This document shows, one piece after another, positions 1-48,468 of a DNA stretch of 48,468 bases. The translations under genes and the position numbers were made by a program. Within the stretch, counting starts at the first letter, position 1. Each line of letters begins with the position of its first letter. Source of the DNA: a virus; IMG/VR virus record IMGVR_UViG_3300029309_000072, positions 1 through 48,468 of that record. One strand, written 5' to 3'. The notes under the pieces were generated by a model. The model made no database searches. It was not told where the DNA came from and worked only from the letters and a program-made list of their open reading frames with translations.

Positions 1-403
1 GGCGTTATACAAGCACCAATTTCTTCTTACACGATTTCTGGGTCAAGTATAGTTTTTGCGAGTAATTTAGCAACTGGTGATGTTATAGATTTTATAGTGG
101 TCTTAGGAGATGCTCTTTCTATAGGAATACCTTCCGATTCAACAGTTAATAGTGCAAAGCTAACTGGTAATTTAACATTTACACCAGTAACATCATCTTC
201 AAGTGGTTCTGTTTCATTAGACTTTTCAACAGGAAATAATTTTACAATTACCTTAACTGGTAACATTACCAGTCTTTCTGTGGCAAACGAAGTTGCTGGA
301 CAAGCTGGTGTTATTACTTTTATTCAAGATAGTACTGGTGGAAGAACAGTAAGTTTAAATGCTAGTGATTTTGAAACAGCATCTGGGGGTGGTAGTCCAG
401 CTA
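1..403. repeat. Left terminal homology, matches 48066-48468
   Basis: Bases 1-98 are identical to 48066-48163. Bases 99-300 then differ at about 38 positions and 301-403 at about 4 (hand count). The match runs exactly to the last base of the window, as expected for an assembly overlap between two population variants, though a tandem paralogue is also possible. Confidence 0.9.
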
Positions 404-504
404 TCACATTAAGTTCAACAGCAAGTGCAGTAGATGTTGTTCCTTTTTATTGTAGAGCCAGTGGAGGAATAGTATTAGGCACACCTATACTGGCAGTAGG
501 ATAA
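1..504 (+). CDS. Tail fibre protein, 5' end missing
   Basis: The reading frame is open from base 1, so the gene lacks its start; 167 codons remain before TAA. The protein is rich in Thr, Ser and Gly with short beta-strand patterns, as in marine phage fibre/adhesin proteins. It matches, almost residue for residue, codons 51-184 of the gene starting at 47916, which begins MSYIGKEPIVGN. Either this is the remainder of that same gene across a circular junction (full length then 217 aa) or a tandem paralogue. The stop is one base before the next fibre gene, implying one operon. No catalytic motif is seen. The fibre role comes from composition and neighbours; the receptor is unknown. Confidence 0.75.
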   Translation, partial: GVIQAPISSYTISGSSIVFASNLATGDVIDFIVVLGDALSIGIPSDSTVNSAKLTGNLTFTPVTSSSSGSVSLDFSTGNNFTITLTGNITSLSVANEVAGQAGVITFIQDSTGGRTVSLNASDFETASGGGSPAITLSSTASAVDVVPFYCRASGGIVLGTPILAVG

Positions 505-505
505 T

Positions 506-1957
506 ATGTCTATAATTAAAAGTCCGACTTTGATGACAGGTGAAGTACCACCTTACACTATAAATCAATCAATAAGGTTTGAAGATACTACTGAACATTT
601 TATGACTAGTCCTACACCATCAAGTAGTAAAAATTTTACTACAACAGCAACAATTTCACTTTGGTTTAAACTTGGTAATACAAATCAAGGTTATTTAGCT
701 GGTGCTTTTTATGGTAGTAATTCACGATATAATTTAATCCAATTAAACGCAAGTGGTCAATTACAAGAGAACGATAGAGTTGGTGGAGCTTCAACATCAA
801 ATGGAAGTGGTGGTACAGCTTGGACAACGACACGAGTGTTCAAAGACCCTTCAGCGTGGTATCACGCAGTGTTTGTATGGGATACAACAAATGCAGTTCA
901 AAGTGAACGATTTAAGTTATATATTAATGGCGTAAGGGAAACTAACTTTGCAACAGCACCAGCACTTGGTGCTAGTGAACTTGTTTATTGGTTTGGTAAA
1001 AGTTCTTATACCACTTTAGGCGCATACTTTAATGGCACTGGCTATGCAGACCTTTTTTACTTTGATGGGTATTTAGCTGAGATGCACGGAGTAGACGGAA
1101 CTGCACTTGACCAAAATAGCTTTGGTCAATTTAATAGTTCTGGTATTTGGACGCCCATTGAATATACAGGAAGTCACGGAACAGATGGATTCTATATAAA
1201 AGGTGAAGATGCAAGTGCATTAGGTACAAATAGTGCGTCTAATGGAAATAATTTTACTTTAAACGCAATTTCTTCACACGACCAAGTGCTTGACACACCA
1301 ACGAATAATTTTGCAGTAATGAACCCAAATGATGCAAATGGTTTGGCGGCAAATGAGTTGACAGGTGGTAATCTACAAGTCAAAAATGTTGATAGAATAA
1401 GGTCATCACTACCATTTCCTACATCTGGAAAATGGTATTGGGAAATTTGCACTGTATCCAATGGTGGTCAAGTGAATTGGAATTATGGGATGGTATATTT
1501 TAAAGACCACTCTGAATTTCTAACAACAAACACAGATTTTATAAGATTAAATTGGTATCACGGCTCAAATTTTAGTAGCAGTTCTAATTGGACGGATGGA
1601 GATTTTTGGACAAATTCAAATAATCCGTCTGCTGGAGATGTTTATGGTTTTGCTTGGGATTCAGATACCAAAAAAGTATGGTTAGCAAAAAACAATACAT
1701 ACTTTGGTTCTGGAAATCCAGCAGGCAATACTGGAACACCTTGGGGTTCTGGTGGTACTGCTGGAGTGGAATATGGGATAGCTATGTATTCAACGCAAAA
1801 TTTTATACATACTATAAATTTTGGACAAGATGATACATTTAATGGGGCAAAAAGTGGTGGTAGTAGTGCATCTGATGATAATGGTAGTGGTAAATTTTTC
1901 TATGCACCACCTACTGGATTTTTAGCCTTATGTACCAAAAATCTAGGAGCAGATTAA
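506..1957 (+). CDS. Tail fibre protein with LamG and SPRY-like domains
   Basis: A 483-residue virion adhesin candidate. Residues about 45-200 have the LamG/concanavalin pattern: a strand with SLWFKLG, then WYHAVFVWDTT and KLYINGVRET. Residues about 305-470 resemble a SPRY domain, starting SGKWYWEI and containing YGFAWDSDTKKVWLAKN and a final IHTINFGQD strand. Both folds are common carbohydrate- or protein-binding jelly rolls in marine phage fibres. The gene starts two bases after the previous stop and ends one base before the next start. The C-terminus (PPTGFLALCTKNL) is a motif that in related phages often continues into another LamG module, which here is a separate gene. Receptor unknown. 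Confidence 0.8.
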   Translation: MSIIKSPTLMTGEVPPYTINQSIRFEDTTEHFMTSPTPSSSKNFTTTATISLWFKLGNTNQGYLAGAFYGSNSRYNLIQLNASGQLQENDRVGGASTSNGSGGTAWTTTRVFKDPSAWYHAVFVWDTTNAVQSERFKLYINGVRETNFATAPALGASELVYWFGKSSYTTLGAYFNGTGYADLFYFDGYLAEMHGVDGTALDQNSFGQFNSSGIWTPIEYTGSHGTDGFYIKGEDASALGTNSASNGNNFTLNAISSHDQVLDTPTNNFAVMNPNDANGLAANELTGGNLQVKNVDRIRSSLPFPTSGKWYWEICTVSNGGQVNWNYGMVYFKDHSEFLTTNTDFIRLNWYHGSNFSSSSNWTDGDFWTNSNNPSAGDVYGFAWDSDTKKVWLAKNNTYFGSGNPAGNTGTPWGSGGTAGVEYGIAMYSTQNFIHTINFGQDDTFNGAKSGGSSASDDNGSGKFFYAPPTGFLALCTKNLGAD

Positions 1958-1958
1958 T

Positions 1959-4682
1959 ATGGTAAAACCCACAATTCCAAATGGAGACACACAGTTCTTT
2001 AACATTCTGTATGAAGGCACAGGTCTTGGACAAAGAGTGGGTAAGTTTGTTCCTTTTACACCAAGTGGTACGATTGCTAATAGTTGTATATTTAATGGTA
2101 CAACAAATAATTATCTAGGAAGAACTGCTAGTTCCAATGGAAGTGCAACAACATTGACTTTCTCTTGTTGGGTGAAAAGGGGATTATTGGGTCTTAGAGA
2201 TATAGTGTATAATGGTAATATAACTAGTAACTCTGAACATTTACATTTTGACGCCAATAACAAACTAAATTATTACGAAGCTGGGGGTGGCTCAAGAAAG
2301 TGGAATTATGTAACAACTAGAACATTTGAAGATACTAGTAAATTTTATCATATTTTAGTTGTCAGAGATACAACTATTTCAACACAAGCCGATAGAATAA
2401 AAATTTATGTTGATGGAGAAAGAATCACAGCATATGATACTGAAACACAACCATCTTTAAATGCAACTGGCTATTGGAATCAAACAAGTTATGCTTTTAA
2501 TATAGGAACAACTGGTAGTGCTAGTTATATAAGAGGCATAGGTTATTTAGCAGAAGTAAATATGATAGATGGTCAAGCATTATTACCAGCATCTTTTGGC
2601 GAAATTGATACATCAACAGGAAGATGGGTGCCTTCAACTGTAACTCCATATCCTACTACGACTACAAGTTACGCAGTGACTGTTGTTGGAGGAAATCCTT
2701 CAAATCATCCATATCACAATGTTGGTTCTACTAATAAGTTTGCTATTGATGGTTCAACGGCAACTGCTGATGTGACTTTGAATTTAGTAGAAGGAGCAAC
2801 ATATCGCTTTGACCAAAGTGATAATTCAAATTCTGGACATCCACTTCGCTTTAGCACTACTGCAAATGGAACACACGGAGGTGGTAGTGAATATACAACT
2901 GGAGTGACAACAAATGGTACTCCTGGCTCAAGTGGGGCATATACTCAAATCACAGTAGCAAGTGGCGCACCGACATTATATTATTATTGTACAAATCACT
3001 CAGCTATGGGTTGGACGGCTAATACACCAGTACCCTACGGAACAAACGGATTTAGATTGCAGTTCGGAACAGCTTCAGCACTCGGAGATGACACCAGTGG
3101 ACTAACGAATGATTTCACAGCTACAAATTTAGCTACGACAGACCAAACTACGGATAGTCCTAGTTCAAACTTTGCGACATTACAAGGAACTGGTGGAACA
3201 TTAAGTGAGGGTAACTTAAAACTTGTTACAGGAAACTCTGATTTTTCACACCATAATGCTACATTAAAACCAAAAAGTGGTAAATATTATGCAGAGTTTA
3301 CTTGTAATTCCAGTTCTCGCCCAGAAGTTGGTGTAGTATCAACACTTAATGTTCCTTACTCATCCAATACAACAAGATTACCAGCAACCTCAGATGGGAG
3401 TGTGGCTGGTTATATGTATTATGGTTTTAACGGACAAGTATATTATAATTCTAGTAATAGTTATGATGTAACTTATGGAACATATACAACAAATGATATA
3501 ATTGGAATAGCTTTAGATTTAGATAATCATACTGTTCAGTTTTTTAAAAATAATTCTAGTCAAGGAACAATATCCTTACCTAATGGTAATTATACTTTTG
3601 CTATGGGTGATGGTGCTACTGGATATAGTGGTGGTTGGACAGCAAACTTCGGTCAAAAATCTTTTACCTATACGCCACCAAGTGGATTTAACAAAATGCA
3701 ACAACAAAACCTACCAGAGTCCGTAGAGGGTCTTAGTGGATTAGTATGGACAAAAAATAGAGATGCTACTGATTCTCACCAATGGTACGATAGTTCACGA
3801 GGTAAACAGAAAGTTATAACATCTAATGCAAATACTGCTGAAACAACAGTTGCAGATGGACTACAAAAGTTTCTTAAAGGTGGTCAACAAATTGAAGATG
3901 ATGTGTCTATTAACACAAGTGGCGAATCGTATGTTAGTTGGAACTGGGTAAATTCTGGAACAACTGTCAGTAATAGTAATGGCTCAATAACCTCAACAGT
4001 TCAAGCTAATACCACTGCTGGATTTAGTATTGTCCAATATACTGGAACTGGAAGTAATGCAACAGTTGGACACGGATTATCAAGTCCGCCGTCTTGGATT
4101 ATTATCAAAAATATTTCAAGTGGCGCACAACCTTGGCACGTCTATCATAAATCATTAGGAAATACCCACGCAATTTTTCTAAGTGCTTCTAGTGCATCAT
4201 CATCATCAAGTCAATTTTGGCAAAATACAACACCAACATCCTCAGTTTTTTCTATTGGAACTTCTGGTGGTGTGAATGGTAGTTCAAATAATTTGATAGC
4301 ATATTGTTGGCACGATGTTGAGGGATTTAGTAGATTTTCAAGTTATAAAGGCAGAGGTGTAAATAATTTTGTATATACTGGCTTTGCACCTAAGTTTGTT
4401 ATGATTAAAAAATATACTGGTGGAACATTCGGTACAGGAGATAGTGACTGGATGATATTTGATAACAAAATAGATATTAATAAAACTCCATATAGTCAAT
4501 ATAATAGAGCAAATCTTTCTAATGCAGAAAGTTATACCCATAAAGTGCATTTATATTCAAATGGATTTATGGTTACAAATGTTAGTAATTCGTTAAATGC
4601 AACAAGTGGTACTTATCTTTTCCACAGCTTTGCAGAACATCCATTTACTGGCGATGGAACAAGTCCAGTTACTGCTAGATAA
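1959..4682 (+). CDS. Large tail fibre: LamG, cupredoxin-like, SPRY and DUF7483-like domains
   Basis: A 907-residue fibre or tail-tip adhesin. Domains in order: LamG-like at about 45-215 (FYHILVVRDTT, IYVDGERIT); a cupredoxin-like domain at about 237-355; SPRY-like at about 439-570 (SGKYYAEFTC, LDNHTVQFFKN); and a C-terminal region at about 686-907 with VGHGLSSPPSWIIIK and HSFAEHPF, resembling the DUF7483 domain of marine phage fibres. The cupredoxin-like part keeps all four type-1 copper ligands in order: His294 (GHPL), Cys344, His347 and Met350 (CTNHSAM), with the C-x2-H-x2-M spacing of amicyanin. Copper binding is inferred, not shown. It follows the previous fibre gene by one base. Confidence 0.82.
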   Translation: MVKPTIPNGDTQFFNILYEGTGLGQRVGKFVPFTPSGTIANSCIFNGTTNNYLGRTASSNGSATTLTFSCWVKRGLLGLRDIVYNGNITSNSEHLHFDANNKLNYYEAGGGSRKWNYVTTRTFEDTSKFYHILVVRDTTISTQADRIKIYVDGERITAYDTETQPSLNATGYWNQTSYAFNIGTTGSASYIRGIGYLAEVNMIDGQALLPASFGEIDTSTGRWVPSTVTPYPTTTTSYAVTVVGGNPSNHPYHNVGSTNKFAIDGSTATADVTLNLVEGATYRFDQSDNSNSGHPLRFSTTANGTHGGGSEYTTGVTTNGTPGSSGAYTQITVASGAPTLYYYCTNHSAMGWTANTPVPYGTNGFRLQFGTASALGDDTSGLTNDFTATNLATTDQTTDSPSSNFATLQGTGGTLSEGNLKLVTGNSDFSHHNATLKPKSGKYYAEFTCNSSSRPEVGVVSTLNVPYSSNTTRLPATSDGSVAGYMYYGFNGQVYYNSSNSYDVTYGTYTTNDIIGIALDLDNHTVQFFKNNSSQGTISLPNGNYTFAMGDGATGYSGGWTANFGQKSFTYTPPSGFNKMQQQNLPESVEGLSGLVWTKNRDATDSHQWYDSSRGKQKVITSNANTAETTVADGLQKFLKGGQQIEDDVSINTSGESYVSWNWVNSGTTVSNSNGSITSTVQANTTAGFSIVQYTGTGSNATVGHGLSSPPSWIIIKNISSGAQPWHVYHKSLGNTHAIFLSASSASSSSSQFWQNTTPTSSVFSIGTSGGVNGSSNNLIAYCWHDVEGFSRFSSYKGRGVNNFVYTGFAPKFVMIKKYTGGTFGTGDSDWMIFDNKIDINKTPYSQYNRANLSNAESYTHKVHLYSNGFMVTNVSNSLNATSGTYLFHSFAEHPFTGDGTSPVTAR

Positions 4683-4720
4683 AATTATGAATATATGTTA
4701 TATAAATAAAAGGAGTTAAA

Positions 4721-5353
4721 ATGAAAGCAATAGTGAAAGCAAGTAAGCTAGTTGAGATTATATCAAGTCCAAAATCTGTAACTATTGATGGAATAGCACA
4801 CCCTAAAGAGATTTTTAAATATTGGGAACGACAAGCATTAAAAGACATTGGTATATATGAATTTATACAAGACACACCACCAGATGACCGATTTGAAACT
4901 GGGGGTGCAGTTTCATATACTGTTGACGATACAAATGGAATTGTAACAGAAAAGATTACCAAAAAAGATAAATCATTAGAGGATGTAAAACAAGTAGATG
5001 ATAAAGGAGATAAACTTTTAGATGAAAACGGAAATCAGATTGTTACAGAGGGATTGAAGTCAATTTATATCCAATCTATCAATAAACAATCAAATCTCTC
5101 TCTAGCACCCTCAGATTGGATTGTACATAGGTTTGTTGAGGACAATACAAAGAAAATTCCAGATGATGTAAAAACTTATAGAAAAAAGGTCAGAGATACA
5201 TCAAATGCAATAGTGACTAAAATAAAAGCAACAAAAACACTTAGTGATTTAAAAAAATTATTTAATGATGCAGTTATTAAGGATGGTAAAGTAACCACAC
5301 CAAATACAATGGATAGTCTTCCAGTTTCAACAATTCAAGAATATGAGAGGTAG
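4721..5353 (+). CDS. Probable tail fibre assembly protein (DUF4376/XkdW-like tail)
   Basis: A 210-residue soluble protein with a good ribosome site (AAAGGAG, 7 bases before ATG). The N-terminal half has a beta pattern (GIAHPKEIFKYW). Residues about 135-185 carry W-x-V-x-R-F-V-E, IPDDVKTYRKKVR and a lysine/alanine helix, like the YR-x-x-VR helix at the end of DUF4376 and XkdW-type phage proteins that accompany fibres. It sits between the fibre block and the head-tail connector, the first gene of a tightly coupled operon. A chaperone role in fibre folding is inferred. It could instead be a small structural baseplate protein. Confidence 0.5.
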   Translation: MKAIVKASKLVEIISSPKSVTIDGIAHPKEIFKYWERQALKDIGIYEFIQDTPPDDRFETGGAVSYTVDDTNGIVTEKITKKDKSLEDVKQVDDKGDKLLDENGNQIVTEGLKSIYIQSINKQSNLSLAPSDWIVHRFVEDNTKKIPDDVKTYRKKVRDTSNAIVTKIKATKTLSDLKKLFNDAVIKDGKVTTPNTMDSLPVSTIQEYER

Positions 5354-5355
5354 CT

Positions 5356-6018
5356 ATGGCTGGATTAGAACTTATTACACCACCAAGTGCAGAACCAATA
5401 GCACAATCTGTTGCTAAGACCTTTTTAAAAATAGATATAAGTGATGATGACACTTTAGTTACAGAACTAATTAAAACTGCAAGACAATTTTGTGAAGAAT
5501 ATACAGGAAGAGCATTAATTAATCAAACTTGGAAATTATCATTAGATGGTTTTGTAGAAGCTGATGTACCTATCAAAGAAGGTATATATCAAGCACCATT
5601 TATGAATTTTTATAAAAGGTATATAACCCTCCCAAGAACTCCTACTGCTTCTGTAACCCACATAAAAACCTTTTCAGATGATGATACAGAATCAACCTAT
5701 GCAAGTTCTAATTACTATGTAGACAAAGCAAGACAACCAGCACGAGTAGTTTTACGAGATGGGTCAACTTGGCCAACAAGTCTTAGAGTAGCAAATGCAG
5801 TTGAAATAACCTATGTATCTGGATATGGTACTGCTGGTTCAGATGTACCTAGTCCTCTGATTGTTGGAATGAAAGAACATATAGCTTATCTATACGAACA
5901 TAGAGGAGATGCAGAACCAAATCTTGCAACTGTTCCAATCATTGCGAAACAATTATATCAACCTTATAGAGTATTAAACTTTTCTAACGACCCATTTGCG
6001 AACTCTGGAGGTTACTAA
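5356..6018 (+). CDS. Head-tail connector protein, gp6-like
   Basis: A 220-residue protein of the HK97 gp6 / YqbG-type connector family, which forms the ring docked under the portal. The N-terminus carries the family helices: LKIDISDDDTLVTELIKTA, then RQFCEEYTGRALINQTW, followed by a beta region with LPRTPTASVTHIKTF and a helical end. Length is normal for the longer members. A GAGAGGT ribosome site precedes ATG. Its stop overlaps the next start as TAATG, so translation of connector, adaptor and later genes is probably coupled. Confidence 0.85.
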   Translation: MAGLELITPPSAEPIAQSVAKTFLKIDISDDDTLVTELIKTARQFCEEYTGRALINQTWKLSLDGFVEADVPIKEGIYQAPFMNFYKRYITLPRTPTASVTHIKTFSDDDTESTYASSNYYVDKARQPARVVLRDGSTWPTSLRVANAVEITYVSGYGTAGSDVPSPLIVGMKEHIAYLYEHRGDAEPNLATVPIIAKQLYQPYRVLNFSNDPFANSGGY

Positions 6019-6341
6019 TGCCTTTGGGTAAAATGCGACACAGAATCAATATCCAAACCATAGGCAGAACAACGGATAATATGGGGGGTAATGCTACATC
6101 TTACTCAACAACTGTTACAGTATGGGGTATGGTAGAACCAGTAGTCGGTAATGAAAAGGTAGAAGGTCAACAGATTGAGTCCAGACAACGATTTAAATTT
6201 ACATTACGATACAATTCTAATCTGACAACTGATGATAGATTGAATTATGATAATACGGATTTTAGAATATTATCTATTGTAAAAAAATATGATATAGACA
6301 AATATCAAGTAGTCATAGCAGAAAAAGGAGTAGCAACTTAA
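6018..6341 (+). CDS. Head-tail adaptor (head closure) protein
   Basis: A 107-residue protein of the phage head-tail joining family (PF05521, SPP1 gp16-like). Visible signatures are the opening GKMRHRINIQ strand, D-N-x-G-G-N, the strand VWGMVEPV, and the closing DYR-like block DFRILSIVKKYD followed by YQVVIAEKG. In this family the protein caps the connector ring and gives the tail tube its docking site. It is in the usual position between the gp6-like and gp10-like genes, with one-base overlaps on both sides. Confidence 0.85.
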   Translation: MPLGKMRHRINIQTIGRTTDNMGGNATSYSTTVTVWGMVEPVVGNEKVEGQQIESRQRFKFTLRYNSNLTTDDRLNYDNTDFRILSIVKKYDIDKYQVVIAEKGVAT

Positions 6342-6772
6342 TGGGAGTAAAAGCAAAAGTAATATCTAAAAATCCCAATGGGTTTAAAAAGGTCGCAAAG
6401 AGTTACGAAAAACAAATTCTCAATCTCTTAGGTACTGCTGGAAATATGGTGAGAAACACAGCAGTTCAATCTATTCTTTCTGGGGGTGGTGGAGGAAAAA
6501 CCTATGAAAAATATAATCCAAGACGCACTCATACTGCAAGTGCAGAAGGTCAACCTCCGTCTAGTGATACTGGTTTCTTAGCAAGTAACATTGAAGTAAA
6601 ACTTAACAAACAAGAATTATCAGTAGATGTAGAATCAAGAGCAGACTATTCAATTCATTTAGAATTTGGAACGCAGAATATGAAAGCGAGACCTTTTATG
6701 TTTCCAGCATTAGAAGCGAACAAACCAAAAATAAGACGAATGTATAATAATTTAAAAGGTAAACCAAAATGA
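6341..6772 (+). CDS. HK97 gp10-like tail completion protein
   Basis: A 143-residue basic protein of the HK97 gp10 family (PF04883). The diagnostic end is present: DYSIHLEFGTQNMKARPFMFPALE, split by the usual Y-x-x-x-x-E-F-G-T and M-x-A-R-P-F blocks. The middle has a glycine-rich loop and SAEGQPPSSDTG. These proteins act at the head-tail junction or tail completion. The start overlaps the adaptor stop; the end overlaps the next start as ATGA. Confidence 0.88.
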   Translation: MGVKAKVISKNPNGFKKVAKSYEKQILNLLGTAGNMVRNTAVQSILSGGGGGKTYEKYNPRRTHTASAEGQPPSSDTGFLASNIEVKLNKQELSVDVESRADYSIHLEFGTQNMKARPFMFPALEANKPKIRRMYNNLKGKPK

Positions 6773-7176
6773 GTTTACATTCCACAGCACTACAAACAGC
6801 AATATTTAGTTTATTAAGTGGAGATTCAACTCTTGATGGATTAGTTGGAAACAATAGAATCTATGATGAAGTTCCACAGAACTCTGCATATCCTTATGTT
6901 GTTATTGGAGAAGAGACTACCATTGATGCTAGTACGAAAGATAAGGATGCACAAGAATTTACACAAACTATCCACATTTGGAGTAGGTATAGAGGAGGTA
7001 AGCAAACAAAAGAAATTGCCCAACGAATCTATACTTTATTGCATAATGTTGATATAAGTGTAGGTGGCGCATCATTTGTTAATAGTCGTAATGAATTTTT
7101 TACGATATTACTGGATGATGATGGACTAACAAGACACGGAGTTATGAGATTTCGTGTTGTAATTTTTGATAGCTAG
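6769..7176 (+). CDS. Tail completion / terminator protein (DUF3168)
   Basis: A 135-residue protein of the DUF3168 family (gp17-like tail terminator). Features: N-terminal helix ALQTAIFSLLSGD, the loop IYDEVPQNSAYPYVVIGEE, the strand FTQTIHIWSR, helix KEIAQRIYTLLHN, and the final strand HGVMRFRVVIFD. The family closes the top of the tail tube for joining to the head. Its place just before the major tail protein is the standard order. It overlaps the gp10-like stop by four bases. Confidence 0.88.
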   Translation: MSLHSTALQTAIFSLLSGDSTLDGLVGNNRIYDEVPQNSAYPYVVIGEETTIDASTKDKDAQEFTQTIHIWSRYRGGKQTKEIAQRIYTLLHNVDISVGGASFVNSRNEFFTILLDDDGLTRHGVMRFRVVIFDS

Positions 7177-7189
7177 AAAGGAGAAAACT

Positions 7190-7603
7190 ATGGCGGCTCA
7201 AAAAGGTAGTGCATTATTGATGAAGATAGGGAATGCTGGTTCACCAGAAGTCTTTACTACGATTGCTGGTATGCGTTCAACAGCTATATCAATGAATGAC
7301 GAAATGGTTGACATTACAAATAAAGATTCTAGCAGAGCAAGAACTCTGTTGGCTCAAGGTGGTGTGAACTCAATGACTGTTTCTGGGAGTGGGGTTTTTT
7401 TAGATTCTGCATCTGAAGCAACATTAGAAGGTAAATTTGATAATGCGACTTTAACAAATTATCAGTTTTTAGTTCCAGACTTTGGAACATATACTGGTGC
7501 ATTCCAGTTGACTTCACTTGAATATGCTGGTGAATTTAATGGTGAAGTAACATACTCATTTACTTTTGAATCTTCTGGTGCAATCACATTTGCAACTGTG
7601 TAG
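7190..7603 (+). CDS. Major tail tube protein, TP901-1-like
   Basis: A 137-residue tube subunit. The start at 7190 is chosen because AAAGGAG lies seven bases upstream; an in-frame opening at 7166 falls inside the previous gene and lacks such a site. The sequence fits the TP901-1/phi13 major tail family: AQKGSALLMKIG, then SMNDEMVDITNKDS, a VSGSGVFLDSASE strand and a final beta block GEVTYSFTFESSGAITF. Subunits of this family stack as hexamers around the tape measure. High expression is expected from the strong ribosome site. Confidence 0.88.
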   Translation: MAAQKGSALLMKIGNAGSPEVFTTIAGMRSTAISMNDEMVDITNKDSSRARTLLAQGGVNSMTVSGSGVFLDSASEATLEGKFDNATLTNYQFLVPDFGTYTGAFQLTSLEYAGEFNGEVTYSFTFESSGAITFATV

Positions 7604-7609
7604 GTATCT

Positions 7610-7891
7610 ATGACTTGGACATCATACACGATTGAACACAAAGGTAAATCAATGGAAGGTTGGGTTGATTTAGGAACTCTTGAGTTTGAAGTTCCTTACG
7701 AACTTAACATAAAAGCCAATGATATTTTTGATGTCAATGGACAGAAGGTAATAGCCAAAGTTGTTAGAGACATTGGTGATAGAAACGAAACTTTACAAAT
7801 ACAAGGAGAACTTAAAGATGGTAAATCCCAAAAGGGGGGAACTGCAACTAAGTCTGGGGAAGCAAAAGCTGACAGCAAGACTGACGATTGA
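7610..7891 (+). CDS. Small unknown protein between tail tube and chaperone genes
   Basis: A 93-residue protein I do not recognise. The first 70 residues look like a small beta barrel (TWTSYTIEHKGKSMEGWV, FEVPYELNIKANDIFDVNG); the last 25 are low-complexity Gly/Lys/Asp and likely disordered. The last 74 bases overlap the next gene in another frame. The position after the tail tube gene suggests a structural or assembly role, but no family motif supports one. Confidence 0.65.
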   Translation: MTWTSYTIEHKGKSMEGWVDLGTLEFEVPYELNIKANDIFDVNGQKVIAKVVRDIGDRNETLQIQGELKDGKSQKGGTATKSGEAKADSKTDD

Positions 7892-8168
7892 TTCTTTAAT
7901 TAGAATTGAGAACTCAATAGGTGGTTCTATCGTGCAAATAGCACAAAGATTAAGTGAAGGTAAAGCGACAGTAACAGAGATTGTTAATGTCTTAACTCCA
8001 GCCATCAAAGGTGGTGGAAATGATGTTGATGCAAAACAAGTCCAACAATGGGTTTGGGAAGCTGGACTCATTGAAGGTATGAGATGTGCTGGAGAAATAG
8101 TAACAACGGCTTTGAATAGTGGACAAAATGAGGGAAACGAAGGAGCAGAGGAGAACCCAGCGACATAG
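7818..8168 (+). CDS. Tail assembly chaperone, zero-frame product (GTA TAC-like)
   Basis: A 116-residue protein resembling the gene-transfer-agent tail assembly chaperone family (PF11836): LTIDSLIRIENSIGGSIVQIAQRLSEG, broken here by its conserved IE-x-S-x-GGS core, then VTEIVNVLTPAIKGGG and a helix WVWEAGLIEG. The start at 7818 has AAGGAGAA nine bases upstream. Near the end of the gene the heptamer GGGAAAC (8132-8138) lies in zero frame as G GGA AAC, a canonical -1 slippery site. Slipping there would join the first 107 residues to the -1 frame ending at 8353. Tail chaperones of long-tailed phages commonly use this design (lambda G/GT). Confidence 0.82.
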   Translation: MVNPKRGELQLSLGKQKLTARLTIDSLIRIENSIGGSIVQIAQRLSEGKATVTEIVNVLTPAIKGGGNDVDAKQVQQWVWEAGLIEGMRCAGEIVTTALNSGQNEGNEGAEENPAT

Positions 8169-8353
8169 AGTGGCAAAGACTAATGGAAATAGGATTAGGG
8201 ATTCTAGGACTATCGCCAGAAAGTTTTTGGAATATGTCAATGATTGAGTTGTTCTCTGCTATTGAAGGTTTTAAAGAATTTAATACCGACCAGTCCAAAA
8301 AACCACTATCCAAAGACGAACTAATGGATTTGATGGAAAGGTATCCAGACTAA
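8132..8353 (+). CDS. Tail assembly chaperone, -1 frameshift extension
   Basis: The -1 frame opens right after a stop at 8129-8131, exactly at the slippery heptamer, and runs to TAA at 8351-8353. Read after slippage it adds 71 residues, giving a 178-residue fusion. The added part contains DIEWQRLMEIGLGILGLSP and ESFWNMSMIELFSAIEGF, the W-x-x-L-M...LSP-x-x-FW pattern of PF09550-type chaperones that in GTAs are a separate small gene. A separate start at ATG 8183 would cut off the conserved DIEW block and lacks a nearby ribosome site. The stop overlaps the tape measure start as TAATG. Confidence 0.75.
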   Translation, partial: GKRRSRGEPSDIEWQRLMEIGLGILGLSPESFWNMSMIELFSAIEGFKEFNTDQSKKPLSKDELMDLMERYPD

Positions 8354-10746
8354 TGGCTAAAACAACAGTTGACACTCTTGTAGTTAAGATTGAATCTGAC
8401 TTATCCTCTTTAAAAAGAGAATTAGGAAAGGTCAATAAAGCAACTGCAAACAGCAGTAAAAAGATTGGTCAAAGTTTTTCTAACTTAGACAAACAAATTA
8501 CAAATACAGTTAAAGGGTTGGCAAAAGTTGGTGTGGCATTAGGTGCTGTATTTGCTGGAATCGGTATCAAAAAAGTTATTGATACTGGAATGGAGATAGA
8601 ATCCCTCAAAATCAGATTAGAAAAATTATTCAAGTCTACAACAGAAGGTGCTAAAGCCTTTGAAGTTATGGCAGACTTTGCTGGACAAGTTCCTTTTAGT
8701 CTAGGTGAAATTCAAAGAGGTGCTGGTAATCTTGCAGTTGTTGCGAAGGATGCAACAGAACTAGGAGAAATATTAAAAATTACTGGTAATGTTGCGGCGG
8801 TCACAGGATTAGATTTTGCTACAGCATCTTCACAGATTCAAAGGTCATTTGCTGGTGGTATAGCGTCTGCTGATATTTTTAGAGAAAAAGGTGTTAGAGA
8901 TTTATTAGGATTTTCTGCTGGTGCAACTGTATCTGCTGAAGAAACAAAAGAAGCATTCTCCAGAGTCTTTGGTAAAGGAGGAGAGTTTGGACAAGTAACA
9001 GATGACTTAGCAAACACACTTAGTGGTACATTGTCAATGATTGGAGATAAGGTATTTAACTTTCAACGACTTATAGCTGATGAAGGGTTTTTCCAAAATG
9101 TTACAGATAGATTTCAAGGATTGAACGAACTCTTGGATGAGAACCAAGATGAGATGAAACAACTTGCTAGAACTATTTCATTAGCATTAGTAGATGCTAT
9201 GGAAGGATTAGTGTCAGTAATAAAATTTGTAAATAGAAATTCTGAAGAACTAGTAATGTTTTTGAAAGCACTTGTTGCTGGATTTATTGCTATGAAAGCT
9301 GTTGCAATCATAAATAAGTTATTAGGTGCTTATGCTATTGCAACTGGAACAGCAACAACGGCAACTCTTGCATTAAATTCTGCAATGAAGAAAAATATAT
9401 TATTTTTTGGAGCATCTGCTCTGATTAGTGGAGTAGCATTATTTAGAAAAGAATTAGGGTTAGTCGGAGAGGAAATAGAAAAAGTTGCTGGTAAAATAGA
9501 AAAGAATCCATTCTTGATGAGAGGTTCAATAGATGACCCAAATACATTAGTTACTGCGACAGGGATGGATACATCTGGTGCGAGTATAGTGGACAGGCAA
9601 AAAAGAGCAAAAGCAAAGCCCAAAGAAGGTGAGGTGAATGACTTCCAGAAACTTCAAGCTGAAATTAATCAAAAATTAAAATTAGCAAAAATTGATGATG
9701 AAGCAGAAAGAAGATTAGAAGAAGCAGTCTTCGGTACAACTATGCAAGAGAATCTTAAACAAAGAAATACGATTTTGGGATTGATAAAACAAGAGATAGC
9801 ACTTGAAGAAGCAAAGAAAAAAATTGAAGAAGATGCAAAAGAACGAGAGAAACAAATAGCAGAAACAAGAAAGAAAACCGAAAAAGCACAAAAAGCATTT
9901 AATGATAAAGTAAGAGATGCTAACAGTATTGCAAATCAGTATAAAAGTGAACAACAATTATTGAACGAGAAAATAACAGAATTTAAAACTCTTTTACAAC
10001 AAGTTGGAGAACACAATGTTCCATTTGCAACGGAAGCATTGACTGCTATGGAAAACGAACTGCACGGATTAAATCCAACAATCAGAATATTAGAAGATAA
10101 TTTTGACAGAGCATTTGACGGAATAGCACAATCTATTGCAGATGCTATGACAGAAGGTAAAAACGCAATGGATAGTTTTAAGGATGTAGCAAGAGCGGCG
10201 CTGAACTCAATCATTAGAGATTTTATAAGATTACAAATGACAGCATTCCAAACACAAAGTGGAGGTGGAGGAGGAATAGTTAAGTCTATGGTTGGTGGTT
10301 TAGGAAGTATGCTTGGAGGTATATTTGGAGGAAGTGGTGGAGTGTTAGCACCAGCACCTCACATTCCTAACTTTGGAGGGGCGGCGAATTTTGGTGGAGG
10401 ACAAGCTGGTTCTACTGCATCCTTTATGATGGGAGGAAGTATGAGTGGGCGTGCTGGTGGAGGTAGAATAGCGCCAGATATGCCAACCTTAGTAGGAGAA
10501 AGAGGAGCAGAATTATTTGTTCCAAACACGAGTGGTAAGATAGTACCAAAGTCTGGGTTGTCAAATGCGTTGGGGGGAAATCAAACGATAGTCAATCAAA
10601 CTATTAATGTAAGTGCTGGAGTAGCACAAACTATAAGAGCAGAGATGATGAATATGCTACCATCATTTAAACAAGAAACAATAGCGGCAGTTGCAGAATC
10701 ACGACTTCGTGGTGGTCAATTTGCTAGTGCATTTACAGGAGCATAA
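8353..10746 (+). CDS. Tape measure protein
   Basis: A 797-residue protein that sets tail length and is packed inside the tube. It opens with a helical region (DTLVVKIESDLSSLKRELGKV), followed by a hydrophobic segment at about 55-72 and the lambda H / TMP-family stretch FADFAGQVPFSLGEI-like with IQRSFAGGIASADIFREKG. Hydrophobic helices at about 300-370 may insert into the host membrane. Residues about 440-540 form a charged coiled coil. The end is Gly-rich with LVGERGAELFVPN, a block very common at tape measure C-termini. The predicted tail is about 120 nm by the usual 0.15 nm per residue rule. Confidence 0.93.
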   Translation: MAKTTVDTLVVKIESDLSSLKRELGKVNKATANSSKKIGQSFSNLDKQITNTVKGLAKVGVALGAVFAGIGIKKVIDTGMEIESLKIRLEKLFKSTTEGAKAFEVMADFAGQVPFSLGEIQRGAGNLAVVAKDATELGEILKITGNVAAVTGLDFATASSQIQRSFAGGIASADIFREKGVRDLLGFSAGATVSAEETKEAFSRVFGKGGEFGQVTDDLANTLSGTLSMIGDKVFNFQRLIADEGFFQNVTDRFQGLNELLDENQDEMKQLARTISLALVDAMEGLVSVIKFVNRNSEELVMFLKALVAGFIAMKAVAIINKLLGAYAIATGTATTATLALNSAMKKNILFFGASALISGVALFRKELGLVGEEIEKVAGKIEKNPFLMRGSIDDPNTLVTATGMDTSGASIVDRQKRAKAKPKEGEVNDFQKLQAEINQKLKLAKIDDEAERRLEEAVFGTTMQENLKQRNTILGLIKQEIALEEAKKKIEEDAKEREKQIAETRKKTEKAQKAFNDKVRDANSIANQYKSEQQLLNEKITEFKTLLQQVGEHNVPFATEALTAMENELHGLNPTIRILEDNFDRAFDGIAQSIADAMTEGKNAMDSFKDVARAALNSIIRDFIRLQMTAFQTQSGGGGGIVKSMVGGLGSMLGGIFGGSGGVLAPAPHIPNFGGAANFGGGQAGSTASFMMGGSMSGRAGGGRIAPDMPTLVGERGAELFVPNTSGKIVPKSGLSNALGGNQTIVNQTINVSAGVAQTIRAEMMNMLPSFKQETIAAVAESRLRGGQFASAFTGA

Positions 10747-10748
10747 TT

Positions 10749-11378
10749 ATGTCAGCACCAACTTATCCTTTAACATTTCCAACAACTCAAGGTGTACAGA
10801 AATCTTCTTGGGGATTACAAAGAGCAGTAGGTGTATCAACTTCACCATTTACTGGTAGTCAACAAGCATATGAACACGATTTTGCATTATGGAGAGCAAC
10901 TATAACTTTACCTCCAATGAATAGAGCAACAAGTGCAGAGTATCAAACTTTCTTTATGCAGTTACACGGAAGAAAGGGAACTTTCATTATGGGAGACCCA
11001 GATGGCAAAACGAAACGAGGGAATGCAAGTCAGAATAACTTAACCATTGCTAGTAACACAGCTATTGGTGCATATCAAATTCCTGTAAGTGGATTGACAA
11101 ATTCACAAAGTAATGCGTTAGTTAAAGGAGATTATATTCAGTTTGGAACTGGTGCGAGTGCAAAATTGCATATGATAGTGGCAGATGCGTCAGCTAGTGG
11201 TAGTGGTACAGCTACATTGACAATAGAACCAGCATTGAAAGTTGCTATTACTGCATCCACCACTTGCGTCATAACAAACACAGTTGGAGTTTGGAGAATG
11301 GATACGAATGATTTAAATTGGGATTCAAACCACGCATCCATTTATGGATTTAGTTTTAGTTGTACGGAGTCTATGTAA
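10749..11378 (+). CDS. Distal tail protein-like minor tail protein
   Basis: A 209-residue beta-rich protein directly after the tape measure, where distal tail proteins are expected. It begins YPLTFPTTQGVQKSSWGLQR, then SPFTGSQQAYEHDFALWRA, and contains FFMQLHGRKGTFIMGDPDG, a pattern seen in tail hub proteins of marine phages and reminiscent of DUF2460 and Dit N-terminal barrels. Usual partners (DUF2163-like, NlpC-like, tip protein) are not next to it but at 40247-44411. The family is not certain; the role is inferred from position and beta content. Confidence 0.6.
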   Translation: MSAPTYPLTFPTTQGVQKSSWGLQRAVGVSTSPFTGSQQAYEHDFALWRATITLPPMNRATSAEYQTFFMQLHGRKGTFIMGDPDGKTKRGNASQNNLTIASNTAIGAYQIPVSGLTNSQSNALVKGDYIQFGTGASAKLHMIVADASASGSGTATLTIEPALKVAITASTTCVITNTVGVWRMDTNDLNWDSNHASIYGFSFSCTESM

Positions 11379-11647
11379 TGAAGAAAGATGAATTAGAAGT
11401 TATAGTAAGAGAAGACCCAAAACTTATGATTATGCTGAGAGTTGCATCAGAAGAAGGTGCAAAGAGGGCATTAGCAAAAGTTGGATTAGAGGATGCAGAT
11501 GCTGGTAAAGATATCCACGATTTAAGGTCGTTGATTGAAAGTTATAGAACAGCAAAGCGAACAGCAACAGAAACAATTATAAAAGCATTTGTTGTATTTA
11601 CTCTTGGTTTGATATCAATGGGTGCTTATTCCAAATGGTGGAGATAG
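11378..11647 (+). CDS. DUF6127-like small membrane protein of the lysis region
   Basis: An 89-residue protein. The start at 11378 overlaps the previous stop as TAATG. It has the DUF6127 pattern: an N-terminal helical part (EEGAKRALAKVGLED), then KDIHDLRSLIESYRTAKRTA, and one C-terminal membrane helix at about 69-85 (FVVFTLGLISMGAYS). It is followed directly by a peptidoglycan peptidase and a holin, so it belongs to the lysis set; a holin, antiholin or spanin-like role is possible but unproven. Confidence 0.7.
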   Translation: MKKDELEVIVREDPKLMIMLRVASEEGAKRALAKVGLEDADAGKDIHDLRSLIESYRTAKRTATETIIKAFVVFTLGLISMGAYSKWWR

Positions 11648-11649
11648 AT

Positions 11650-12108
11650 ATGCAATTAACAAAACATTTTAGTCTACAAGAATTTACAAAAAGTCAAACA
11701 GCAGAACGAATGGGTATAGACAATACACCCCCAGACGATATTATTCCTAAACTGTCTTTTCTGGCAACTCAAATATTAGAACCACTGCGAGAAAAAATAG
11801 ATAAACCAATTCTAATAACTTCTGGATATAGATGTCCAGAATTATGTGAAGCTATTGGTTCAAAACCAACATCCCAACATACAAAAGGAGAAGCAGTTGA
11901 TATTGAAGCTATCGGAATGTCAACTCTTAATCTTGCAGAGATGATTATTAATCACTTTGACTTTGACCAAGTTATCCTTGAGTGTTTCAACAAAGACAAA
12001 GGTTTGGATTCTGGGTGGGTGCATTGTTCTCTGACGAGTGGAGAAAATAGAAAAGAAGTTTTAACTTATACAAAAGCAAAAGGATATCAGAAAGGATTAG
12101 TTATATGA
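11650..12108 (+). CDS. M15-family peptidase, endolysin candidate
   Basis: A 152-residue zinc peptidase of the M15_3 family (PF08291), expected to cut peptide stems of peptidoglycan. Zinc-site residues are visible: His77 and Asp84 in SQHTKGEAVD and His125 in WVHCS. The start at 11650 is preferred because GGTGGAG lies six bases upstream; an earlier ATG at 11635 would overlap the previous gene. No signal peptide or membrane segment is present, so export needs a holin, which follows immediately with an ATGA overlap. Length is typical. Confidence 0.9.
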   Translation: MQLTKHFSLQEFTKSQTAERMGIDNTPPDDIIPKLSFLATQILEPLREKIDKPILITSGYRCPELCEAIGSKPTSQHTKGEAVDIEAIGMSTLNLAEMIINHFDFDQVILECFNKDKGLDSGWVHCSLTSGENRKEVLTYTKAKGYQKGLVI

Positions 12109-12524
12109 TAGGAGCATTATTAGGGCCAATAGGAGATATTGCATCTACTTGGCTTAAAGGGAGAAACGAAAAGATTAGAGCAGAAGCAGAAACAAAAATT
12201 GCTCAAGTAAAATCAAAAGCAGTTATTGCTCAGAAACAAGCGACTGGAGAAATAGAATTACAACAAAGTTTGACCGAACAAATGGGAGATTCGTGGAAAG
12301 ACGAATTTTGGACAATTTTGATAGGCGGAATACTTTTGTGTTGTTTTTTACCTTTTACACAAGATTATGTAAAAAAGGGATTTGAGTTTTTAAATACATC
12401 AACTCCAGAATGGTTTACACATATTATTCTCATATCTGTGAGTGCATCATACGGCATTAGAGTTGGTAAAGGTGCAGTTGGTATTTTTTCAAAAAGGATT
12501 GAGAATGGAAAAAAACCCAAGTGA
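12105..12524 (+). CDS. Holin, GTA three-helix type
   Basis: A 139-residue membrane protein resembling the GTA_holin_3TM family (PF11351). It has a weakly hydrophobic, possibly amphipathic N-terminus (IGALLGPIGDIASTWL), a charged coiled-coil middle, and two membrane helices at about 69-85 (WTILIGGILLCCFLPF) and 103-122 (WFTHIILISVSASYGIRVG). The DEFWT lead-in and PEWF ... YGIR blocks are family signatures. It would open the inner membrane to release the adjacent peptidase. The start overlaps the peptidase stop. Confidence 0.85.
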   Translation: MIGALLGPIGDIASTWLKGRNEKIRAEAETKIAQVKSKAVIAQKQATGEIELQQSLTEQMGDSWKDEFWTILIGGILLCCFLPFTQDYVKKGFEFLNTSTPEWFTHIILISVSASYGIRVGKGAVGIFSKRIENGKKPK

Positions 12525-12759
12525 GTTTAGGAAAAGAAAACCTATACTAAGCTGGTCTCAATGTAAACGACTTGGAGGGATAGTATCTATATTAATGAAC
12601 AAAGAACCCATAGAAGAGATTGTCGTGCATCTAAAGTCCTTAAATATGATTGTAGAGCATAACAATAATTTATTAGTAAACGAATCTGGTATGCAAGAAG
12701 CTAGAAGACTACTGAAGATAACTGGCATCAGTTTAGAGATAAAAAAAAAGGGATTCTAA
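12505..12759 (+). CDS. Hypothetical protein, last gene of the tail/lysis operon
   Basis: An 84-residue basic protein. The start at 12505 has AAGGATTGAG just upstream and overlaps the holin end by 20 bases. It reads as a compact helical domain with RKPILSWSQCKRLGGIVSIL and EEIVVHLKSLNMIVEHNNN, somewhat like a winged helix, but I do not recognise a family. Its stop codon lies inside the operon terminator hairpin. Confidence 0.65.
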   Translation: MEKNPSEFRKRKPILSWSQCKRLGGIVSILMNKEPIEEIVVHLKSLNMIVEHNNNLLVNESGMQEARRLLKITGISLEIKKKGF

Positions 12760-12780
12760 TGAACCCCTTTCTTTCTTTTT
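12747..12780 (+). terminator. Rho-independent terminator of the late operon
   Basis: Stem AAAGGG-A-TTC pairs with GAA-C-CCCTTT around a TAAT loop, with one A-C mismatch, followed by the T-rich run CTTTCTTTTT. The stem includes the stop codon of the gene ending at 12759. The A run before the stem could let it work for convergent transcription too. Confidence 0.8.
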
Positions 12781-12794
12781 CTAGGAAGGAAAAA

Positions 12795-12947
12795 CTATTT
12801 AATTTTTTTTGCTAATATTCTTGTTATACTTTTCATCCCATCCTCAGACAATGCACCTAGTACCTCTTGATGTGTACCAACTTTTTTAAGAGTAAGACCA
12901 TCATCTGCAAATTGTATTTTAAATTCATATTTTGTAATATTGTCCAT
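12795..12947 (-). CDS. Small hypothetical protein (50 aa)
   Basis: A 50-residue protein beginning MDNITKYEFKIQFADDG and ending RILAKKIK. A GGGAGG ribosome site lies seven bases before its ATG, inside the end of the upstream gene, whose stop overlaps the spacer, so the two are probably translationally coupled. The strand-then-helix pattern resembles many tiny phage regulators or inhibitors, but the function is unknown. It is the last gene of a minus-strand operon, converging on the late terminator. Confidence 0.7.
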   Translation of the reverse strand: MDNITKYEFKIQFADDGLTLKKVGTHQEVLGALSEDGMKSITRILAKKIK

Positions 12948-12948
12948 C

Positions 12949-13143
12949 CTAACCTCCCAACTTCTTAGAAAGATAAAGTGCTACTATCCAGAAACCTCTT
13001 TCAAGATTTTGAGATATATTATCTACATTCACATCAAAGAATACTGCTAGTAGAGTTAAAGTTTGTATTACCAAAAATATCCATAAAAGATTATCTTTGA
13101 TTCTACATAGTAAAGTGTTTTTTTTGTTTGTTTTTTTTTTCAT
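12949..13143 (-). CDS. Small single-span membrane protein
   Basis: A 64-residue protein: a lysine-rich start (MKKKTNKKNT), one membrane helix (LLWIFLVIQTLTLLAVFF, about 19-36), and a C-terminal helix WIVALYLSKKLGG. AGGAGTAATA precedes the ATG, and a promoter with a GTTGA-N6-TCAAC dyad lies just upstream, so it starts its own transcript. Unknown function; small phage membrane proteins in such cassettes often act in superinfection exclusion, which is only a possibility here. Confidence 0.75.
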   Translation of the reverse strand: MKKKTNKKNTLLCRIKDNLLWIFLVIQTLTLLAVFFDVNVDNISQNLERGFWIVALYLSKKLGG

Positions 13144-13164
13144 TATTACTCCTAGTATATTATA

Positions 13165-13214
13165 AATATATAGATGTTGTTGATGTATGTCAACACAATA
13201 TATAAATAAATATT
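13165..13214 (-). promoter_or_regulatory. Accessory promoter A with operator-like dyad
   Basis: On the minus strand: AATATTTATTT (13204-13214), nine bases, then GTTGACA with the -35 box TTGACA at 13188-13193, a 17-base spacer and TATATT (13165-13170). The -35 box lies in the perfect dyad GTTGA-N6-TCAAC (13179-13194). The same design occurs at 28510-28559 and 37223-37273. It drives 13143-12795. Confidence 0.8.
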
Positions 13215-13259
13215 AGGAATGACTATAAGTCATTGATTTTATTAGATTCTTTTTTTTTG

Positions 13260-13502
13260 TTATTTTTGAAATTGACCTAGATATTTACCATAAGGGTCGT
13301 AAATTTTTCCGTCTTTGGTTATAGTCCATCTGAGTTTACCTTTAGGACTATAAAATTTTCCTTTATCTATTTGACCTTGATACCTACCATAGTTATCAAA
13401 TAATTTTTGTTTATCATATTTGTCTTTAGCATAAACATTTAAAATCTCTTGAGATTTAGGTAATGATAAAACAAATAATGTAAATAATAATAATGTTCTC
13501 AT
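13260..13502 (-). CDS. Small secreted protein with repeated YG-x-Y-x-G units
   Basis: An 80-residue protein with a clear signal peptide (MRTLLLFTLFVLSLP, cleavage perhaps near residue 17-20). The mature part has related units: NYGRYQGQIDKGKFYSPKGK and DGKIYDPYGKYLGQF, suggesting a small beta-repeat like bacterial YD/KG-type short repeats. It overlaps the oxygenase gene by four bases and so is in its operon. A phage-encoded secreted or periplasmic protein may alter the infected cell surface; function unknown. Confidence 0.7.
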   Translation of the reverse strand: MRTLLLFTLFVLSLPKSQEILNVYAKDKYDKQKLFDNYGRYQGQIDKGKFYSPKGKLRWTITKDGKIYDPYGKYLGQFQK

Positions 13503-14113
13503 CTGAATGGTTCTCCACTAATCCAAGCTACTAATGCCCACCGAACTCCCTGTCTGACAGGCAAAACTTTGTGCGATAAAAAACTTGGAAATGCAATACA
13601 CTTACCTAATGGTAATTCAAGTTTATATAATTCATCAGAAAAAAATAATATTTCTCCTCCGACAAAATCTTCATTAAGACATATTGATATAGAAATTTTT
13701 CTCGTTGATGCCTCTCCTTGACCTAAATCAACGTGCCAATTATAACCCTTGCTAGGACTTGTATATCTTAATAGTTGTGGTCTCTCTAATAACCCAACTA
13801 AGTTATAGTCTAAATAACTCATAGCAGTCTCAGCAGTATTTATAATTATTTCATCTATCCATTGTTGTTTCTCATCTATAATCCAACAATCAACATCTCT
13901 TTTTTTACTTAGTTTATAACTCCCATCATTTTGTATTCTACCTTTAACAGACTTATTAGATGGTCGTGTTCTTTCATTAATAATTTTTCTACAAGTATAT
14001 GCAGATAAATCTCCACAATCCACAACTCCGTGGGATGTAGTTACTTGTTTTGGATTTATTGCTAATGCCATTTTGTCAGACTCCCATAATGTGTCGGATA
14101 GTATCTTCTCCAT
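13499..14113 (-). CDS. 2OG-Fe(II) oxygenase (hydroxylase)
   Basis: A 204-residue member of the 2-oxoglutarate/Fe(II) dioxygenase superfamily, the prolyl-4-hydroxylase/PKHD-like branch common in marine phages. The metal triad is intact: His127 and Asp129 in WHVD, distal His181 in SHKV; Arg191 (RWALVAW) is placed to bind 2-oxoglutarate. The start at 14113 has AAAGGA eight bases upstream; a GTG/ATG-like start 21 bases earlier lacks one. The substrate is unknown: protein side chains, nucleobases or surface sugars are all possible. It overlaps small genes on both sides. Confidence 0.88.
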   Translation of the reverse strand: MEKILSDTLWESDKMALAINPKQVTTSHGVVDCGDLSAYTCRKIINERTRPSNKSVKGRIQNDGSYKLSKKRDVDCWIIDEKQQWIDEIIINTAETAMSYLDYNLVGLLERPQLLRYTSPSKGYNWHVDLGQGEASTRKISISICLNEDFVGGEILFFSDELYKLELPLGKCIAFPSFLSHKVLPVRQGVRWALVAWISGEPFR

Positions 14114-14222
14114 AATCAAATCCTTTAAGACCAAGAACTACTAAAAATAAAGTTCCATACATAATTATTACAATACCAAACAATATATACAATGCCTTAA
14201 AGAAAATTTTGATTTGCTTCAT
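14076..14222 (-). CDS. Tiny single-span membrane protein (48 aa)
   Basis: A 48-residue protein starting MKQIKIFFKALYILFG with a hydrophobic run (YILFGIVIIMYGTLFLVVLGL) and a short charged tail (DYGEDTIRHIMGV). It starts within a few bases of the upstream stop and its 3' end overlaps the oxygenase start by 38 bases, so it is coupled in the operon. No clear independent ribosome site. Function unknown. Confidence 0.6.
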   Translation of the reverse strand: MKQIKIFFKALYILFGIVIIMYGTLFLVVLGLKGFDYGEDTIRHIMGV

Positions 14223-14224
14223 AC

Positions 14225-14470
14225 TTATGGTTTGCCGACTGCTTTCGGTATATTCTCACAAACTTGTTTGAATAAAATATATTTGTTTCCCTCTGGGTCT
14301 GTAAGTTCAAATAGTCGTTCACCATCTTGCACAATAGTTTTTCCAACATATTTAAACTCACAGTGAGTATTATTTCTTTCAGCAGTTTGTTTCGCATAAA
14401 AGTAATCTTCATTTAAATATTTTGTTAGACCATAAGTTAACCCAAAGGCACTAAGCATTTCCATTATCAT
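14225..14470 (-). CDS. Hypothetical protein (81 aa)
   Basis: An 81-residue protein, MIMEMLSAFGLTYGLTKYL then EDYFYAKQTAERNNTHCEFKY and a beta region ELTDPEGNKYILFKQV. GGAGATGAA lies upstream of the ATG; the 5' end overlaps the HTH gene by 20 bases. The N-terminus is moderately hydrophobic. I do not recognise a family. Confidence 0.6.
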   Translation of the reverse strand: MIMEMLSAFGLTYGLTKYLNEDYFYAKQTAERNNTHCEFKYVGKTIVQDGERLFELTDPEGNKYILFKQVCENIPKAVGKP

Positions 14471-14687
14471 TATTCATCTCCATATAGTTTTTCATTAAGT
14501 TACAAAGTAATGCTTTCTGTTTTGACATCTTGTTTCCTTTTTCATAGAAACAAATAGATGACCTATCTTTGAAAGCTAAAAGATTTGCCATCTCTTGTTG
14601 AGTTTTATACATTTTTTTTCTTAGCAATTTTAAATCTTCGCTAGAAAATTCATAAAAACTTTCTGTAATTTGTTTAATATGCTTCAT
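14451..14687 (-). CDS. XRE-like helix-turn-helix regulator
   Basis: A 78-residue protein whose residues about 13-60 fit an XRE/Cro HTH: DLKLLRKKMYKTQQEMANLL, then FKDRSSICFYEKG and a third helix region QKALLCNLM. The start at 14687 is favoured by GGAG seven bases upstream. It sits in the operon whose promoter region has a variant of the dyad seen at other accessory promoters, so it is a candidate to bind that site and autoregulate. That link is inference. Confidence 0.7.
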   Translation of the reverse strand: MKHIKQITESFYEFSSEDLKLLRKKMYKTQQEMANLLAFKDRSSICFYEKGNKMSKQKALLCNLMKNYMEMNNDNGNA

Positions 14688-14826
14688 TACATTCTCCAAT
14701 AAACTTCGCTTCTTTACCAAATTGATATTTCATTCTTGTAATTGCATCACTCTTAGAGTAAGCACTCAAAGTCATTCTAGCACCAGTATCAAATTGTATT
14801 ATATATCTTTTTAATTCATCGTTCAT
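14674..14826 (-). CDS. Small hypothetical protein, first of the operon (50 aa)
   Basis: A 50-residue protein, MNDELKRYIIQFDTGARMTL followed by a helix with SKSDAITRMKYQFG. An AGGAGTAATA ribosome site and a promoter with TTGACT and TATGAT lie upstream. It overlaps the HTH gene by 14 bases. The strand-helix pattern is common in small phage proteins; function unknown. Confidence 0.7.
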   Translation of the reverse strand: MNDELKRYIIQFDTGARMTLSAYSKSDAITRMKYQFGKEAKFIGECNEAY

Positions 14827-14849
14827 TATTACTCCTATATTAAAGGTGC

Positions 14850-14878
14850 ATCATAGTACCTCTGTTGTTGTAAGTCAA
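14850..14878 (-). promoter_or_regulatory. Promoter for the 14826-13260 operon
   Basis: Minus strand: TTGACT (14873-14878), 17 bases, TATGAT (14850-14855). The -35 region reads TTGACTTACAACAAC, a diverged version of the GTTGA-N6-TCAAC dyad found at other accessory promoters. Confidence 0.75.
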
Positions 14879-14904
14879 TATATGTTTGTAAATAAAAACT
14901 TTTG

Positions 14905-14932
14905 TTGACAAATAAACACAATTAACTAATAT
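14905..14932 (+). promoter_or_regulatory. Promoter for the lipoprotein operon
   Basis: TTGACA (14905-14910), 16-base spacer, TAATAT (14927-14932), then AAAAGGAG before the ATG at 14955. It is back-to-back with the divergent promoter at 14850-14878, so the two operons share one 130-base control region. Confidence 0.75.
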
Positions 14933-14954
14933 GTAAAAAAAAGGAGTAACAATT

Positions 14955-15344
14955 ATGTTTAAAAAAATATCAATGATTTGTGCAACATCATTGCTGGTCA
15001 GTTGTGCAAGTAACCAATATATTATAGACCCAAAGAGTTCAACTAATCCAGAGAACTACTATGCTGATAAAATGGAATGTGAAAATATTTCTGAACAAGA
15101 ATCCTATACTAGCAATATTACTTGGGGTGCAATAAAGAGTGGAATACTAGGAGCAATAGCATCTGGTGCATTAGCATATGCTGGATTTTCAACTGGTAAT
15201 ATTAGTGTTCAAAATTCTGCAATAATTGGTGCTGGTGGTGGTGTTATTACTGGAGGAATATTCTCTGGTGCAAATACTTATAGCACTAGAAAAGAAATTG
15301 TGCGAAAATGTATGGAAGGAAGAGGATATAATATTTTAAAATGA
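14955..15344 (+). CDS. Lipoprotein with glycine-zipper region
   Basis: A 129-residue protein with a lipoprotein signal: MFKKISMICATSLLVSC, lipobox LVSC with lipidated Cys17. The mature part has two conserved-looking cysteines flanking a glycine-zipper hydrophobic region at about 60-110 (SGILGAIASGALAYAGF and IIGAGGGVITGGIFSG). Bacterial envelope lipoproteins of this form sit in the outer membrane. In a phage it could be a superinfection-exclusion lipoprotein or a lysis accessory; it is far from the holin/peptidase cluster. It has its own promoter and AAAAGGAG site. Confidence 0.8.
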   Translation: MFKKISMICATSLLVSCASNQYIIDPKSSTNPENYYADKMECENISEQESYTSNITWGAIKSGILGAIASGALAYAGFSTGNISVQNSAIIGAGGGVITGGIFSGANTYSTRKEIVRKCMEGRGYNILK

Positions 15345-15595
15345 AAGACGATTATATAAAAATACCTAAAACATTTGTCATAAGAGATGACATAATTAGG
15401 TACGATTATAAATCAATGAGAGATTATTTTGATAGCATTTTACAAGCAATGGGAGAAGATATGAACAAGAAAGACAAACTAGCATTATTTAAACAACTTG
15501 TTTCTGAAATCAATATCAAAAGGTTTTCACAAGCAGAATATGTTGATGTTATTAATGCTATTTATAAACAAATATATAAGGAAAAAAACAAATGA
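15341..15595 (+). CDS. Hypothetical protein (84 aa)
   Basis: An 84-residue charged, mostly helical protein (KDKLALFKQLVSEINIKRFSQ) overlapping the lipoprotein stop as ATGA and the next start likewise. The coupling implies one operon of lipoprotein plus three small soluble proteins. No family recognised. Confidence 0.65.
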   Translation: MKDDYIKIPKTFVIRDDIIRYDYKSMRDYFDSILQAMGEDMNKKDKLALFKQLVSEINIKRFSQAEYVDVINAIYKQIYKEKNK

Positions 15596-15774
15596 GATTT
15601 AACAAACAAAAAGAAGAATTATTAGACTTAGATTATGCAATAGCAAAAATTATGGTTGAAGAACAAAAGACTAGATTTGAAGACATCTGGGAAAGGTTAG
15701 ACCCTAAGTGGAAAAACAATAATAATAGATGGTACATACAAGTAAAACTAGAAGACTATTGTGACATTATATAG
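15592..15774 (+). CDS. Hypothetical protein (60 aa)
   Basis: A 60-residue helical protein with DLDYAIAKIMVEEQKTRFEDIWERL. The start overlaps the previous stop (ATGA) and the end overlaps the next gene by 14 bases. Function unknown. Confidence 0.6.
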   Translation: MRFNKQKEELLDLDYAIAKIMVEEQKTRFEDIWERLDPKWKNNNNRWYIQVKLEDYCDII

Positions 15775-16162
15775 AGACCAAATTAAATTTTTTTTTGATA
15801 AATTAAATTTAGCAAAAGTGCATTGGAATATCATTGCAGATGATGATACTGTTCATCCATTTACAAATATTGATGTAATAAATAGTTTTCAAAACTGTCC
15901 AGAAGATGGTCTAAAAAGCACATATGTCACTCTCTGTCAAATGCACGGAGATAGAATGCAGATTAACTCATTCTTAAAAGGGATAGCTACTCACTACTGT
16001 AATAATAGATTTACACTTATCAAAGCACTTAAAGAGGATTATGAAAAACAAACATCCAAAGAAGGTAAAAAGTTTTTCTATGATTTATTAGCAAAATTTA
16101 CAGAGAGTGATTTAAAAAAAGCAGAAGTCTTAGATTTTTGGAAAGAAATTAATTCTCAATAG
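15761..16162 (+). CDS. Hypothetical protein, GTG start (133 aa)
   Basis: A 133-residue soluble protein starting at GTG 15761 within the end of the previous gene. It contains KVHWNIIADDDTVHPFTNI and TYVTLCQMHGDRMQINSFL, and is mainly helical after residue 55. I do not recognise it. It converges on and overlaps the minus-strand gene at 16149 by 14 bases, with no visible terminator between them. Confidence 0.6.
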   Translation: MTLYRDQIKFFFDKLNLAKVHWNIIADDDTVHPFTNIDVINSFQNCPEDGLKSTYVTLCQMHGDRMQINSFLKGIATHYCNNRFTLIKALKEDYEKQTSKEGKKFFYDLLAKFTESDLKKAEVLDFWKEINSQ

Positions 16163-16589
16163 TCCATTTCTCATATTCACTTTTAAGTCTATTAAAGGTC
16201 ATTACAGATACTGGGTCACTATGAAAATCTGTCCTAGATTTAATACCAAGTATTGCTCTTAAACCTTTAGCAATAGTATCTTCTTGATTGGGAATAACAT
16301 CTAACATCTTTTTTTGTGTTCTTAGAAATCTACCAAAGTTTACTTCTTTACATAACATTCCAGCTTGTTGAATTGTCTTAACAACCTCTTCGTTCTTGTT
16401 GACAACTTCCTCATTCAAACCAGCAATAGCTACCCATTTTTCTGTAGATGGTTGTGGCATTCCGAACATTGATACAAATTCTTCTGCTTTTTCTATAGGT
16501 ATTTCTACTCCAATCTGAATTACATTTCTTGATTTGATAAGTTTGTAATCAGAATAAGTTCCTCTTATAATTCTATTAGTCTTGGTCAT
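16149..16589 (-). CDS. Conserved phage hypothetical protein
   Basis: A 146-residue protein with an N-terminal strand VIQIGVEIPIEKAEEFVSMFG and KWVAIAGLNE, then a C-terminal helical part with AGMLCKEVNFGRFLR and GLRAILGIKSRTDF. This two-part pattern (evIPIE...WVAiA.L plus C...F..FL...LRa..gI.SR) recurs in phages of Alphaproteobacteria next to recombination and replication genes, but its function is unknown. It overlaps the methyltransferase start by four bases, the last gene of the minus-strand DNA-metabolism operon. Confidence 0.65.
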   Translation of the reverse strand: MTKTNRIIRGTYSDYKLIKSRNVIQIGVEIPIEKAEEFVSMFGMPQPSTEKWVAIAGLNEEVVNKNEEVVKTIQQAGMLCKEVNFGRFLRTQKKMLDVIPNQEDTIAKGLRAILGIKSRTDFHSDPVSVMTFNRLKSEYEKWTIEN

Positions 16590-17215
16590 AAAGTTTCACC
16601 ATATTTTATTGCTTTACTTAGTCTTGCTTTGTTTATTTCATTACCTCTAAAAATCATATTATATTTATGTGCCATACGAAATGTGCGACCAAAGCCACAA
16701 CAAGGGTCTAAAACCACTGCGCCGTCAAAAGCACATTGCTGTATTATAGCATCTGTACACTTATCACCAAAGGTATTTGTGATAGAAGATTCATCAAAAC
16801 TAAAGTTATTAGTGTTTGCAAAATACATAATATGCAAAGGTAGTAACTTATGCCCACCTCTATACAAAGTGTTAAAAATTTGTTTCATCTGAAACTCAGT
16901 ATTTTTTTCTATAACATTTCTAAAATAATCAGAGAACCTTAATCCCATTTCAATGATTACAATAGAATTTGACTTGCTATATTTATTGATTATATCACAA
17001 AAGCATTTAACAAAATATTCCCAATCAACCTCAAACTTATTTATATTATTCATTTTAGCATTCATAGTATTCCAAAACTTTAGATTACCAATTCCCCAAG
17101 GTGGGTCAGAATACAATATATCAAACTTTTCGTTGTTCATTAAAAGGTCTATATAACCTTTAGTAATATCTCCGTTTAAAAGTTTATGTTGATTGTATTG
17201 AATTAAATTACTCAT
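16586..17215 (-). CDS. DNA methyltransferase, DPPW type
   Basis: A 209-residue AdoMet-dependent methyltransferase, probably adenine-N6 on DNA. Motif IV is DPPW at 37-40, and the AdoMet-binding motif is at the C-terminus (LDPCCGFGRT, about 169-178) followed by the acidic-loop region FRGNEINKARL. This IV-before-I order is that of permuted (beta-like) enzymes. No restriction partner lies beside it apart from an HNH protein, so it may be an orphan enzyme protecting phage DNA. It is shorter than most, so target recognition must be compact. Confidence 0.85.
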   Translation of the reverse strand: MSNLIQYNQHKLLNGDITKGYIDLLMNNEKFDILYSDPPWGIGNLKFWNTMNAKMNNINKFEVDWEYFVKCFCDIINKYSKSNSIVIIEMGLRFSDYFRNVIEKNTEFQMKQIFNTLYRGGHKLLPLHIMYFANTNNFSFDESSITNTFGDKCTDAIIQQCAFDGAVVLDPCCGFGRTFRMAHKYNMIFRGNEINKARLSKAIKYGETL

Positions 17216-17510
17216 AATATGGGCTTTTCAACCAAAATTGTTGGGCTAACACTTTAAGACTCTGAGTATCACCAAAATATTTCTGCGAAAATTTAGATTC
17301 ACTACCCATCCTATGCAACTCCGTATGATGAAATAGGCATAAGGGAACGAGGTTCTTGTCATTAGACTTTCTTCCCATTCCCTTAATACCATCAAAGGGT
17401 TTTAATAAATGATGTGCCTGTAGGGGAGGTTGGCATTTATCATCACCTACTATGCACCTTTGATTATGTATCCAAGAAAGATGTTGTTTATTTACATATC
17501 GCTTTGTCAT
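17208..17510 (-). CDS. HNH nuclease-like protein (DUF968-like)
   Basis: A roughly 100-residue protein with a cysteine/histidine-rich HNH-like core: CIVGDDKCQPPLQAHHLLKP, GMGRKSNDKNLVPLCLFHH and ELHRMGSE. The AHH, D-K-N and HH-x-x-x-H elements fit the His-metal nuclease fold; phage DUF968 proteins with this pattern are linked to recombination. The start at ATG 17510 overlaps the upstream small gene. It overlaps the methyltransferase start by eight bases. A restriction or packaging role is less likely because it lies in the recombination operon. Confidence 0.75.
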   Translation of the reverse strand: MTKRYVNKQHLSWIHNQRCIVGDDKCQPPLQAHHLLKPFDGIKGMGRKSNDKNLVPLCLFHHTELHRMGSESKFSQKYFGDTQSLKVLAQQFWLKSPYYE

Positions 17511-17637
17511 AATATTTTCTATATGCAGACGGAACAAGTATCTTCTCTCCTTTATGGTCTATTATACAGACTCCTTTTTCATCTGTAATATACCCATCCT
17601 TATTAATAAAACCAATCTTAGAAGGGTACATTGTCAT
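17488..17637 (-). CDS. Small hypothetical protein (49 aa)
   Basis: A 49-residue protein, beginning MTMYPSKIGFINKDGYITDE and containing VCIIDHKGEKILVPSAY, a beta hairpin-like pattern. AAGGA lies just upstream of the ATG, and it overlaps the end of the SSB-like gene by 20 bases and the HNH start by 23, fitting the compact operon. Function unknown. Confidence 0.55.
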   Translation of the reverse strand: MTMYPSKIGFINKDGYITDEKGVCIIDHKGEKILVPSAYRKYYDKAICK

Positions 17638-18022
17638 CTAAATCCTTATCATCCAGTTTCTTTTCAATTTCGTCAAGACCTTTCTCTTGCTCTTTGTCAA
17701 ACTCAACAGAGACAGATAAATAATTTAATTCAGAACCATCATCTCTTTTCTTGACTTGTTTCCATCCAGCAATCTTAAAATTAAAAGTATTAAATTCAAA
17801 ATTACCATAAACATCTGGTTGGTTTGAACCTTGTTCTTTTTTTGTATTAATATTAAAATAACCGACCTTGACATAAATAGGAAACTTTTTCTTACCTTCT
17901 TTATTTGTGTATTCCGAAACAAGAAACTGCTGGTCATCCCCATTAACATTTATTTTTCCACCTTTAAATATTTTATCAGTAGAATTATATAATGCTCCTC
18001 TGTTTAATTTTTTATCTTCCAT
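17618..18022 (-). CDS. SSB-like single-stranded DNA-binding protein
   Basis: A 134-residue protein. The start at 18022 has AAAGGAG upstream. Residues about 20-105 form a beta-rich domain (KFPIYVKVGYFNI, FNFKIAGWKQVKKR, LNYLSVSVEF) similar to DUF736/OB-like phage proteins. The last 25 residues are acidic and end DDNVPF, close to the DDDIPF tip by which bacterial SSB recruits partner proteins. With the exonuclease and ERF genes upstream in the same operon, a role in coating ssDNA during recombination and replication is likely. Confidence 0.72.
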   Translation of the reverse strand: MEDKKLNRGALYNSTDKIFKGGKINVNGDDQQFLVSEYTNKEGKKKFPIYVKVGYFNINTKKEQGSNQPDVYGNFEFNTFNFKIAGWKQVKKRDDGSELNYLSVSVEFDKEQEKGLDEIEKKLDDKDLDDNVPF

Positions 18023-18023
18023 A

Positions 18024-18254
18024 TTATACTCCTTTAATTTCACCTTTATATTTATATCTAGCATATCTAACCTTGTGACCATATTTGTCAGTTGCATCTT
18101 CAATGTCAGTTATAATATTATAATTATTCTTTAGATTAAAAATAATACTACTTAATCTCATTGAACCATAATAGTCATAAGCATCTTTAGGTGTAATTGA
18201 TTTATATTTTTTAAGATGTGCTAAGACCTTTTGTGTTTTGTTAAATTTAGGCAT
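18024..18254 (-). CDS. Helix-turn-helix protein (HTH_39-like)
   Basis: A 76-residue winged-helix-like protein: FNKTQKVLAHLKKYKSITPK, then DAYDYYGSMRLSSIIFNLK and a wing with YARYKYKG, matching the HTH_39 pattern of short phage proteins. It may bind DNA as a regulator or help the recombination proteins beside it. It lies between ERF (overlap eight bases) and the SSB-like gene (one base apart). Confidence 0.75.
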   Translation of the reverse strand: MPKFNKTQKVLAHLKKYKSITPKDAYDYYGSMRLSSIIFNLKNNYNIITDIEDATDKYGHKVRYARYKYKGEIKGV

Positions 18255-18939
18255 TAAGAATCTCCCTTGCTAAGTTAATATTTTTTTGAACGATTTCGTT
18301 TGGTTCTTTCTTTAATAGTTTCTCTGCAAAACTAAAGCATTTTGCATATTCACGAAGTCTAGGTGTTCCTCTTCCATCATTCTTTTGTATATAATTTACA
18401 AGACTATTTAACTGTTTAGACCAAAGAACAATGTCAGATGTATTAACTTCATTACCTTTATAATCAATATATTTTAAAGTATTAACTTCTATACTTGGTT
18501 TGTCGGCTTCTTGACCAGCATTTCCATCATCATCTGTATCTATATCACCTTCAAGGTTTAACATAGGTTGAAGCAGATACCTTCTTAGATAGGTTATTTT
18601 GCTACCTACAGTTTGGATATTGTCATATGTACCCATATCTGCACTAGAACTAAGAAACTGTCCACTCTCGGTGTGTATAATCGTTTGTACGAAAAAGTTT
18701 TTAGTGTTTATTCTACACATACAAGAATGTATGGATAGTTTGTGTTTTTTTAAGCTAGGCATACACGATTCAAAAATGTCTGCTAGTGTAGAATACTCAC
18801 TTCTAAAATGAGGATTTTTACCAGACTTTTTTAAAGGTTGAAAATCTTCTTGCGATTTTGATAAAGCAACAAGTATCTTATCAGTTTCATCACTAGAATA
18901 TTTTATGAAGGCATTACCTTCAGCAGTTGTATGTATCAT
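18247..18939 (-). CDS. erf: ERF-family single-strand annealing protein
   Basis: A 230-residue recombinase of the ERF family (PF04404), which anneals complementary single strands during phage recombination and genome circularisation. Family features: KILVALSKSQEDFQPLKKSG, NPHFRSEYSTLADI, a beta region HTESGQFL and GSKITYLRRYLL near residue 115-130, then an acidic DIDTDDDGNAG. The start at 18939 is chosen for GGAG seven bases upstream; it overlaps the exonuclease stop as ATGA. The C-terminal helical part is probably oligomerisation or partner binding. Confidence 0.9.
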   Translation of the reverse strand: MIHTTAEGNAFIKYSSDETDKILVALSKSQEDFQPLKKSGKNPHFRSEYSTLADIFESCMPSLKKHKLSIHSCMCRINTKNFFVQTIIHTESGQFLSSSADMGTYDNIQTVGSKITYLRRYLLQPMLNLEGDIDTDDDGNAGQEADKPSIEVNTLKYIDYKGNEVNTSDIVLWSKQLNSLVNYIQKNDGRGTPRLREYAKCFSFAEKLLKKEPNEIVQKNINLAREILNA

Positions 18940-19688
18940 TTTATACTCCATAGTTTTTTTGCATTGTTAATATCATCTTGACCCCATTCCCAAGAGTCCA
19001 GATTTGGATAGTGCATTGAAGCGATTTCTTTTATATCATCAGATATAGATAGAAACTTCTCAATACCTTGACAGATAGCAACGACTTCTTTCATTGTGTT
19101 TTCAATATTACTAACACGATAAGTGGTGCAATGTTTTTTAGAAGCATAGTCAACCCAAGCATCTTTATTTGTTGCAGTAGAATATATTGCTAATTGTCTA
19201 TTAACCGAATGAGGTAATGCAGATGGAATTGCTCTAGTGGTTTTTAAATCTCTAATGCTTCTTTCACATTCTAAATCTATGTAACCAATAATAGGTAACT
19301 TTAGACCATCTATATTTAATTCAACTTTGGATTGCATTTTGATAGGTTCATCATCAATATTATAATAAGTCGGAAATCCAGACATAACATAGTGTGGAAT
19401 ATCTGCTCTTTCTTTTTCTATTTTTTTCTCATCAAATTTTTGATTAAGACCTAGTAACTCAGAACTATAAAATGCTAAAGCATCATCTATATGCTCTTGG
19501 ATGTTTTTTTCTTTATAAAAAGGAACTGATAATAATTGTTTCTCAACTGCACTCCCTCGTAGTGTTGAAGGATTACCATTGAAATCATCATACCCAGCAA
19601 CCTTTAAAATAAATTTTGATTTATCACGAACAAATAGATTTATTGTTGATGCAGAAAAATATTCTATATAGTTTTCTAGTTTACTCAT
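18936..19688 (-). CDS. PD-(D/E)XK exonuclease, RecB/Cas4-like
   Basis: A 250-residue nuclease. Motifs: N-terminal SASTINLFVRDKSKFIL and RGSAVEKQL, then GYIDLECERSIRDLKTT (Asp ... DxK catalytic pair, about residues 142-160), and Q-x-x-IY at RQLAIY. This is the PDDEXK_1 (PF12705) pattern used by phage exonucleases that make 3' tails for an annealing protein. It is the first gene of the minus-strand operon and directly precedes ERF. A GAGG site lies before the ATG and a near-consensus promoter upstream. Confidence 0.85.
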   Translation of the reverse strand: MSKLENYIEYFSASTINLFVRDKSKFILKVAGYDDFNGNPSTLRGSAVEKQLLSVPFYKEKNIQEHIDDALAFYSSELLGLNQKFDEKKIEKERADIPHYVMSGFPTYYNIDDEPIKMQSKVELNIDGLKLPIIGYIDLECERSIRDLKTTRAIPSALPHSVNRQLAIYSTATNKDAWVDYASKKHCTTYRVSNIENTMKEVVAICQGIEKFLSISDDIKEIASMHYPNLDSWEWGQDDINNAKKLWSIK

Positions 19689-19716
19689 ATTACCTCGTTG
19701 GGTTTTTTATGAGTTC

Positions 19717-19744
19717 AGTATATACAAAAAGTACAACTTGTCAA
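19717..19744 (-). promoter_or_regulatory. Promoter of the recombination operon
   Basis: Minus strand: TTGACA (19739-19744), 16 bases, TATACT (19717-19722). Its -35 box overlaps, base for base, the -35 box TTGTCA of the divergent promoter for the HTH gene, so the two should compete for RNA polymerase. Confidence 0.85.
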
Positions 19745-19765
19745 ATTAAAATAATGCCTTATAAT
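19738..19765 (+). promoter_or_regulatory. Divergent promoter giving a leaderless HTH transcript
   Basis: TTGTCA (19738-19743), 16 bases, TATAAT (19760-19765). The expected transcription start, about seven bases on, falls at the ATG at 19772, so the mRNA would be leaderless, as for lambda cI from its maintenance promoter. Confidence 0.75.
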
Positions 19766-19771
19766 ATTAAT

Positions 19772-19969
19772 ATGAATTTAAAAGACTATTTAAAACTAAA
19801 TGGGATATCCAGAGAGAAGTTTGCAAACGAAATGGGCGTCAGCTACGCATCTGTGATAAAATGGGTTTATGGTGGTAGATTTCCAAGACCAAGTGCATTG
19901 AACAAAATATATGAACTTACAGAAGGAAAAGTACAGGCCAATGACTTCTTACAACAAATTCAAAAATAA
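19772..19969 (+). CDS. Small HTH repressor-like regulator
   Basis: A 65-residue DNA-binding protein: LKDYLKLNGISREKFANEMG followed by VSYASVIKWVYGGRFPRPSAL and a final helix, a complete Cro/YdaS-like HTH with little else. The start at 19772 is inferred from the -10 box seven bases upstream and the absence of a ribosome site; an in-frame ATG at 19754 lies before the predicted transcript. It faces the recombination operon across overlapping promoters, so it probably regulates that switch and itself. No integrase is present, so a lysogeny role is uncertain. Confidence 0.8.
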   Translation: MNLKDYLKLNGISREKFANEMGVSYASVIKWVYGGRFPRPSALNKIYELTEGKVQANDFLQQIQK

Positions 19970-20273
19970 ACCACAAGTTGTTGACGGCATTAGATTTGAT
20001 TCTATCAAAGAAGCAAATAGATATTCTGAATTAAAACTAATGTTAAGAGAAAATGAAATAAAAGATTTGGAATGTCATCCAAAGATTCCATTGATTGTAA
20101 ACGATAAAAAAATTGGAACTTATGTAGCAGACTTTAGATATTACGACAATGCTTTTAAGAAAACAATAATTGAAGATGTAAAGTCAGTTGCAACAAAGAC
20201 TCCAGTATATAATCTAAAAAAAAAGATATTAGCTACATACACTCCCCCCATTGAAATTGTAGAGATTTTCTAG
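19941..20273 (+). CDS. DUF1064 nuclease-like protein
   Basis: A 110-residue protein of the DUF1064 family (PF06356), predicted PD-(D/E)XK nuclease, possibly a Holliday-junction resolvase. Family elements: SYNKFKNKPQVVDGIRFDSI, KEANRYSELKLM, then VADFRYYD, IIEDVKS (acidic residue and Lys of the active site) and YNLKKKIL. The start at 19941 is inside the end of the HTH gene. Length is normal. Confidence 0.85.
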   Translation: MTSYNKFKNKPQVVDGIRFDSIKEANRYSELKLMLRENEIKDLECHPKIPLIVNDKKIGTYVADFRYYDNAFKKTIIEDVKSVATKTPVYNLKKKILATYTPPIEIVEIF

Positions 20274-20341
20274 TATATTATAATTAGCCAGATGGCAAAT
20301 TAATCAGATTCCAAATGGGATTTACAAAAAGGGAAAACTAA

Positions 20342-20788
20342 ATGTTAGACCCAATCTCAGTTCTTGGAATTGCAACAACAGCATTTAATACTTTGAAAAA
20401 AGGATTTGAACTTGGTAAAGATGCCGAGTCAATGATAAAAGATGTGGGTCGCTTTATGCACTCTGTTGACGATATTAAGAACGCACACAAAAGTAAAAAG
20501 GGAAAAATTGGTTCTGTAGAAGAAGAAAGTTTAGAAACATATGTTGCATTAAAAAAAGCAAAACAAATGGAAGATGAGTTACGAAATTTTATGAACGCAA
20601 ATTATGGACTCAATGCCTGGAATGACATATTACGCATTCAAGCCAGATTACGCAAAGAAAGAAAAGAAGCAATCCTTAGAGCAAAAAGAGAAAGAGAAAA
20701 ATTAATAATGTATATATTGATAGCTATTGGTGGCTTATGTTCTTTATGGGTAGTGTTCTACATTATCTGGAAAGCAATGGGAAGATAA
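20342..20788 (+). CDS. Marine phage coiled-coil membrane-tail protein
   Basis: A 148-residue protein with N-terminal MLDPISVLGIATTAFNTLKK, a helical middle with ETYVALKKAKQMEDEL and NDILRIQARLRKERKEAILR, and a C-terminal membrane helix (YILIAIGGLCSLWVVFYII, about 124-142). Proteins with this start and RIQAR...RKER core recur in marine phages, with no assigned function. AAAGGG lies upstream. It heads a series of tiny membrane proteins. Confidence 0.75.
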   Translation: MLDPISVLGIATTAFNTLKKGFELGKDAESMIKDVGRFMHSVDDIKNAHKSKKGKIGSVEEESLETYVALKKAKQMEDELRNFMNANYGLNAWNDILRIQARLRKERKEAILRAKREREKLIMYILIAIGGLCSLWVVFYIIWKAMGR

Positions 20789-20791
20789 TCT

Positions 20792-20899
20792 ATGGATAGA
20801 TTTCTAAAAAAATGTATGTCATCGCATTGGTTTTGGATATATTTATTTGTTATAATATCTTCTGCAATAATTACATTCATTGAATTTTTGACAACATAA
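20792..20899 (+). CDS. Tiny membrane protein (35 aa)
   Basis: A 35-residue protein: MDRFLKKCMSSHWFWIYLFV followed by IISSAIITFIEFLTT, essentially one membrane helix with a basic start. It begins three bases after the previous stop without a strong ribosome site, probably by coupling. Function unknown. Confidence 0.55.
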   Translation: MDRFLKKCMSSHWFWIYLFVIISSAIITFIEFLTT

Positions 20900-21067
20900 T
20901 TGCGAAAACTAAAAAGAAAACTTAAATGGAAACGATTTCCAAAGATTTCTGTCTTACCTTACAAATCTCCTGTTGTGTGTTGGCATAGTACAAAAAAAAG
21001 TGTATTGTTAGAGGGAGAAGAAGAGTATAGGGATATAATTATACCGAAGGACAAAAAAAATGATTAA
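20900..21067 (+). CDS. Possible small basic protein, TTG start
   Basis: A possible 55-residue protein from TTG directly after the previous stop, rich in Lys/Arg at the start (LRKLKRKLKWKRFPKI) with a C-terminal acidic part (LLEGEEEYRDIII). It overlaps the next ATG by eight bases and fills a 160-base space in a tightly packed operon. No ribosome site is visible, so it is only probable. Confidence 0.4.
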   Translation: MRKLKRKLKWKRFPKISVLPYKSPVVCWHSTKKSVLLEGEEEYRDIIIPKDKKND

Positions 21068-21269
21068 CAAAACGACTTATCAAAAAAACAGAAGATATAT
21101 GGCGTGGTGTGCTTTGATTATGATGTTTATTTCCACCATTGCCGTTCTAATCAATCCAGATAAATTTGCAAAAGCTGATTCAATATTGATGATGATGTAT
21201 GGTTCTTTATCAGCACTTGTTGGTGCATATTTTGGATTTGCAAAAAACAACAATGACAAAAGCAAATAA
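21060..21269 (+). CDS. Small two-span membrane protein
   Basis: A 69-residue protein with two predicted membrane helices: YMAWCALIMMFISTIAVLI (about 13-31) and ILMMMYGSLSALVGAYFGF (about 42-60), and a basic tail. The YGSLSALVGAYFGF block is common in small phage/holin-like membrane proteins of marine phages. Holin-like function is possible, but a separate holin lies at 12105. Confidence 0.7.
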   Translation: MINKTTYQKNRRYMAWCALIMMFISTIAVLINPDKFAKADSILMMMYGSLSALVGAYFGFAKNNNDKSK

Positions 21270-21369
21270 AATAATATTTGTGCTTCTGGTTATAGAAATA
21301 TCCTTACACATAGCAGAAATTCTTTTTGATATGTTTCAACATATTCACTTTTACGGATTTAATTGGTGA
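21253..21369 (+). CDS. Tiny membrane protein with LHIAE motif (38 aa)
   Basis: A 38-residue protein: MTKANKIIFVLLVIEISLHI then AEILFDMFQHIHFYGFNW. One membrane helix with an in-helix His/Glu pair. It overlaps the previous gene by 17 bases and the next GTG start by four. The LHI-x-E...D pattern is repeated in the following small protein, suggesting duplication. Confidence 0.55.
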   Translation: MTKANKIIFVLLVIEISLHIAEILFDMFQHIHFYGFNW

Positions 21370-21506
21370 GATACGCCTATAAAAATAAAGCTAACAAACG
21401 AATGTACTATATTTTATTATTTGGTATAGGCTTACATATTTTAGAACTGTGGTTAGATATATCTTTTTTTGATTATTTAAAAAAATTGGATTGGGAAGAT
21501 GATTAA
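21366..21506 (+). CDS. Tiny membrane protein with LHILE motif, GTG start (46 aa)
   Basis: A 46-residue protein starting at GTG 21366: basic MRYAYKNKANKR, a membrane helix YYILLFGIGLHILELWLDI, then FFDYLKKLDWEDD. It aligns with the preceding tiny protein around LHI-x-E-x-x-x-D and a final hydrophobic/aromatic stretch. It overlaps neighbours on both sides. Function unknown. Confidence 0.55.
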   Translation: MRYAYKNKANKRMYYILLFGIGLHILELWLDISFFDYLKKLDWEDD

Positions 21507-21711
21507 GATTGTAAAAAAAATAAAAGAAAGGTTTGCAAATGCAGACAATGTAATTGATGGAATAGTGGATATTGGATTGTTAGTCTTTGATGTGTTGTCA
21601 TCACCAATTTTGTTAGTGATGAGACTTGTACGATATTACATAAAGAAATGGATAAAAACATTCATCAAAACATTCTTAAAAAAAACATATCACAAAATAT
21701 ATGACAAATAA
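21499..21711 (+). CDS. Small basic membrane-associated protein
   Basis: A 70-residue protein: KIVKKIKERFANADNVIDG, a hydrophobic segment IVDIGLLVFDVLSSPILLVM, then a strongly basic amphipathic end (YYIKKWIKTFIKTFLKKTY). It may sit at the inner face of the membrane. Last gene of this plus-strand run; it starts inside the previous gene and ends one base before the convergent DUF3846 gene stop. Confidence 0.6.
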   Translation: MIKIVKKIKERFANADNVIDGIVDIGLLVFDVLSSPILLVMRLVRYYIKKWIKTFIKTFLKKTYHKIYDK

Positions 21712-22017
21712 TTACCAATGGTCTTTTCTAAGATTCTTTGGGATATAGATAGCATTCCCAACAATGACATCATAGAACTGATATGAATTGTTATCAGAAG
21801 AAAAACTTCTCTCCCAGACCTCAGTTGCATATCTATTAATACTTTTGTTCCTTAGTTTACCTTCTTCACAGATTAAGAAACAATCTCCACCCATAAGATT
21901 GACACATTCAATCATATCAGTTCCTACTAATTCATATGCTTCTTTTAGGGTTGGAATCTCTTCTTCTTTTTTTACAATGTAAGTCAAGATTCCATTAGCA
22001 CCTAAGTTTACTTTCAC
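21712..22017 (-). CDS. DUF3846-family protein, GTG start
   Basis: A 101-residue protein resembling DUF3846 (PF12957): TLKEAYELVGTDMIECVNL, the CFLICEEGKLRNKSINRYA block (lx-x-nEeGkl...N..At) and DVIVGNAIYI at the end. These proteins are widespread in phages and plasmids, function unknown. The GTG start at 22017 overlaps the upstream stop as TAGTG with GGAGG before it, so it is coupled to the small gene upstream. Confidence 0.8.
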   Translation of the reverse strand: MKVNLGANGILTYIVKKEEEIPTLKEAYELVGTDMIECVNLMGGDCFLICEEGKLRNKSINRYATEVWERSFSSDNNSYQFYDVIVGNAIYIPKNLRKDHW

Positions 22018-22193
22018 TATTCCTCCATTCTCTCAAAGTCAGTAATAATATCTTCTTTGTTTTTTATTACTGTATTAATCTTATCTATTGCTACACCAAG
22101 ATTTGCTTCTGCTTCATCATTTGTTGCAACTGCTTTAAGCATAAAAGATTTTACCTTCTGTAAGTTGTTAATGTCTTCTAAAATATCATTCAT
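22017..22193 (-). CDS. Small helical protein (58 aa)
   Basis: A 58-residue all-helical protein: MNDILEDINNLQKVKSFMLK, then NDEAEANLGVAIDKINTVIK and DFERMEE. CAGGAGTAAATAA precedes the ATG and a promoter lies upstream. First gene of a two-gene minus-strand unit with the DUF3846 gene. Function unknown. Confidence 0.7.
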   Translation of the reverse strand: MNDILEDINNLQKVKSFMLKAVATNDEAEANLGVAIDKINTVIKNKEDIITDFERMEE

Positions 22194-22223
22194 TTATTTA
22201 CTCCTGTTGTTGTTTATAAACTC

Positions 22224-22251
22224 ATAGTACAGTAAATAATATTATATGCAA
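22224..22251 (-). promoter_or_regulatory. Promoter for the DUF3846 unit
   Basis: Minus strand: TTGCAT (22246-22251), 16 bases, TACTAT (22224-22229), about 30 bases before the ATG. It is divergent from the replication operon starting at 22315. Confidence 0.6.
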
Positions 22252-22314
22252 GTTTTTTTGTACAAAAAGTAAAAGATATTTGAAATAAAATAAATTTAGT
22301 ATAAAGTCAAATTT

Positions 22315-22947
22315 ATGAGTTTTAAATGTATTGCAAATTGTATTGAGGTAAATGACATAAAATCTACTACAAAACTCGTATTAATTATGTTAGCAAATTA
22401 TGCTGATGAAAATAATCAAACATTTCCAAGTAAAAAACATTTAGCAAAAATTTGTAATTGTGACGATAGAACTGTAACCAGATGCCTTTTAGAATTAGAG
22501 CAAAAAAAGTACATAAAAAAAGAAACAAGATTTATTGATGGTAGACAAACATCAAACCTTTACACTATAAAAATAAAAGACTTAGGGGGTGCAAATCTGT
22601 CACCCTCCCCCACCACAAATATGTCACCCCAATATACTATCATTAAAGATACTAAAGAGGTTATTAAAAAAAAGAGTAATGGAAGAAATGAATATTCAGA
22701 AGAGTTTGAAGAGTTCTGGAAACTATATCCAGATTCAGACCATAAAACTAAAAAGGATAAGACTTTTATAGAGTGGAAAAAATATCCAGATAAACAACAA
22801 TTAAAAAAGTTTCTTAATAATTACATTCAAAGAAAGGGGGGGAGATTTATTCATAATCCATATAATTGGTTTAAAGATAAAGTATATCTAAACTATAAAT
22901 CTGATATAATAAAAGAACAAAAAACAAAAAACTCACTAGCTGGGTAA
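22315..22947 (+). CDS. Replication initiator-like HTH_36 protein
   Basis: A 210-residue protein with an N-terminal winged helix of the HTH_36 / phage replication O type: STTKLVLIMLANYADENNQT, PSKKHLAKICNCDDRTVTRC, then LELEQKKYIKKETRF. The C-terminal half has EEFWKLYPDSDHKTKKDKTFIEWKK-like spacing (FW.lYP...K..A...W) seen in phage replication proteins. No ribosome site; a TATAAA box ends ten bases before ATG, so the message may be nearly leaderless. It directly precedes the primase-helicase. Confidence 0.8.
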   Translation: MSFKCIANCIEVNDIKSTTKLVLIMLANYADENNQTFPSKKHLAKICNCDDRTVTRCLLELEQKKYIKKETRFIDGRQTSNLYTIKIKDLGGANLSPSPTTNMSPQYTIIKDTKEVIKKKSNGRNEYSEEFEEFWKLYPDSDHKTKKDKTFIEWKKYPDKQQLKKFLNNYIQRKGGRFIHNPYNWFKDKVYLNYKSDIIKEQKTKNSLAG

Positions 22948-22956
22948 GGAGTAGTA

Positions 22957-24663
22957 ATGGAAAGACAACTAAACGAACAAGGAATTTATTTAACTTCCTA
23001 CAGTATTGGAACATATAAAACATTTTGTCCTAAATGTAGAAACAGTAGAAAGTCACAAAACCGACACGACACACCACTATCAGTTACGATTGAAAATGAC
23101 AAAGCATTATTTAATTGTCATAATTGTGACCACACTGGCATAGCAAGTGACAAACAAACTTATCAAACTGTACCTAAGTCAAATCCAGATAAATTAAATT
23201 CTTGGTTTCAAAAAAGAGGAATTAGCAAAAAGACAACAGACGATTTAGGAATCTATGAATGGAACGAGAATATTTGTTTTCCATATATTCAAGACGGAGA
23301 AACAAAGAATGTCAAATATAGAACTTATGATAAAAGGTTTAGACAAAAACCAAATGCTCAAAGAACTTTATATAATATTGACAATGTAAAAAAATATTGG
23401 AAAGCCACAGGAAGCAAAAATATTATAATTTGTGAAGGTGAGATGGATGTTATTGCATTTTATGAAGCTGGTGTTATAAATGCCGTATCACTTCCAGATG
23501 GTGCGCCTAAATCTGCAAAGTTTGATTTGAAAGATTTAAGATTTAGTGCATTAAAAAATTGTTCTTTTCTTAATGAGGTTGATAAAGTCTATATTGCAAC
23601 AGACCAAGACGAAGCTGGTAAAGCATTGCATCTGGAATTAGTGCATAGATTTGGTAAAGACAGATGTCTACGAGTCAAATTTCCAGACCAGCAAGGAGAC
23701 ATTCCAACTAAAGATGCAAATGAATGTTTAATGAAACTTGGAAGGAATACTCTAATACAATGCTTAAAAGATGCTATTCCATACCCTATAGATGGGATAC
23801 ACACAGTCAAGAATTACCAACAAGAAGTTTTTGATATCTATGAAGGTAAAATACAAAGACCCCTCTCTACAGGGTTTAAAATCCTTGATACGATATATAA
23901 AATTCAAGCTGGAACATTTCATTTGGTGACTGGTGTACCGAATCACGGAAAGTCAAATTTTATAGACCAATTAGCAGTCAATATGTTAAGAGAACACGGA
24001 TGGAAGTTTTGTATATTTTCTCCAGAGCATTCAACACCTCAACATATTAGAAGAATAGTAGAAAAGATTGTAAAGAAACCATTTGATGACGGAGTGTCTC
24101 AGAGGATGAGTGTAGAGGAATTAAATAGAGGTTTAAATGTTCTAAATAATAATTTTTATTTTATGGAAAACAAAAATGACATTCCCACGATTGATTGGAT
24201 ACTTGATAAAGCAAAGCAATCAGTATTGAAGTTTGGTGTAAAAGGGATTATAATTGACCCCTATAATGAGATAAACTCAACTAGAGAAGGGAATAAAAGA
24301 GAAGATGAACATATTAGAGATATTATCAGCAAAGTTAAAAAGTTTTGTAGAACACACGAAGTCACTATGTGGATGGTTGCCCACCCAAGTAAAATGCCTA
24401 GAGCAGAAGATGGTTCAATCCAAGTGCCGACCTTGTACGATGTTAGTGGTTCTGCTCATTGGAATAATATGTGTGATGTTGGTCTGGTAGTTGCTAGAAA
24501 TTTTGATACACAACAAACCAGAGTAATTACAAGAAAAGTTAGAGAGCAAGGATTGTATGGAAACATTGGAGAATGTTTTTTTAGATACGATTTATCAGAA
24601 AGAGTTTATAAAGAGGTAGTAGACTCATCCAAACCAGAAGCACAAACCCATTGGAATGATTGA
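22957..24663 (+). CDS. Primase-helicase, T7 gp4/Twinkle-like
   Basis: A 568-residue replication enzyme. A zinc ribbon has Cys24, Cys27, Cys54 and Cys57 (CPKC, CHNC). A TOPRIM domain follows with CEGEMD at 159-164 and DQDEAG from 216. The helicase part is a RecA/DnaB fold: Walker A GVPNHGKSN from 326 (Lys332), IIIDPYNEI as Walker B, MVAHPSK, and an arginine-rich end region. It should unwind DNA and lay primers as a hexamer. AAGGAGTAGTA precedes ATG. No DNA polymerase gene is seen nearby or anywhere in the window, so it probably works with host polymerase. Confidence 0.95.
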   Translation: MERQLNEQGIYLTSYSIGTYKTFCPKCRNSRKSQNRHDTPLSVTIENDKALFNCHNCDHTGIASDKQTYQTVPKSNPDKLNSWFQKRGISKKTTDDLGIYEWNENICFPYIQDGETKNVKYRTYDKRFRQKPNAQRTLYNIDNVKKYWKATGSKNIIICEGEMDVIAFYEAGVINAVSLPDGAPKSAKFDLKDLRFSALKNCSFLNEVDKVYIATDQDEAGKALHLELVHRFGKDRCLRVKFPDQQGDIPTKDANECLMKLGRNTLIQCLKDAIPYPIDGIHTVKNYQQEVFDIYEGKIQRPLSTGFKILDTIYKIQAGTFHLVTGVPNHGKSNFIDQLAVNMLREHGWKFCIFSPEHSTPQHIRRIVEKIVKKPFDDGVSQRMSVEELNRGLNVLNNNFYFMENKNDIPTIDWILDKAKQSVLKFGVKGIIIDPYNEINSTREGNKREDEHIRDIISKVKKFCRTHEVTMWMVAHPSKMPRAEDGSIQVPTLYDVSGSAHWNNMCDVGLVVARNFDTQQTRVITRKVREQGLYGNIGECFFRYDLSERVYKEVVDSSKPEAQTHWND

Positions 24664-25817
24664 TGAAAAATTCCAAATCAACATTTATGAAAATATATCA
24701 AGACACAAATGTTTTTGATAAGGCATTAGAAAGAATTAATTGGTTGTTTGATGAGTTTGATACTGTTGCAACAAATATTTCTGGGGGTAAAGATTCAACA
24801 GTAGTTTTAGAATTGTTGATAAAAGTAGCTAGGGAAAGAAAAAGACTTCCAGTCAAAGTTTTATTTTTAGACCAAGAAGCCGAATGGACTGAGACCATAC
24901 AACAAGTTAAATATTCAATGGAAAGAAAAGAAGTTGAACCCTATTGGTTTCAAATACCTTTTATAATTCAGAATGGAACATCAACTATAGATTGGTGGTT
25001 AAAGTGCTGGGATAAAGAAAAACAAGACAAGTGGATACACCCATATCAAGAAATATCATATAAAGAAAATGTCTATGGTTCAGATAGATTCTATAAAATT
25101 ATGGATTTAATTTACGAAAAAGAATGGGGTTCAAATATTGCTGTTTTAGGAGGAGTTAGAACTCAAGAGTCAGCAACTAGAAAACTTGGGGTTTGTGCTG
25201 ATGCAACCTACAAAGGAGAAACTTGGGGAGCAATCAGAAATAAAAAGAAAGGAATATATTCGTTTTATCCGATTTATGATTGGACTTTTCACGATATCTG
25301 GAAAGCAATACACGACAATGGATGGAGATATAATAAGGTTTATGACTCAATGTACCAATACGGACTTCCTTTTAGCAGTATGAGAGTTTCTAACCTTACA
25401 CACGAGACTGCAATCAAAAGTAATTTTTATGCACAAGAGATAGACCCTAATGTTTATGAAAGGCTTACACAAAGAATTGGTGGAATTGATATGGCCTCAA
25501 AATTTAATGAGGATTATTTTGTTAATGATTTACCTTATATGTTTAAAGACTGGACAGAATATAGAGACTATTTATTGGAGAACTTAACACAAGACAAATA
25601 CAAAAAATATTTCAAAGGATTGTTTAAGAGAAACCAAAACACATACGGAAGAATATTAGAACAAGTTCCAGAACTGTTAGTAAAATGTAGAAAGGCACAA
25701 ATCCAAAGTATTCTTACAAACGATTGGGAGGGTACAAAGATGGAAAACTTTAGACGATTACCTTTGTTAGCAAGGTATAGACGAGAAGAATTAGAAGGAG
25801 TTAAAAGTGACTTTTGA
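24663..25817 (+). CDS. PAPS reductase-family PP-loop protein, IbrA-like
   Basis: A 384-residue protein with the PP-loop SGGKDST at 40-46, then LFLDQEAEWTETIQQV and WIHPYQEISYKE. This matches the PAPS-reductase-like family that includes IbrA and phage relatives, which bind ATP and adenylate or transfer sulphur-type groups. It starts as TGATG over the primase stop and overlaps a ParB-like gene by 11 bases, the standard IbrA/IbrB pairing. The function of such phage pairs is unproven; roles in DNA thiolation-like modification (DndC is a relative) or gene regulation are inferences. It lacks the C-terminal cysteine motif of true sulphate-assimilation reductases. Confidence 0.85.
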   Translation: MKNSKSTFMKIYQDTNVFDKALERINWLFDEFDTVATNISGGKDSTVVLELLIKVARERKRLPVKVLFLDQEAEWTETIQQVKYSMERKEVEPYWFQIPFIIQNGTSTIDWWLKCWDKEKQDKWIHPYQEISYKENVYGSDRFYKIMDLIYEKEWGSNIAVLGGVRTQESATRKLGVCADATYKGETWGAIRNKKKGIYSFYPIYDWTFHDIWKAIHDNGWRYNKVYDSMYQYGLPFSSMRVSNLTHETAIKSNFYAQEIDPNVYERLTQRIGGIDMASKFNEDYFVNDLPYMFKDWTEYRDYLLENLTQDKYKKYFKGLFKRNQNTYGRILEQVPELLVKCRKAQIQSILTNDWEGTKMENFRRLPLLARYRREELEGVKSDF

Positions 25818-26364
25818 TAAACACCCAATAAGTAATATTAAGTGGATTAAGATTGATAAGGTACAAGCAAATAATTACAACCCAAATGCAGTTGCTAAAA
25901 ATGAGATGAATCTACTATACACATCAATCAAGGAGGATGGATATACACAACCGATTGTAACTATCTACGATAAAAAGATTAACAAATATATTATTGTTGA
26001 TGGATTTCACAGATATACAATTATGAGAATGTATAAAGATATATATGAAAGTACAGATGGGCATTTACCTGTCGTTGTTATAGAGAAAGGCATAGAGGAA
26101 AGAATGGCATCTACTGTACGACATAACAGAGCAAGAGGGAAACACAACATAAATGGAATGGCAAACATTGTATTCAATATGCTGGATAATGGAATGGATG
26201 ATAAAACAATATGCAACAAACTTGGATTATCAGCAGAGGAACTAATAAGATTGAAACATACGACAGGATTTAGTAAGCTATTTGAAAACACAGAATATTC
26301 AAAGGCTTGGGAAACACGAAGACAATTAGAATTGAGAAAAGAATATGAAAATAGAAACAGTTGA
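25807..26364 (+). CDS. ParB/Srx nuclease-like protein, IbrB-like
   Basis: A 185-residue protein starting at GTG with AAGGAG seven bases upstream. It has a ParB N-terminal fold: IDKVQANNYNPNAVAKNEMN, SIKEDGYTQPIV, and the GFHRY motif at 66-70; RHNRARG at 105-111 is the second basic motif. A helical part with KTICNKLGLSAEELIRLK looks like an HTH. These features match IbrB, the partner of the upstream IbrA-like protein. ParB-type domains can bind CTP or act as nucleases; which applies here is not visible. Confidence 0.85.
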   Translation: MTFDKHPISNIKWIKIDKVQANNYNPNAVAKNEMNLLYTSIKEDGYTQPIVTIYDKKINKYIIVDGFHRYTIMRMYKDIYESTDGHLPVVVIEKGIEERMASTVRHNRARGKHNINGMANIVFNMLDNGMDDKTICNKLGLSAEELIRLKHTTGFSKLFENTEYSKAWETRRQLELRKEYENRNS

Positions 26365-26929
26365 TATCAATACAATAAAACCTTATTGGCGTAACCCACG
26401 AAAAAACAACGATGCGATTGAAGCCATAAAAAATAGCATTACAAAATATGGATACAACAATCCTATTCTAATTGATAAAGATAATGTTATTATTTCTGGG
26501 CATACAAGATATATGGCGCTGAGGCAGTTACAAAAAAAAGATATTCCGATACTAAGACTAGATTTGTCAGAGCAAAAAGCAAAAGAGTTTAGGATAGTAG
26601 ATAACAAATCCTCAGAGTTAGCCTTATGGGATGATGAGAAACTTATGCAAGAACTGAGAGAAATATCTGACATTGATGATATGCAACAATATTTTAATGA
26701 TTTAGATTTGAATAAAATCATATCAGAAAATCTTGAGGTCAAACCGATTGAGGTGAGTGATGAAAATTTAGGCAAAACTCTGGAAGAACAAGAAGATAAT
26801 TTTGTTAATACTCAAGAAGAAAATCTACATAGAGTGATGTGTCCTCATTGTCTTAAAGAACATTATGTAAATAGAGAAGAGTTAAATAATTTTAAACCAG
26901 ATTGGCAAACAAAACTTGCAGAGGAATAA
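26345..26929 (+). CDS. Second ParB-like protein with C-terminal zinc motif
   Basis: A 194-residue protein with another ParB-like domain: INTIKPYWRNPRKNNDAIEA, KYGYNNPILIDKD and SGHTRY at 51-56. After an acidic linker comes CPHC (166-169) with His-containing follow-up, a likely zinc-binding knuckle. It overlaps the IbrB-like gene by 20 bases. Two successive ParB-fold proteins after a PP-loop protein suggest a three-gene functional unit. Phage ParB-like proteins with SGHTRY are also found near terminases and methyltransferases. Confidence 0.82.
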   Translation: MKIETVDINTIKPYWRNPRKNNDAIEAIKNSITKYGYNNPILIDKDNVIISGHTRYMALRQLQKKDIPILRLDLSEQKAKEFRIVDNKSSELALWDDEKLMQELREISDIDDMQQYFNDLDLNKIISENLEVKPIEVSDENLGKTLEEQEDNFVNTQEENLHRVMCPHCLKEHYVNREELNNFKPDWQTKLAEE

Positions 26930-26972
26930 GGGTCACTTCGGAGACAAACAAACAAACTTTAGTGACCCTTAT
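26926..26972. terminator. Long-loop inverted repeat between convergent operons
   Basis: ATAAGGGTCACT (26926-26937) pairs perfectly with AGTGACCCTTAT (26961-26972) around a 23-base loop containing CGGAG and ACAAACAAAC. It lies between the stop of the ParB-like gene and the convergent GGCT gene. It lacks a strong T run, so termination is likely but may need another factor. Confidence 0.6.
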
Positions 26973-26983
26973 ATGAGGTTGCT

Positions 26984-27403
26984 CTAAAACATATTATAAG
27001 CACTCTCTTTGTTAGCATCAGTTCTTGCATCATACAAAAACTTTTGGTCTAAAGAGAAGTCCTCATAACCCCTAGCGATTGTGTCAAAATAACTACGGCT
27101 AGGAGGAGCAATTCTATTTGTATTCATTGTATAAGTGAGGGCAACTTTACCATCAATATCAAAATACAACTTTCTATACAGATGAGGAAAACCTTCGTAG
27201 ATATCTAAGGCTTTTTCACAAGCATCTGAAATTTCCCAAAGACCCATAGGGCAACTTGCACCTTTGTACTCCTCAATGTCTGCAACACCTCTGAATACTA
27301 ATCTAAAGTCTGGTACAAGAATCTTTCCTAGTGGTTTTGCTAGAGGACAACGAAATTTCATTTGTCCTCTATGTAAGTTACTTCCATATGCTAAGTACAA
27401 CAT
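26984..27403 (-). CDS. Gamma-glutamylcyclotransferase-like enzyme (GGCT/AIG2)
   Basis: A 139-residue GGCT-fold protein. YGSN at 6-9 forms the substrate-binding loop; Glu70 in DIYEGFP is the expected catalytic acid; LYRKLYFDIDGKVALTYTM continues the barrel. The family releases 5-oxoproline from gamma-glutamyl amines. It overlaps the amidoligase stop as TAATG, so the two are translated together. This amidoligase/GGCT pairing is known from comparative genomics as a possible make-and-remove system for amide-linked amino acids. Its substrate here is unknown. Confidence 0.85.
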   Translation of the reverse strand: MLYLAYGSNLHRGQMKFRCPLAKPLGKILVPDFRLVFRGVADIEEYKGASCPMGLWEISDACEKALDIYEGFPHLYRKLYFDIDGKVALTYTMNTNRIAPPSRSYFDTIARGYEDFSLDQKFLYDARTDANKESAYNMF

Positions 27404-28470
27404 TATGCACTCCTTTCTTCGTTAAATCCATCAGTTCTGTCTTCGTAGTAACAAGCAACCAATTCATTGATTCCATCAAACAACTTGTCAGTTGAGGTAG
27501 TAACTTCTAAGTTTTTTGCTAAAGTTCTAAGACCTTCCATATTCAAAATACCAACGGCAGTCTTTCTGTTGTAAGAAGTATATAAGTGGGCATATACTCT
27601 GTCATAACTATATCTGACACTTGTTGAATCAGCACCACCTTTTGGATTATGGTTGATGAACTCAAAACCAAAACTTCTTTTTTGAACAAACTCAATCCCA
27701 AGAGTTGTCAAAGCAAACTTCATAACACCAAATGCTCTTTTTTTCTGGGCAGAAGTCACTTCAGCATTTGCATCAAAGTTAGTAGGAATAGCATTACCAT
27801 TTTTCTTACCGATTGAATTTTTAGACTCAAGAATAAAATCTGCTAAGAAAGCAATCCACATTCTGATTTTTAGAGCATTAGCAGTTCCAGAGTGATGTCT
27901 GAACTCAATAGTTCCCGTTCTACCATAAACACTTGTCAAATTTACTTTCTGTTGTCTTCTACTTTGTCTTGACAATGTTCTTGCACAATCAGAATCAAAG
28001 TTCATATTGATAAGAGAAGAACAATAAGAGTTAGAGTTTGCTCTTCTACTTCTTGGCATAAATGAATCAATCTGACTCTCAAATCTTTGGTAACGAGTAA
28101 CTATGCTTTTGATTACTGCACCATCTTCCTTGATACCATTCCAAGAGAAGTGAATGTGAAGTCCACAGTTTCTGTCAATGTTTGCATTTGCAGATTTAAG
28201 AACCTTACAAATCTTGTCAATCTGACCTAAGTCATTAAGTGTAAGGATTGGAGATACAAGTTCACCACCAATCATATTTCTTGGATTACTGTAAGAACCA
28301 CGACTTACTGTTCCATCCCAACAAATCTTCCAAGTATCAAAATTTGTATTGTTATGATATCCCTCAATGACTGAAGCAATACCAATGTCTTGAAGAAGTT
28401 TTTGTACCTTCTTAGCTGAAGCATCTTTAAATTCAATTTCAACTCCAAATGTTAGTTCGTTTTTTTCCAT
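27403..28470 (-). CDS. Amidoligase-family enzyme (glutamine synthetase-like fold)
   Basis: A 355-residue protein of the amidoligase family (PF12224), predicted ATP-dependent carboxylate-amine ligases. Metal/ATP residues are visible: FGVEIEF near residues 8-14 (Glu11, Glu13), the GLHIHFSW block with His105 and His107, and TIEFRHHSG around residue 190. It is the first gene of a two-gene cassette with its own promoter and ACTAGGAGA leader. It probably attaches an amino acid or amine to a protein, cell-wall or small-molecule carboxylate, which the GGCT-like partner could remove. Substrate unknown. Confidence 0.85.
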   Translation of the reverse strand: MEKNELTFGVEIEFKDASAKKVQKLLQDIGIASVIEGYHNNTNFDTWKICWDGTVSRGSYSNPRNMIGGELVSPILTLNDLGQIDKICKVLKSANANIDRNCGLHIHFSWNGIKEDGAVIKSIVTRYQRFESQIDSFMPRSRRANSNSYCSSLINMNFDSDCARTLSRQSRRQQKVNLTSVYGRTGTIEFRHHSGTANALKIRMWIAFLADFILESKNSIGKKNGNAIPTNFDANAEVTSAQKKRAFGVMKFALTTLGIEFVQKRSFGFEFINHNPKGGADSTSVRYSYDRVYAHLYTSYNRKTAVGILNMEGLRTLAKNLEVTTSTDKLFDGINELVACYYEDRTDGFNEERSA

Positions 28471-28509
28471 ATCGTATCTCCTAGTAAAAGTTTGTTTGTT
28501 TATACTAAC

Positions 28510-28559
28510 ATAGTACGAAATAAGTTGATGTATGTCAACAGTATTTAAAAATAAATATT
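28510..28559 (-). promoter_or_regulatory. Accessory promoter B (amidoligase cassette) with perfect dyad
   Basis: Minus strand: AATATTTATTT (28549-28559), nine bases, GTTGACA with -35 TTGACA (28533-28538), 17 bases, TACTAT (28510-28515). The dyad GTTGA-N6-TCAAC at 28524-28539 is identical to that at 13179-13194. The leader then has AACAAACAAAC and ACTAGGAGA. Confidence 0.85.
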
Positions 28560-28633
28560 AATTTTTTTTTCTAACAATATCAATGACTTACAAGGATTGA
28601 ATAATTTTTTTTGTTGATGGGTATAAATAATTG

Positions 28634-28663
28634 TTGATTTTTAGAAACTTTTTGTGTTATAAA
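28634..28663 (+). promoter_or_regulatory. Promoter for the 28689 operon
   Basis: TTGATT (28634-28639), 17-18 bases, TTATAAA (28657-28663), then AAAGGAG before ATG 28689. It diverges from the amidoligase promoter; the 218-base region between also holds TCAATGACTTACAA, a motif that recurs near the other accessory promoters. Confidence 0.7.
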
Positions 28664-28688
28664 TATATAAACAAATAAAGGAGTTAAT

Positions 28689-28922
28689 ATGAATTTAGAT
28701 ATTATAAAATTAGATGACATTGGAGTAAGGGTTGACTTTGCTCTAAGAAACTCAGATTCATTTCAAGAGTTTAGAGAGATTTGTGTAGATGCCTTTCTCA
28801 ACTATGGAGAAGTTGAATTAGGAATCAATCAAGGTACATCTGCTGAGATATTTATGGCAAACGATTATGATTCTGAATTACTAGAATTATGGAATAGAAA
28901 CTGTAATAAGTATAGGGAGTAA
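28689..28922 (+). CDS. Hypothetical acidic protein (77 aa)
   Basis: A 77-residue acidic protein: IIKLDDIGVRVDFALRNSDS, then FQEFREICVDAFLNYGEVEL and a helix YDSELLELWNRNCNK. Good AAAGGAG site. It precedes a larger unknown gene by three bases. I do not recognise a family. Confidence 0.7.
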   Translation: MNLDIIKLDDIGVRVDFALRNSDSFQEFREICVDAFLNYGEVELGINQGTSAEIFMANDYDSELLELWNRNCNKYRE

Positions 28923-28925
28923 AAG

Positions 28926-29972
28926 ATGAAAACAAAATATGAAAACTTTTTACAACATCTGATTCACGGAATTGATGAGCCACAAAAAACTTTTGTTAAT
29001 CATAATAAAATTGGTTTTACTAAAGATAGGTTTGCTCTTAAAGGTAAGTTGTTATCAGCAACAAAGATATTTTTAAGTGACGATTTTGTAAATAAACAAT
29101 TTGTCAAATATAGTGCTAAGTGCAAAAAAGATTTAGATAAGAAGAATAAGAAATTAACTTGCCCAATAGAAATTAGAGAACTACACCAAGAGTTATTTAG
29201 CAACTCACTTCCTCTTTATGATAATATGTTAATATTATTTCCCTACACTGTGACATTAAAAAAGCTAGAATTTATGGCTGGGTGTTGGATTAGAAGATTT
29301 AAGCCATCTAGTAATTCTAGGATTATCAGCAAAACTGGATTATTAAGTAAAATAAAAGATACATCAGCATTATATATCATTAGCACATTTGACAATTCTT
29401 GTAAGTATCACGGATATGATGAAAGATTAAATTTAAGTTTGGTTGACTACTTCATAGACTTCAGTGGACAAATTAGTGATATTCATACAAAAGCAAAAGA
29501 TGATTTTTTTATGAAAGAGGAGTTTGGTGATTTTATAGAGCCAGTAAAAAAGTCATATGGAAATTTCATTGATTTTGCTCCATCAACTATGCACGGAGAA
29601 AATATTAACTTTCATAAATTGACAGAAGCTGTTATGTCTGTTCAGACTTTTAAATCACAATTAAGTATCCTAACCTATCTTAATCTTTTACAATTCATTA
29701 ATGCAAAGGGTTCAGAAACTATTCCATTCAAATCACATCTACCAATAAAGAAAAGAAGTAATGTAATAAAAGGTTTTGAATACAAAATGCTTGAAGTAAA
29801 AAAAGCCAATACTATCACAACTAGATATGGAGATTCAATTAATAAGAATAGATTACATCAAGTTAGAGGTCATATGAGACATTATCAAAGTGGTAAAAGA
29901 ACTTGGATTAAATCACACGAGAGAGGTGATGAAAAGATGGGAGTAATAATCAAAGATTATAACTTCAAATAA
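28926..29972 (+). CDS. Unknown 348-aa protein with a conserved C-terminal HxxRGH block
   Basis: A 348-residue soluble protein with AGGGAG upstream. The first 250 residues are mixed helix/strand with no motif I know (AGCWIRRFKPSSNSRIISKT). The last 45 residues contain RLHQVRGHMRHYQSGKRTW, IKSHERGDEKMG and VIIKDY, a basic His/Arg block found at the end of various phage proteins of unknown function (RGH-R...W...H.RG). It may bind nucleic acid. It lies between the amidoligase cassette and the terminase genes. Confidence 0.65.
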   Translation: MKTKYENFLQHLIHGIDEPQKTFVNHNKIGFTKDRFALKGKLLSATKIFLSDDFVNKQFVKYSAKCKKDLDKKNKKLTCPIEIRELHQELFSNSLPLYDNMLILFPYTVTLKKLEFMAGCWIRRFKPSSNSRIISKTGLLSKIKDTSALYIISTFDNSCKYHGYDERLNLSLVDYFIDFSGQISDIHTKAKDDFFMKEEFGDFIEPVKKSYGNFIDFAPSTMHGENINFHKLTEAVMSVQTFKSQLSILTYLNLLQFINAKGSETIPFKSHLPIKKRSNVIKGFEYKMLEVKKANTITTRYGDSINKNRLHQVRGHMRHYQSGKRTWIKSHERGDEKMGVIIKDYNFK

Positions 29973-30039
29973 AATTTGCTAAATGACAACTTTATGATTA
30001 AAATATGATTAAATTTTTTACATAGTATAAGGAGAATAA

Positions 30040-30228
30040 ATGTTTAGTTTTATTACAAATCTATTTAAATCCAAACCAAAAAGACCAATGACTATAAGTC
30101 GTTTACATATTATGACTAAGAAAGAACTAGAAACATTTGGTCGCAAGAACGGAATAGAACTTGATAGAAGGTTTCATAAAAACGATTTGGTAGACCAGTT
30201 ATTCAAGCATCTACAGAAAAAAAAGTAG
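30040..30228 (+). CDS. SAP/HeH-like small protein near the terminases
   Basis: A 62-residue protein: a hydrophobic start (MFSFITNLFKSKPKRP) then MTKKELETFGRKNGIELDRR and FHKNDLVDQLFKHL, a helix-extended loop-helix pattern as in SAP/LEM/HeH DNA-binding domains. AAGGAGAATAA precedes ATG. Such small proteins often lie just before terminase genes in phages, but a packaging role is not proven. Confidence 0.7.
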   Translation: MFSFITNLFKSKPKRPMTISRLHIMTKKELETFGRKNGIELDRRFHKNDLVDQLFKHLQKKK

Positions 30229-30343
30229 GTGTCTTAGTATTCTGACTATGGCAAACACTTGATGAGAGTCCTTATATTGCCTTAATATTTGACAAAATGT
30301 CTAAAATAATTGAAATTATGCTGATTCGTGGTATTTTATTATT

Positions 30344-30892
30344 ATGACTAGGCACAATGCAGATATAATAGAACTTATAAGACAAGAGTATGTTCAAGGA
30401 ATTGTAGATGCCAATGGTGTAAGGTCATATCCAACAATAGATGAGTTATCAAAAAAACACTCAATACCTTCAATCACTTTGTATAGGAAATCTCAAGGAG
30501 AAGAATGGAAAAAACAAAAAGCTGATTTTCAAGAAACTTTAAGAATTGAAATAGACAAAGAGAAAAGAAAAAAGATGGCAAAAGATTCTATTGAATTTGA
30601 TGAGAATAATTTACGATTAGCAAAAGCCTTACAAAATGAAATTGTTGCATTAATTACATTGTCAAACAAGAAAAGAACTGAAGGAGAGAAAAGACCATTT
30701 TTTTCTGCAAGTTCCTTAAACAGTTTGGGTATGGCATTAATGACCTGTCAAAAGGTAGGGCGATTAGCATTAGGAGAATCAACTGACAACACAAACATCA
30801 CAACAACAGAGTCCACAGTTAACGAGGCTTTCCAACTTATTGACGAAATATTCAGAGGAAAGTCAAAAGAAAGCGACTCTCAATTACATTAA
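30344..30892 (+). CDS. terS: Terminase small subunit-like protein
   Basis: A 182-residue protein directly before the large terminase. Residues about 1-60 form an HTH-like region (IIELIRQEYVQGIV, YPTIDELSKKHSIPSITLY, RKSQGEEWKKQK) typical of DNA-recognising small terminases; the rest is helical with KRPFFSASSLNSLGMALMTCQ. It should recognise the packaging site. It overlaps the large subunit by 53 bases. No strong ribosome site before ATG 30344. Confidence 0.8.
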   Translation: MTRHNADIIELIRQEYVQGIVDANGVRSYPTIDELSKKHSIPSITLYRKSQGEEWKKQKADFQETLRIEIDKEKRKKMAKDSIEFDENNLRLAKALQNEIVALITLSNKKRTEGEKRPFFSASSLNSLGMALMTCQKVGRLALGESTDNTNITTTESTVNEAFQLIDEIFRGKSKESDSQLH

Positions 30893-32105
30893 ATACTGGA
30901 AACTTGCTAGAGACAAACAAGTGACTCCTCTAGGGGATTGGAATGTATGGTTGATACTTGCTGGTAGAGGTTTTGGTAAAACTTGGACTGGAGCATATGA
31001 CATAGTAAATTATGCAATGACACATCCAAATACAATAAGTGCAGTCCTTGCTCCTACATTTGGTGACTTGAGAAGAGTGTGTTTTGAGGGTGTAAGTGGA
31101 ATAAATCAGTTGATACCTATAGAATGTTATTACAATTCAAGAGCAACTGGATATAACAGAAGTACATCGGAGATTAAATTATGGAATGGGTCAAAAATTG
31201 TTGGATTCTCTGCAAGTGAGCCAGATAGACTTAGAGGAAGCCAGTATCATAGGGCGTGGTGTGACGAGTTGGCGGCGTGGAGATATCCAGAGGCATATGA
31301 CCAACTGCAATTTGGTTTGCGATTAGGAAAGAATCCACAAGTTGTAATAACTACAACTCCCAGACCAACACCAATAATAAAAGAACTAATGAAGAGAGCA
31401 GAGGATGATGTTTATGTAACTCAAGGGTCAACCTTTGAAAATAAAGAAAATCTTGCTCAGTCAGCTTTAAAACAGTTTGTAGATAGGTATGAAGGAACAA
31501 GATTAGGTAGACAAGAACTGTATGCAGAAATACTTGATGACTTTGAAGGTGCATTATGGAATTACACTATGCTGGAGGATTGTAGGGTTACTAAAGAACA
31601 TTTACCAGAAATGACCAAAATAATTGTCAGCATTGACCCAGCCGTTACAGCCAACGCAAATTCTGATGAGACAGGCATTATTGTTTCAGCGTTAGGTGAG
31701 GATGAAAAATATTATATACTAGAGGACAAAACTGGTAAATATTCTCCAGATGAATGGGGAAGGGTTGCCATAGAACTGTTTTATCGCTATAATGCCAATA
31801 TGATTGTTGCCGAGGTAAACAATGGTGGCGATTTGGTGGAAAGATTATTACGAAGTATTGAACGAAATATTCCTTATAAATCAGTCCACGCAACAAGAGG
31901 AAAGATGGTGAGAGCAGAGCCAATTTCTGCTTTATACGAACAAGGAAAGGTATATCACTTGGGAACTTTTCCAAAATTGGAGGAACAAATGTGTTCTTTT
32001 ACAGGAGATAACAGAGGGGCATCTCCAGATAGATTAGATGCTTTGGTTTGGGGTTTAACTGAACTAAGTATCTCAAACGGAAAACCAATTTGGAGAATAA
32101 GCTAA
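30840..32105 (+). CDS. terL: Terminase large subunit (packaging ATPase and nuclease)
   Basis: A 421-residue motor protein. ATPase: Walker A AGRGFGKT at 41-48 and Walker B WCDELAAW (Asp142, Glu143), plus TTTPRPTP as the coupling motif. Nuclease: Asp266 in SIDPAV, Glu325 in VAEVNNGG and Asp400 in SPDRLDAL form the RNase H-like site. The frame begins at TTG 30840 with GAGG about ten bases upstream, inside the small subunit gene; no ATG is near, so TTG is the probable start. The stop overlaps the portal start. Confidence 0.95.
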   Translation: MTKYSEESQKKATLNYIKYWKLARDKQVTPLGDWNVWLILAGRGFGKTWTGAYDIVNYAMTHPNTISAVLAPTFGDLRRVCFEGVSGINQLIPIECYYNSRATGYNRSTSEIKLWNGSKIVGFSASEPDRLRGSQYHRAWCDELAAWRYPEAYDQLQFGLRLGKNPQVVITTTPRPTPIIKELMKRAEDDVYVTQGSTFENKENLAQSALKQFVDRYEGTRLGRQELYAEILDDFEGALWNYTMLEDCRVTKEHLPEMTKIIVSIDPAVTANANSDETGIIVSALGEDEKYYILEDKTGKYSPDEWGRVAIELFYRYNANMIVAEVNNGGDLVERLLRSIERNIPYKSVHATRGKMVRAEPISALYEQGKVYHLGTFPKLEEQMCSFTGDNRGASPDRLDALVWGLTELSISNGKPIWRIS

Positions 32106-34441
32106 TGGGTATATTTGATAATTTTAAAAAAATCTTTAAGAAACAAATCACAACAAAACAAGCGCCTATAACAATGATGAATAATGTTGGTTATTCAGCA
32201 CCAAGAAAAGATAGTTACCAACAGTATGCTCAAGAAGGATATCAGCAAAACGCAGTTGTCTATAAATGTATCAATGAGATTGCTAATGGTGCGTCTGCTG
32301 TTGACCTCTGTGTATATGATGATGACATCAAGTTGGATGCCCATCCCCTTCTAAACTTACTGGATAGACCAAATCCATTACAAGCTGGTAACGAATATTT
32401 TAAATCCTTGTATTCATTTTTGCTTATAGCTGGAAACAGTTATGCTTTGAGAGTGGGTGCAGAGAACGGAGAACCACGAGAACTGTATTTACTTAGACCA
32501 GATAGGGTGAAAGTCAAACCAAGTAATAATATGATTCCTAGAGGGTATATTTACGAGGTAGGTGGTAAGGTAATAAAAGAATATGATGTAGACCCACAGA
32601 CAGGACAAAGTGAAGTCAAACATTTTAAGCTATGGAATCCAATAGACGATTATTACGGATTAAGTCCTATTCATTCAGCTAGTACAGATATTGACCAACA
32701 CAATTTTGCCGCCAAACACAATGTCAGTCTGTTAATGAATGGCGCAAGACCAAGTGGTGCGATTGTGTTTAAACCAAAAGATGAAGCTGGACAATCAGTT
32801 CAACTTACTGAATACCAAAGGGCGCAACTTTTACAAGATATGCAAGTAAGGTTTCAAGGAACAGATAATAGTGGAAGACCAATGCTGTTGGAAGGTGACT
32901 TTGACTGGAAAGAAATGGGATTAAGTCCGAAGGATATGGACTTCTTACAATTAAAAAATATGAGTGCAAGAGACATAGCAATGTGTTTTGGTGTACCCAG
33001 TCAACTTATTGGGATACCAGATGCACAGACTTATTCAAACATACAAGAAGCAAGACTAGCATTATATGAAGAAACAATTATTCCATTGATAAGAAGAGTT
33101 GAATCTGACTTGAATGAATACCTAGCACCATTATATGGTGAGTCAATAAATCTTAGATACGATATTGATTCTATACCAGCAATGGCAGAACGAAGAAAAC
33201 GAATCTATGAAAATGTTACTGTTGCAGTAAGAGAAGGAATCATATCAAGGAATGAAGCAAGAGAACGATTAGGACTAGAACCAATCTCTGGTGGAGATGA
33301 TGTTTACATTGCCGCCAATCTTTTCCCATTAGGTGAACCACAAGAATCACCATTAGAAGACGAAAAGCCTAATCCAGATAAGGAAGCCGAAGATGCCTAT
33401 GGATATAAAGCAGAAGTCAGAAGAGATGTTTTCACAACAAGAGAAGAAGCTGAAGAAAGGGCAAATGAAATAGGATGTCAAGGAACACACTTCCACGACT
33501 CAGATGGGGAGAGAGTTTATATGCCTTGTGCATCGCATAGTGATTACAGAGAACTTACTGGGAGAGATTTAAAGTATCATACTGCTGACCCAGAGTATTT
33601 AGTAAATCAAGAAATAAGACGAGATGTATTTACAAGTCAAGAAGAAGCAGAGGATAGAGCAGAGGAGATAGGATGTGAAGGATTCCATACACACGATGAA
33701 GAAGGTAACATTGTGTATATGCCGTGCAGAACCCACGAAGAGTATACAAGATTGACAGGAGAAGAGTTAAAACAAATAGACCTAAAACCGACTGAAGGTA
33801 TGGCAACTGAAGCAAAAAGAGCATTAGAATGGAGAAAAGAATTTAAGAGAGGTGGTACTGCTGTTGGTGTTGCAAGAGCAAATCAACTTGTAAACAGAGA
33901 AAATCTTTCTGAAAGAACTGTTCTTAGAATGTATAGTTTCTTTTCCAGACACGAGGTAGACAAACAAGCAGAAGGTTTTGAACGAGGTGAAAAAGGATAT
34001 CCGAGTGCTGGAAGGATAGCTTGGGGTCTATGGGGTGGAGATGCTGGATTTACTTGGAGTACAAAGAAAAGAGAACAAATAAATAAAGAGATAGAAAAGT
34101 TAGCTTGTGCAGATAACGAAGAGAAAGCCGTAAGTGGTAAAATAAAAAAGGCATTAGAAAAAAAGGTCAAAGACCACAACGATAAGCACGGAGACAAAAA
34201 AGGTAAACGAGTTACTGTTGGTATGCTTGGTAAAGTTTTTGTCAGAGGTGTAGGAGCATACCGAACAAACCCACAATCAGTACGACCAAATGTGACAGGG
34301 CCAGACCAATGGGGTCTTGCACGAGTAAATGCCTTTCTGTTTGCAGTCAGAAGTGGTAGATTTAGAAGTGGACAGTTTGATAGAGATTTACTTCCAAAAG
34401 ACCATCCCTTATATAGAGCAAAAGAAAAAGACAAAAAGTAA
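32105..34441 (+). CDS. Portal protein with three extra C-terminal domains
   Basis: A 778-residue protein; ordinary HK97-type portals are about 400-450. Start at ATG 32105 (GGAG 9 bases upstream). Residues about 1-430 are the portal (PF04860): NAVVYKCINEIANGASAVDL, LLNLLDRPNPLQAG, SLLMNGARPSGAIV and FGVPSQLIGIPDAQTYSNIQ. Then come two tandem copies of a Cys/His unit at about 437-490 and 502-556, each with RRDVFT, EEIGC or NEIGC, HxHD, YMPC and an H-x-x-Y end, likely zinc-binding. Next a helical part (about 565-650, GLWGGDAGFTWS) and an end domain (about 690-765, VFVRGVGAYRTNP, DRDLLPKDHP). The extra parts are of unknown use in capsid entry or packaging. Confidence 0.88.
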   Translation: MGIFDNFKKIFKKQITTKQAPITMMNNVGYSAPRKDSYQQYAQEGYQQNAVVYKCINEIANGASAVDLCVYDDDIKLDAHPLLNLLDRPNPLQAGNEYFKSLYSFLLIAGNSYALRVGAENGEPRELYLLRPDRVKVKPSNNMIPRGYIYEVGGKVIKEYDVDPQTGQSEVKHFKLWNPIDDYYGLSPIHSASTDIDQHNFAAKHNVSLLMNGARPSGAIVFKPKDEAGQSVQLTEYQRAQLLQDMQVRFQGTDNSGRPMLLEGDFDWKEMGLSPKDMDFLQLKNMSARDIAMCFGVPSQLIGIPDAQTYSNIQEARLALYEETIIPLIRRVESDLNEYLAPLYGESINLRYDIDSIPAMAERRKRIYENVTVAVREGIISRNEARERLGLEPISGGDDVYIAANLFPLGEPQESPLEDEKPNPDKEAEDAYGYKAEVRRDVFTTREEAEERANEIGCQGTHFHDSDGERVYMPCASHSDYRELTGRDLKYHTADPEYLVNQEIRRDVFTSQEEAEDRAEEIGCEGFHTHDEEGNIVYMPCRTHEEYTRLTGEELKQIDLKPTEGMATEAKRALEWRKEFKRGGTAVGVARANQLVNRENLSERTVLRMYSFFSRHEVDKQAEGFERGEKGYPSAGRIAWGLWGGDAGFTWSTKKREQINKEIEKLACADNEEKAVSGKIKKALEKKVKDHNDKHGDKKGKRVTVGMLGKVFVRGVGAYRTNPQSVRPNVTGPDQWGLARVNAFLFAVRSGRFRSGQFDRDLLPKDHPLYRAKEKDKK

Positions 34442-36093
34442 TGTTTACTAAGAAACAAGTAAAACAAACTTTTTTCAATTCCAAAAAAAGAATAAACATC
34501 CGTAGAGAGTTTGCATCACAGAATAGACTAAGGATAAACTTTGAACGAAAGCTAAGAAAGCAACTCAAGGGATACTTTACTAAGGTGTTCAATGATTTCG
34601 CAACAGAGTACGAGAATATGGGATTGATTGAGACAGCATTCTCAAGAAACCAAGATATGATATTTAAGATACTTGATAATCATTACAGAGTTGTCATAGA
34701 GGCATTTGGTACGAGGATGCTTAAACAATTTACAAAAGAAGATTCCCAATTTGAAGCAATCTACAGGGAGTTTGCTAGAGAACACACAGGGAAAAACATT
34801 GTTGGTATTAATCAAACCACAAGAAAGCACATAGCCAAAATTGTAACGATTAACCTTACCGAAAATCTGGGAGTTGCACAGATAGCAAAAAAAATACGAG
34901 AAGAAAGCGACAGTAGGTTTACTAAATTAAGAAGTGCCACGATTGCTAGAACGGAGACACACAATGCCTCAAGTTTTGCAAATCATAGGATTGCACAGTC
35001 AATGAACATACCAGACCAACAAAAGCAATGGGTTGCTACTCTGGATAACAGAAGCAGAGATGCACATTTAGCAATGAATGGTAAGACAGTACCAATAGAC
35101 GAGGATTTTATCGTTGGTGGTAGACCTATGGGGTATCCAAGCGACCCTAGAGGTGGTGCAAGTAATGTTATCAACTGTAGGTGTGTTGTTATCTATACAT
35201 CACCAGAAGATGTGATTACAGACGATACAACATTAACTCCAAAACCAAGACAAGCACGAGATTTACCAAAGCCAGTTCAGTTTAGTATTACTGATGTAGT
35301 TATAGCTAGAAATTTAAGAGGAACAGATACACCAAAAGATTATGATAGGAAACTATTAGATGGAACAAATGAAACACAAAAAAAAGTTATGGCAAATTTA
35401 CCAAAACCAAGAGCAATTATTGGTGGTAGTGGATATATGGAGTGGGGTACTCATACTCTTTCTTCACCTCTAACAAGAAGCACATTAGTCCACGAGTACG
35501 GACACCACATTGACCAACAAATAGGATATTTAGAGAAACTTGGAAAAACAGAAGCAATCAACAAAACAAAAAAAGGATTTGATGGAAGTAACTTAGGATT
35601 TACTCAAGGAAATAAAGAGTTAAGAGAAGCATTTGAAAAAGATAAAGATAAGCTAAAATTTGGTAAACTAACAACAGTTCCAAAAAAAGATAGAGAGGAA
35701 TATAAAAGACTGAGGGAAAGAAATTTACAAGGATTTAGGGATGAGTTATTTACCATAAAAAAAGACACTATAAGAGAAGTCAATTTGGGAGATGGAGTGA
35801 AAGGGGTGATTACAACGAGAGGAAAAAAAGAATTTAAATACAAGAACTCAGATTCGCTTTCAGATATTGTAGATGGTATGGTCAAAGGTGATTTTAGATA
35901 TACCTATGATACTTTTGGTCACTCCAGAGGTTATTGGAAAAAAAGGAAAGATAGAGATTTATCTGAAACTTTTGCTAATTTCTTTTCTGCATATGCTGAT
36001 GAAGGTGGTAAGGCATTTATGCAAAAATATATTCCGAATACATTTAAGATTATGGAGAAAAAGTTAATAGAGATATCAAACCTACCAAACTAA
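34441..36093 (+). CDS. MuF-like minor head protein fused to a zinc metallopeptidase-like domain
   Basis: A 550-residue protein starting at the portal stop. Residues about 130-255 are the Mu gpF-like head domain (PF04233): ATIARTETHNASSFANHRIA, DNRSRDAHLAMNGKTVP and ASNVINCRC. The C-terminal region (about 285-550) has HEYGHH at 351-356, an HExxH zinc site, with a likely third ligand Glu509 in SETFANFFSAY, giving a zincin fold. MuF proteins with C-terminal enzymatic domains are a described polymorphic toxin class carried in virions. Peptidase activity and substrate are inferred. Most MuF minor head proteins are shorter and lack this domain. Confidence 0.85.
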   Translation: MFTKKQVKQTFFNSKKRINIRREFASQNRLRINFERKLRKQLKGYFTKVFNDFATEYENMGLIETAFSRNQDMIFKILDNHYRVVIEAFGTRMLKQFTKEDSQFEAIYREFAREHTGKNIVGINQTTRKHIAKIVTINLTENLGVAQIAKKIREESDSRFTKLRSATIARTETHNASSFANHRIAQSMNIPDQQKQWVATLDNRSRDAHLAMNGKTVPIDEDFIVGGRPMGYPSDPRGGASNVINCRCVVIYTSPEDVITDDTTLTPKPRQARDLPKPVQFSITDVVIARNLRGTDTPKDYDRKLLDGTNETQKKVMANLPKPRAIIGGSGYMEWGTHTLSSPLTRSTLVHEYGHHIDQQIGYLEKLGKTEAINKTKKGFDGSNLGFTQGNKELREAFEKDKDKLKFGKLTTVPKKDREEYKRLRERNLQGFRDELFTIKKDTIREVNLGDGVKGVITTRGKKEFKYKNSDSLSDIVDGMVKGDFRYTYDTFGHSRGYWKKRKDRDLSETFANFFSAYADEGGKAFMQKYIPNTFKIMEKKLIEISNLPN

Positions 36094-36289
36094 ATAAGAT
36101 ATTTTTTTTTCTTTCTTTTGGTATTTTTTTTCCACTAACTAAAGCATCAATGATGATATCTGATTCCAATTCAAACCAATTACTTGAATTTGGTTCTGGC
36201 TCTTCACCAAAGACCTTTTTATACAAGTCACGATAGTCTTGTGGGGTCTTGGCTTTATTTAAAGCATCTATAATTTCTTCTTTTGTCAT
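36050..36289 (-). CDS. Small protein convergent with the MuF gene
   Basis: A 79-residue protein: MTKEEIIDALNKAKTPQDYR, KVFGEEPEPNSSNWFELESD and a hydrophobic end (ILFSLVGLISLL) encoded over the 3' end of the MuF gene (44-base overlap in opposite strands). AGGAGTAATATT precedes ATG, and it has its own promoter. It is the gene next to a MuF-toxin-like fusion, so an immunity role is worth testing, but its opposite strand is not the usual toxin/immunity arrangement. Confidence 0.65.
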   Translation of the reverse strand: MTKEEIIDALNKAKTPQDYRDLYKKVFGEEPEPNSSNWFELESDIIIDALVSGKKIPKERKKNILFSLVGLISLLTFSP

Positions 36290-36308
36290 AATATTACTCC
36301 TATATAAG

Positions 36309-36337
36309 TTTATACATTGTTGTTACACATAAATCAA
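36309..36337 (-). promoter_or_regulatory. Promoter for the 36289 gene
   Basis: Minus strand: TTGATT (36332-36337), 17 bases including AACAACA, TATAAA (36309-36314). It directly follows, in the direction of transcription, the terminator at 36342-36373. Confidence 0.75.
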
Positions 36338-36341
36338 ATAC

Positions 36342-36373
36342 AAAAAAAAAGGGTCATTACGACCCTTCTTTTT
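36342..36373. terminator. Bidirectional terminator in the moron
   Basis: AAGGGTC-ATTAC-GACCCTT with nine A before and CTTTTT after. On the minus strand it ends in nine T, an ideal rho-independent terminator for the genes at 36400-37187; on the plus strand it could stop readthrough from the MuF gene. Confidence 0.9.
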
Positions 36374-36399
36374 CAGCAATGTATTTTTATTTTTCTAAT

Positions 36400-36633
36400 C
36401 TAAACTAAGATAAATGGATTTAAATATGTACCAATAAACAAATTTTTACCAGTATAATCCATTTTATATATATTTTTTTCAATAATCCAATCTATGTAAC
36501 TTCCATCAGTATTAAAAATGTCTATATTTGCTTTTTCTACATTCACCCATCTTGCATTGCCACCCGATATAACATACACATAAACACCAGTGGCTTTTTT
36601 TATTAATTTTTTTAATTGATTTTCTTTTCTCAT
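36400..36633 (-). CDS. Small hypothetical protein (77 aa)
   Basis: A 77-residue protein: basic start (MRKENQLKKLIKKATG), then a beta-rich part VYVYVISGGNARWVNVEKAN and IYKMDYTGKNLFIGTYL. CTAGGAGAAAAA leader identical in form to the two genes upstream. Function unknown. Confidence 0.7.
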   Translation of the reverse strand: MRKENQLKKLIKKATGVYVYVISGGNARWVNVEKANIDIFNTDGSYIDWIIEKNIYKMDYTGKNLFIGTYLNPFILV

Positions 36634-36646
36634 TTTTTCTCCTAGT

Positions 36647-36880
36647 TTAATATCTTTGTATTAATATTTCTTCCCACATATCTAAAGCCATCTCATCCCT
36701 TTTTTTTCGTCCAGAAATGATATATTGAACTTTTTGATATGCTGATTTATTAGCAGTCTTATAATCCATACCTAAGTCAATACATCTTTTTACTTCAGAA
36801 ATATATCTGACTTCACAGTTATGGTCTTTGGCGTGTCTATATGACCTTTCATTAATTTTATATACTTTGTTATTTTTCAT
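36647..36880 (-). CDS. Small basic hypothetical protein (77 aa)
   Basis: A 77-residue basic helical protein: MKNNKVYKINERSYRHAKDH, MDYKTANKSAYQKVQYIISG and KKRDEMALDMWEEILIQ. The start at 36880 is set by the CTAGGAGAAAAA leader; a longer frame upstream overlaps the previous gene and lacks one. Function unknown; the charge suggests nucleic-acid or protein binding. Confidence 0.7.
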   Translation of the reverse strand: MKNNKVYKINERSYRHAKDHNCEVRYISEVKRCIDLGMDYKTANKSAYQKVQYIISGRKKRDEMALDMWEEILIQRY

Positions 36881-36908
36881 TTTTTCTCCTAGTTTGTTTG
36901 TTTTTATT

Positions 36909-37187
36909 TTATGCACTTTCTTTTTCATTATGTACATCTTCTTGAACTTCAACATTAGTGTAATCATAATCATCTTCTATTGTATCATTTGCCCAAGCTA
37001 TTAAATCCTTTGCTAATTCTAATGCTTCTGTTCTGTTAAGATTTACACAGTTCATATCATCAGTAGATTGCATCCAATTAGTATTAGGGTTTCTTTTTGT
37101 CAAGACACTTAATCTTGCTCCATCAAAACCAGCATATTGTCTTAAACTTATTGTTCTTGTGTTTGATGATTTAACTCTTTTTCCCAT
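36909..37187 (-). CDS. Small hypothetical protein, first of the moron (92 aa)
   Basis: A 92-residue protein: NTRTISLRQYAGFDGARLSV, then VNLNRTEALELAKDLIAWAN and an acidic end (EDDYDYTNVEVQEDVHNEKE). The strand-then-helix form with RxEALELAKDLxxWA is common in small phage proteins. Its leader has AACAAACAAACAAACTAGGAG. Transcribed from accessory promoter C. Function unknown. Confidence 0.72.
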   Translation of the reverse strand: MGKRVKSSNTRTISLRQYAGFDGARLSVLTKRNPNTNWMQSTDDMNCVNLNRTEALELAKDLIAWANDTIEDDYDYTNVEVQEDVHNEKESA

Positions 37188-37222
37188 TTGTTTTCTCCTA
37201 GTTTGTTTGTTTGTTTGTTATC

Positions 37223-37273
37223 TTATAATACCAAATTGTTGTTCTATGTCAACACCAAATGCAAATAAATATT
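37223..37273 (-). promoter_or_regulatory. Accessory promoter C (moron)
   Basis: Minus strand: AATATTTATTT (37263-37273), nine bases, GTTGACA with -35 TTGACA (37247-37252), 17-18 bases, ATTATA/TTATAA (37223-37229). The dyad at 37238-37253 has one mismatch from GTTGA-N6-TCAAC. Confidence 0.8.
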
Positions 37274-37331
37274 GCATATCGTTGTAAGTCATTGATTTTA
37301 TTGAAATCTTTTTTTTATATTTTTTTGGGAA

Positions 37332-37382
37332 TAGAGGGAAGATAAACAAACAAAGGTCGGAGTAACGACAAACTTCCCTCTA
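37332..37382 (+). terminator. Long-loop hairpin before the capsid operon
   Basis: TAGAGGGAAG (37332-37341) pairs with CTTCCCTCTA (37373-37382). The 31-base loop contains ATAAACAAACAAA and an inner small hairpin GTCG-GAGTAA-CGAC. No T run follows, so it may be a structured RNA, protein site or factor-dependent terminator. It resembles the element at 26926-26972. Confidence 0.5.
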
Positions 37383-37513
37383 GGTGTCACTTTAGCAAAT
37401 TATTGAGGTATTACAAGAAAAATCCCTTTGCTATTGGCTTTTTGTTTTAAATGTGCTACAAAAATAATTATGCCTATTGCGAAAACAATTTGGTGTGAAA
37501 GGAACAACAAAGT

Positions 37514-38206
37514 ATGAGTGAAATGCAAACTGAAACCCAAGAGCAAGAATTTAAATACATTGACATTCAATGTGAACTAAAAATGGAAACTGATGAAGAG
37601 AAAGGGTCTGGAAGATTTTCTGGATATGCTTCTATATTTGGCAACAAAGACTTAGGTAATGATGTTGTTGAAGAAGGGGCATTTGCAAAATCATTAAGGA
37701 ATAAAAGTGCAAAGTCAGTGAAGATGTTATATCAGCACAAAACAGATGAGCCAATAGGAGTTTACAAAAAAGTAGTGGAAGATGAAAAAGGTTTATATGT
37801 TGAAGGTCAACTCGCAATGGGTACTCAAAGAGGTAAAGAAGTTTATGAGTTAATGAAAATGGGTGCTATTGATGGTTTATCTATTGGATACAAGGTTGAT
37901 GCTAAAGGATATGAATATGACGAAAGAGGTAAAAGAAGGAAACTTAAAGAAGTAGACCTTATGGAAATTTCAGCAGTAACCTTTCCTATGAATCCCAAAG
38001 CTAGGGTTCGTAAAGTGAAAGGAGTTGAAAATACGATTCGTGATTGGGAAGAAATGTTACGAGAGGTAGGAGGACTTTCACGGAACGAATCTAAAGTGGG
38101 TGCAAAAGCACTTACACAGGCACTTTCTCAGCGAGATGTTGAAGATGGTAAGCCAGAACTATTAAACTCAATAACAAACTTAACTCAACTGATAAAAGGA
38201 GAATAA
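37514..38206 (+). CDS. Prohead protease, HK97/S21-like
   Basis: A 230-residue capsid maturation serine protease (PF04586). The catalytic residues fit the family: His75 in YQHK, Ser123 in LSIGY and Glu151 in MEISAVTFP. GRFSGYASIFGNKDLGNDVV is the usual N-terminal block. It should trim the N-terminal delta region of the capsid protein encoded next, which starts one base after its stop. It comes after an interrupting minus-strand moron rather than directly after the MuF gene. Confidence 0.93.
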   Translation: MSEMQTETQEQEFKYIDIQCELKMETDEEKGSGRFSGYASIFGNKDLGNDVVEEGAFAKSLRNKSAKSVKMLYQHKTDEPIGVYKKVVEDEKGLYVEGQLAMGTQRGKEVYELMKMGAIDGLSIGYKVDAKGYEYDERGKRRKLKEVDLMEISAVTFPMNPKARVRKVKGVENTIRDWEEMLREVGGLSRNESKVGAKALTQALSQRDVEDGKPELLNSITNLTQLIKGE

Positions 38207-38207
38207 T

Positions 38208-39428
38208 ATGTCAGAAGTTGACCAAAATGAAGTTAAGTCAGCAGTTGAGGGTATTGGAAAAGCATTTGAAGAATTTAAAGCTACCAATGACCAAAAAATT
38301 GCAGACTTAGAAAAAAAAGGTACAACAGACCCTCTTGTTGAAGAAAAACTTGTTAAAATTGAAAAGTCGTTAGATAGTTTGGAAGATATCAACCAAAAAG
38401 TAACACTTGCTCAAAAGAAACAAGAAGAATTTGATGAGAAAGTCAACAACTTTGAATCTTTATTAAAAAGACCAAATGTTGGTGGTACTGTTGAACAAAT
38501 TGATAAAAAAGTAAACATCTTTGATAGATGGTTACGAAAAGGCAAAGAAAACTTAGCACCAGAGGAAGTCAAAGCATTAACTGTTTCTGATGACACTCAA
38601 GCTGGTTATCTTGCTCCACCAGAGTATGTAAGAGAATTATTAAAGACTCTTACTGAAATCTCTCCAGTTCGTTCTATTGCGAGAGTCAGAGCAACTTCCC
38701 AAAGAAGTGTTCAGATTCCTGTAAGAAGTGCAACATTTACTGCACAATGGACTGCTGAGTCTGGAACAAGAAGTGAAACTACTGGATATACAACACAGCT
38801 AGAAGAAATTCCAGCACACGAAGTATATGCGTTAGTAGACATTTCAGAACAAGAACTAGAAGATTCTGTTTTTGACCTTGAGTCAGAAATGCAACAGGAA
38901 TTTGCAACACAATTTGCTAAAGCAGAAGGTAATGCAATGACAGTTGGTGACAAAATCAATAAACCAGAAGGATTTACTGCTGGTATTACTGCTTCTGTTG
39001 CTGGTGGTTCTGGTGCTGTAACAGCAGACACTTTAGTTACCCTTGTTCACTCTTTAAAAACACCTTATAACCAAAATGCAGTTCTAGCTTTTAATAGAAA
39101 TACATTGTCAGCTATAAGAAAACTTAAAGATGGAAATAACCAATATATATTTCAGCCAGGGATGACTCTGGTTCAAGGAATGCCTAATACTATTCTTGGC
39201 GTACCTTATGTAGAAATGCCAGATATGGCAGATGTTGGTTCAAGTGCAATCTGTGTCGTTTACGGAGATTTCCGTTCTGGATATATGGTTGTTGATAGAG
39301 TAAACCTCTCTGTACTGCGTGACCCATTCACTCAAGCTACTTCTGGTAATGTTAGATATGTTGCAAGAAGAAGAGTTGGTGGTCAAGTTGTACTTCCAGA
39401 GGCTTTTGTTAAATATGTACCGAGCTAG
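38208..39428 (+). CDS. Major capsid protein, HK97 fold
   Basis: A 406-residue capsid subunit (PF05065). Residues about 1-115 are a charged coiled-coil delta/scaffold domain (EFKATNDQKIADLEKKG, KVTLAQKKQEEFDEKV), probably removed by the protease. The HK97 fold follows: AGYLAPPEYVRELLKTL, SPVRSIARVR, TAQWTAESG, and GNVRYVARRRVGGQVVLPEA near the end. AAAAGGAG precedes ATG. Two more structural genes and a strong terminator follow. Confidence 0.95.
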   Translation: MSEVDQNEVKSAVEGIGKAFEEFKATNDQKIADLEKKGTTDPLVEEKLVKIEKSLDSLEDINQKVTLAQKKQEEFDEKVNNFESLLKRPNVGGTVEQIDKKVNIFDRWLRKGKENLAPEEVKALTVSDDTQAGYLAPPEYVRELLKTLTEISPVRSIARVRATSQRSVQIPVRSATFTAQWTAESGTRSETTGYTTQLEEIPAHEVYALVDISEQELEDSVFDLESEMQQEFATQFAKAEGNAMTVGDKINKPEGFTAGITASVAGGSGAVTADTLVTLVHSLKTPYNQNAVLAFNRNTLSAIRKLKDGNNQYIFQPGMTLVQGMPNTILGVPYVEMPDMADVGSSAICVVYGDFRSGYMVVDRVNLSVLRDPFTQATSGNVRYVARRRVGGQVVLPEAFVKYVPS

Positions 39429-39442
39429 GAAAGGAGCAAGTT

Positions 39443-39913
39443 ATGAACTTTGATTTAGGTAATAATATAGCTGTCGCACTTAGCTTAAAATCTGCTGTAA
39501 CAACTGCGAGTGCTAATGGCACAGGAGTTGATTTACAAGGTTACAAAAGTGCAGTTTGTTTAGCTACAGTCGGAGCAGAAGGAGATACTTTATCTTCATC
39601 TGTTTTCTTTGAATTTAGACTAGAGCATTCAGACGACAATTCAACATTTACTGCTGTCACATCTGCTGACATTACTAACGGAGAAATTCAAGGAAGTAAT
39701 GGTAACTGGTGGAAACTAGACGGAACTGCTGGAGGTAATCCAGATACGGCTGGTGCAGTTAATATGATTGGATATATTGGTGGTAAGAGATATATCAGAG
39801 GAGTAATCCATAAAACTGGGTCACACTCTAATGGTACACCTCTAGGCATTACAATTATTAAAGGAGATGCAATTCATTCTTCTTCTAATACATTAACACC
39901 ACATACTGCTTAA
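39443..39913 (+). CDS. Candidate capsid accessory or decoration protein
   Basis: A 156-residue beta-rich protein right after the capsid gene with AAAGGAG upstream. It contains TTASANGTGVDLQGYKSAVC, FFEFRLEHSDDNSTFTAV and KRYIRGVIHKTGS, a pattern common in proteins of this position in marine phages. A head decoration or vertex protein is likely from location and the shared high-output transcript that ends at 39925-39955, but not proven. Confidence 0.6.
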   Translation: MNFDLGNNIAVALSLKSAVTTASANGTGVDLQGYKSAVCLATVGAEGDTLSSSVFFEFRLEHSDDNSTFTAVTSADITNGEIQGSNGNWWKLDGTAGGNPDTAGAVNMIGYIGGKRYIRGVIHKTGSHSNGTPLGITIIKGDAIHSSSNTLTPHTA

Positions 39914-39924
39914 TAGACGAGAAT

Positions 39925-39955
39925 ACAAGGGGGGTCATTCCCCCTTGTTTCTTTT
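39925..39955 (+). terminator. Strong terminator after the capsid genes
   Basis: ACAAGGGGG (39925-39933) pairs with CCCCCTTGT (39940-39948), loop GTCATT, then TTCTTTT. The next gene's AGGAG follows at once, so partial readthrough would set tail-gene levels below capsid levels. Confidence 0.9.
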
Positions 39956-39966
39956 AGGAGAAAACA

Positions 39967-40236
39967 ATGGCTTATAAAATGATAGCAATAGGAACAGGAA
40001 TTAATGACCCTTTAGGTGTAACAACAAGGTCATATCAAATAGACGAGATTATAGAGAACAATCCAGAATGGAAAGACACAGTTGGTAAGAACTTTGTCAG
40101 AACTGGACACGCAATAGAGATTCAAGGAAACAAAAAAATTCCAAACACAAAAGATGGATATGATGGTTTGCCTTCGGATGTTGAACCAAAGGAATCAAAA
40201 AAAACAAAAAATAAAATAAAATTTTTCTCAAAGTAG
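39967..40236 (+). CDS. Small hypothetical structural-region protein (89 aa)
   Basis: An 89-residue protein: YKMIAIGTGINDPLGVTTRS then IIENNPEWKDTVGKNFVRTG and a lysine-rich end. AGGAG overlaps the terminator T run. In the usual gene order a connector would come here; this is not one. Function unknown. Confidence 0.65.
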   Translation: MAYKMIAIGTGINDPLGVTTRSYQIDEIIENNPEWKDTVGKNFVRTGHAIEIQGNKKIPNTKDGYDGLPSDVEPKESKKTKNKIKFFSK

Positions 40237-40246
40237 GGGATAGTAT

Positions 40247-40807
40247 ATGTCAAGAGGATTAACAAGTGATTTCTTGACAGAATTATCTGCGAGTTCCCTT
40301 AAACCCTTTCTTGCAATGAAAGCAGAGTTTTTAGAAGGCGATGTTAGACTTTGGACAGGATATGGAGACATCTCTATTGGGTCTGAAACTTATACTGGGG
40401 GTGGCACTCTTTTGGGTATGTCTGGAGTGGAAGAGACATCTGAAATCAAAGCTACTGGACTTAATGTTTCCTTATCTGGTGTGGATAGTTCTATTCTATC
40501 TATTGCTTTAACTGCTAACTATCAGAACAGAACATTCACTATGCACTTAGGTATGCTGAACGAAGCACATCAAATCATATCAAATGTCTATCAATTATTT
40601 CAAGGAAGGATGGACACGATAAGTATAAATGACAGTGGTGATACAGTACAATTTACCCTTACAGTAGAATCAAGACTTATAGACTTAGAAAAACCAAATG
40701 AGACACGATATACTGGTGTAGAGCAGAAAAGATTATTTGCTGGTGACTTAGGATTAGATTTTGTTGCAGACTTGCAAGATAAGACAATAAACTGGGGTGG
40801 AGGATGA
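40247..40807 (+). CDS. Tail hub protein, DUF2163-like
   Basis: A 186-residue beta protein: SSLKPFLAMKAEFLEGDVRL, WTGYGDISIGSETYTGGGTLL, EIKATGLNVSLSGVDSS and LFQGRMDTISIND, then a strand block ending LDLEKPNE-like. This pattern is that of phage proteins placed before NlpC-like and tip proteins (DUF2163-like / hub). It would form part of the tail-tip ring. It precedes the peptidase-like gene with a four-base overlap. Confidence 0.72.
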   Translation: MSRGLTSDFLTELSASSLKPFLAMKAEFLEGDVRLWTGYGDISIGSETYTGGGTLLGMSGVEETSEIKATGLNVSLSGVDSSILSIALTANYQNRTFTMHLGMLNEAHQIISNVYQLFQGRMDTISINDSGDTVQFTLTVESRLIDLEKPNETRYTGVEQKRLFAGDLGLDFVADLQDKTINWGGG

Positions 40808-41208
40808 GACTACCACTATGGGAAAGCAAACTTAATGATTATATCTATGCAAACCAATTTAAAGCGTTTGAGTACGGAAAACACGATTGTTGTAGTTTTA
40901 CTATAGAAGCACAGAAGATACTTACTGGTAGTACCTTATTTCCAGAATTTGATGGTACTTACGAGGACTTAAAGGGTGGGAAAGCAATATTACATAAACT
41001 AGGATATAAAACTTGGATAGGTGCGTGTAATGACAGATTAGAAAAAATTCCTGTTTCTCTTGCAAAAAGAGGAGATGTAGTTTCAATGAGAACTAATGAT
41101 AGTTTTGCTATGGGATTATGTATGGGTAAAGTCGGTGCATTTATAGGAATAGAAAAAATGGAATTTATAGCACGAGAAGATTTAAAACTAGCTTGGAGGA
41201 TTGACTAA
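40804..41208 (+). CDS. NlpC/P60-like tail tip peptidase (DUF6950)
   Basis: A 134-residue cysteine hydrolase-like protein: FEYGKHDCCSF with the expected nucleophile near Cys29/Cys30, KAILHKLGYKTWIG, then LAKRGDVVSM and the Gly-rich strand. It matches the DUF6950 group of tail proteins related to NlpC/P60 peptidases, which locally cut peptidoglycan at infection. It overlaps its neighbours by one and four bases. Confidence 0.8.
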   Translation: MRLPLWESKLNDYIYANQFKAFEYGKHDCCSFTIEAQKILTGSTLFPEFDGTYEDLKGGKAILHKLGYKTWIGACNDRLEKIPVSLAKRGDVVSMRTNDSFAMGLCMGKVGAFIGIEKMEFIAREDLKLAWRID

Positions 41209-44200
41209 TGCCACCAGTAGTTGCCGCCGTTGCCGCCACAGTCGCAGGCGTAATTTCTGCTGGTGGAATTGCCGCCGCAACTGCTACTTCATTTCTAGGG
41301 TTTACATCAACATTTGGAATATTGGCGGCAAAGTTTGCAGTAAACCTTGCAGTAGGTGCTTTAATGTCAATGGCAACAAAAGCATTAACACCAAAACCTA
41401 AAATACCAAATGTAAGTGCTAATTTTTCCGATTTAGGTACTTCTGCTTCTGGAAGATTAGTCAATGTAAAACAAGCAATTATGACACGACAAGTTGCTTA
41501 TGGAACAGTAAGAATGGCTGGTAGTCTAATTTATACGGAGTCTACAGATAATGACGAATTTTTACATTTGATATTTGCTGTTGCTGGTCACGAAATAAAT
41601 AGTTTTGAAAGTTTTCTAATAAATGAAGATTCAGTTAGTATTAATGCTAATGGTTTTGTTACTGATGACAAATATGCAACTGGGTCAAATGGTTCAGATG
41701 GTGATAGGTTTATAAGAATTAAAACTCATTTAGGAGCAGATAACCAAACTGCTGATGCTGATTTAATAGCAGAGTCTAATGGTTTATGGACAAGTAATCA
41801 TAGACTTAGAGGTATAGCATATATCTATGCACGATTAAAATTTAGTAATGACATTTTTCCCAACGGAATACCAACAATATCTGCTGTGATACAAGGCAAA
41901 AAGGTATATGACCCTAGAACTTTAACAACAGCTTTCTCAGCTAACTCAGCATTATGTATCAGAGATTATTTGACTAATACACGATTTGGACTAGGTGTCA
42001 AAACATCAGAAGTTAATGATACCTCTTTTATTGCTGGAGCAAATGTCTGTGACGAAGTTGTTACATTAGATGTTCCTCGGACAAAATCTTTTAATACGGA
42101 AACAGATGTATCCTCTGATGACGAGACGATTACAATAGGTTCACACGGATATTTGACAAGAGATGCAGTTCAATATTCAAATGAAAGTGGTACGAACCTT
42201 TCTGGACTTACCTCTGGTACAACTTATTATGTTATAAAAGTTGATGGTAATACAATTAAATTAGCAACTAGTTCTTCTAATGCCTCTGCTGGTACAGCCA
42301 TCAATATAACGGCGGCGAGTGAAGACGAAGGGCAAACACAAGTTTTTAAAAGATTAGTGGAAAATAGATATGAATGTAATGGAGTAATAGATGTTGGTGA
42401 AACTCCATCCAAGATACTTAACGATATGACTTCTTCTTGTATCGGATTAGTTAGTTATTCTGGAGGTAAATGGAATATTAAGACTGGTGAATATGTAAGT
42501 CCAACAGTCACACTTACCGATGATGATTTACGAGACTCAATATCTGTCACAACAAGAAACACTAGAAGAGACAGCTTTAATGCTGTGAAAGGTGTATTTG
42601 TTAATCCAGATAATTTCTTTCAACCAACAGACTTTCCAAGTGTTACATCTAGTACCTTTAAATCAGAAGATAATAACGAGGAGATATTTTCTGACATTGA
42701 ATTGTCATTTACGACTTCACCATCTATGGCTCAAAGAATTGCAAAGATTATTCTATACAGAGCAAGAGAACAGATTACCTTAAATTATCCTTGTAAAACT
42801 ACTGCATTTAATCTGGAAGTTGGTGACACTGTTAACATTACCAACACAAGATTAGGATTTAGTGCAAAGCCGTTTGAGGTTGCTGGTTGGGCATTCGCAC
42901 CATCACAAATGGGTGGAGGAATGGGATTAGGAGTAGACCTTAATCTTAGAGAAATATCTTCTAGTGTTTACGATTGGAGTGCAGATGAACAAGCAATTAT
43001 TTCAAATAACTCCGTACTTCCAGATGCGTTCAATATTCCAGCACCGACCTTAACAGCTTCAGATATTCTAACGACTTTCAATGAGGAAGCAATATCAACA
43101 CTTGTTGCAGATGTTTCATCTCTCAATGGGTTTACAGACCAATTTGAGGTACAAGCAAAACAATCAACAGCAACCACTTATGTTAGTATGGGTAGAAGTT
43201 CAGATAGTCGGTATGAACTGATAAATGTGCAAGACAATGTGACATATAACATAAGAGCAAGAGCAGTAAGCACATTAGGAGTTAAATCAGAATATTCTAG
43301 TGTTGACCACCTTGTCATAGGTAAGGCCGCTCCTCCACAGGATGTTCAAGATTTCTCAGTTAATATTGTAGGAGACGATGCTCATTTATCTTGGACTCCA
43401 GTAACAGATTTAGATTTATCACATTACAAGATAAGGCATAGTAAACAGACGACTGGAGCAACTTATGCCAACTCTATGGATATTGTTCCTAAAGTTGCAC
43501 GACCAGCACAGTCAGTAACAGTTCCAGCAGTAACAGGAACATATTTTTGTAAGGCAGTTGATAAAACTGGAAACACATCATTACAGGAAGCGAGTAGTGT
43601 TGCAATTATAGATAAAATACCATTTCAGAATATTGTTGGTACATTCAATGAAAACCCTTCGTTTGCTGGTACAAAAACAAATATTGTAAAAACAACTGGT
43701 GGTAAATTAATCTTAGACACTACTAATAATTTTGATTCTGTCTCTGGTAACTTTGATGATGTAGATGGTAACTTTGATGCTGGTGGAGGAAGTATTGCTA
43801 CAACAGGAAGTTATGAGTTTGCAACCAAGTTTGATACTGGAGGTAAGTTTACATCTAAACTGACACCAAATTTTGATATATCAAGAGTTGACAATGCAAC
43901 ATTCTTTGATGATGCACTTGGTGACTTTGATGCAAAGGTAGGATTTTTTGATGGATTGTTTGACTCAACAACTGTTGAGTTTTTTGTTGCTACTACTGAT
44001 GATGACCCTAATAGTGGTAGTGCGACCTTTACGGAGTTTAGAAGGTTTATATCTGGAGACTATACTGCAAGAGGGTTTAAGTTTAAATTAGTTCTAAACA
44101 CGACAGATGTAAATGCTACACCTCAAGTTAACACTTTGGGTATGGAGATTGATATGCCAGATAAAACTCTTGCAGATGATGATATAGCAAGTGGAACTGC

Positions 44201-44411
44201 ATCAAGTGGTAAAGTTGTTACATTTGCAAGTGCATTTAAAGAATTAAAAGGTTTAGGAATTTCTGCACAGAACTTGGCAAGTGGAGATTATTATGCTATA
44301 ACCAATAAAAGTGCGACTGGTTTCACAATTAAGTTTCTTAATAGTGGTGGTTCGGTAGTAAATAGAACTTTTGATTATGTTGCACGAGGTTACGGAGTCT
44401 TATCAACTTAG
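41208..44411 (+). CDS. Tail tip / host specificity protein J-like
   Basis: A 1067-residue central tail-tip protein. It opens with an Ala-rich hydrophobic region (residues about 1-62), has the hub-family blocks RQVAYGTVRMAGSLIYTES, CIRDYLTNTRFGLGV and CIGLVSYSGGKWNIKTG, a fibronectin type III-like domain at about 707-800 (PPQDVQDFSVNIVGDDAHLS, IRHSK), and a beta C-terminus with SGKVVTFASAF and VARGYGV. Lambda J and GTA tip proteins share this plan: the front binds the hub and tape measure, the end binds the host or carries fibres. GTT-to-TAA length is typical. Confidence 0.9.
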   Translation: MPPVVAAVAATVAGVISAGGIAAATATSFLGFTSTFGILAAKFAVNLAVGALMSMATKALTPKPKIPNVSANFSDLGTSASGRLVNVKQAIMTRQVAYGTVRMAGSLIYTESTDNDEFLHLIFAVAGHEINSFESFLINEDSVSINANGFVTDDKYATGSNGSDGDRFIRIKTHLGADNQTADADLIAESNGLWTSNHRLRGIAYIYARLKFSNDIFPNGIPTISAVIQGKKVYDPRTLTTAFSANSALCIRDYLTNTRFGLGVKTSEVNDTSFIAGANVCDEVVTLDVPRTKSFNTETDVSSDDETITIGSHGYLTRDAVQYSNESGTNLSGLTSGTTYYVIKVDGNTIKLATSSSNASAGTAINITAASEDEGQTQVFKRLVENRYECNGVIDVGETPSKILNDMTSSCIGLVSYSGGKWNIKTGEYVSPTVTLTDDDLRDSISVTTRNTRRDSFNAVKGVFVNPDNFFQPTDFPSVTSSTFKSEDNNEEIFSDIELSFTTSPSMAQRIAKIILYRAREQITLNYPCKTTAFNLEVGDTVNITNTRLGFSAKPFEVAGWAFAPSQMGGGMGLGVDLNLREISSSVYDWSADEQAIISNNSVLPDAFNIPAPTLTASDILTTFNEEAISTLVADVSSLNGFTDQFEVQAKQSTATTYVSMGRSSDSRYELINVQDNVTYNIRARAVSTLGVKSEYSSVDHLVIGKAAPPQDVQDFSVNIVGDDAHLSWTPVTDLDLSHYKIRHSKQTTGATYANSMDIVPKVARPAQSVTVPAVTGTYFCKAVDKTGNTSLQEASSVAIIDKIPFQNIVGTFNENPSFAGTKTNIVKTTGGKLILDTTNNFDSVSGNFDDVDGNFDAGGGSIATTGSYEFATKFDTGGKFTSKLTPNFDISRVDNATFFDDALGDFDAKVGFFDGLFDSTTVEFFVATTDDDPNSGSATFTEFRRFISGDYTARGFKFKLVLNTTDVNATPQVNTLGMEIDMPDKTLADDDIASGTASSGKVVTFASAFKELKGLGISAQNLASGDYYAITNKSATGFTIKFLNSGGSVVNRTFDYVARGYGVLST

Positions 44412-44420
44412 GAGGTATGT

Positions 44421-44726
44421 ATGAGTCAGAATGATATGGTTATTGCTAACCAAACCTTTCCTAACTTTAGGTCAGATTTAAATGGTGCGTTACAAGCATT
44501 AGCAAGTACATCAAATGGTACTTCTGCACCATCAACCACTTATGGTTATCAAATGTGGGTTGATACAACAACAACTACATCTAACAAACTTTACATAAGA
44601 AATAGTGCAAACAATGCAAACATAGAAATAGGAACAATTAATCAAACTGCTGGTACTTTTTCAGCAAACACAACTGGTGGAGTCTCAGAAGATACTGTTA
44701 TTGCTTTAGCGATTGCATTAGGTTGA
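44421..44726 (+). CDS. Small tail fibre-region protein (101 aa)
   Basis: A 101-residue protein: NDMVIANQTFPNFRSDLNGA, YGYQMWVDTTTTTSNKLYIR and NIEIGTINQTAGT. This form is common as the N-terminal attachment module of marine phage fibres; here it stands alone. GGAGGTATGT precedes ATG. It probably attaches fibres to the tail tip. Confidence 0.65.
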   Translation: MSQNDMVIANQTFPNFRSDLNGALQALASTSNGTSAPSTTYGYQMWVDTTTTTSNKLYIRNSANNANIEIGTINQTAGTFSANTTGGVSEDTVIALAIALG

Positions 44727-44752
44727 TTACTCGGCTAAGATAAGGAAATAAT

Positions 44753-45097
44753 ATGGCTAATACATTTAAGGTAAAAACAAAAGCAAGTGTTTCTCATAGT
44801 AGTCTTGCGACAGTCTATACAGTACCATCAAGCACAACAACTGTGATTTTAGGTCTAATACTATGTAACAAGACAACAAACTCAATCACAGCAGATGTAC
44901 AGCTCGTTTCGGATACATCTGACACAGAAACAAATGCAAATGTATTTCTACTAAAAAGCACATCTATTCCAGGCGGTTCTTCTTTAGAAGTCCTTTCTGG
45001 AGGAAAGGTAAATCTTCAAACGACTGATGTTATAAAAATACAAGCTAGTGTTGCTAGTGCATTAGATGTGTCATTGTCTATTATGGAGATAACCTAG
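44753..45097 (+). CDS. Small beta protein of the fibre region (114 aa)
   Basis: A 114-residue beta-sandwich-like protein: TKASVSHSSLATVYTVPSST, TVILGLILCNKTTNSITADVQL and VSLSIMEIT. Proteins of this form recur before fibre genes in marine phages, likely virion components. AAGGAAATAAT precedes the ATG; the next gene starts immediately after its stop. Confidence 0.65.
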   Translation: MANTFKVKTKASVSHSSLATVYTVPSSTTTVILGLILCNKTTNSITADVQLVSDTSDTETNANVFLLKSTSIPGGSSLEVLSGGKVNLQTTDVIKIQASVASALDVSLSIMEIT

Positions 45098-45976
45098 ATG
45101 AGTTATATAGGAAGTAAACCAGCAACAAGTTTTGTGGGATTATCTTCCCAATCATTTACAGGGGGTAGTGGAACTGCATTTACTTTAAACAAATCAGTAT
45201 CAAGCACATCAGATGTTGCAGTTTATGTAAATAATGTCAGACAAAGTACAGTTAATTCTAGTTATTCAGTAAGTGGTACAACTTTAACAATGAGTGAAAG
45301 TATTGCATCAACTGATAATTTTTATGTGGTTTTTTTAGGTGCAACAACTGGAACTGTCAATCCACAAGCTGGAAGTGTTGGTTCTGGACAAATAACAGCA
45401 GAAATGATAACAGGTCAAGCAGAATTGACTTCTCCAGCAAGTACAGATGAAATATTAGTTTCTGATTCTGGGGTATTAAAAAGAGCAGATGTATCAACCA
45501 TCGGTGAGAAAAATGATATTTACTGGTCAGCTTATGGAACAACAAATCAAAACTCTTTGGCTGACAATACAATTAACACTGTTATTTATAATAATACTTG
45601 GTCACAGAGCAGTCACAATGGATATAGCACATCAACAGGAAAATTTACAGTACCGAGTGGAGGTAAAGGTGTATATCATATTTCTGGTTTTGCAACTATT
45701 GGTGGAACAGGAACTGCACAGAACCACACCCGTTCACTATATAATTGGATTTACAAAAACGCTTCAACTGGTATTGCAAGAGGAGGTAATTTTCTGACAG
45801 CAAATTATTATGAAGGAACTCAAGGTAGCAATTCTCCAGTAACGACATTACAATTATTAGAGGTTGGTGATACAGTAGAAATAAAAGCACAAGCATTTGG
45901 AAATGCTTACTCAATAGGACATTACAATAATGCTCTTGGTTTTTTTGGTGGTTATAGGGTTTTAGCAGTAGCATAG
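45098..45976 (+). CDS. Fibre protein with C1q-like head, cassette 1
   Basis: A 292-residue fibre. The N-terminal anchor starts MSYIGSKPATSFVGLSSQSF, the same MSYIG start as the gene at 47916. Middle: GQITAEMITGQAEL and a short stalk. Residues about 150-292 look like a C1q/TNF-like jelly roll (TINTVIYNNTWSQSSHNGYS, FTVPSGGKGVYHISGFATI, LQLLEVGDTVEIKAQ, FFGGYRV). C1q-like heads form trimers that bind receptors. It is followed by its own small chaperone-like gene. Confidence 0.8.
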   Translation: MSYIGSKPATSFVGLSSQSFTGGSGTAFTLNKSVSSTSDVAVYVNNVRQSTVNSSYSVSGTTLTMSESIASTDNFYVVFLGATTGTVNPQAGSVGSGQITAEMITGQAELTSPASTDEILVSDSGVLKRADVSTIGEKNDIYWSAYGTTNQNSLADNTINTVIYNNTWSQSSHNGYSTSTGKFTVPSGGKGVYHISGFATIGGTGTAQNHTRSLYNWIYKNASTGIARGGNFLTANYYEGTQGSNSPVTTLQLLEVGDTVEIKAQAFGNAYSIGHYNNALGFFGGYRVLAVA

Positions 45977-45983
45977 GAATGAT

Positions 45984-46301
45984 ATGGCAAGTTTAACAAC
46001 AAAGATAGAATTATATTTAGGAAGAACACCAGACTTTCTTGACGAAGTACAAGTATTTGGAGATAATGGTGTTGAAACAATTAATGTTTGGAATTGCAAA
46101 GATAAACCCAAACCAACAAAATCACAGTTGGATGCTTTTGAAAAACAAGCAGAAGTCATTGAAAAAAATAAAGAGTCAATTAATAAACGAATGTCTGAAT
46201 ATGGAACTATTGAAAAACAAATAGAATATATAACAGAAAATGGATTAACTAAGTGGCAAGAAAATGTTACTACTATTAAAAAAAAATATCCAAAGGAATA
46301 G
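45984..46301 (+). CDS. Small fibre chaperone-like protein, cassette 1
   Basis: A 105-residue helical protein: TKIELYLGRTPDFLDEVQVF then a coiled coil with EKNKESINKRMSEYG and ENVTTIKKKYPKE at the end. It is clearly paralogous to the protein at 46816 and shares the YPKE end with that at 47637. Marine phages pair fibre genes with such small proteins, thought to be assembly chaperones of the DUF4376-like type. Role inferred. Confidence 0.65.
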   Translation: MASLTTKIELYLGRTPDFLDEVQVFGDNGVETINVWNCKDKPKPTKSQLDAFEKQAEVIEKNKESINKRMSEYGTIEKQIEYITENGLTKWQENVTTIKKKYPKE

Positions 46302-46304
46302 ATT

Positions 46305-46814
46305 ATGGCAATAATAAAAATAAGTTCTGGGGGATTGGCATCTGGTGTGGGTGGGGATGACAACACACCAGCATTTTTTGCACATTTAAGTGCAAATCAA
46401 ACATTAACAAATAATGCTCGTAATAAAATTCAATGCAATACTGAAGTTTTAGATTCTGGTGGGCAATATGACAACTCATCAAATTATAGATTCACACCTA
46501 CAACTGCTGGTAAATATTATGTATTCGCTAATTGCGATATTGCCAGTGAAGGTCAAGGAACTGTAAATTGGATGTTAAATGAAATTTTTAAAAATGGAAC
46601 ATCAAGTAATTTAAGAGTTTATGGTTATATGGATTTAAGAAATAATGGTGGAAATGGTGGTAACATATTCGCTGGAGGTGTTTTTGATATGAATGGTTCA
46701 AGTGATTATATAGAGTTTTATTCATATCCTGGCCTATCAAGTGGAACTCCCACAGCTTATGGTAATGCAACAACATATAATACTTTTTTTGGAGCATTAA
46801 AATTAGGAATTTAA
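46305..46814 (+). CDS. Fibre protein with C1q-like head, cassette 2
   Basis: A 169-residue protein: short anchor MAIIKISSGGLASGVGGDDN, then a C1q-like jelly roll (FFAHLSANQTLTNN, RFTPTTAGKYYVFANCDI, EIFKNGTSS, DYIEFYSYPG, FFGALKLGI). The anchor is shared with the gene at 47137 (KI-x-SG-x-LASGVGG). It is followed at once by its own chaperone-like gene. Confidence 0.8.
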   Translation: MAIIKISSGGLASGVGGDDNTPAFFAHLSANQTLTNNARNKIQCNTEVLDSGGQYDNSSNYRFTPTTAGKYYVFANCDIASEGQGTVNWMLNEIFKNGTSSNLRVYGYMDLRNNGGNGGNIFAGGVFDMNGSSDYIEFYSYPGLSSGTPTAYGNATTYNTFFGALKLGI

Positions 46815-46815
46815 T

Positions 46816-47133
46816 ATGGCAAATCTTGATAAAAAAATAGAAGCATATATGGGAAGAAGTGTTGACTTTTTAACAGAAGTAACTTTGCAAGATGATGGTA
46901 AAGGTGCGTTTATTGCTGAATGGAATATAAAAGATAAAGCAAAACCAACAGATGACCAACTTAAAGATAAAGAATCTGATGCAGATAAACTAGAAAAAAA
47001 TGCAACAGCAATAGATAATAGAAAAGCAGAGTATGGAACTGCTGAACAACAGCTTGAATACATAGCAGAGAATGGAATAACAAAGTTTCAAGAGAATGTT
47101 ACTGCAATAAAAAAGAAATACCCAAAGGAATAA
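46816..47133 (+). CDS. Small fibre chaperone-like protein, cassette 2
   Basis: A 105-residue helical protein, KKIEAYMGRSVDFLTEVTL through KFQENVTAIKKKYPKE, with the same length and about half its residues shared with the protein at 45984. A charged coiled-coil middle (KDKESDADKLEKNATAIDNR). It starts one base after the fibre stop and ends three before the next fibre start. Confidence 0.68.
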   Translation: MANLDKKIEAYMGRSVDFLTEVTLQDDGKGAFIAEWNIKDKAKPTDDQLKDKESDADKLEKNATAIDNRKAEYGTAEQQLEYIAENGITKFQENVTAIKKKYPKE

Positions 47134-47136
47134 TTT

Positions 47137-47637
47137 ATGGCATTAAGTAAAATATTATCTGGTTCGTTAGCAAGTGGTGTTGGTGGTAAAATATTACAAG
47201 TAGTACAAACTTCCAAAACAGACACCTTTTCTACAACAAGTACTTCGTTTACAGATGTAACAGGATTATCAGTAGCAATAACGCCATCAAGTACATCAAG
47301 TAAAGTTTTGGTAATTGTAAGTTGTAATTCATCAACAAGTGGTGGTAATAATGGAATGATAAAATTAGTTAGAGGAAGTACAGATATATCTGTTGGTGAT
47401 GCTTCTAGTTCAAGAGTACGAGCAACAGCACAATATAGAATTAATGATACAAATGGTGCTGGGGATTTGACTTTTTCATTTTTAGATACACCAAGCACAA
47501 CATCTGCAACAACTTATAAAGCACAATATAGAGTTCAAGCTGGAACAGGAAATATTAACAGCACAAATGCAGACACAGATTCTGGACAAATTGCAAGAAC
47601 AGCATCATCAATAATTGCGATGGAGGTAAGTGCATAA
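47137..47637 (+). CDS. Fibre protein, cassette 3
   Basis: A 166-residue protein: anchor MALSKILSGSLASGVGGKIL, then a beta domain VVQTSKTDTFSTTSTSFTDV, KVLVIVSCNSSTSGG, SFLDTPSTTSATTYKAQYRV and a hydrophobic last strand SSIIAMEVSA. The head belongs to a different beta family from cassettes 1 and 2 although the anchor matches cassette 2. This combination of shared anchor and different head is what receptor-switching modules look like. Confidence 0.78.
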   Translation: MALSKILSGSLASGVGGKILQVVQTSKTDTFSTTSTSFTDVTGLSVAITPSSTSSKVLVIVSCNSSTSGGNNGMIKLVRGSTDISVGDASSSRVRATAQYRINDTNGAGDLTFSFLDTPSTTSATTYKAQYRVQAGTGNINSTNADTDSGQIARTASSIIAMEVSA

Positions 47638-47915
47638 TGGATTTACATAAAGCAATACGAGCCATACACAATTCAGTAGTTTCTATTAATGGTGACACAG
47701 AAAAAACTATTGTTGCAACGGATAAAGATAATAAACAAGTAACTATTGATTGGACTAAGGTAAATGCTTGGAAAGACCCAAATGAATATCAATACAAAAG
47801 AGAAAATGAATATCCTAGAATAGAAGAGCAATTAGATGATATGTATCATAACGGCTTTGATAAATGGAAAGAAACTATAAAAAAAATTAAAGATAAATAT
47901 CCAAAGGAAACATAA
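47637..47915 (+). CDS. Small fibre chaperone-like protein, cassette 3
   Basis: A 92-residue protein: DLHKAIRAIHNSVVSINGDT, WTKVNAWKDPNEYQYKREN, then YPRIEEQLDDMYHNGFDKWK and a KYPKET end. The YP-x-I-E-x-QLD-x-x-YHNG...W block is the hallmark of small fibre-associated proteins in marine phages. It overlaps the fibre stop by one base. Confidence 0.7.
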   Translation: MDLHKAIRAIHNSVVSINGDTEKTIVATDKDNKQVTIDWTKVNAWKDPNEYQYKRENEYPRIEEQLDDMYHNGFDKWKETIKKIKDKYPKET

Positions 47916-48468
47916 ATGAGTTATATTGGTAAAGAACCCATAGTTGGAAACTATATTAAGCTAGATGCTATAACAGTAGTTAACGGACAAGCAACATACA
48001 CAATGCAAAGTGCTGGTGTTGCATTTAGTCCAGAGACTGCACAAAATATGATAGTGAGTCTAAATGGCGTTATACAAGCACCAATTTCTTCTTACACGAT
48101 TTCTGGGTCAAGTATAGTTTTTGCGAGTAATTTAGCAACTGGTGATGTTATAGATTTTATAGTTGTTTTAGGTGATTCTCTCTCAATAGGTATTCCATCA
48201 GATTCAACCATCAATAGTGCAAAACTAACTGGTAATCTTACATTTACACCAATAACATCTTCTTCAAGTGGTTCTGTTACATTAGATTTTGCAACTGGTA
48301 ACAATTTTACAATTACTATGACAGGTAATATTACAAGTTTATCTGTAAATAATGAAGTTGCTGGGCAAGCTGGGGTCATTACTTTTATTCAAGATAGTAC
48401 TGGTGGAAGAACAGTAAGTTTGAATGCTAGTGATTTTGAAACAGCATCTGGAGGTGGTAGTCCAGCTA
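47916..48468 (+). CDS. Fibre protein, 3' end beyond the window
   Basis: 184 codons are visible, starting MSYIGKEPIVGNYIKLDAIT with the ATG one base after the previous stop. From codon 51 it is the near copy of the truncated gene at 1-504. The anchor shares MSYIG with the fibre at 45098. If the window ends overlap, the complete gene is about 217 aa and is followed by the LamG fibre at 506. Confidence 0.8.
   Translation, partial: MSYIGKEPIVGNYIKLDAITVVNGQATYTMQSAGVAFSPETAQNMIVSLNGVIQAPISSYTISGSSIVFASNLATGDVIDFIVVLGDSLSIGIPSDSTINSAKLTGNLTFTPITSSSSGSVTLDFATGNNFTITMTGNITSLSVNNEVAGQAGVITFIQDSTGGRTVSLNASDFETASGGGSPA
48066..48468. repeat. Right terminal homology, matches 1-403
   Basis: The last 403 bases correspond to the first 403 with the first 98 identical. 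Both reading frames agree codon for codon, and most differences are at third positions, so selection has kept both versions as protein. Confidence 0.9.

Follow-up and report, generated by a model that had tools for sequence, protein, structure and literature searches.

What would a virus do with a predicted amide-bond-forming ligase that it encodes back to back with an enzyme of the family that removes gamma-glutamyl groups? The question is raised by the window analysed here, the whole 48,468-nt stretch of IMG/VR record IMGVR_UViG_3300029309_000072, in which two overlapping minus-strand open reading frames were confirmed at 27403-28470 (355 aa) and 26984-27403 (139 aa). Together they are a two-enzyme cassette of a siphophage, with the following basic features:

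27403-28470, minus strand: Amidoligase_2, a GS-fold carboxylate-amine ligase of 355 aa (PF12224, phrog_2443, YbdK/GS fold, invariant active site)
26984-27403, minus strand: gamma-glutamylcyclotransferase (GGCT) of 139 aa (phrog_2520, human GGCT fold, E70 alignment)
27401-27414, minus strand: translational coupling, from sequence, with SD-like AGGAG at 27414-27410 and stop/start TAATG at 27405-27401
28478-28482, minus strand: SD-like AGGAG of the amidoligase, from sequence, also in the relatives L002 and L003
26926-26972, no strand: 12-bp perfect hairpin, terminator-like without a T-run, between the convergent GGCT and ParB-like genes (z -4.4 and -4.0)

At the amidoligase/GGCT junction (AAGGAGTGCATAATG) the TAA stop and the ATG start overlap as TAATG, preceded by the SD-like AGGAG, and the translational coupling claimed in the initial annotation is thus visible in the DNA itself. 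Its placement of the cassette on the strand opposite to both neighbours is likewise borne out, both flanking genes (26345-26929 and 28689-28922) being on the plus strand. Pfam and PHROG scans identified the neighbours as PAPS-reductase-like, two ParB-like, primase/helicase, terminase and unknown proteins, and the whole record encodes a single amidoligase. PADLOC held no model matching the amidoligase or GGCT, and its calls on the neighbours (DndC and BrxP models for the PAPS-like gene, an MTase_II model for the ParB-like gene) are weakly informative. A consensus scan for terminators was uninformative on its own.

Several other features of the window were observed in passing. The PAPS-reductase/DUF3440-like gene and the two ParB-like genes that follow it (24660-26929) form a block commonly found beside the pair in other phages, which we take to resemble IbrA/IbrB; it is replaced in the related 48.8-kb record IMGVR_UViG_3300030103_001630 (hereafter G165), where window positions 24641-26847 are unmatched. 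Near the cassette, a 348-aa protein (28926-29972) has a conserved C-terminal part and is otherwise strongly divergent from its counterparts in G165 and L002. A 300-nt direct repeat near both ends (1-300 and 48066-48365, 87% identical) either represents a paralogous tail-fibre sequence or is left over from a joined end, and a small predicted lipoprotein (14955-15344; lipobox LVSC, glycine-rich segment, no Pfam match) is a possible exclusion protein.

The proposed identity of the enzyme pair stands up to Pfam, PHROG and fold comparison. The amidoligase matches PF12224 (Amidoligase_2) at E 2.7e-31 with 109.8 bits, above the cut-off of 22, and phrog_2443 at 2.9e-35. Its predicted structure (pLDDT 85.9, pTM 0.77, the C-terminal part least confident) has as its best solved fold in Foldseek the E. 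coli carboxylate-amine ligase YbdK (1r8g, E 5.5e-6), followed by glutamine synthetases, gamma-glutamylmethylamide synthetase, gamma-glutamylcysteine ligase and Dop/PafA, all of them, like YbdK, enzymes of glutamate gamma-carboxyl chemistry. Whole-length TM-scores are low (about 0.35), and the fold matches therefore support a superfamily, not a substrate; a PDB sequence search with the amidoligase profile gave no match. Across 46 diverse amidoligases G9, E11, E13, Y38, W47, D52, E70, P74, G103, H105, H107, E189 and R191 are invariant, including all of the GS-like active-site Glu, His and Arg residues (E11, E13, E70, H105, H107, E189, R191), so that the loss of key residues in homologues, named at the outset as evidence against the proposal, is not what was found. 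By computation the protein belongs to the YbdK/GS/GCL/PafA superfamily as an intact amide ligase with the GS fold, for which ATP-dependent amide-bond formation is predicted from family and fold.

The smaller protein matches the gamma-glutamyl cyclotransferase family phrog_2520 at 3.8e-24 and falls below the Pfam cut-offs (21.7 against 22.8 bits for GGACT, PF06094; 22 against 27 for AIG2_2, PF13772). Its predicted structure (pLDDT 95.5) matches human gamma-glutamyl cyclotransferase (2i5t/2rbh, Foldseek 8.9e-10), which the family profile also finds in the PDB at 8e-16. We accordingly place it in the GGCT/AIG2-like superfamily via phrog_2520, the PDB profile match and the fold, outside PF06094 and PF13772. 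Across 49 GGCTs Y6, G7, S8, N9, D67 and E70, among others, are invariant, the YGSN and LDxYEG residues as a whole being nearly or fully so, and in a weak pairwise alignment E70 falls on the LDEQEG Glu of human GGCT, the catalytic Glu of that enzyme. By computation the cyclotransferase, too, is an intact GGCT-fold enzyme.

If the two enzymes act as a unit, they should travel together. Using amidoligase and GGCT profiles built here, and counting a locus as paired when a GGCT lay within 3 kb, we found 79 of 80 bacterial-genome loci retrieved by the amidoligase to be paired, always on the same strand and with a median gap of 59 nt; these 80 loci represent one clade, mostly Clostridia and including Mollicutes. 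Viral loci were paired in 39/79 cases when anchored on the amidoligase and in 56/78 when anchored on the GGCT, 15 of the remaining 22 lying near a contig end. When pairing is mapped on a tree built from 109 amidoligases, it requires 9 changes as compared with 33.9 in shuffles; some clades (the Porphyromonas type, for example) are unpaired, and the window's clade is paired throughout. Annotated phage records also contain the two genes together repeatedly. Far from being rare, as would have counted against the initial annotation, joint occurrence is well above chance.

A cassette inverted against both neighbours, as in the window, was seen at 36 of 96 paired viral loci. In a set of 66 non-redundant paired loci, genes for terminase, portal and helicase and genes of ParB-like and PAPS-reductase-like type are often found beside the pair, usually on the other strand. 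In 25-26 of the 66 the terminase genes are upstream on that strand, and no third cassette gene emerged. The comparison with other phages that had been suggested thus returns a real pair, and the genes frequently beside it reflect the insertion site. The pair itself is already known: it is annotated in many prophages and goes back to a proposal of Iyer et al. 2009, cited in PMC11318856, PMC11253131 and PMC5498523. It is common in phages and mobile elements, and since 2009 its target has only been guessed, with the idea of a wall target repeated between papers.

Three observations on related loci may be recorded here. Porphyromonas-type amidoligases without GGCT (L011, L028, L029) have an N-terminal 100 aa that looks helix-turn-helix-like by eye. 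Clostridia phages carry, upstream of the amidoligase, a paralogue (L009:5866-6594, L016:3825-4562, L015:3475-4269), sometimes itself annotated as amidoligase, that keeps the C-terminal segment and lacks the catalytic motifs; it is possibly an adaptor. At L032:3758-3958 a 66-aa zinc-ribbon-like ORF (CPLC...CPTC) overlaps the GGCT end just before the terminase, and several Clostridia-type phages have small ORFs of similar size between GGCT and terminase.

The window cassette has control elements of its own, which recur elsewhere in the record:

28510-28538, minus strand: promoter TTGACA-17-TACTAT, from a consensus scan, conserved in L002 and L003
28524-28539, no strand: operator-like dyad GTTGATGTATGTCAAC overlapping the -35 box, identified by recurrence and conserved in G165
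13179-13194, no strand: sister operator, an exact copy of GTTGATGTATGTCAAC before another minus-strand small-gene cassette (dyad search)
37238-37253, no strand: sister operator with one mismatch to GTTGATGTATGTCAAC, before a third minus-strand small-gene cassette (dyad search)
28574-28591, minus strand: conserved element GTAAGTCATTGATATTGT upstream of the promoter (three sites found, 0.21 expected)

The promoter consensus match alone is uninformative (10 found, 12.5 expected from shuffles); it is because the dyad recurs and is conserved that we regard the promoter/operator as probably functional. This recurrence at two other inverted cassettes, and its retention in a relative, are new from this analysis. 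The upstream element GTAAGTCATTGATTTTAT is present at all three promoter/operator sites, a count of 3 against the 0.21 expected, and each of the three promoters faces a minus-strand cassette of small genes. G165 retains three such promoters, with different sequence downstream of the one at 37 kb (window 36900-37190 unmatched). The claim of a separate transcription unit with its own promoter and operator-like dyad is therefore upheld, GTTGATGTATGTCAAC recurring twice and being conserved in relatives, and we infer that the three sites are accessory-gene slots under one phage regulator. A small minus-strand ORF at 14451-14720, by eye similar to an XRE-type regulator and a candidate for binding the operator, gave no match in Pfam.

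Comparison with the nearest relatives, L002 (amidoligase 90%, GGCT 96%) and L003/L111 in G165, divided the amidoligase into two parts of very different history:

27807-28470, minus strand: amidoligase catalytic domain, about residues 1-221 (94% protein identity to L003/L111, DNA flank 92.8%)
27409-27805, minus strand: exchanged C-terminal module, about residues 222-353 (no nucleotide match to the L003 counterpart)

At the DNA level the window and L003/L111 are 92.8% identical over 27806-28693 and 91.8% over 26848-27408, with nothing matched between; the unmatched module is 397 nt in the window and about 340 nt in L003. Protein identity is correspondingly 94% in the catalytic part, 29% in the C-part and 98% in the GGCT. 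A second pair from different metagenome records (L115/L118) is 94.2% identical before the module and 99.8% after it, with GGCT at 99% and the module unmatched. In these two clear cases, then, catalytic domain and GGCT are 94-99% identical and a C-module of roughly 100 residues has been replaced; L242/L260 show the same shape of exchange at lower overall identity, as a third and more diverged case. A frameshift as the source of the divergence was rejected because the module DNA itself is without a match.

The module also tracks the partner gene. The C-part is about 116 aa in paired amidoligases compared with about 29 aa in unpaired ones, and a long C-part was found in 21/27 paired and 5/25 unpaired proteins (Fisher p 7e-5, amidoligase-queried loci only; p 8e-5 for C-part length against pairing over all loci). 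A Pfam scan of ten different C-modules gave no convincing domain; by eye the modules look like one diverged family. Mollicute and Clostridia amidoligases have a short, conserved C-part, the swap being confined to the other subfamily. Exchange around a constant catalytic core would fit the pattern of a target-recognition domain, with an eraser that sees only a constant group staying unvaried. The module exchange, the most informative feature of the cassette, is new from this analysis; our literature search, which covered few subscription papers, found no published description of the exchanged module or of the regulated, inverted set-up. Its use is as a handle on the real target: near-identical enzymes that differ in the module can be compared for binding or modification.

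We postulate, at somewhat less than even confidence, that the cassette combines a target-specific gamma-glutamyl-type ligase, a variable recognition module and an erasing or clean-up cyclotransferase, used in conflict. First, the ligase would form an amide between an amine on a specific cytoplasmic target and the gamma-carboxyl group of either glutamate or a Glu residue. Second, recognition of the target would fall to the variable C-module, the target probably being a factor of the host or of a competitor phage that is variable in its turn. Lastly, the cyclotransferase would act on the constant group, releasing a terminal gamma-glutamyl as 5-oxoproline, and by such a release it would either undo the mark or remove stray gamma-glutamyl amines that the ligase has produced. 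The role would be exclusion of other phages or counter-defence, rather than an obligatory change to peptidoglycan. The fold neighbours of the ligase support this reading in that their chemistry at the Glu gamma-carboxyl matches what a GGCT acts on; gamma-glutamyl specificity, the module's part and the conflict role are our inferences. As a counterpoint to the conflict reading, both enzymes working on the same bond simultaneously would amount to a futile cycle. GGCT is missing from the surroundings of about half of the viral loci anchored on the amidoligase, and the ligase can therefore work alone. The narrower proposal, that the GS-fold ligase marks chosen proteins with glutamate (gamma-glutamylation), that a generic cyclotransferase erases the mark and that the exchange of about 100 residues re-aims the chemistry, we consider unlikely. 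The make-and-remove chemistry of the initial annotation is plausible.

The published alternative is that the ligase attaches an amine or amino acid to wall peptide precursors and the cyclotransferase trims gamma-glutamyl products, the altered wall excluding other phages; peptidoglycan modification was proposed for the cassette of phiEco32- and LUZ24-like phages (Iyer et al. 2009, as relayed in PMC5498523, PMC11253131 and PMC11318856). The window phage encodes an M15-type endolysin, from which we take its host to be walled, in keeping with such a role. The best bacterial-genome matches to the Clostridia-type profile, however, are in Mollicutes or close to them: L031 (a Bacilli MAG), L032 (the isolate Acholeplasma equifetale ATCC 29724) and L033 (a Tenericutes MAG). 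Unlike two Clostridia controls, these three genomes gave no match to the Mur ligase N-domain, none of MraY type and none to MurA above the cut-off. Among 160 genomes scanned from the same order, two more intact amidoligases were found, both with GGCT: G012, which lacks Mur ligase, and G138, which we left out of the wall-less count on account of weak Mur ligase matches. No penicillin-binding transpeptidase was found in G001, G002, G003 or G012. On the 337-kb A. equifetale contig the prophage is followed, by eye, by fatty-acid-synthesis, recN and transporter genes, and the Anaeroplasmataceae phage L019 also carries the pair. Between L031 and L032, dN/dS is 0.115 for the amidoligase and 0.126 for the GGCT (simple counting method, dS about 0.5). 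Intact pairs without wall genes, together with these low ratios, suggest that wall-less hosts maintain a functional pair, at least within the Mollicute/Clostridia subfamily.

Such pairs in wall-less Mollicute prophages, which are new from this analysis, argue against an obligatory peptidoglycan target, with purifying selection seen in one comparison, and they weaken the cell-wall peptide among the target options first listed. Three further points go the same way. The amidotransferase, ATP-grasp and second ligase of the phiEco32/PSA-HP1 type were not found among the scanned neighbours; GGCT requires a free alpha-amine on the gamma-glutamyl group, and the D-Glu of the stem peptide has none; and a variable module would be unexpected for a near-constant substrate. 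The Mollicute result need not carry over to the window's subfamily, where a wall role is possible, and overall we judge peptidoglycan modification unlikely. The wall-less hosts make the guess testable and less likely as a general role. As a separate observation, the Mollicute amidoligases (L019, L031, L032, L033) are 79-88% identical, whereas for GGCT L019 and L033 share only 54-61% identity with the other loci; GGCT thus evolves faster there, the reverse of the window's group.

Auxiliary metabolism, in which the pair would turn over gamma-glutamyl amines, polyamines or glutathione-like thiols and thereby provide the infected cell with nitrogen or amino acids, seems to us quite unlikely. It draws on the closeness of the GGCT to the human enzyme, which acts on gamma-glutamyl dipeptides, and on Phage-ZRK32, for which auxiliary metabolism has been proposed: both gene families are listed there and the phage is said to promote nitrogen use, although the growth effect is not tied to the amidoligase or GGCT genes (PMC10945688). 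A metabolic enzyme, however, needs no module swapped among near-identical phages, and the form of the pair, a small accessory cassette under an operator of its own and carried by phages whose hosts differ widely, sits poorly with such a role.

Modification of the phage's own virion, with the ligase decorating or cross-linking head or tail proteins and the module following variable tail proteins, is very unlikely. The cassette does adjoin terminase and portal in 25-26/66 loci, and tail-fibre stretches (581-2540 and 3163-4637) also differ between window and G165, a co-variation seen in one comparison. The adjoining head genes, however, are conserved (96-98% matches at 29692-36899 in the same comparison) while the module is not, and since the cassette runs against the structural genes it is probably not co-expressed with them. 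That hosts sense the C-module and so drive its change, the ligase substrate being fixed, has equally little likelihood: exchange limited to one part of the protein, with both active sites untouched, would fit, but escape leaves unexplained why the long module tracks GGCT presence, and we know of no sensing system for an amidoligase protein.

The conflict reading can be set against several known systems. Podoviruses of the phiEco32/LUZ24/PSA-HP1 type (Iyer et al. 2009; PMC5498523) carry amidoligase and GGCT in a phage, as the window does, and add a glutamine amidotransferase, an ATP-grasp enzyme and a second ligase, none of them among the scanned neighbours of the window pair. Clostridia pairs (Terrisporobacter phage TPDSL_ph1, C. 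clostridioforme LM41 prophages, Tn6164, Ca. Heliusvirales gut phages) share families, order and strand with the window pair and are, like it, usually near terminase. In the records examined they are mostly co-directional with terminase, whereas the window pair is inverted; unlike the window, they often have an upstream amidoligase paralogue that is degenerate, together with a C-part that is short and conserved, and amidoligase identity to the window protein is only about 20-25%. YbdK (1r8g), the best fold match, is about 10% identical and has no variable module, and to our knowledge no paired GGCT. The Pup ligase PafA and depupylase Dop, also matched by Foldseek, make and remove amides at a Glu gamma-carboxyl on the GS fold; in the window the eraser is of the unrelated GGCT fold, and no Pup-like protein is among the proteins identified. 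The BtrJ/BtrG pair of butirosin is a protect-and-deprotect system in which a ligase adds a gamma-glutamyl group and a GGCT-fold enzyme removes it; BtrJ is an ATP-grasp enzyme of an antibiotic pathway, whereas the window ligase has the GS fold.
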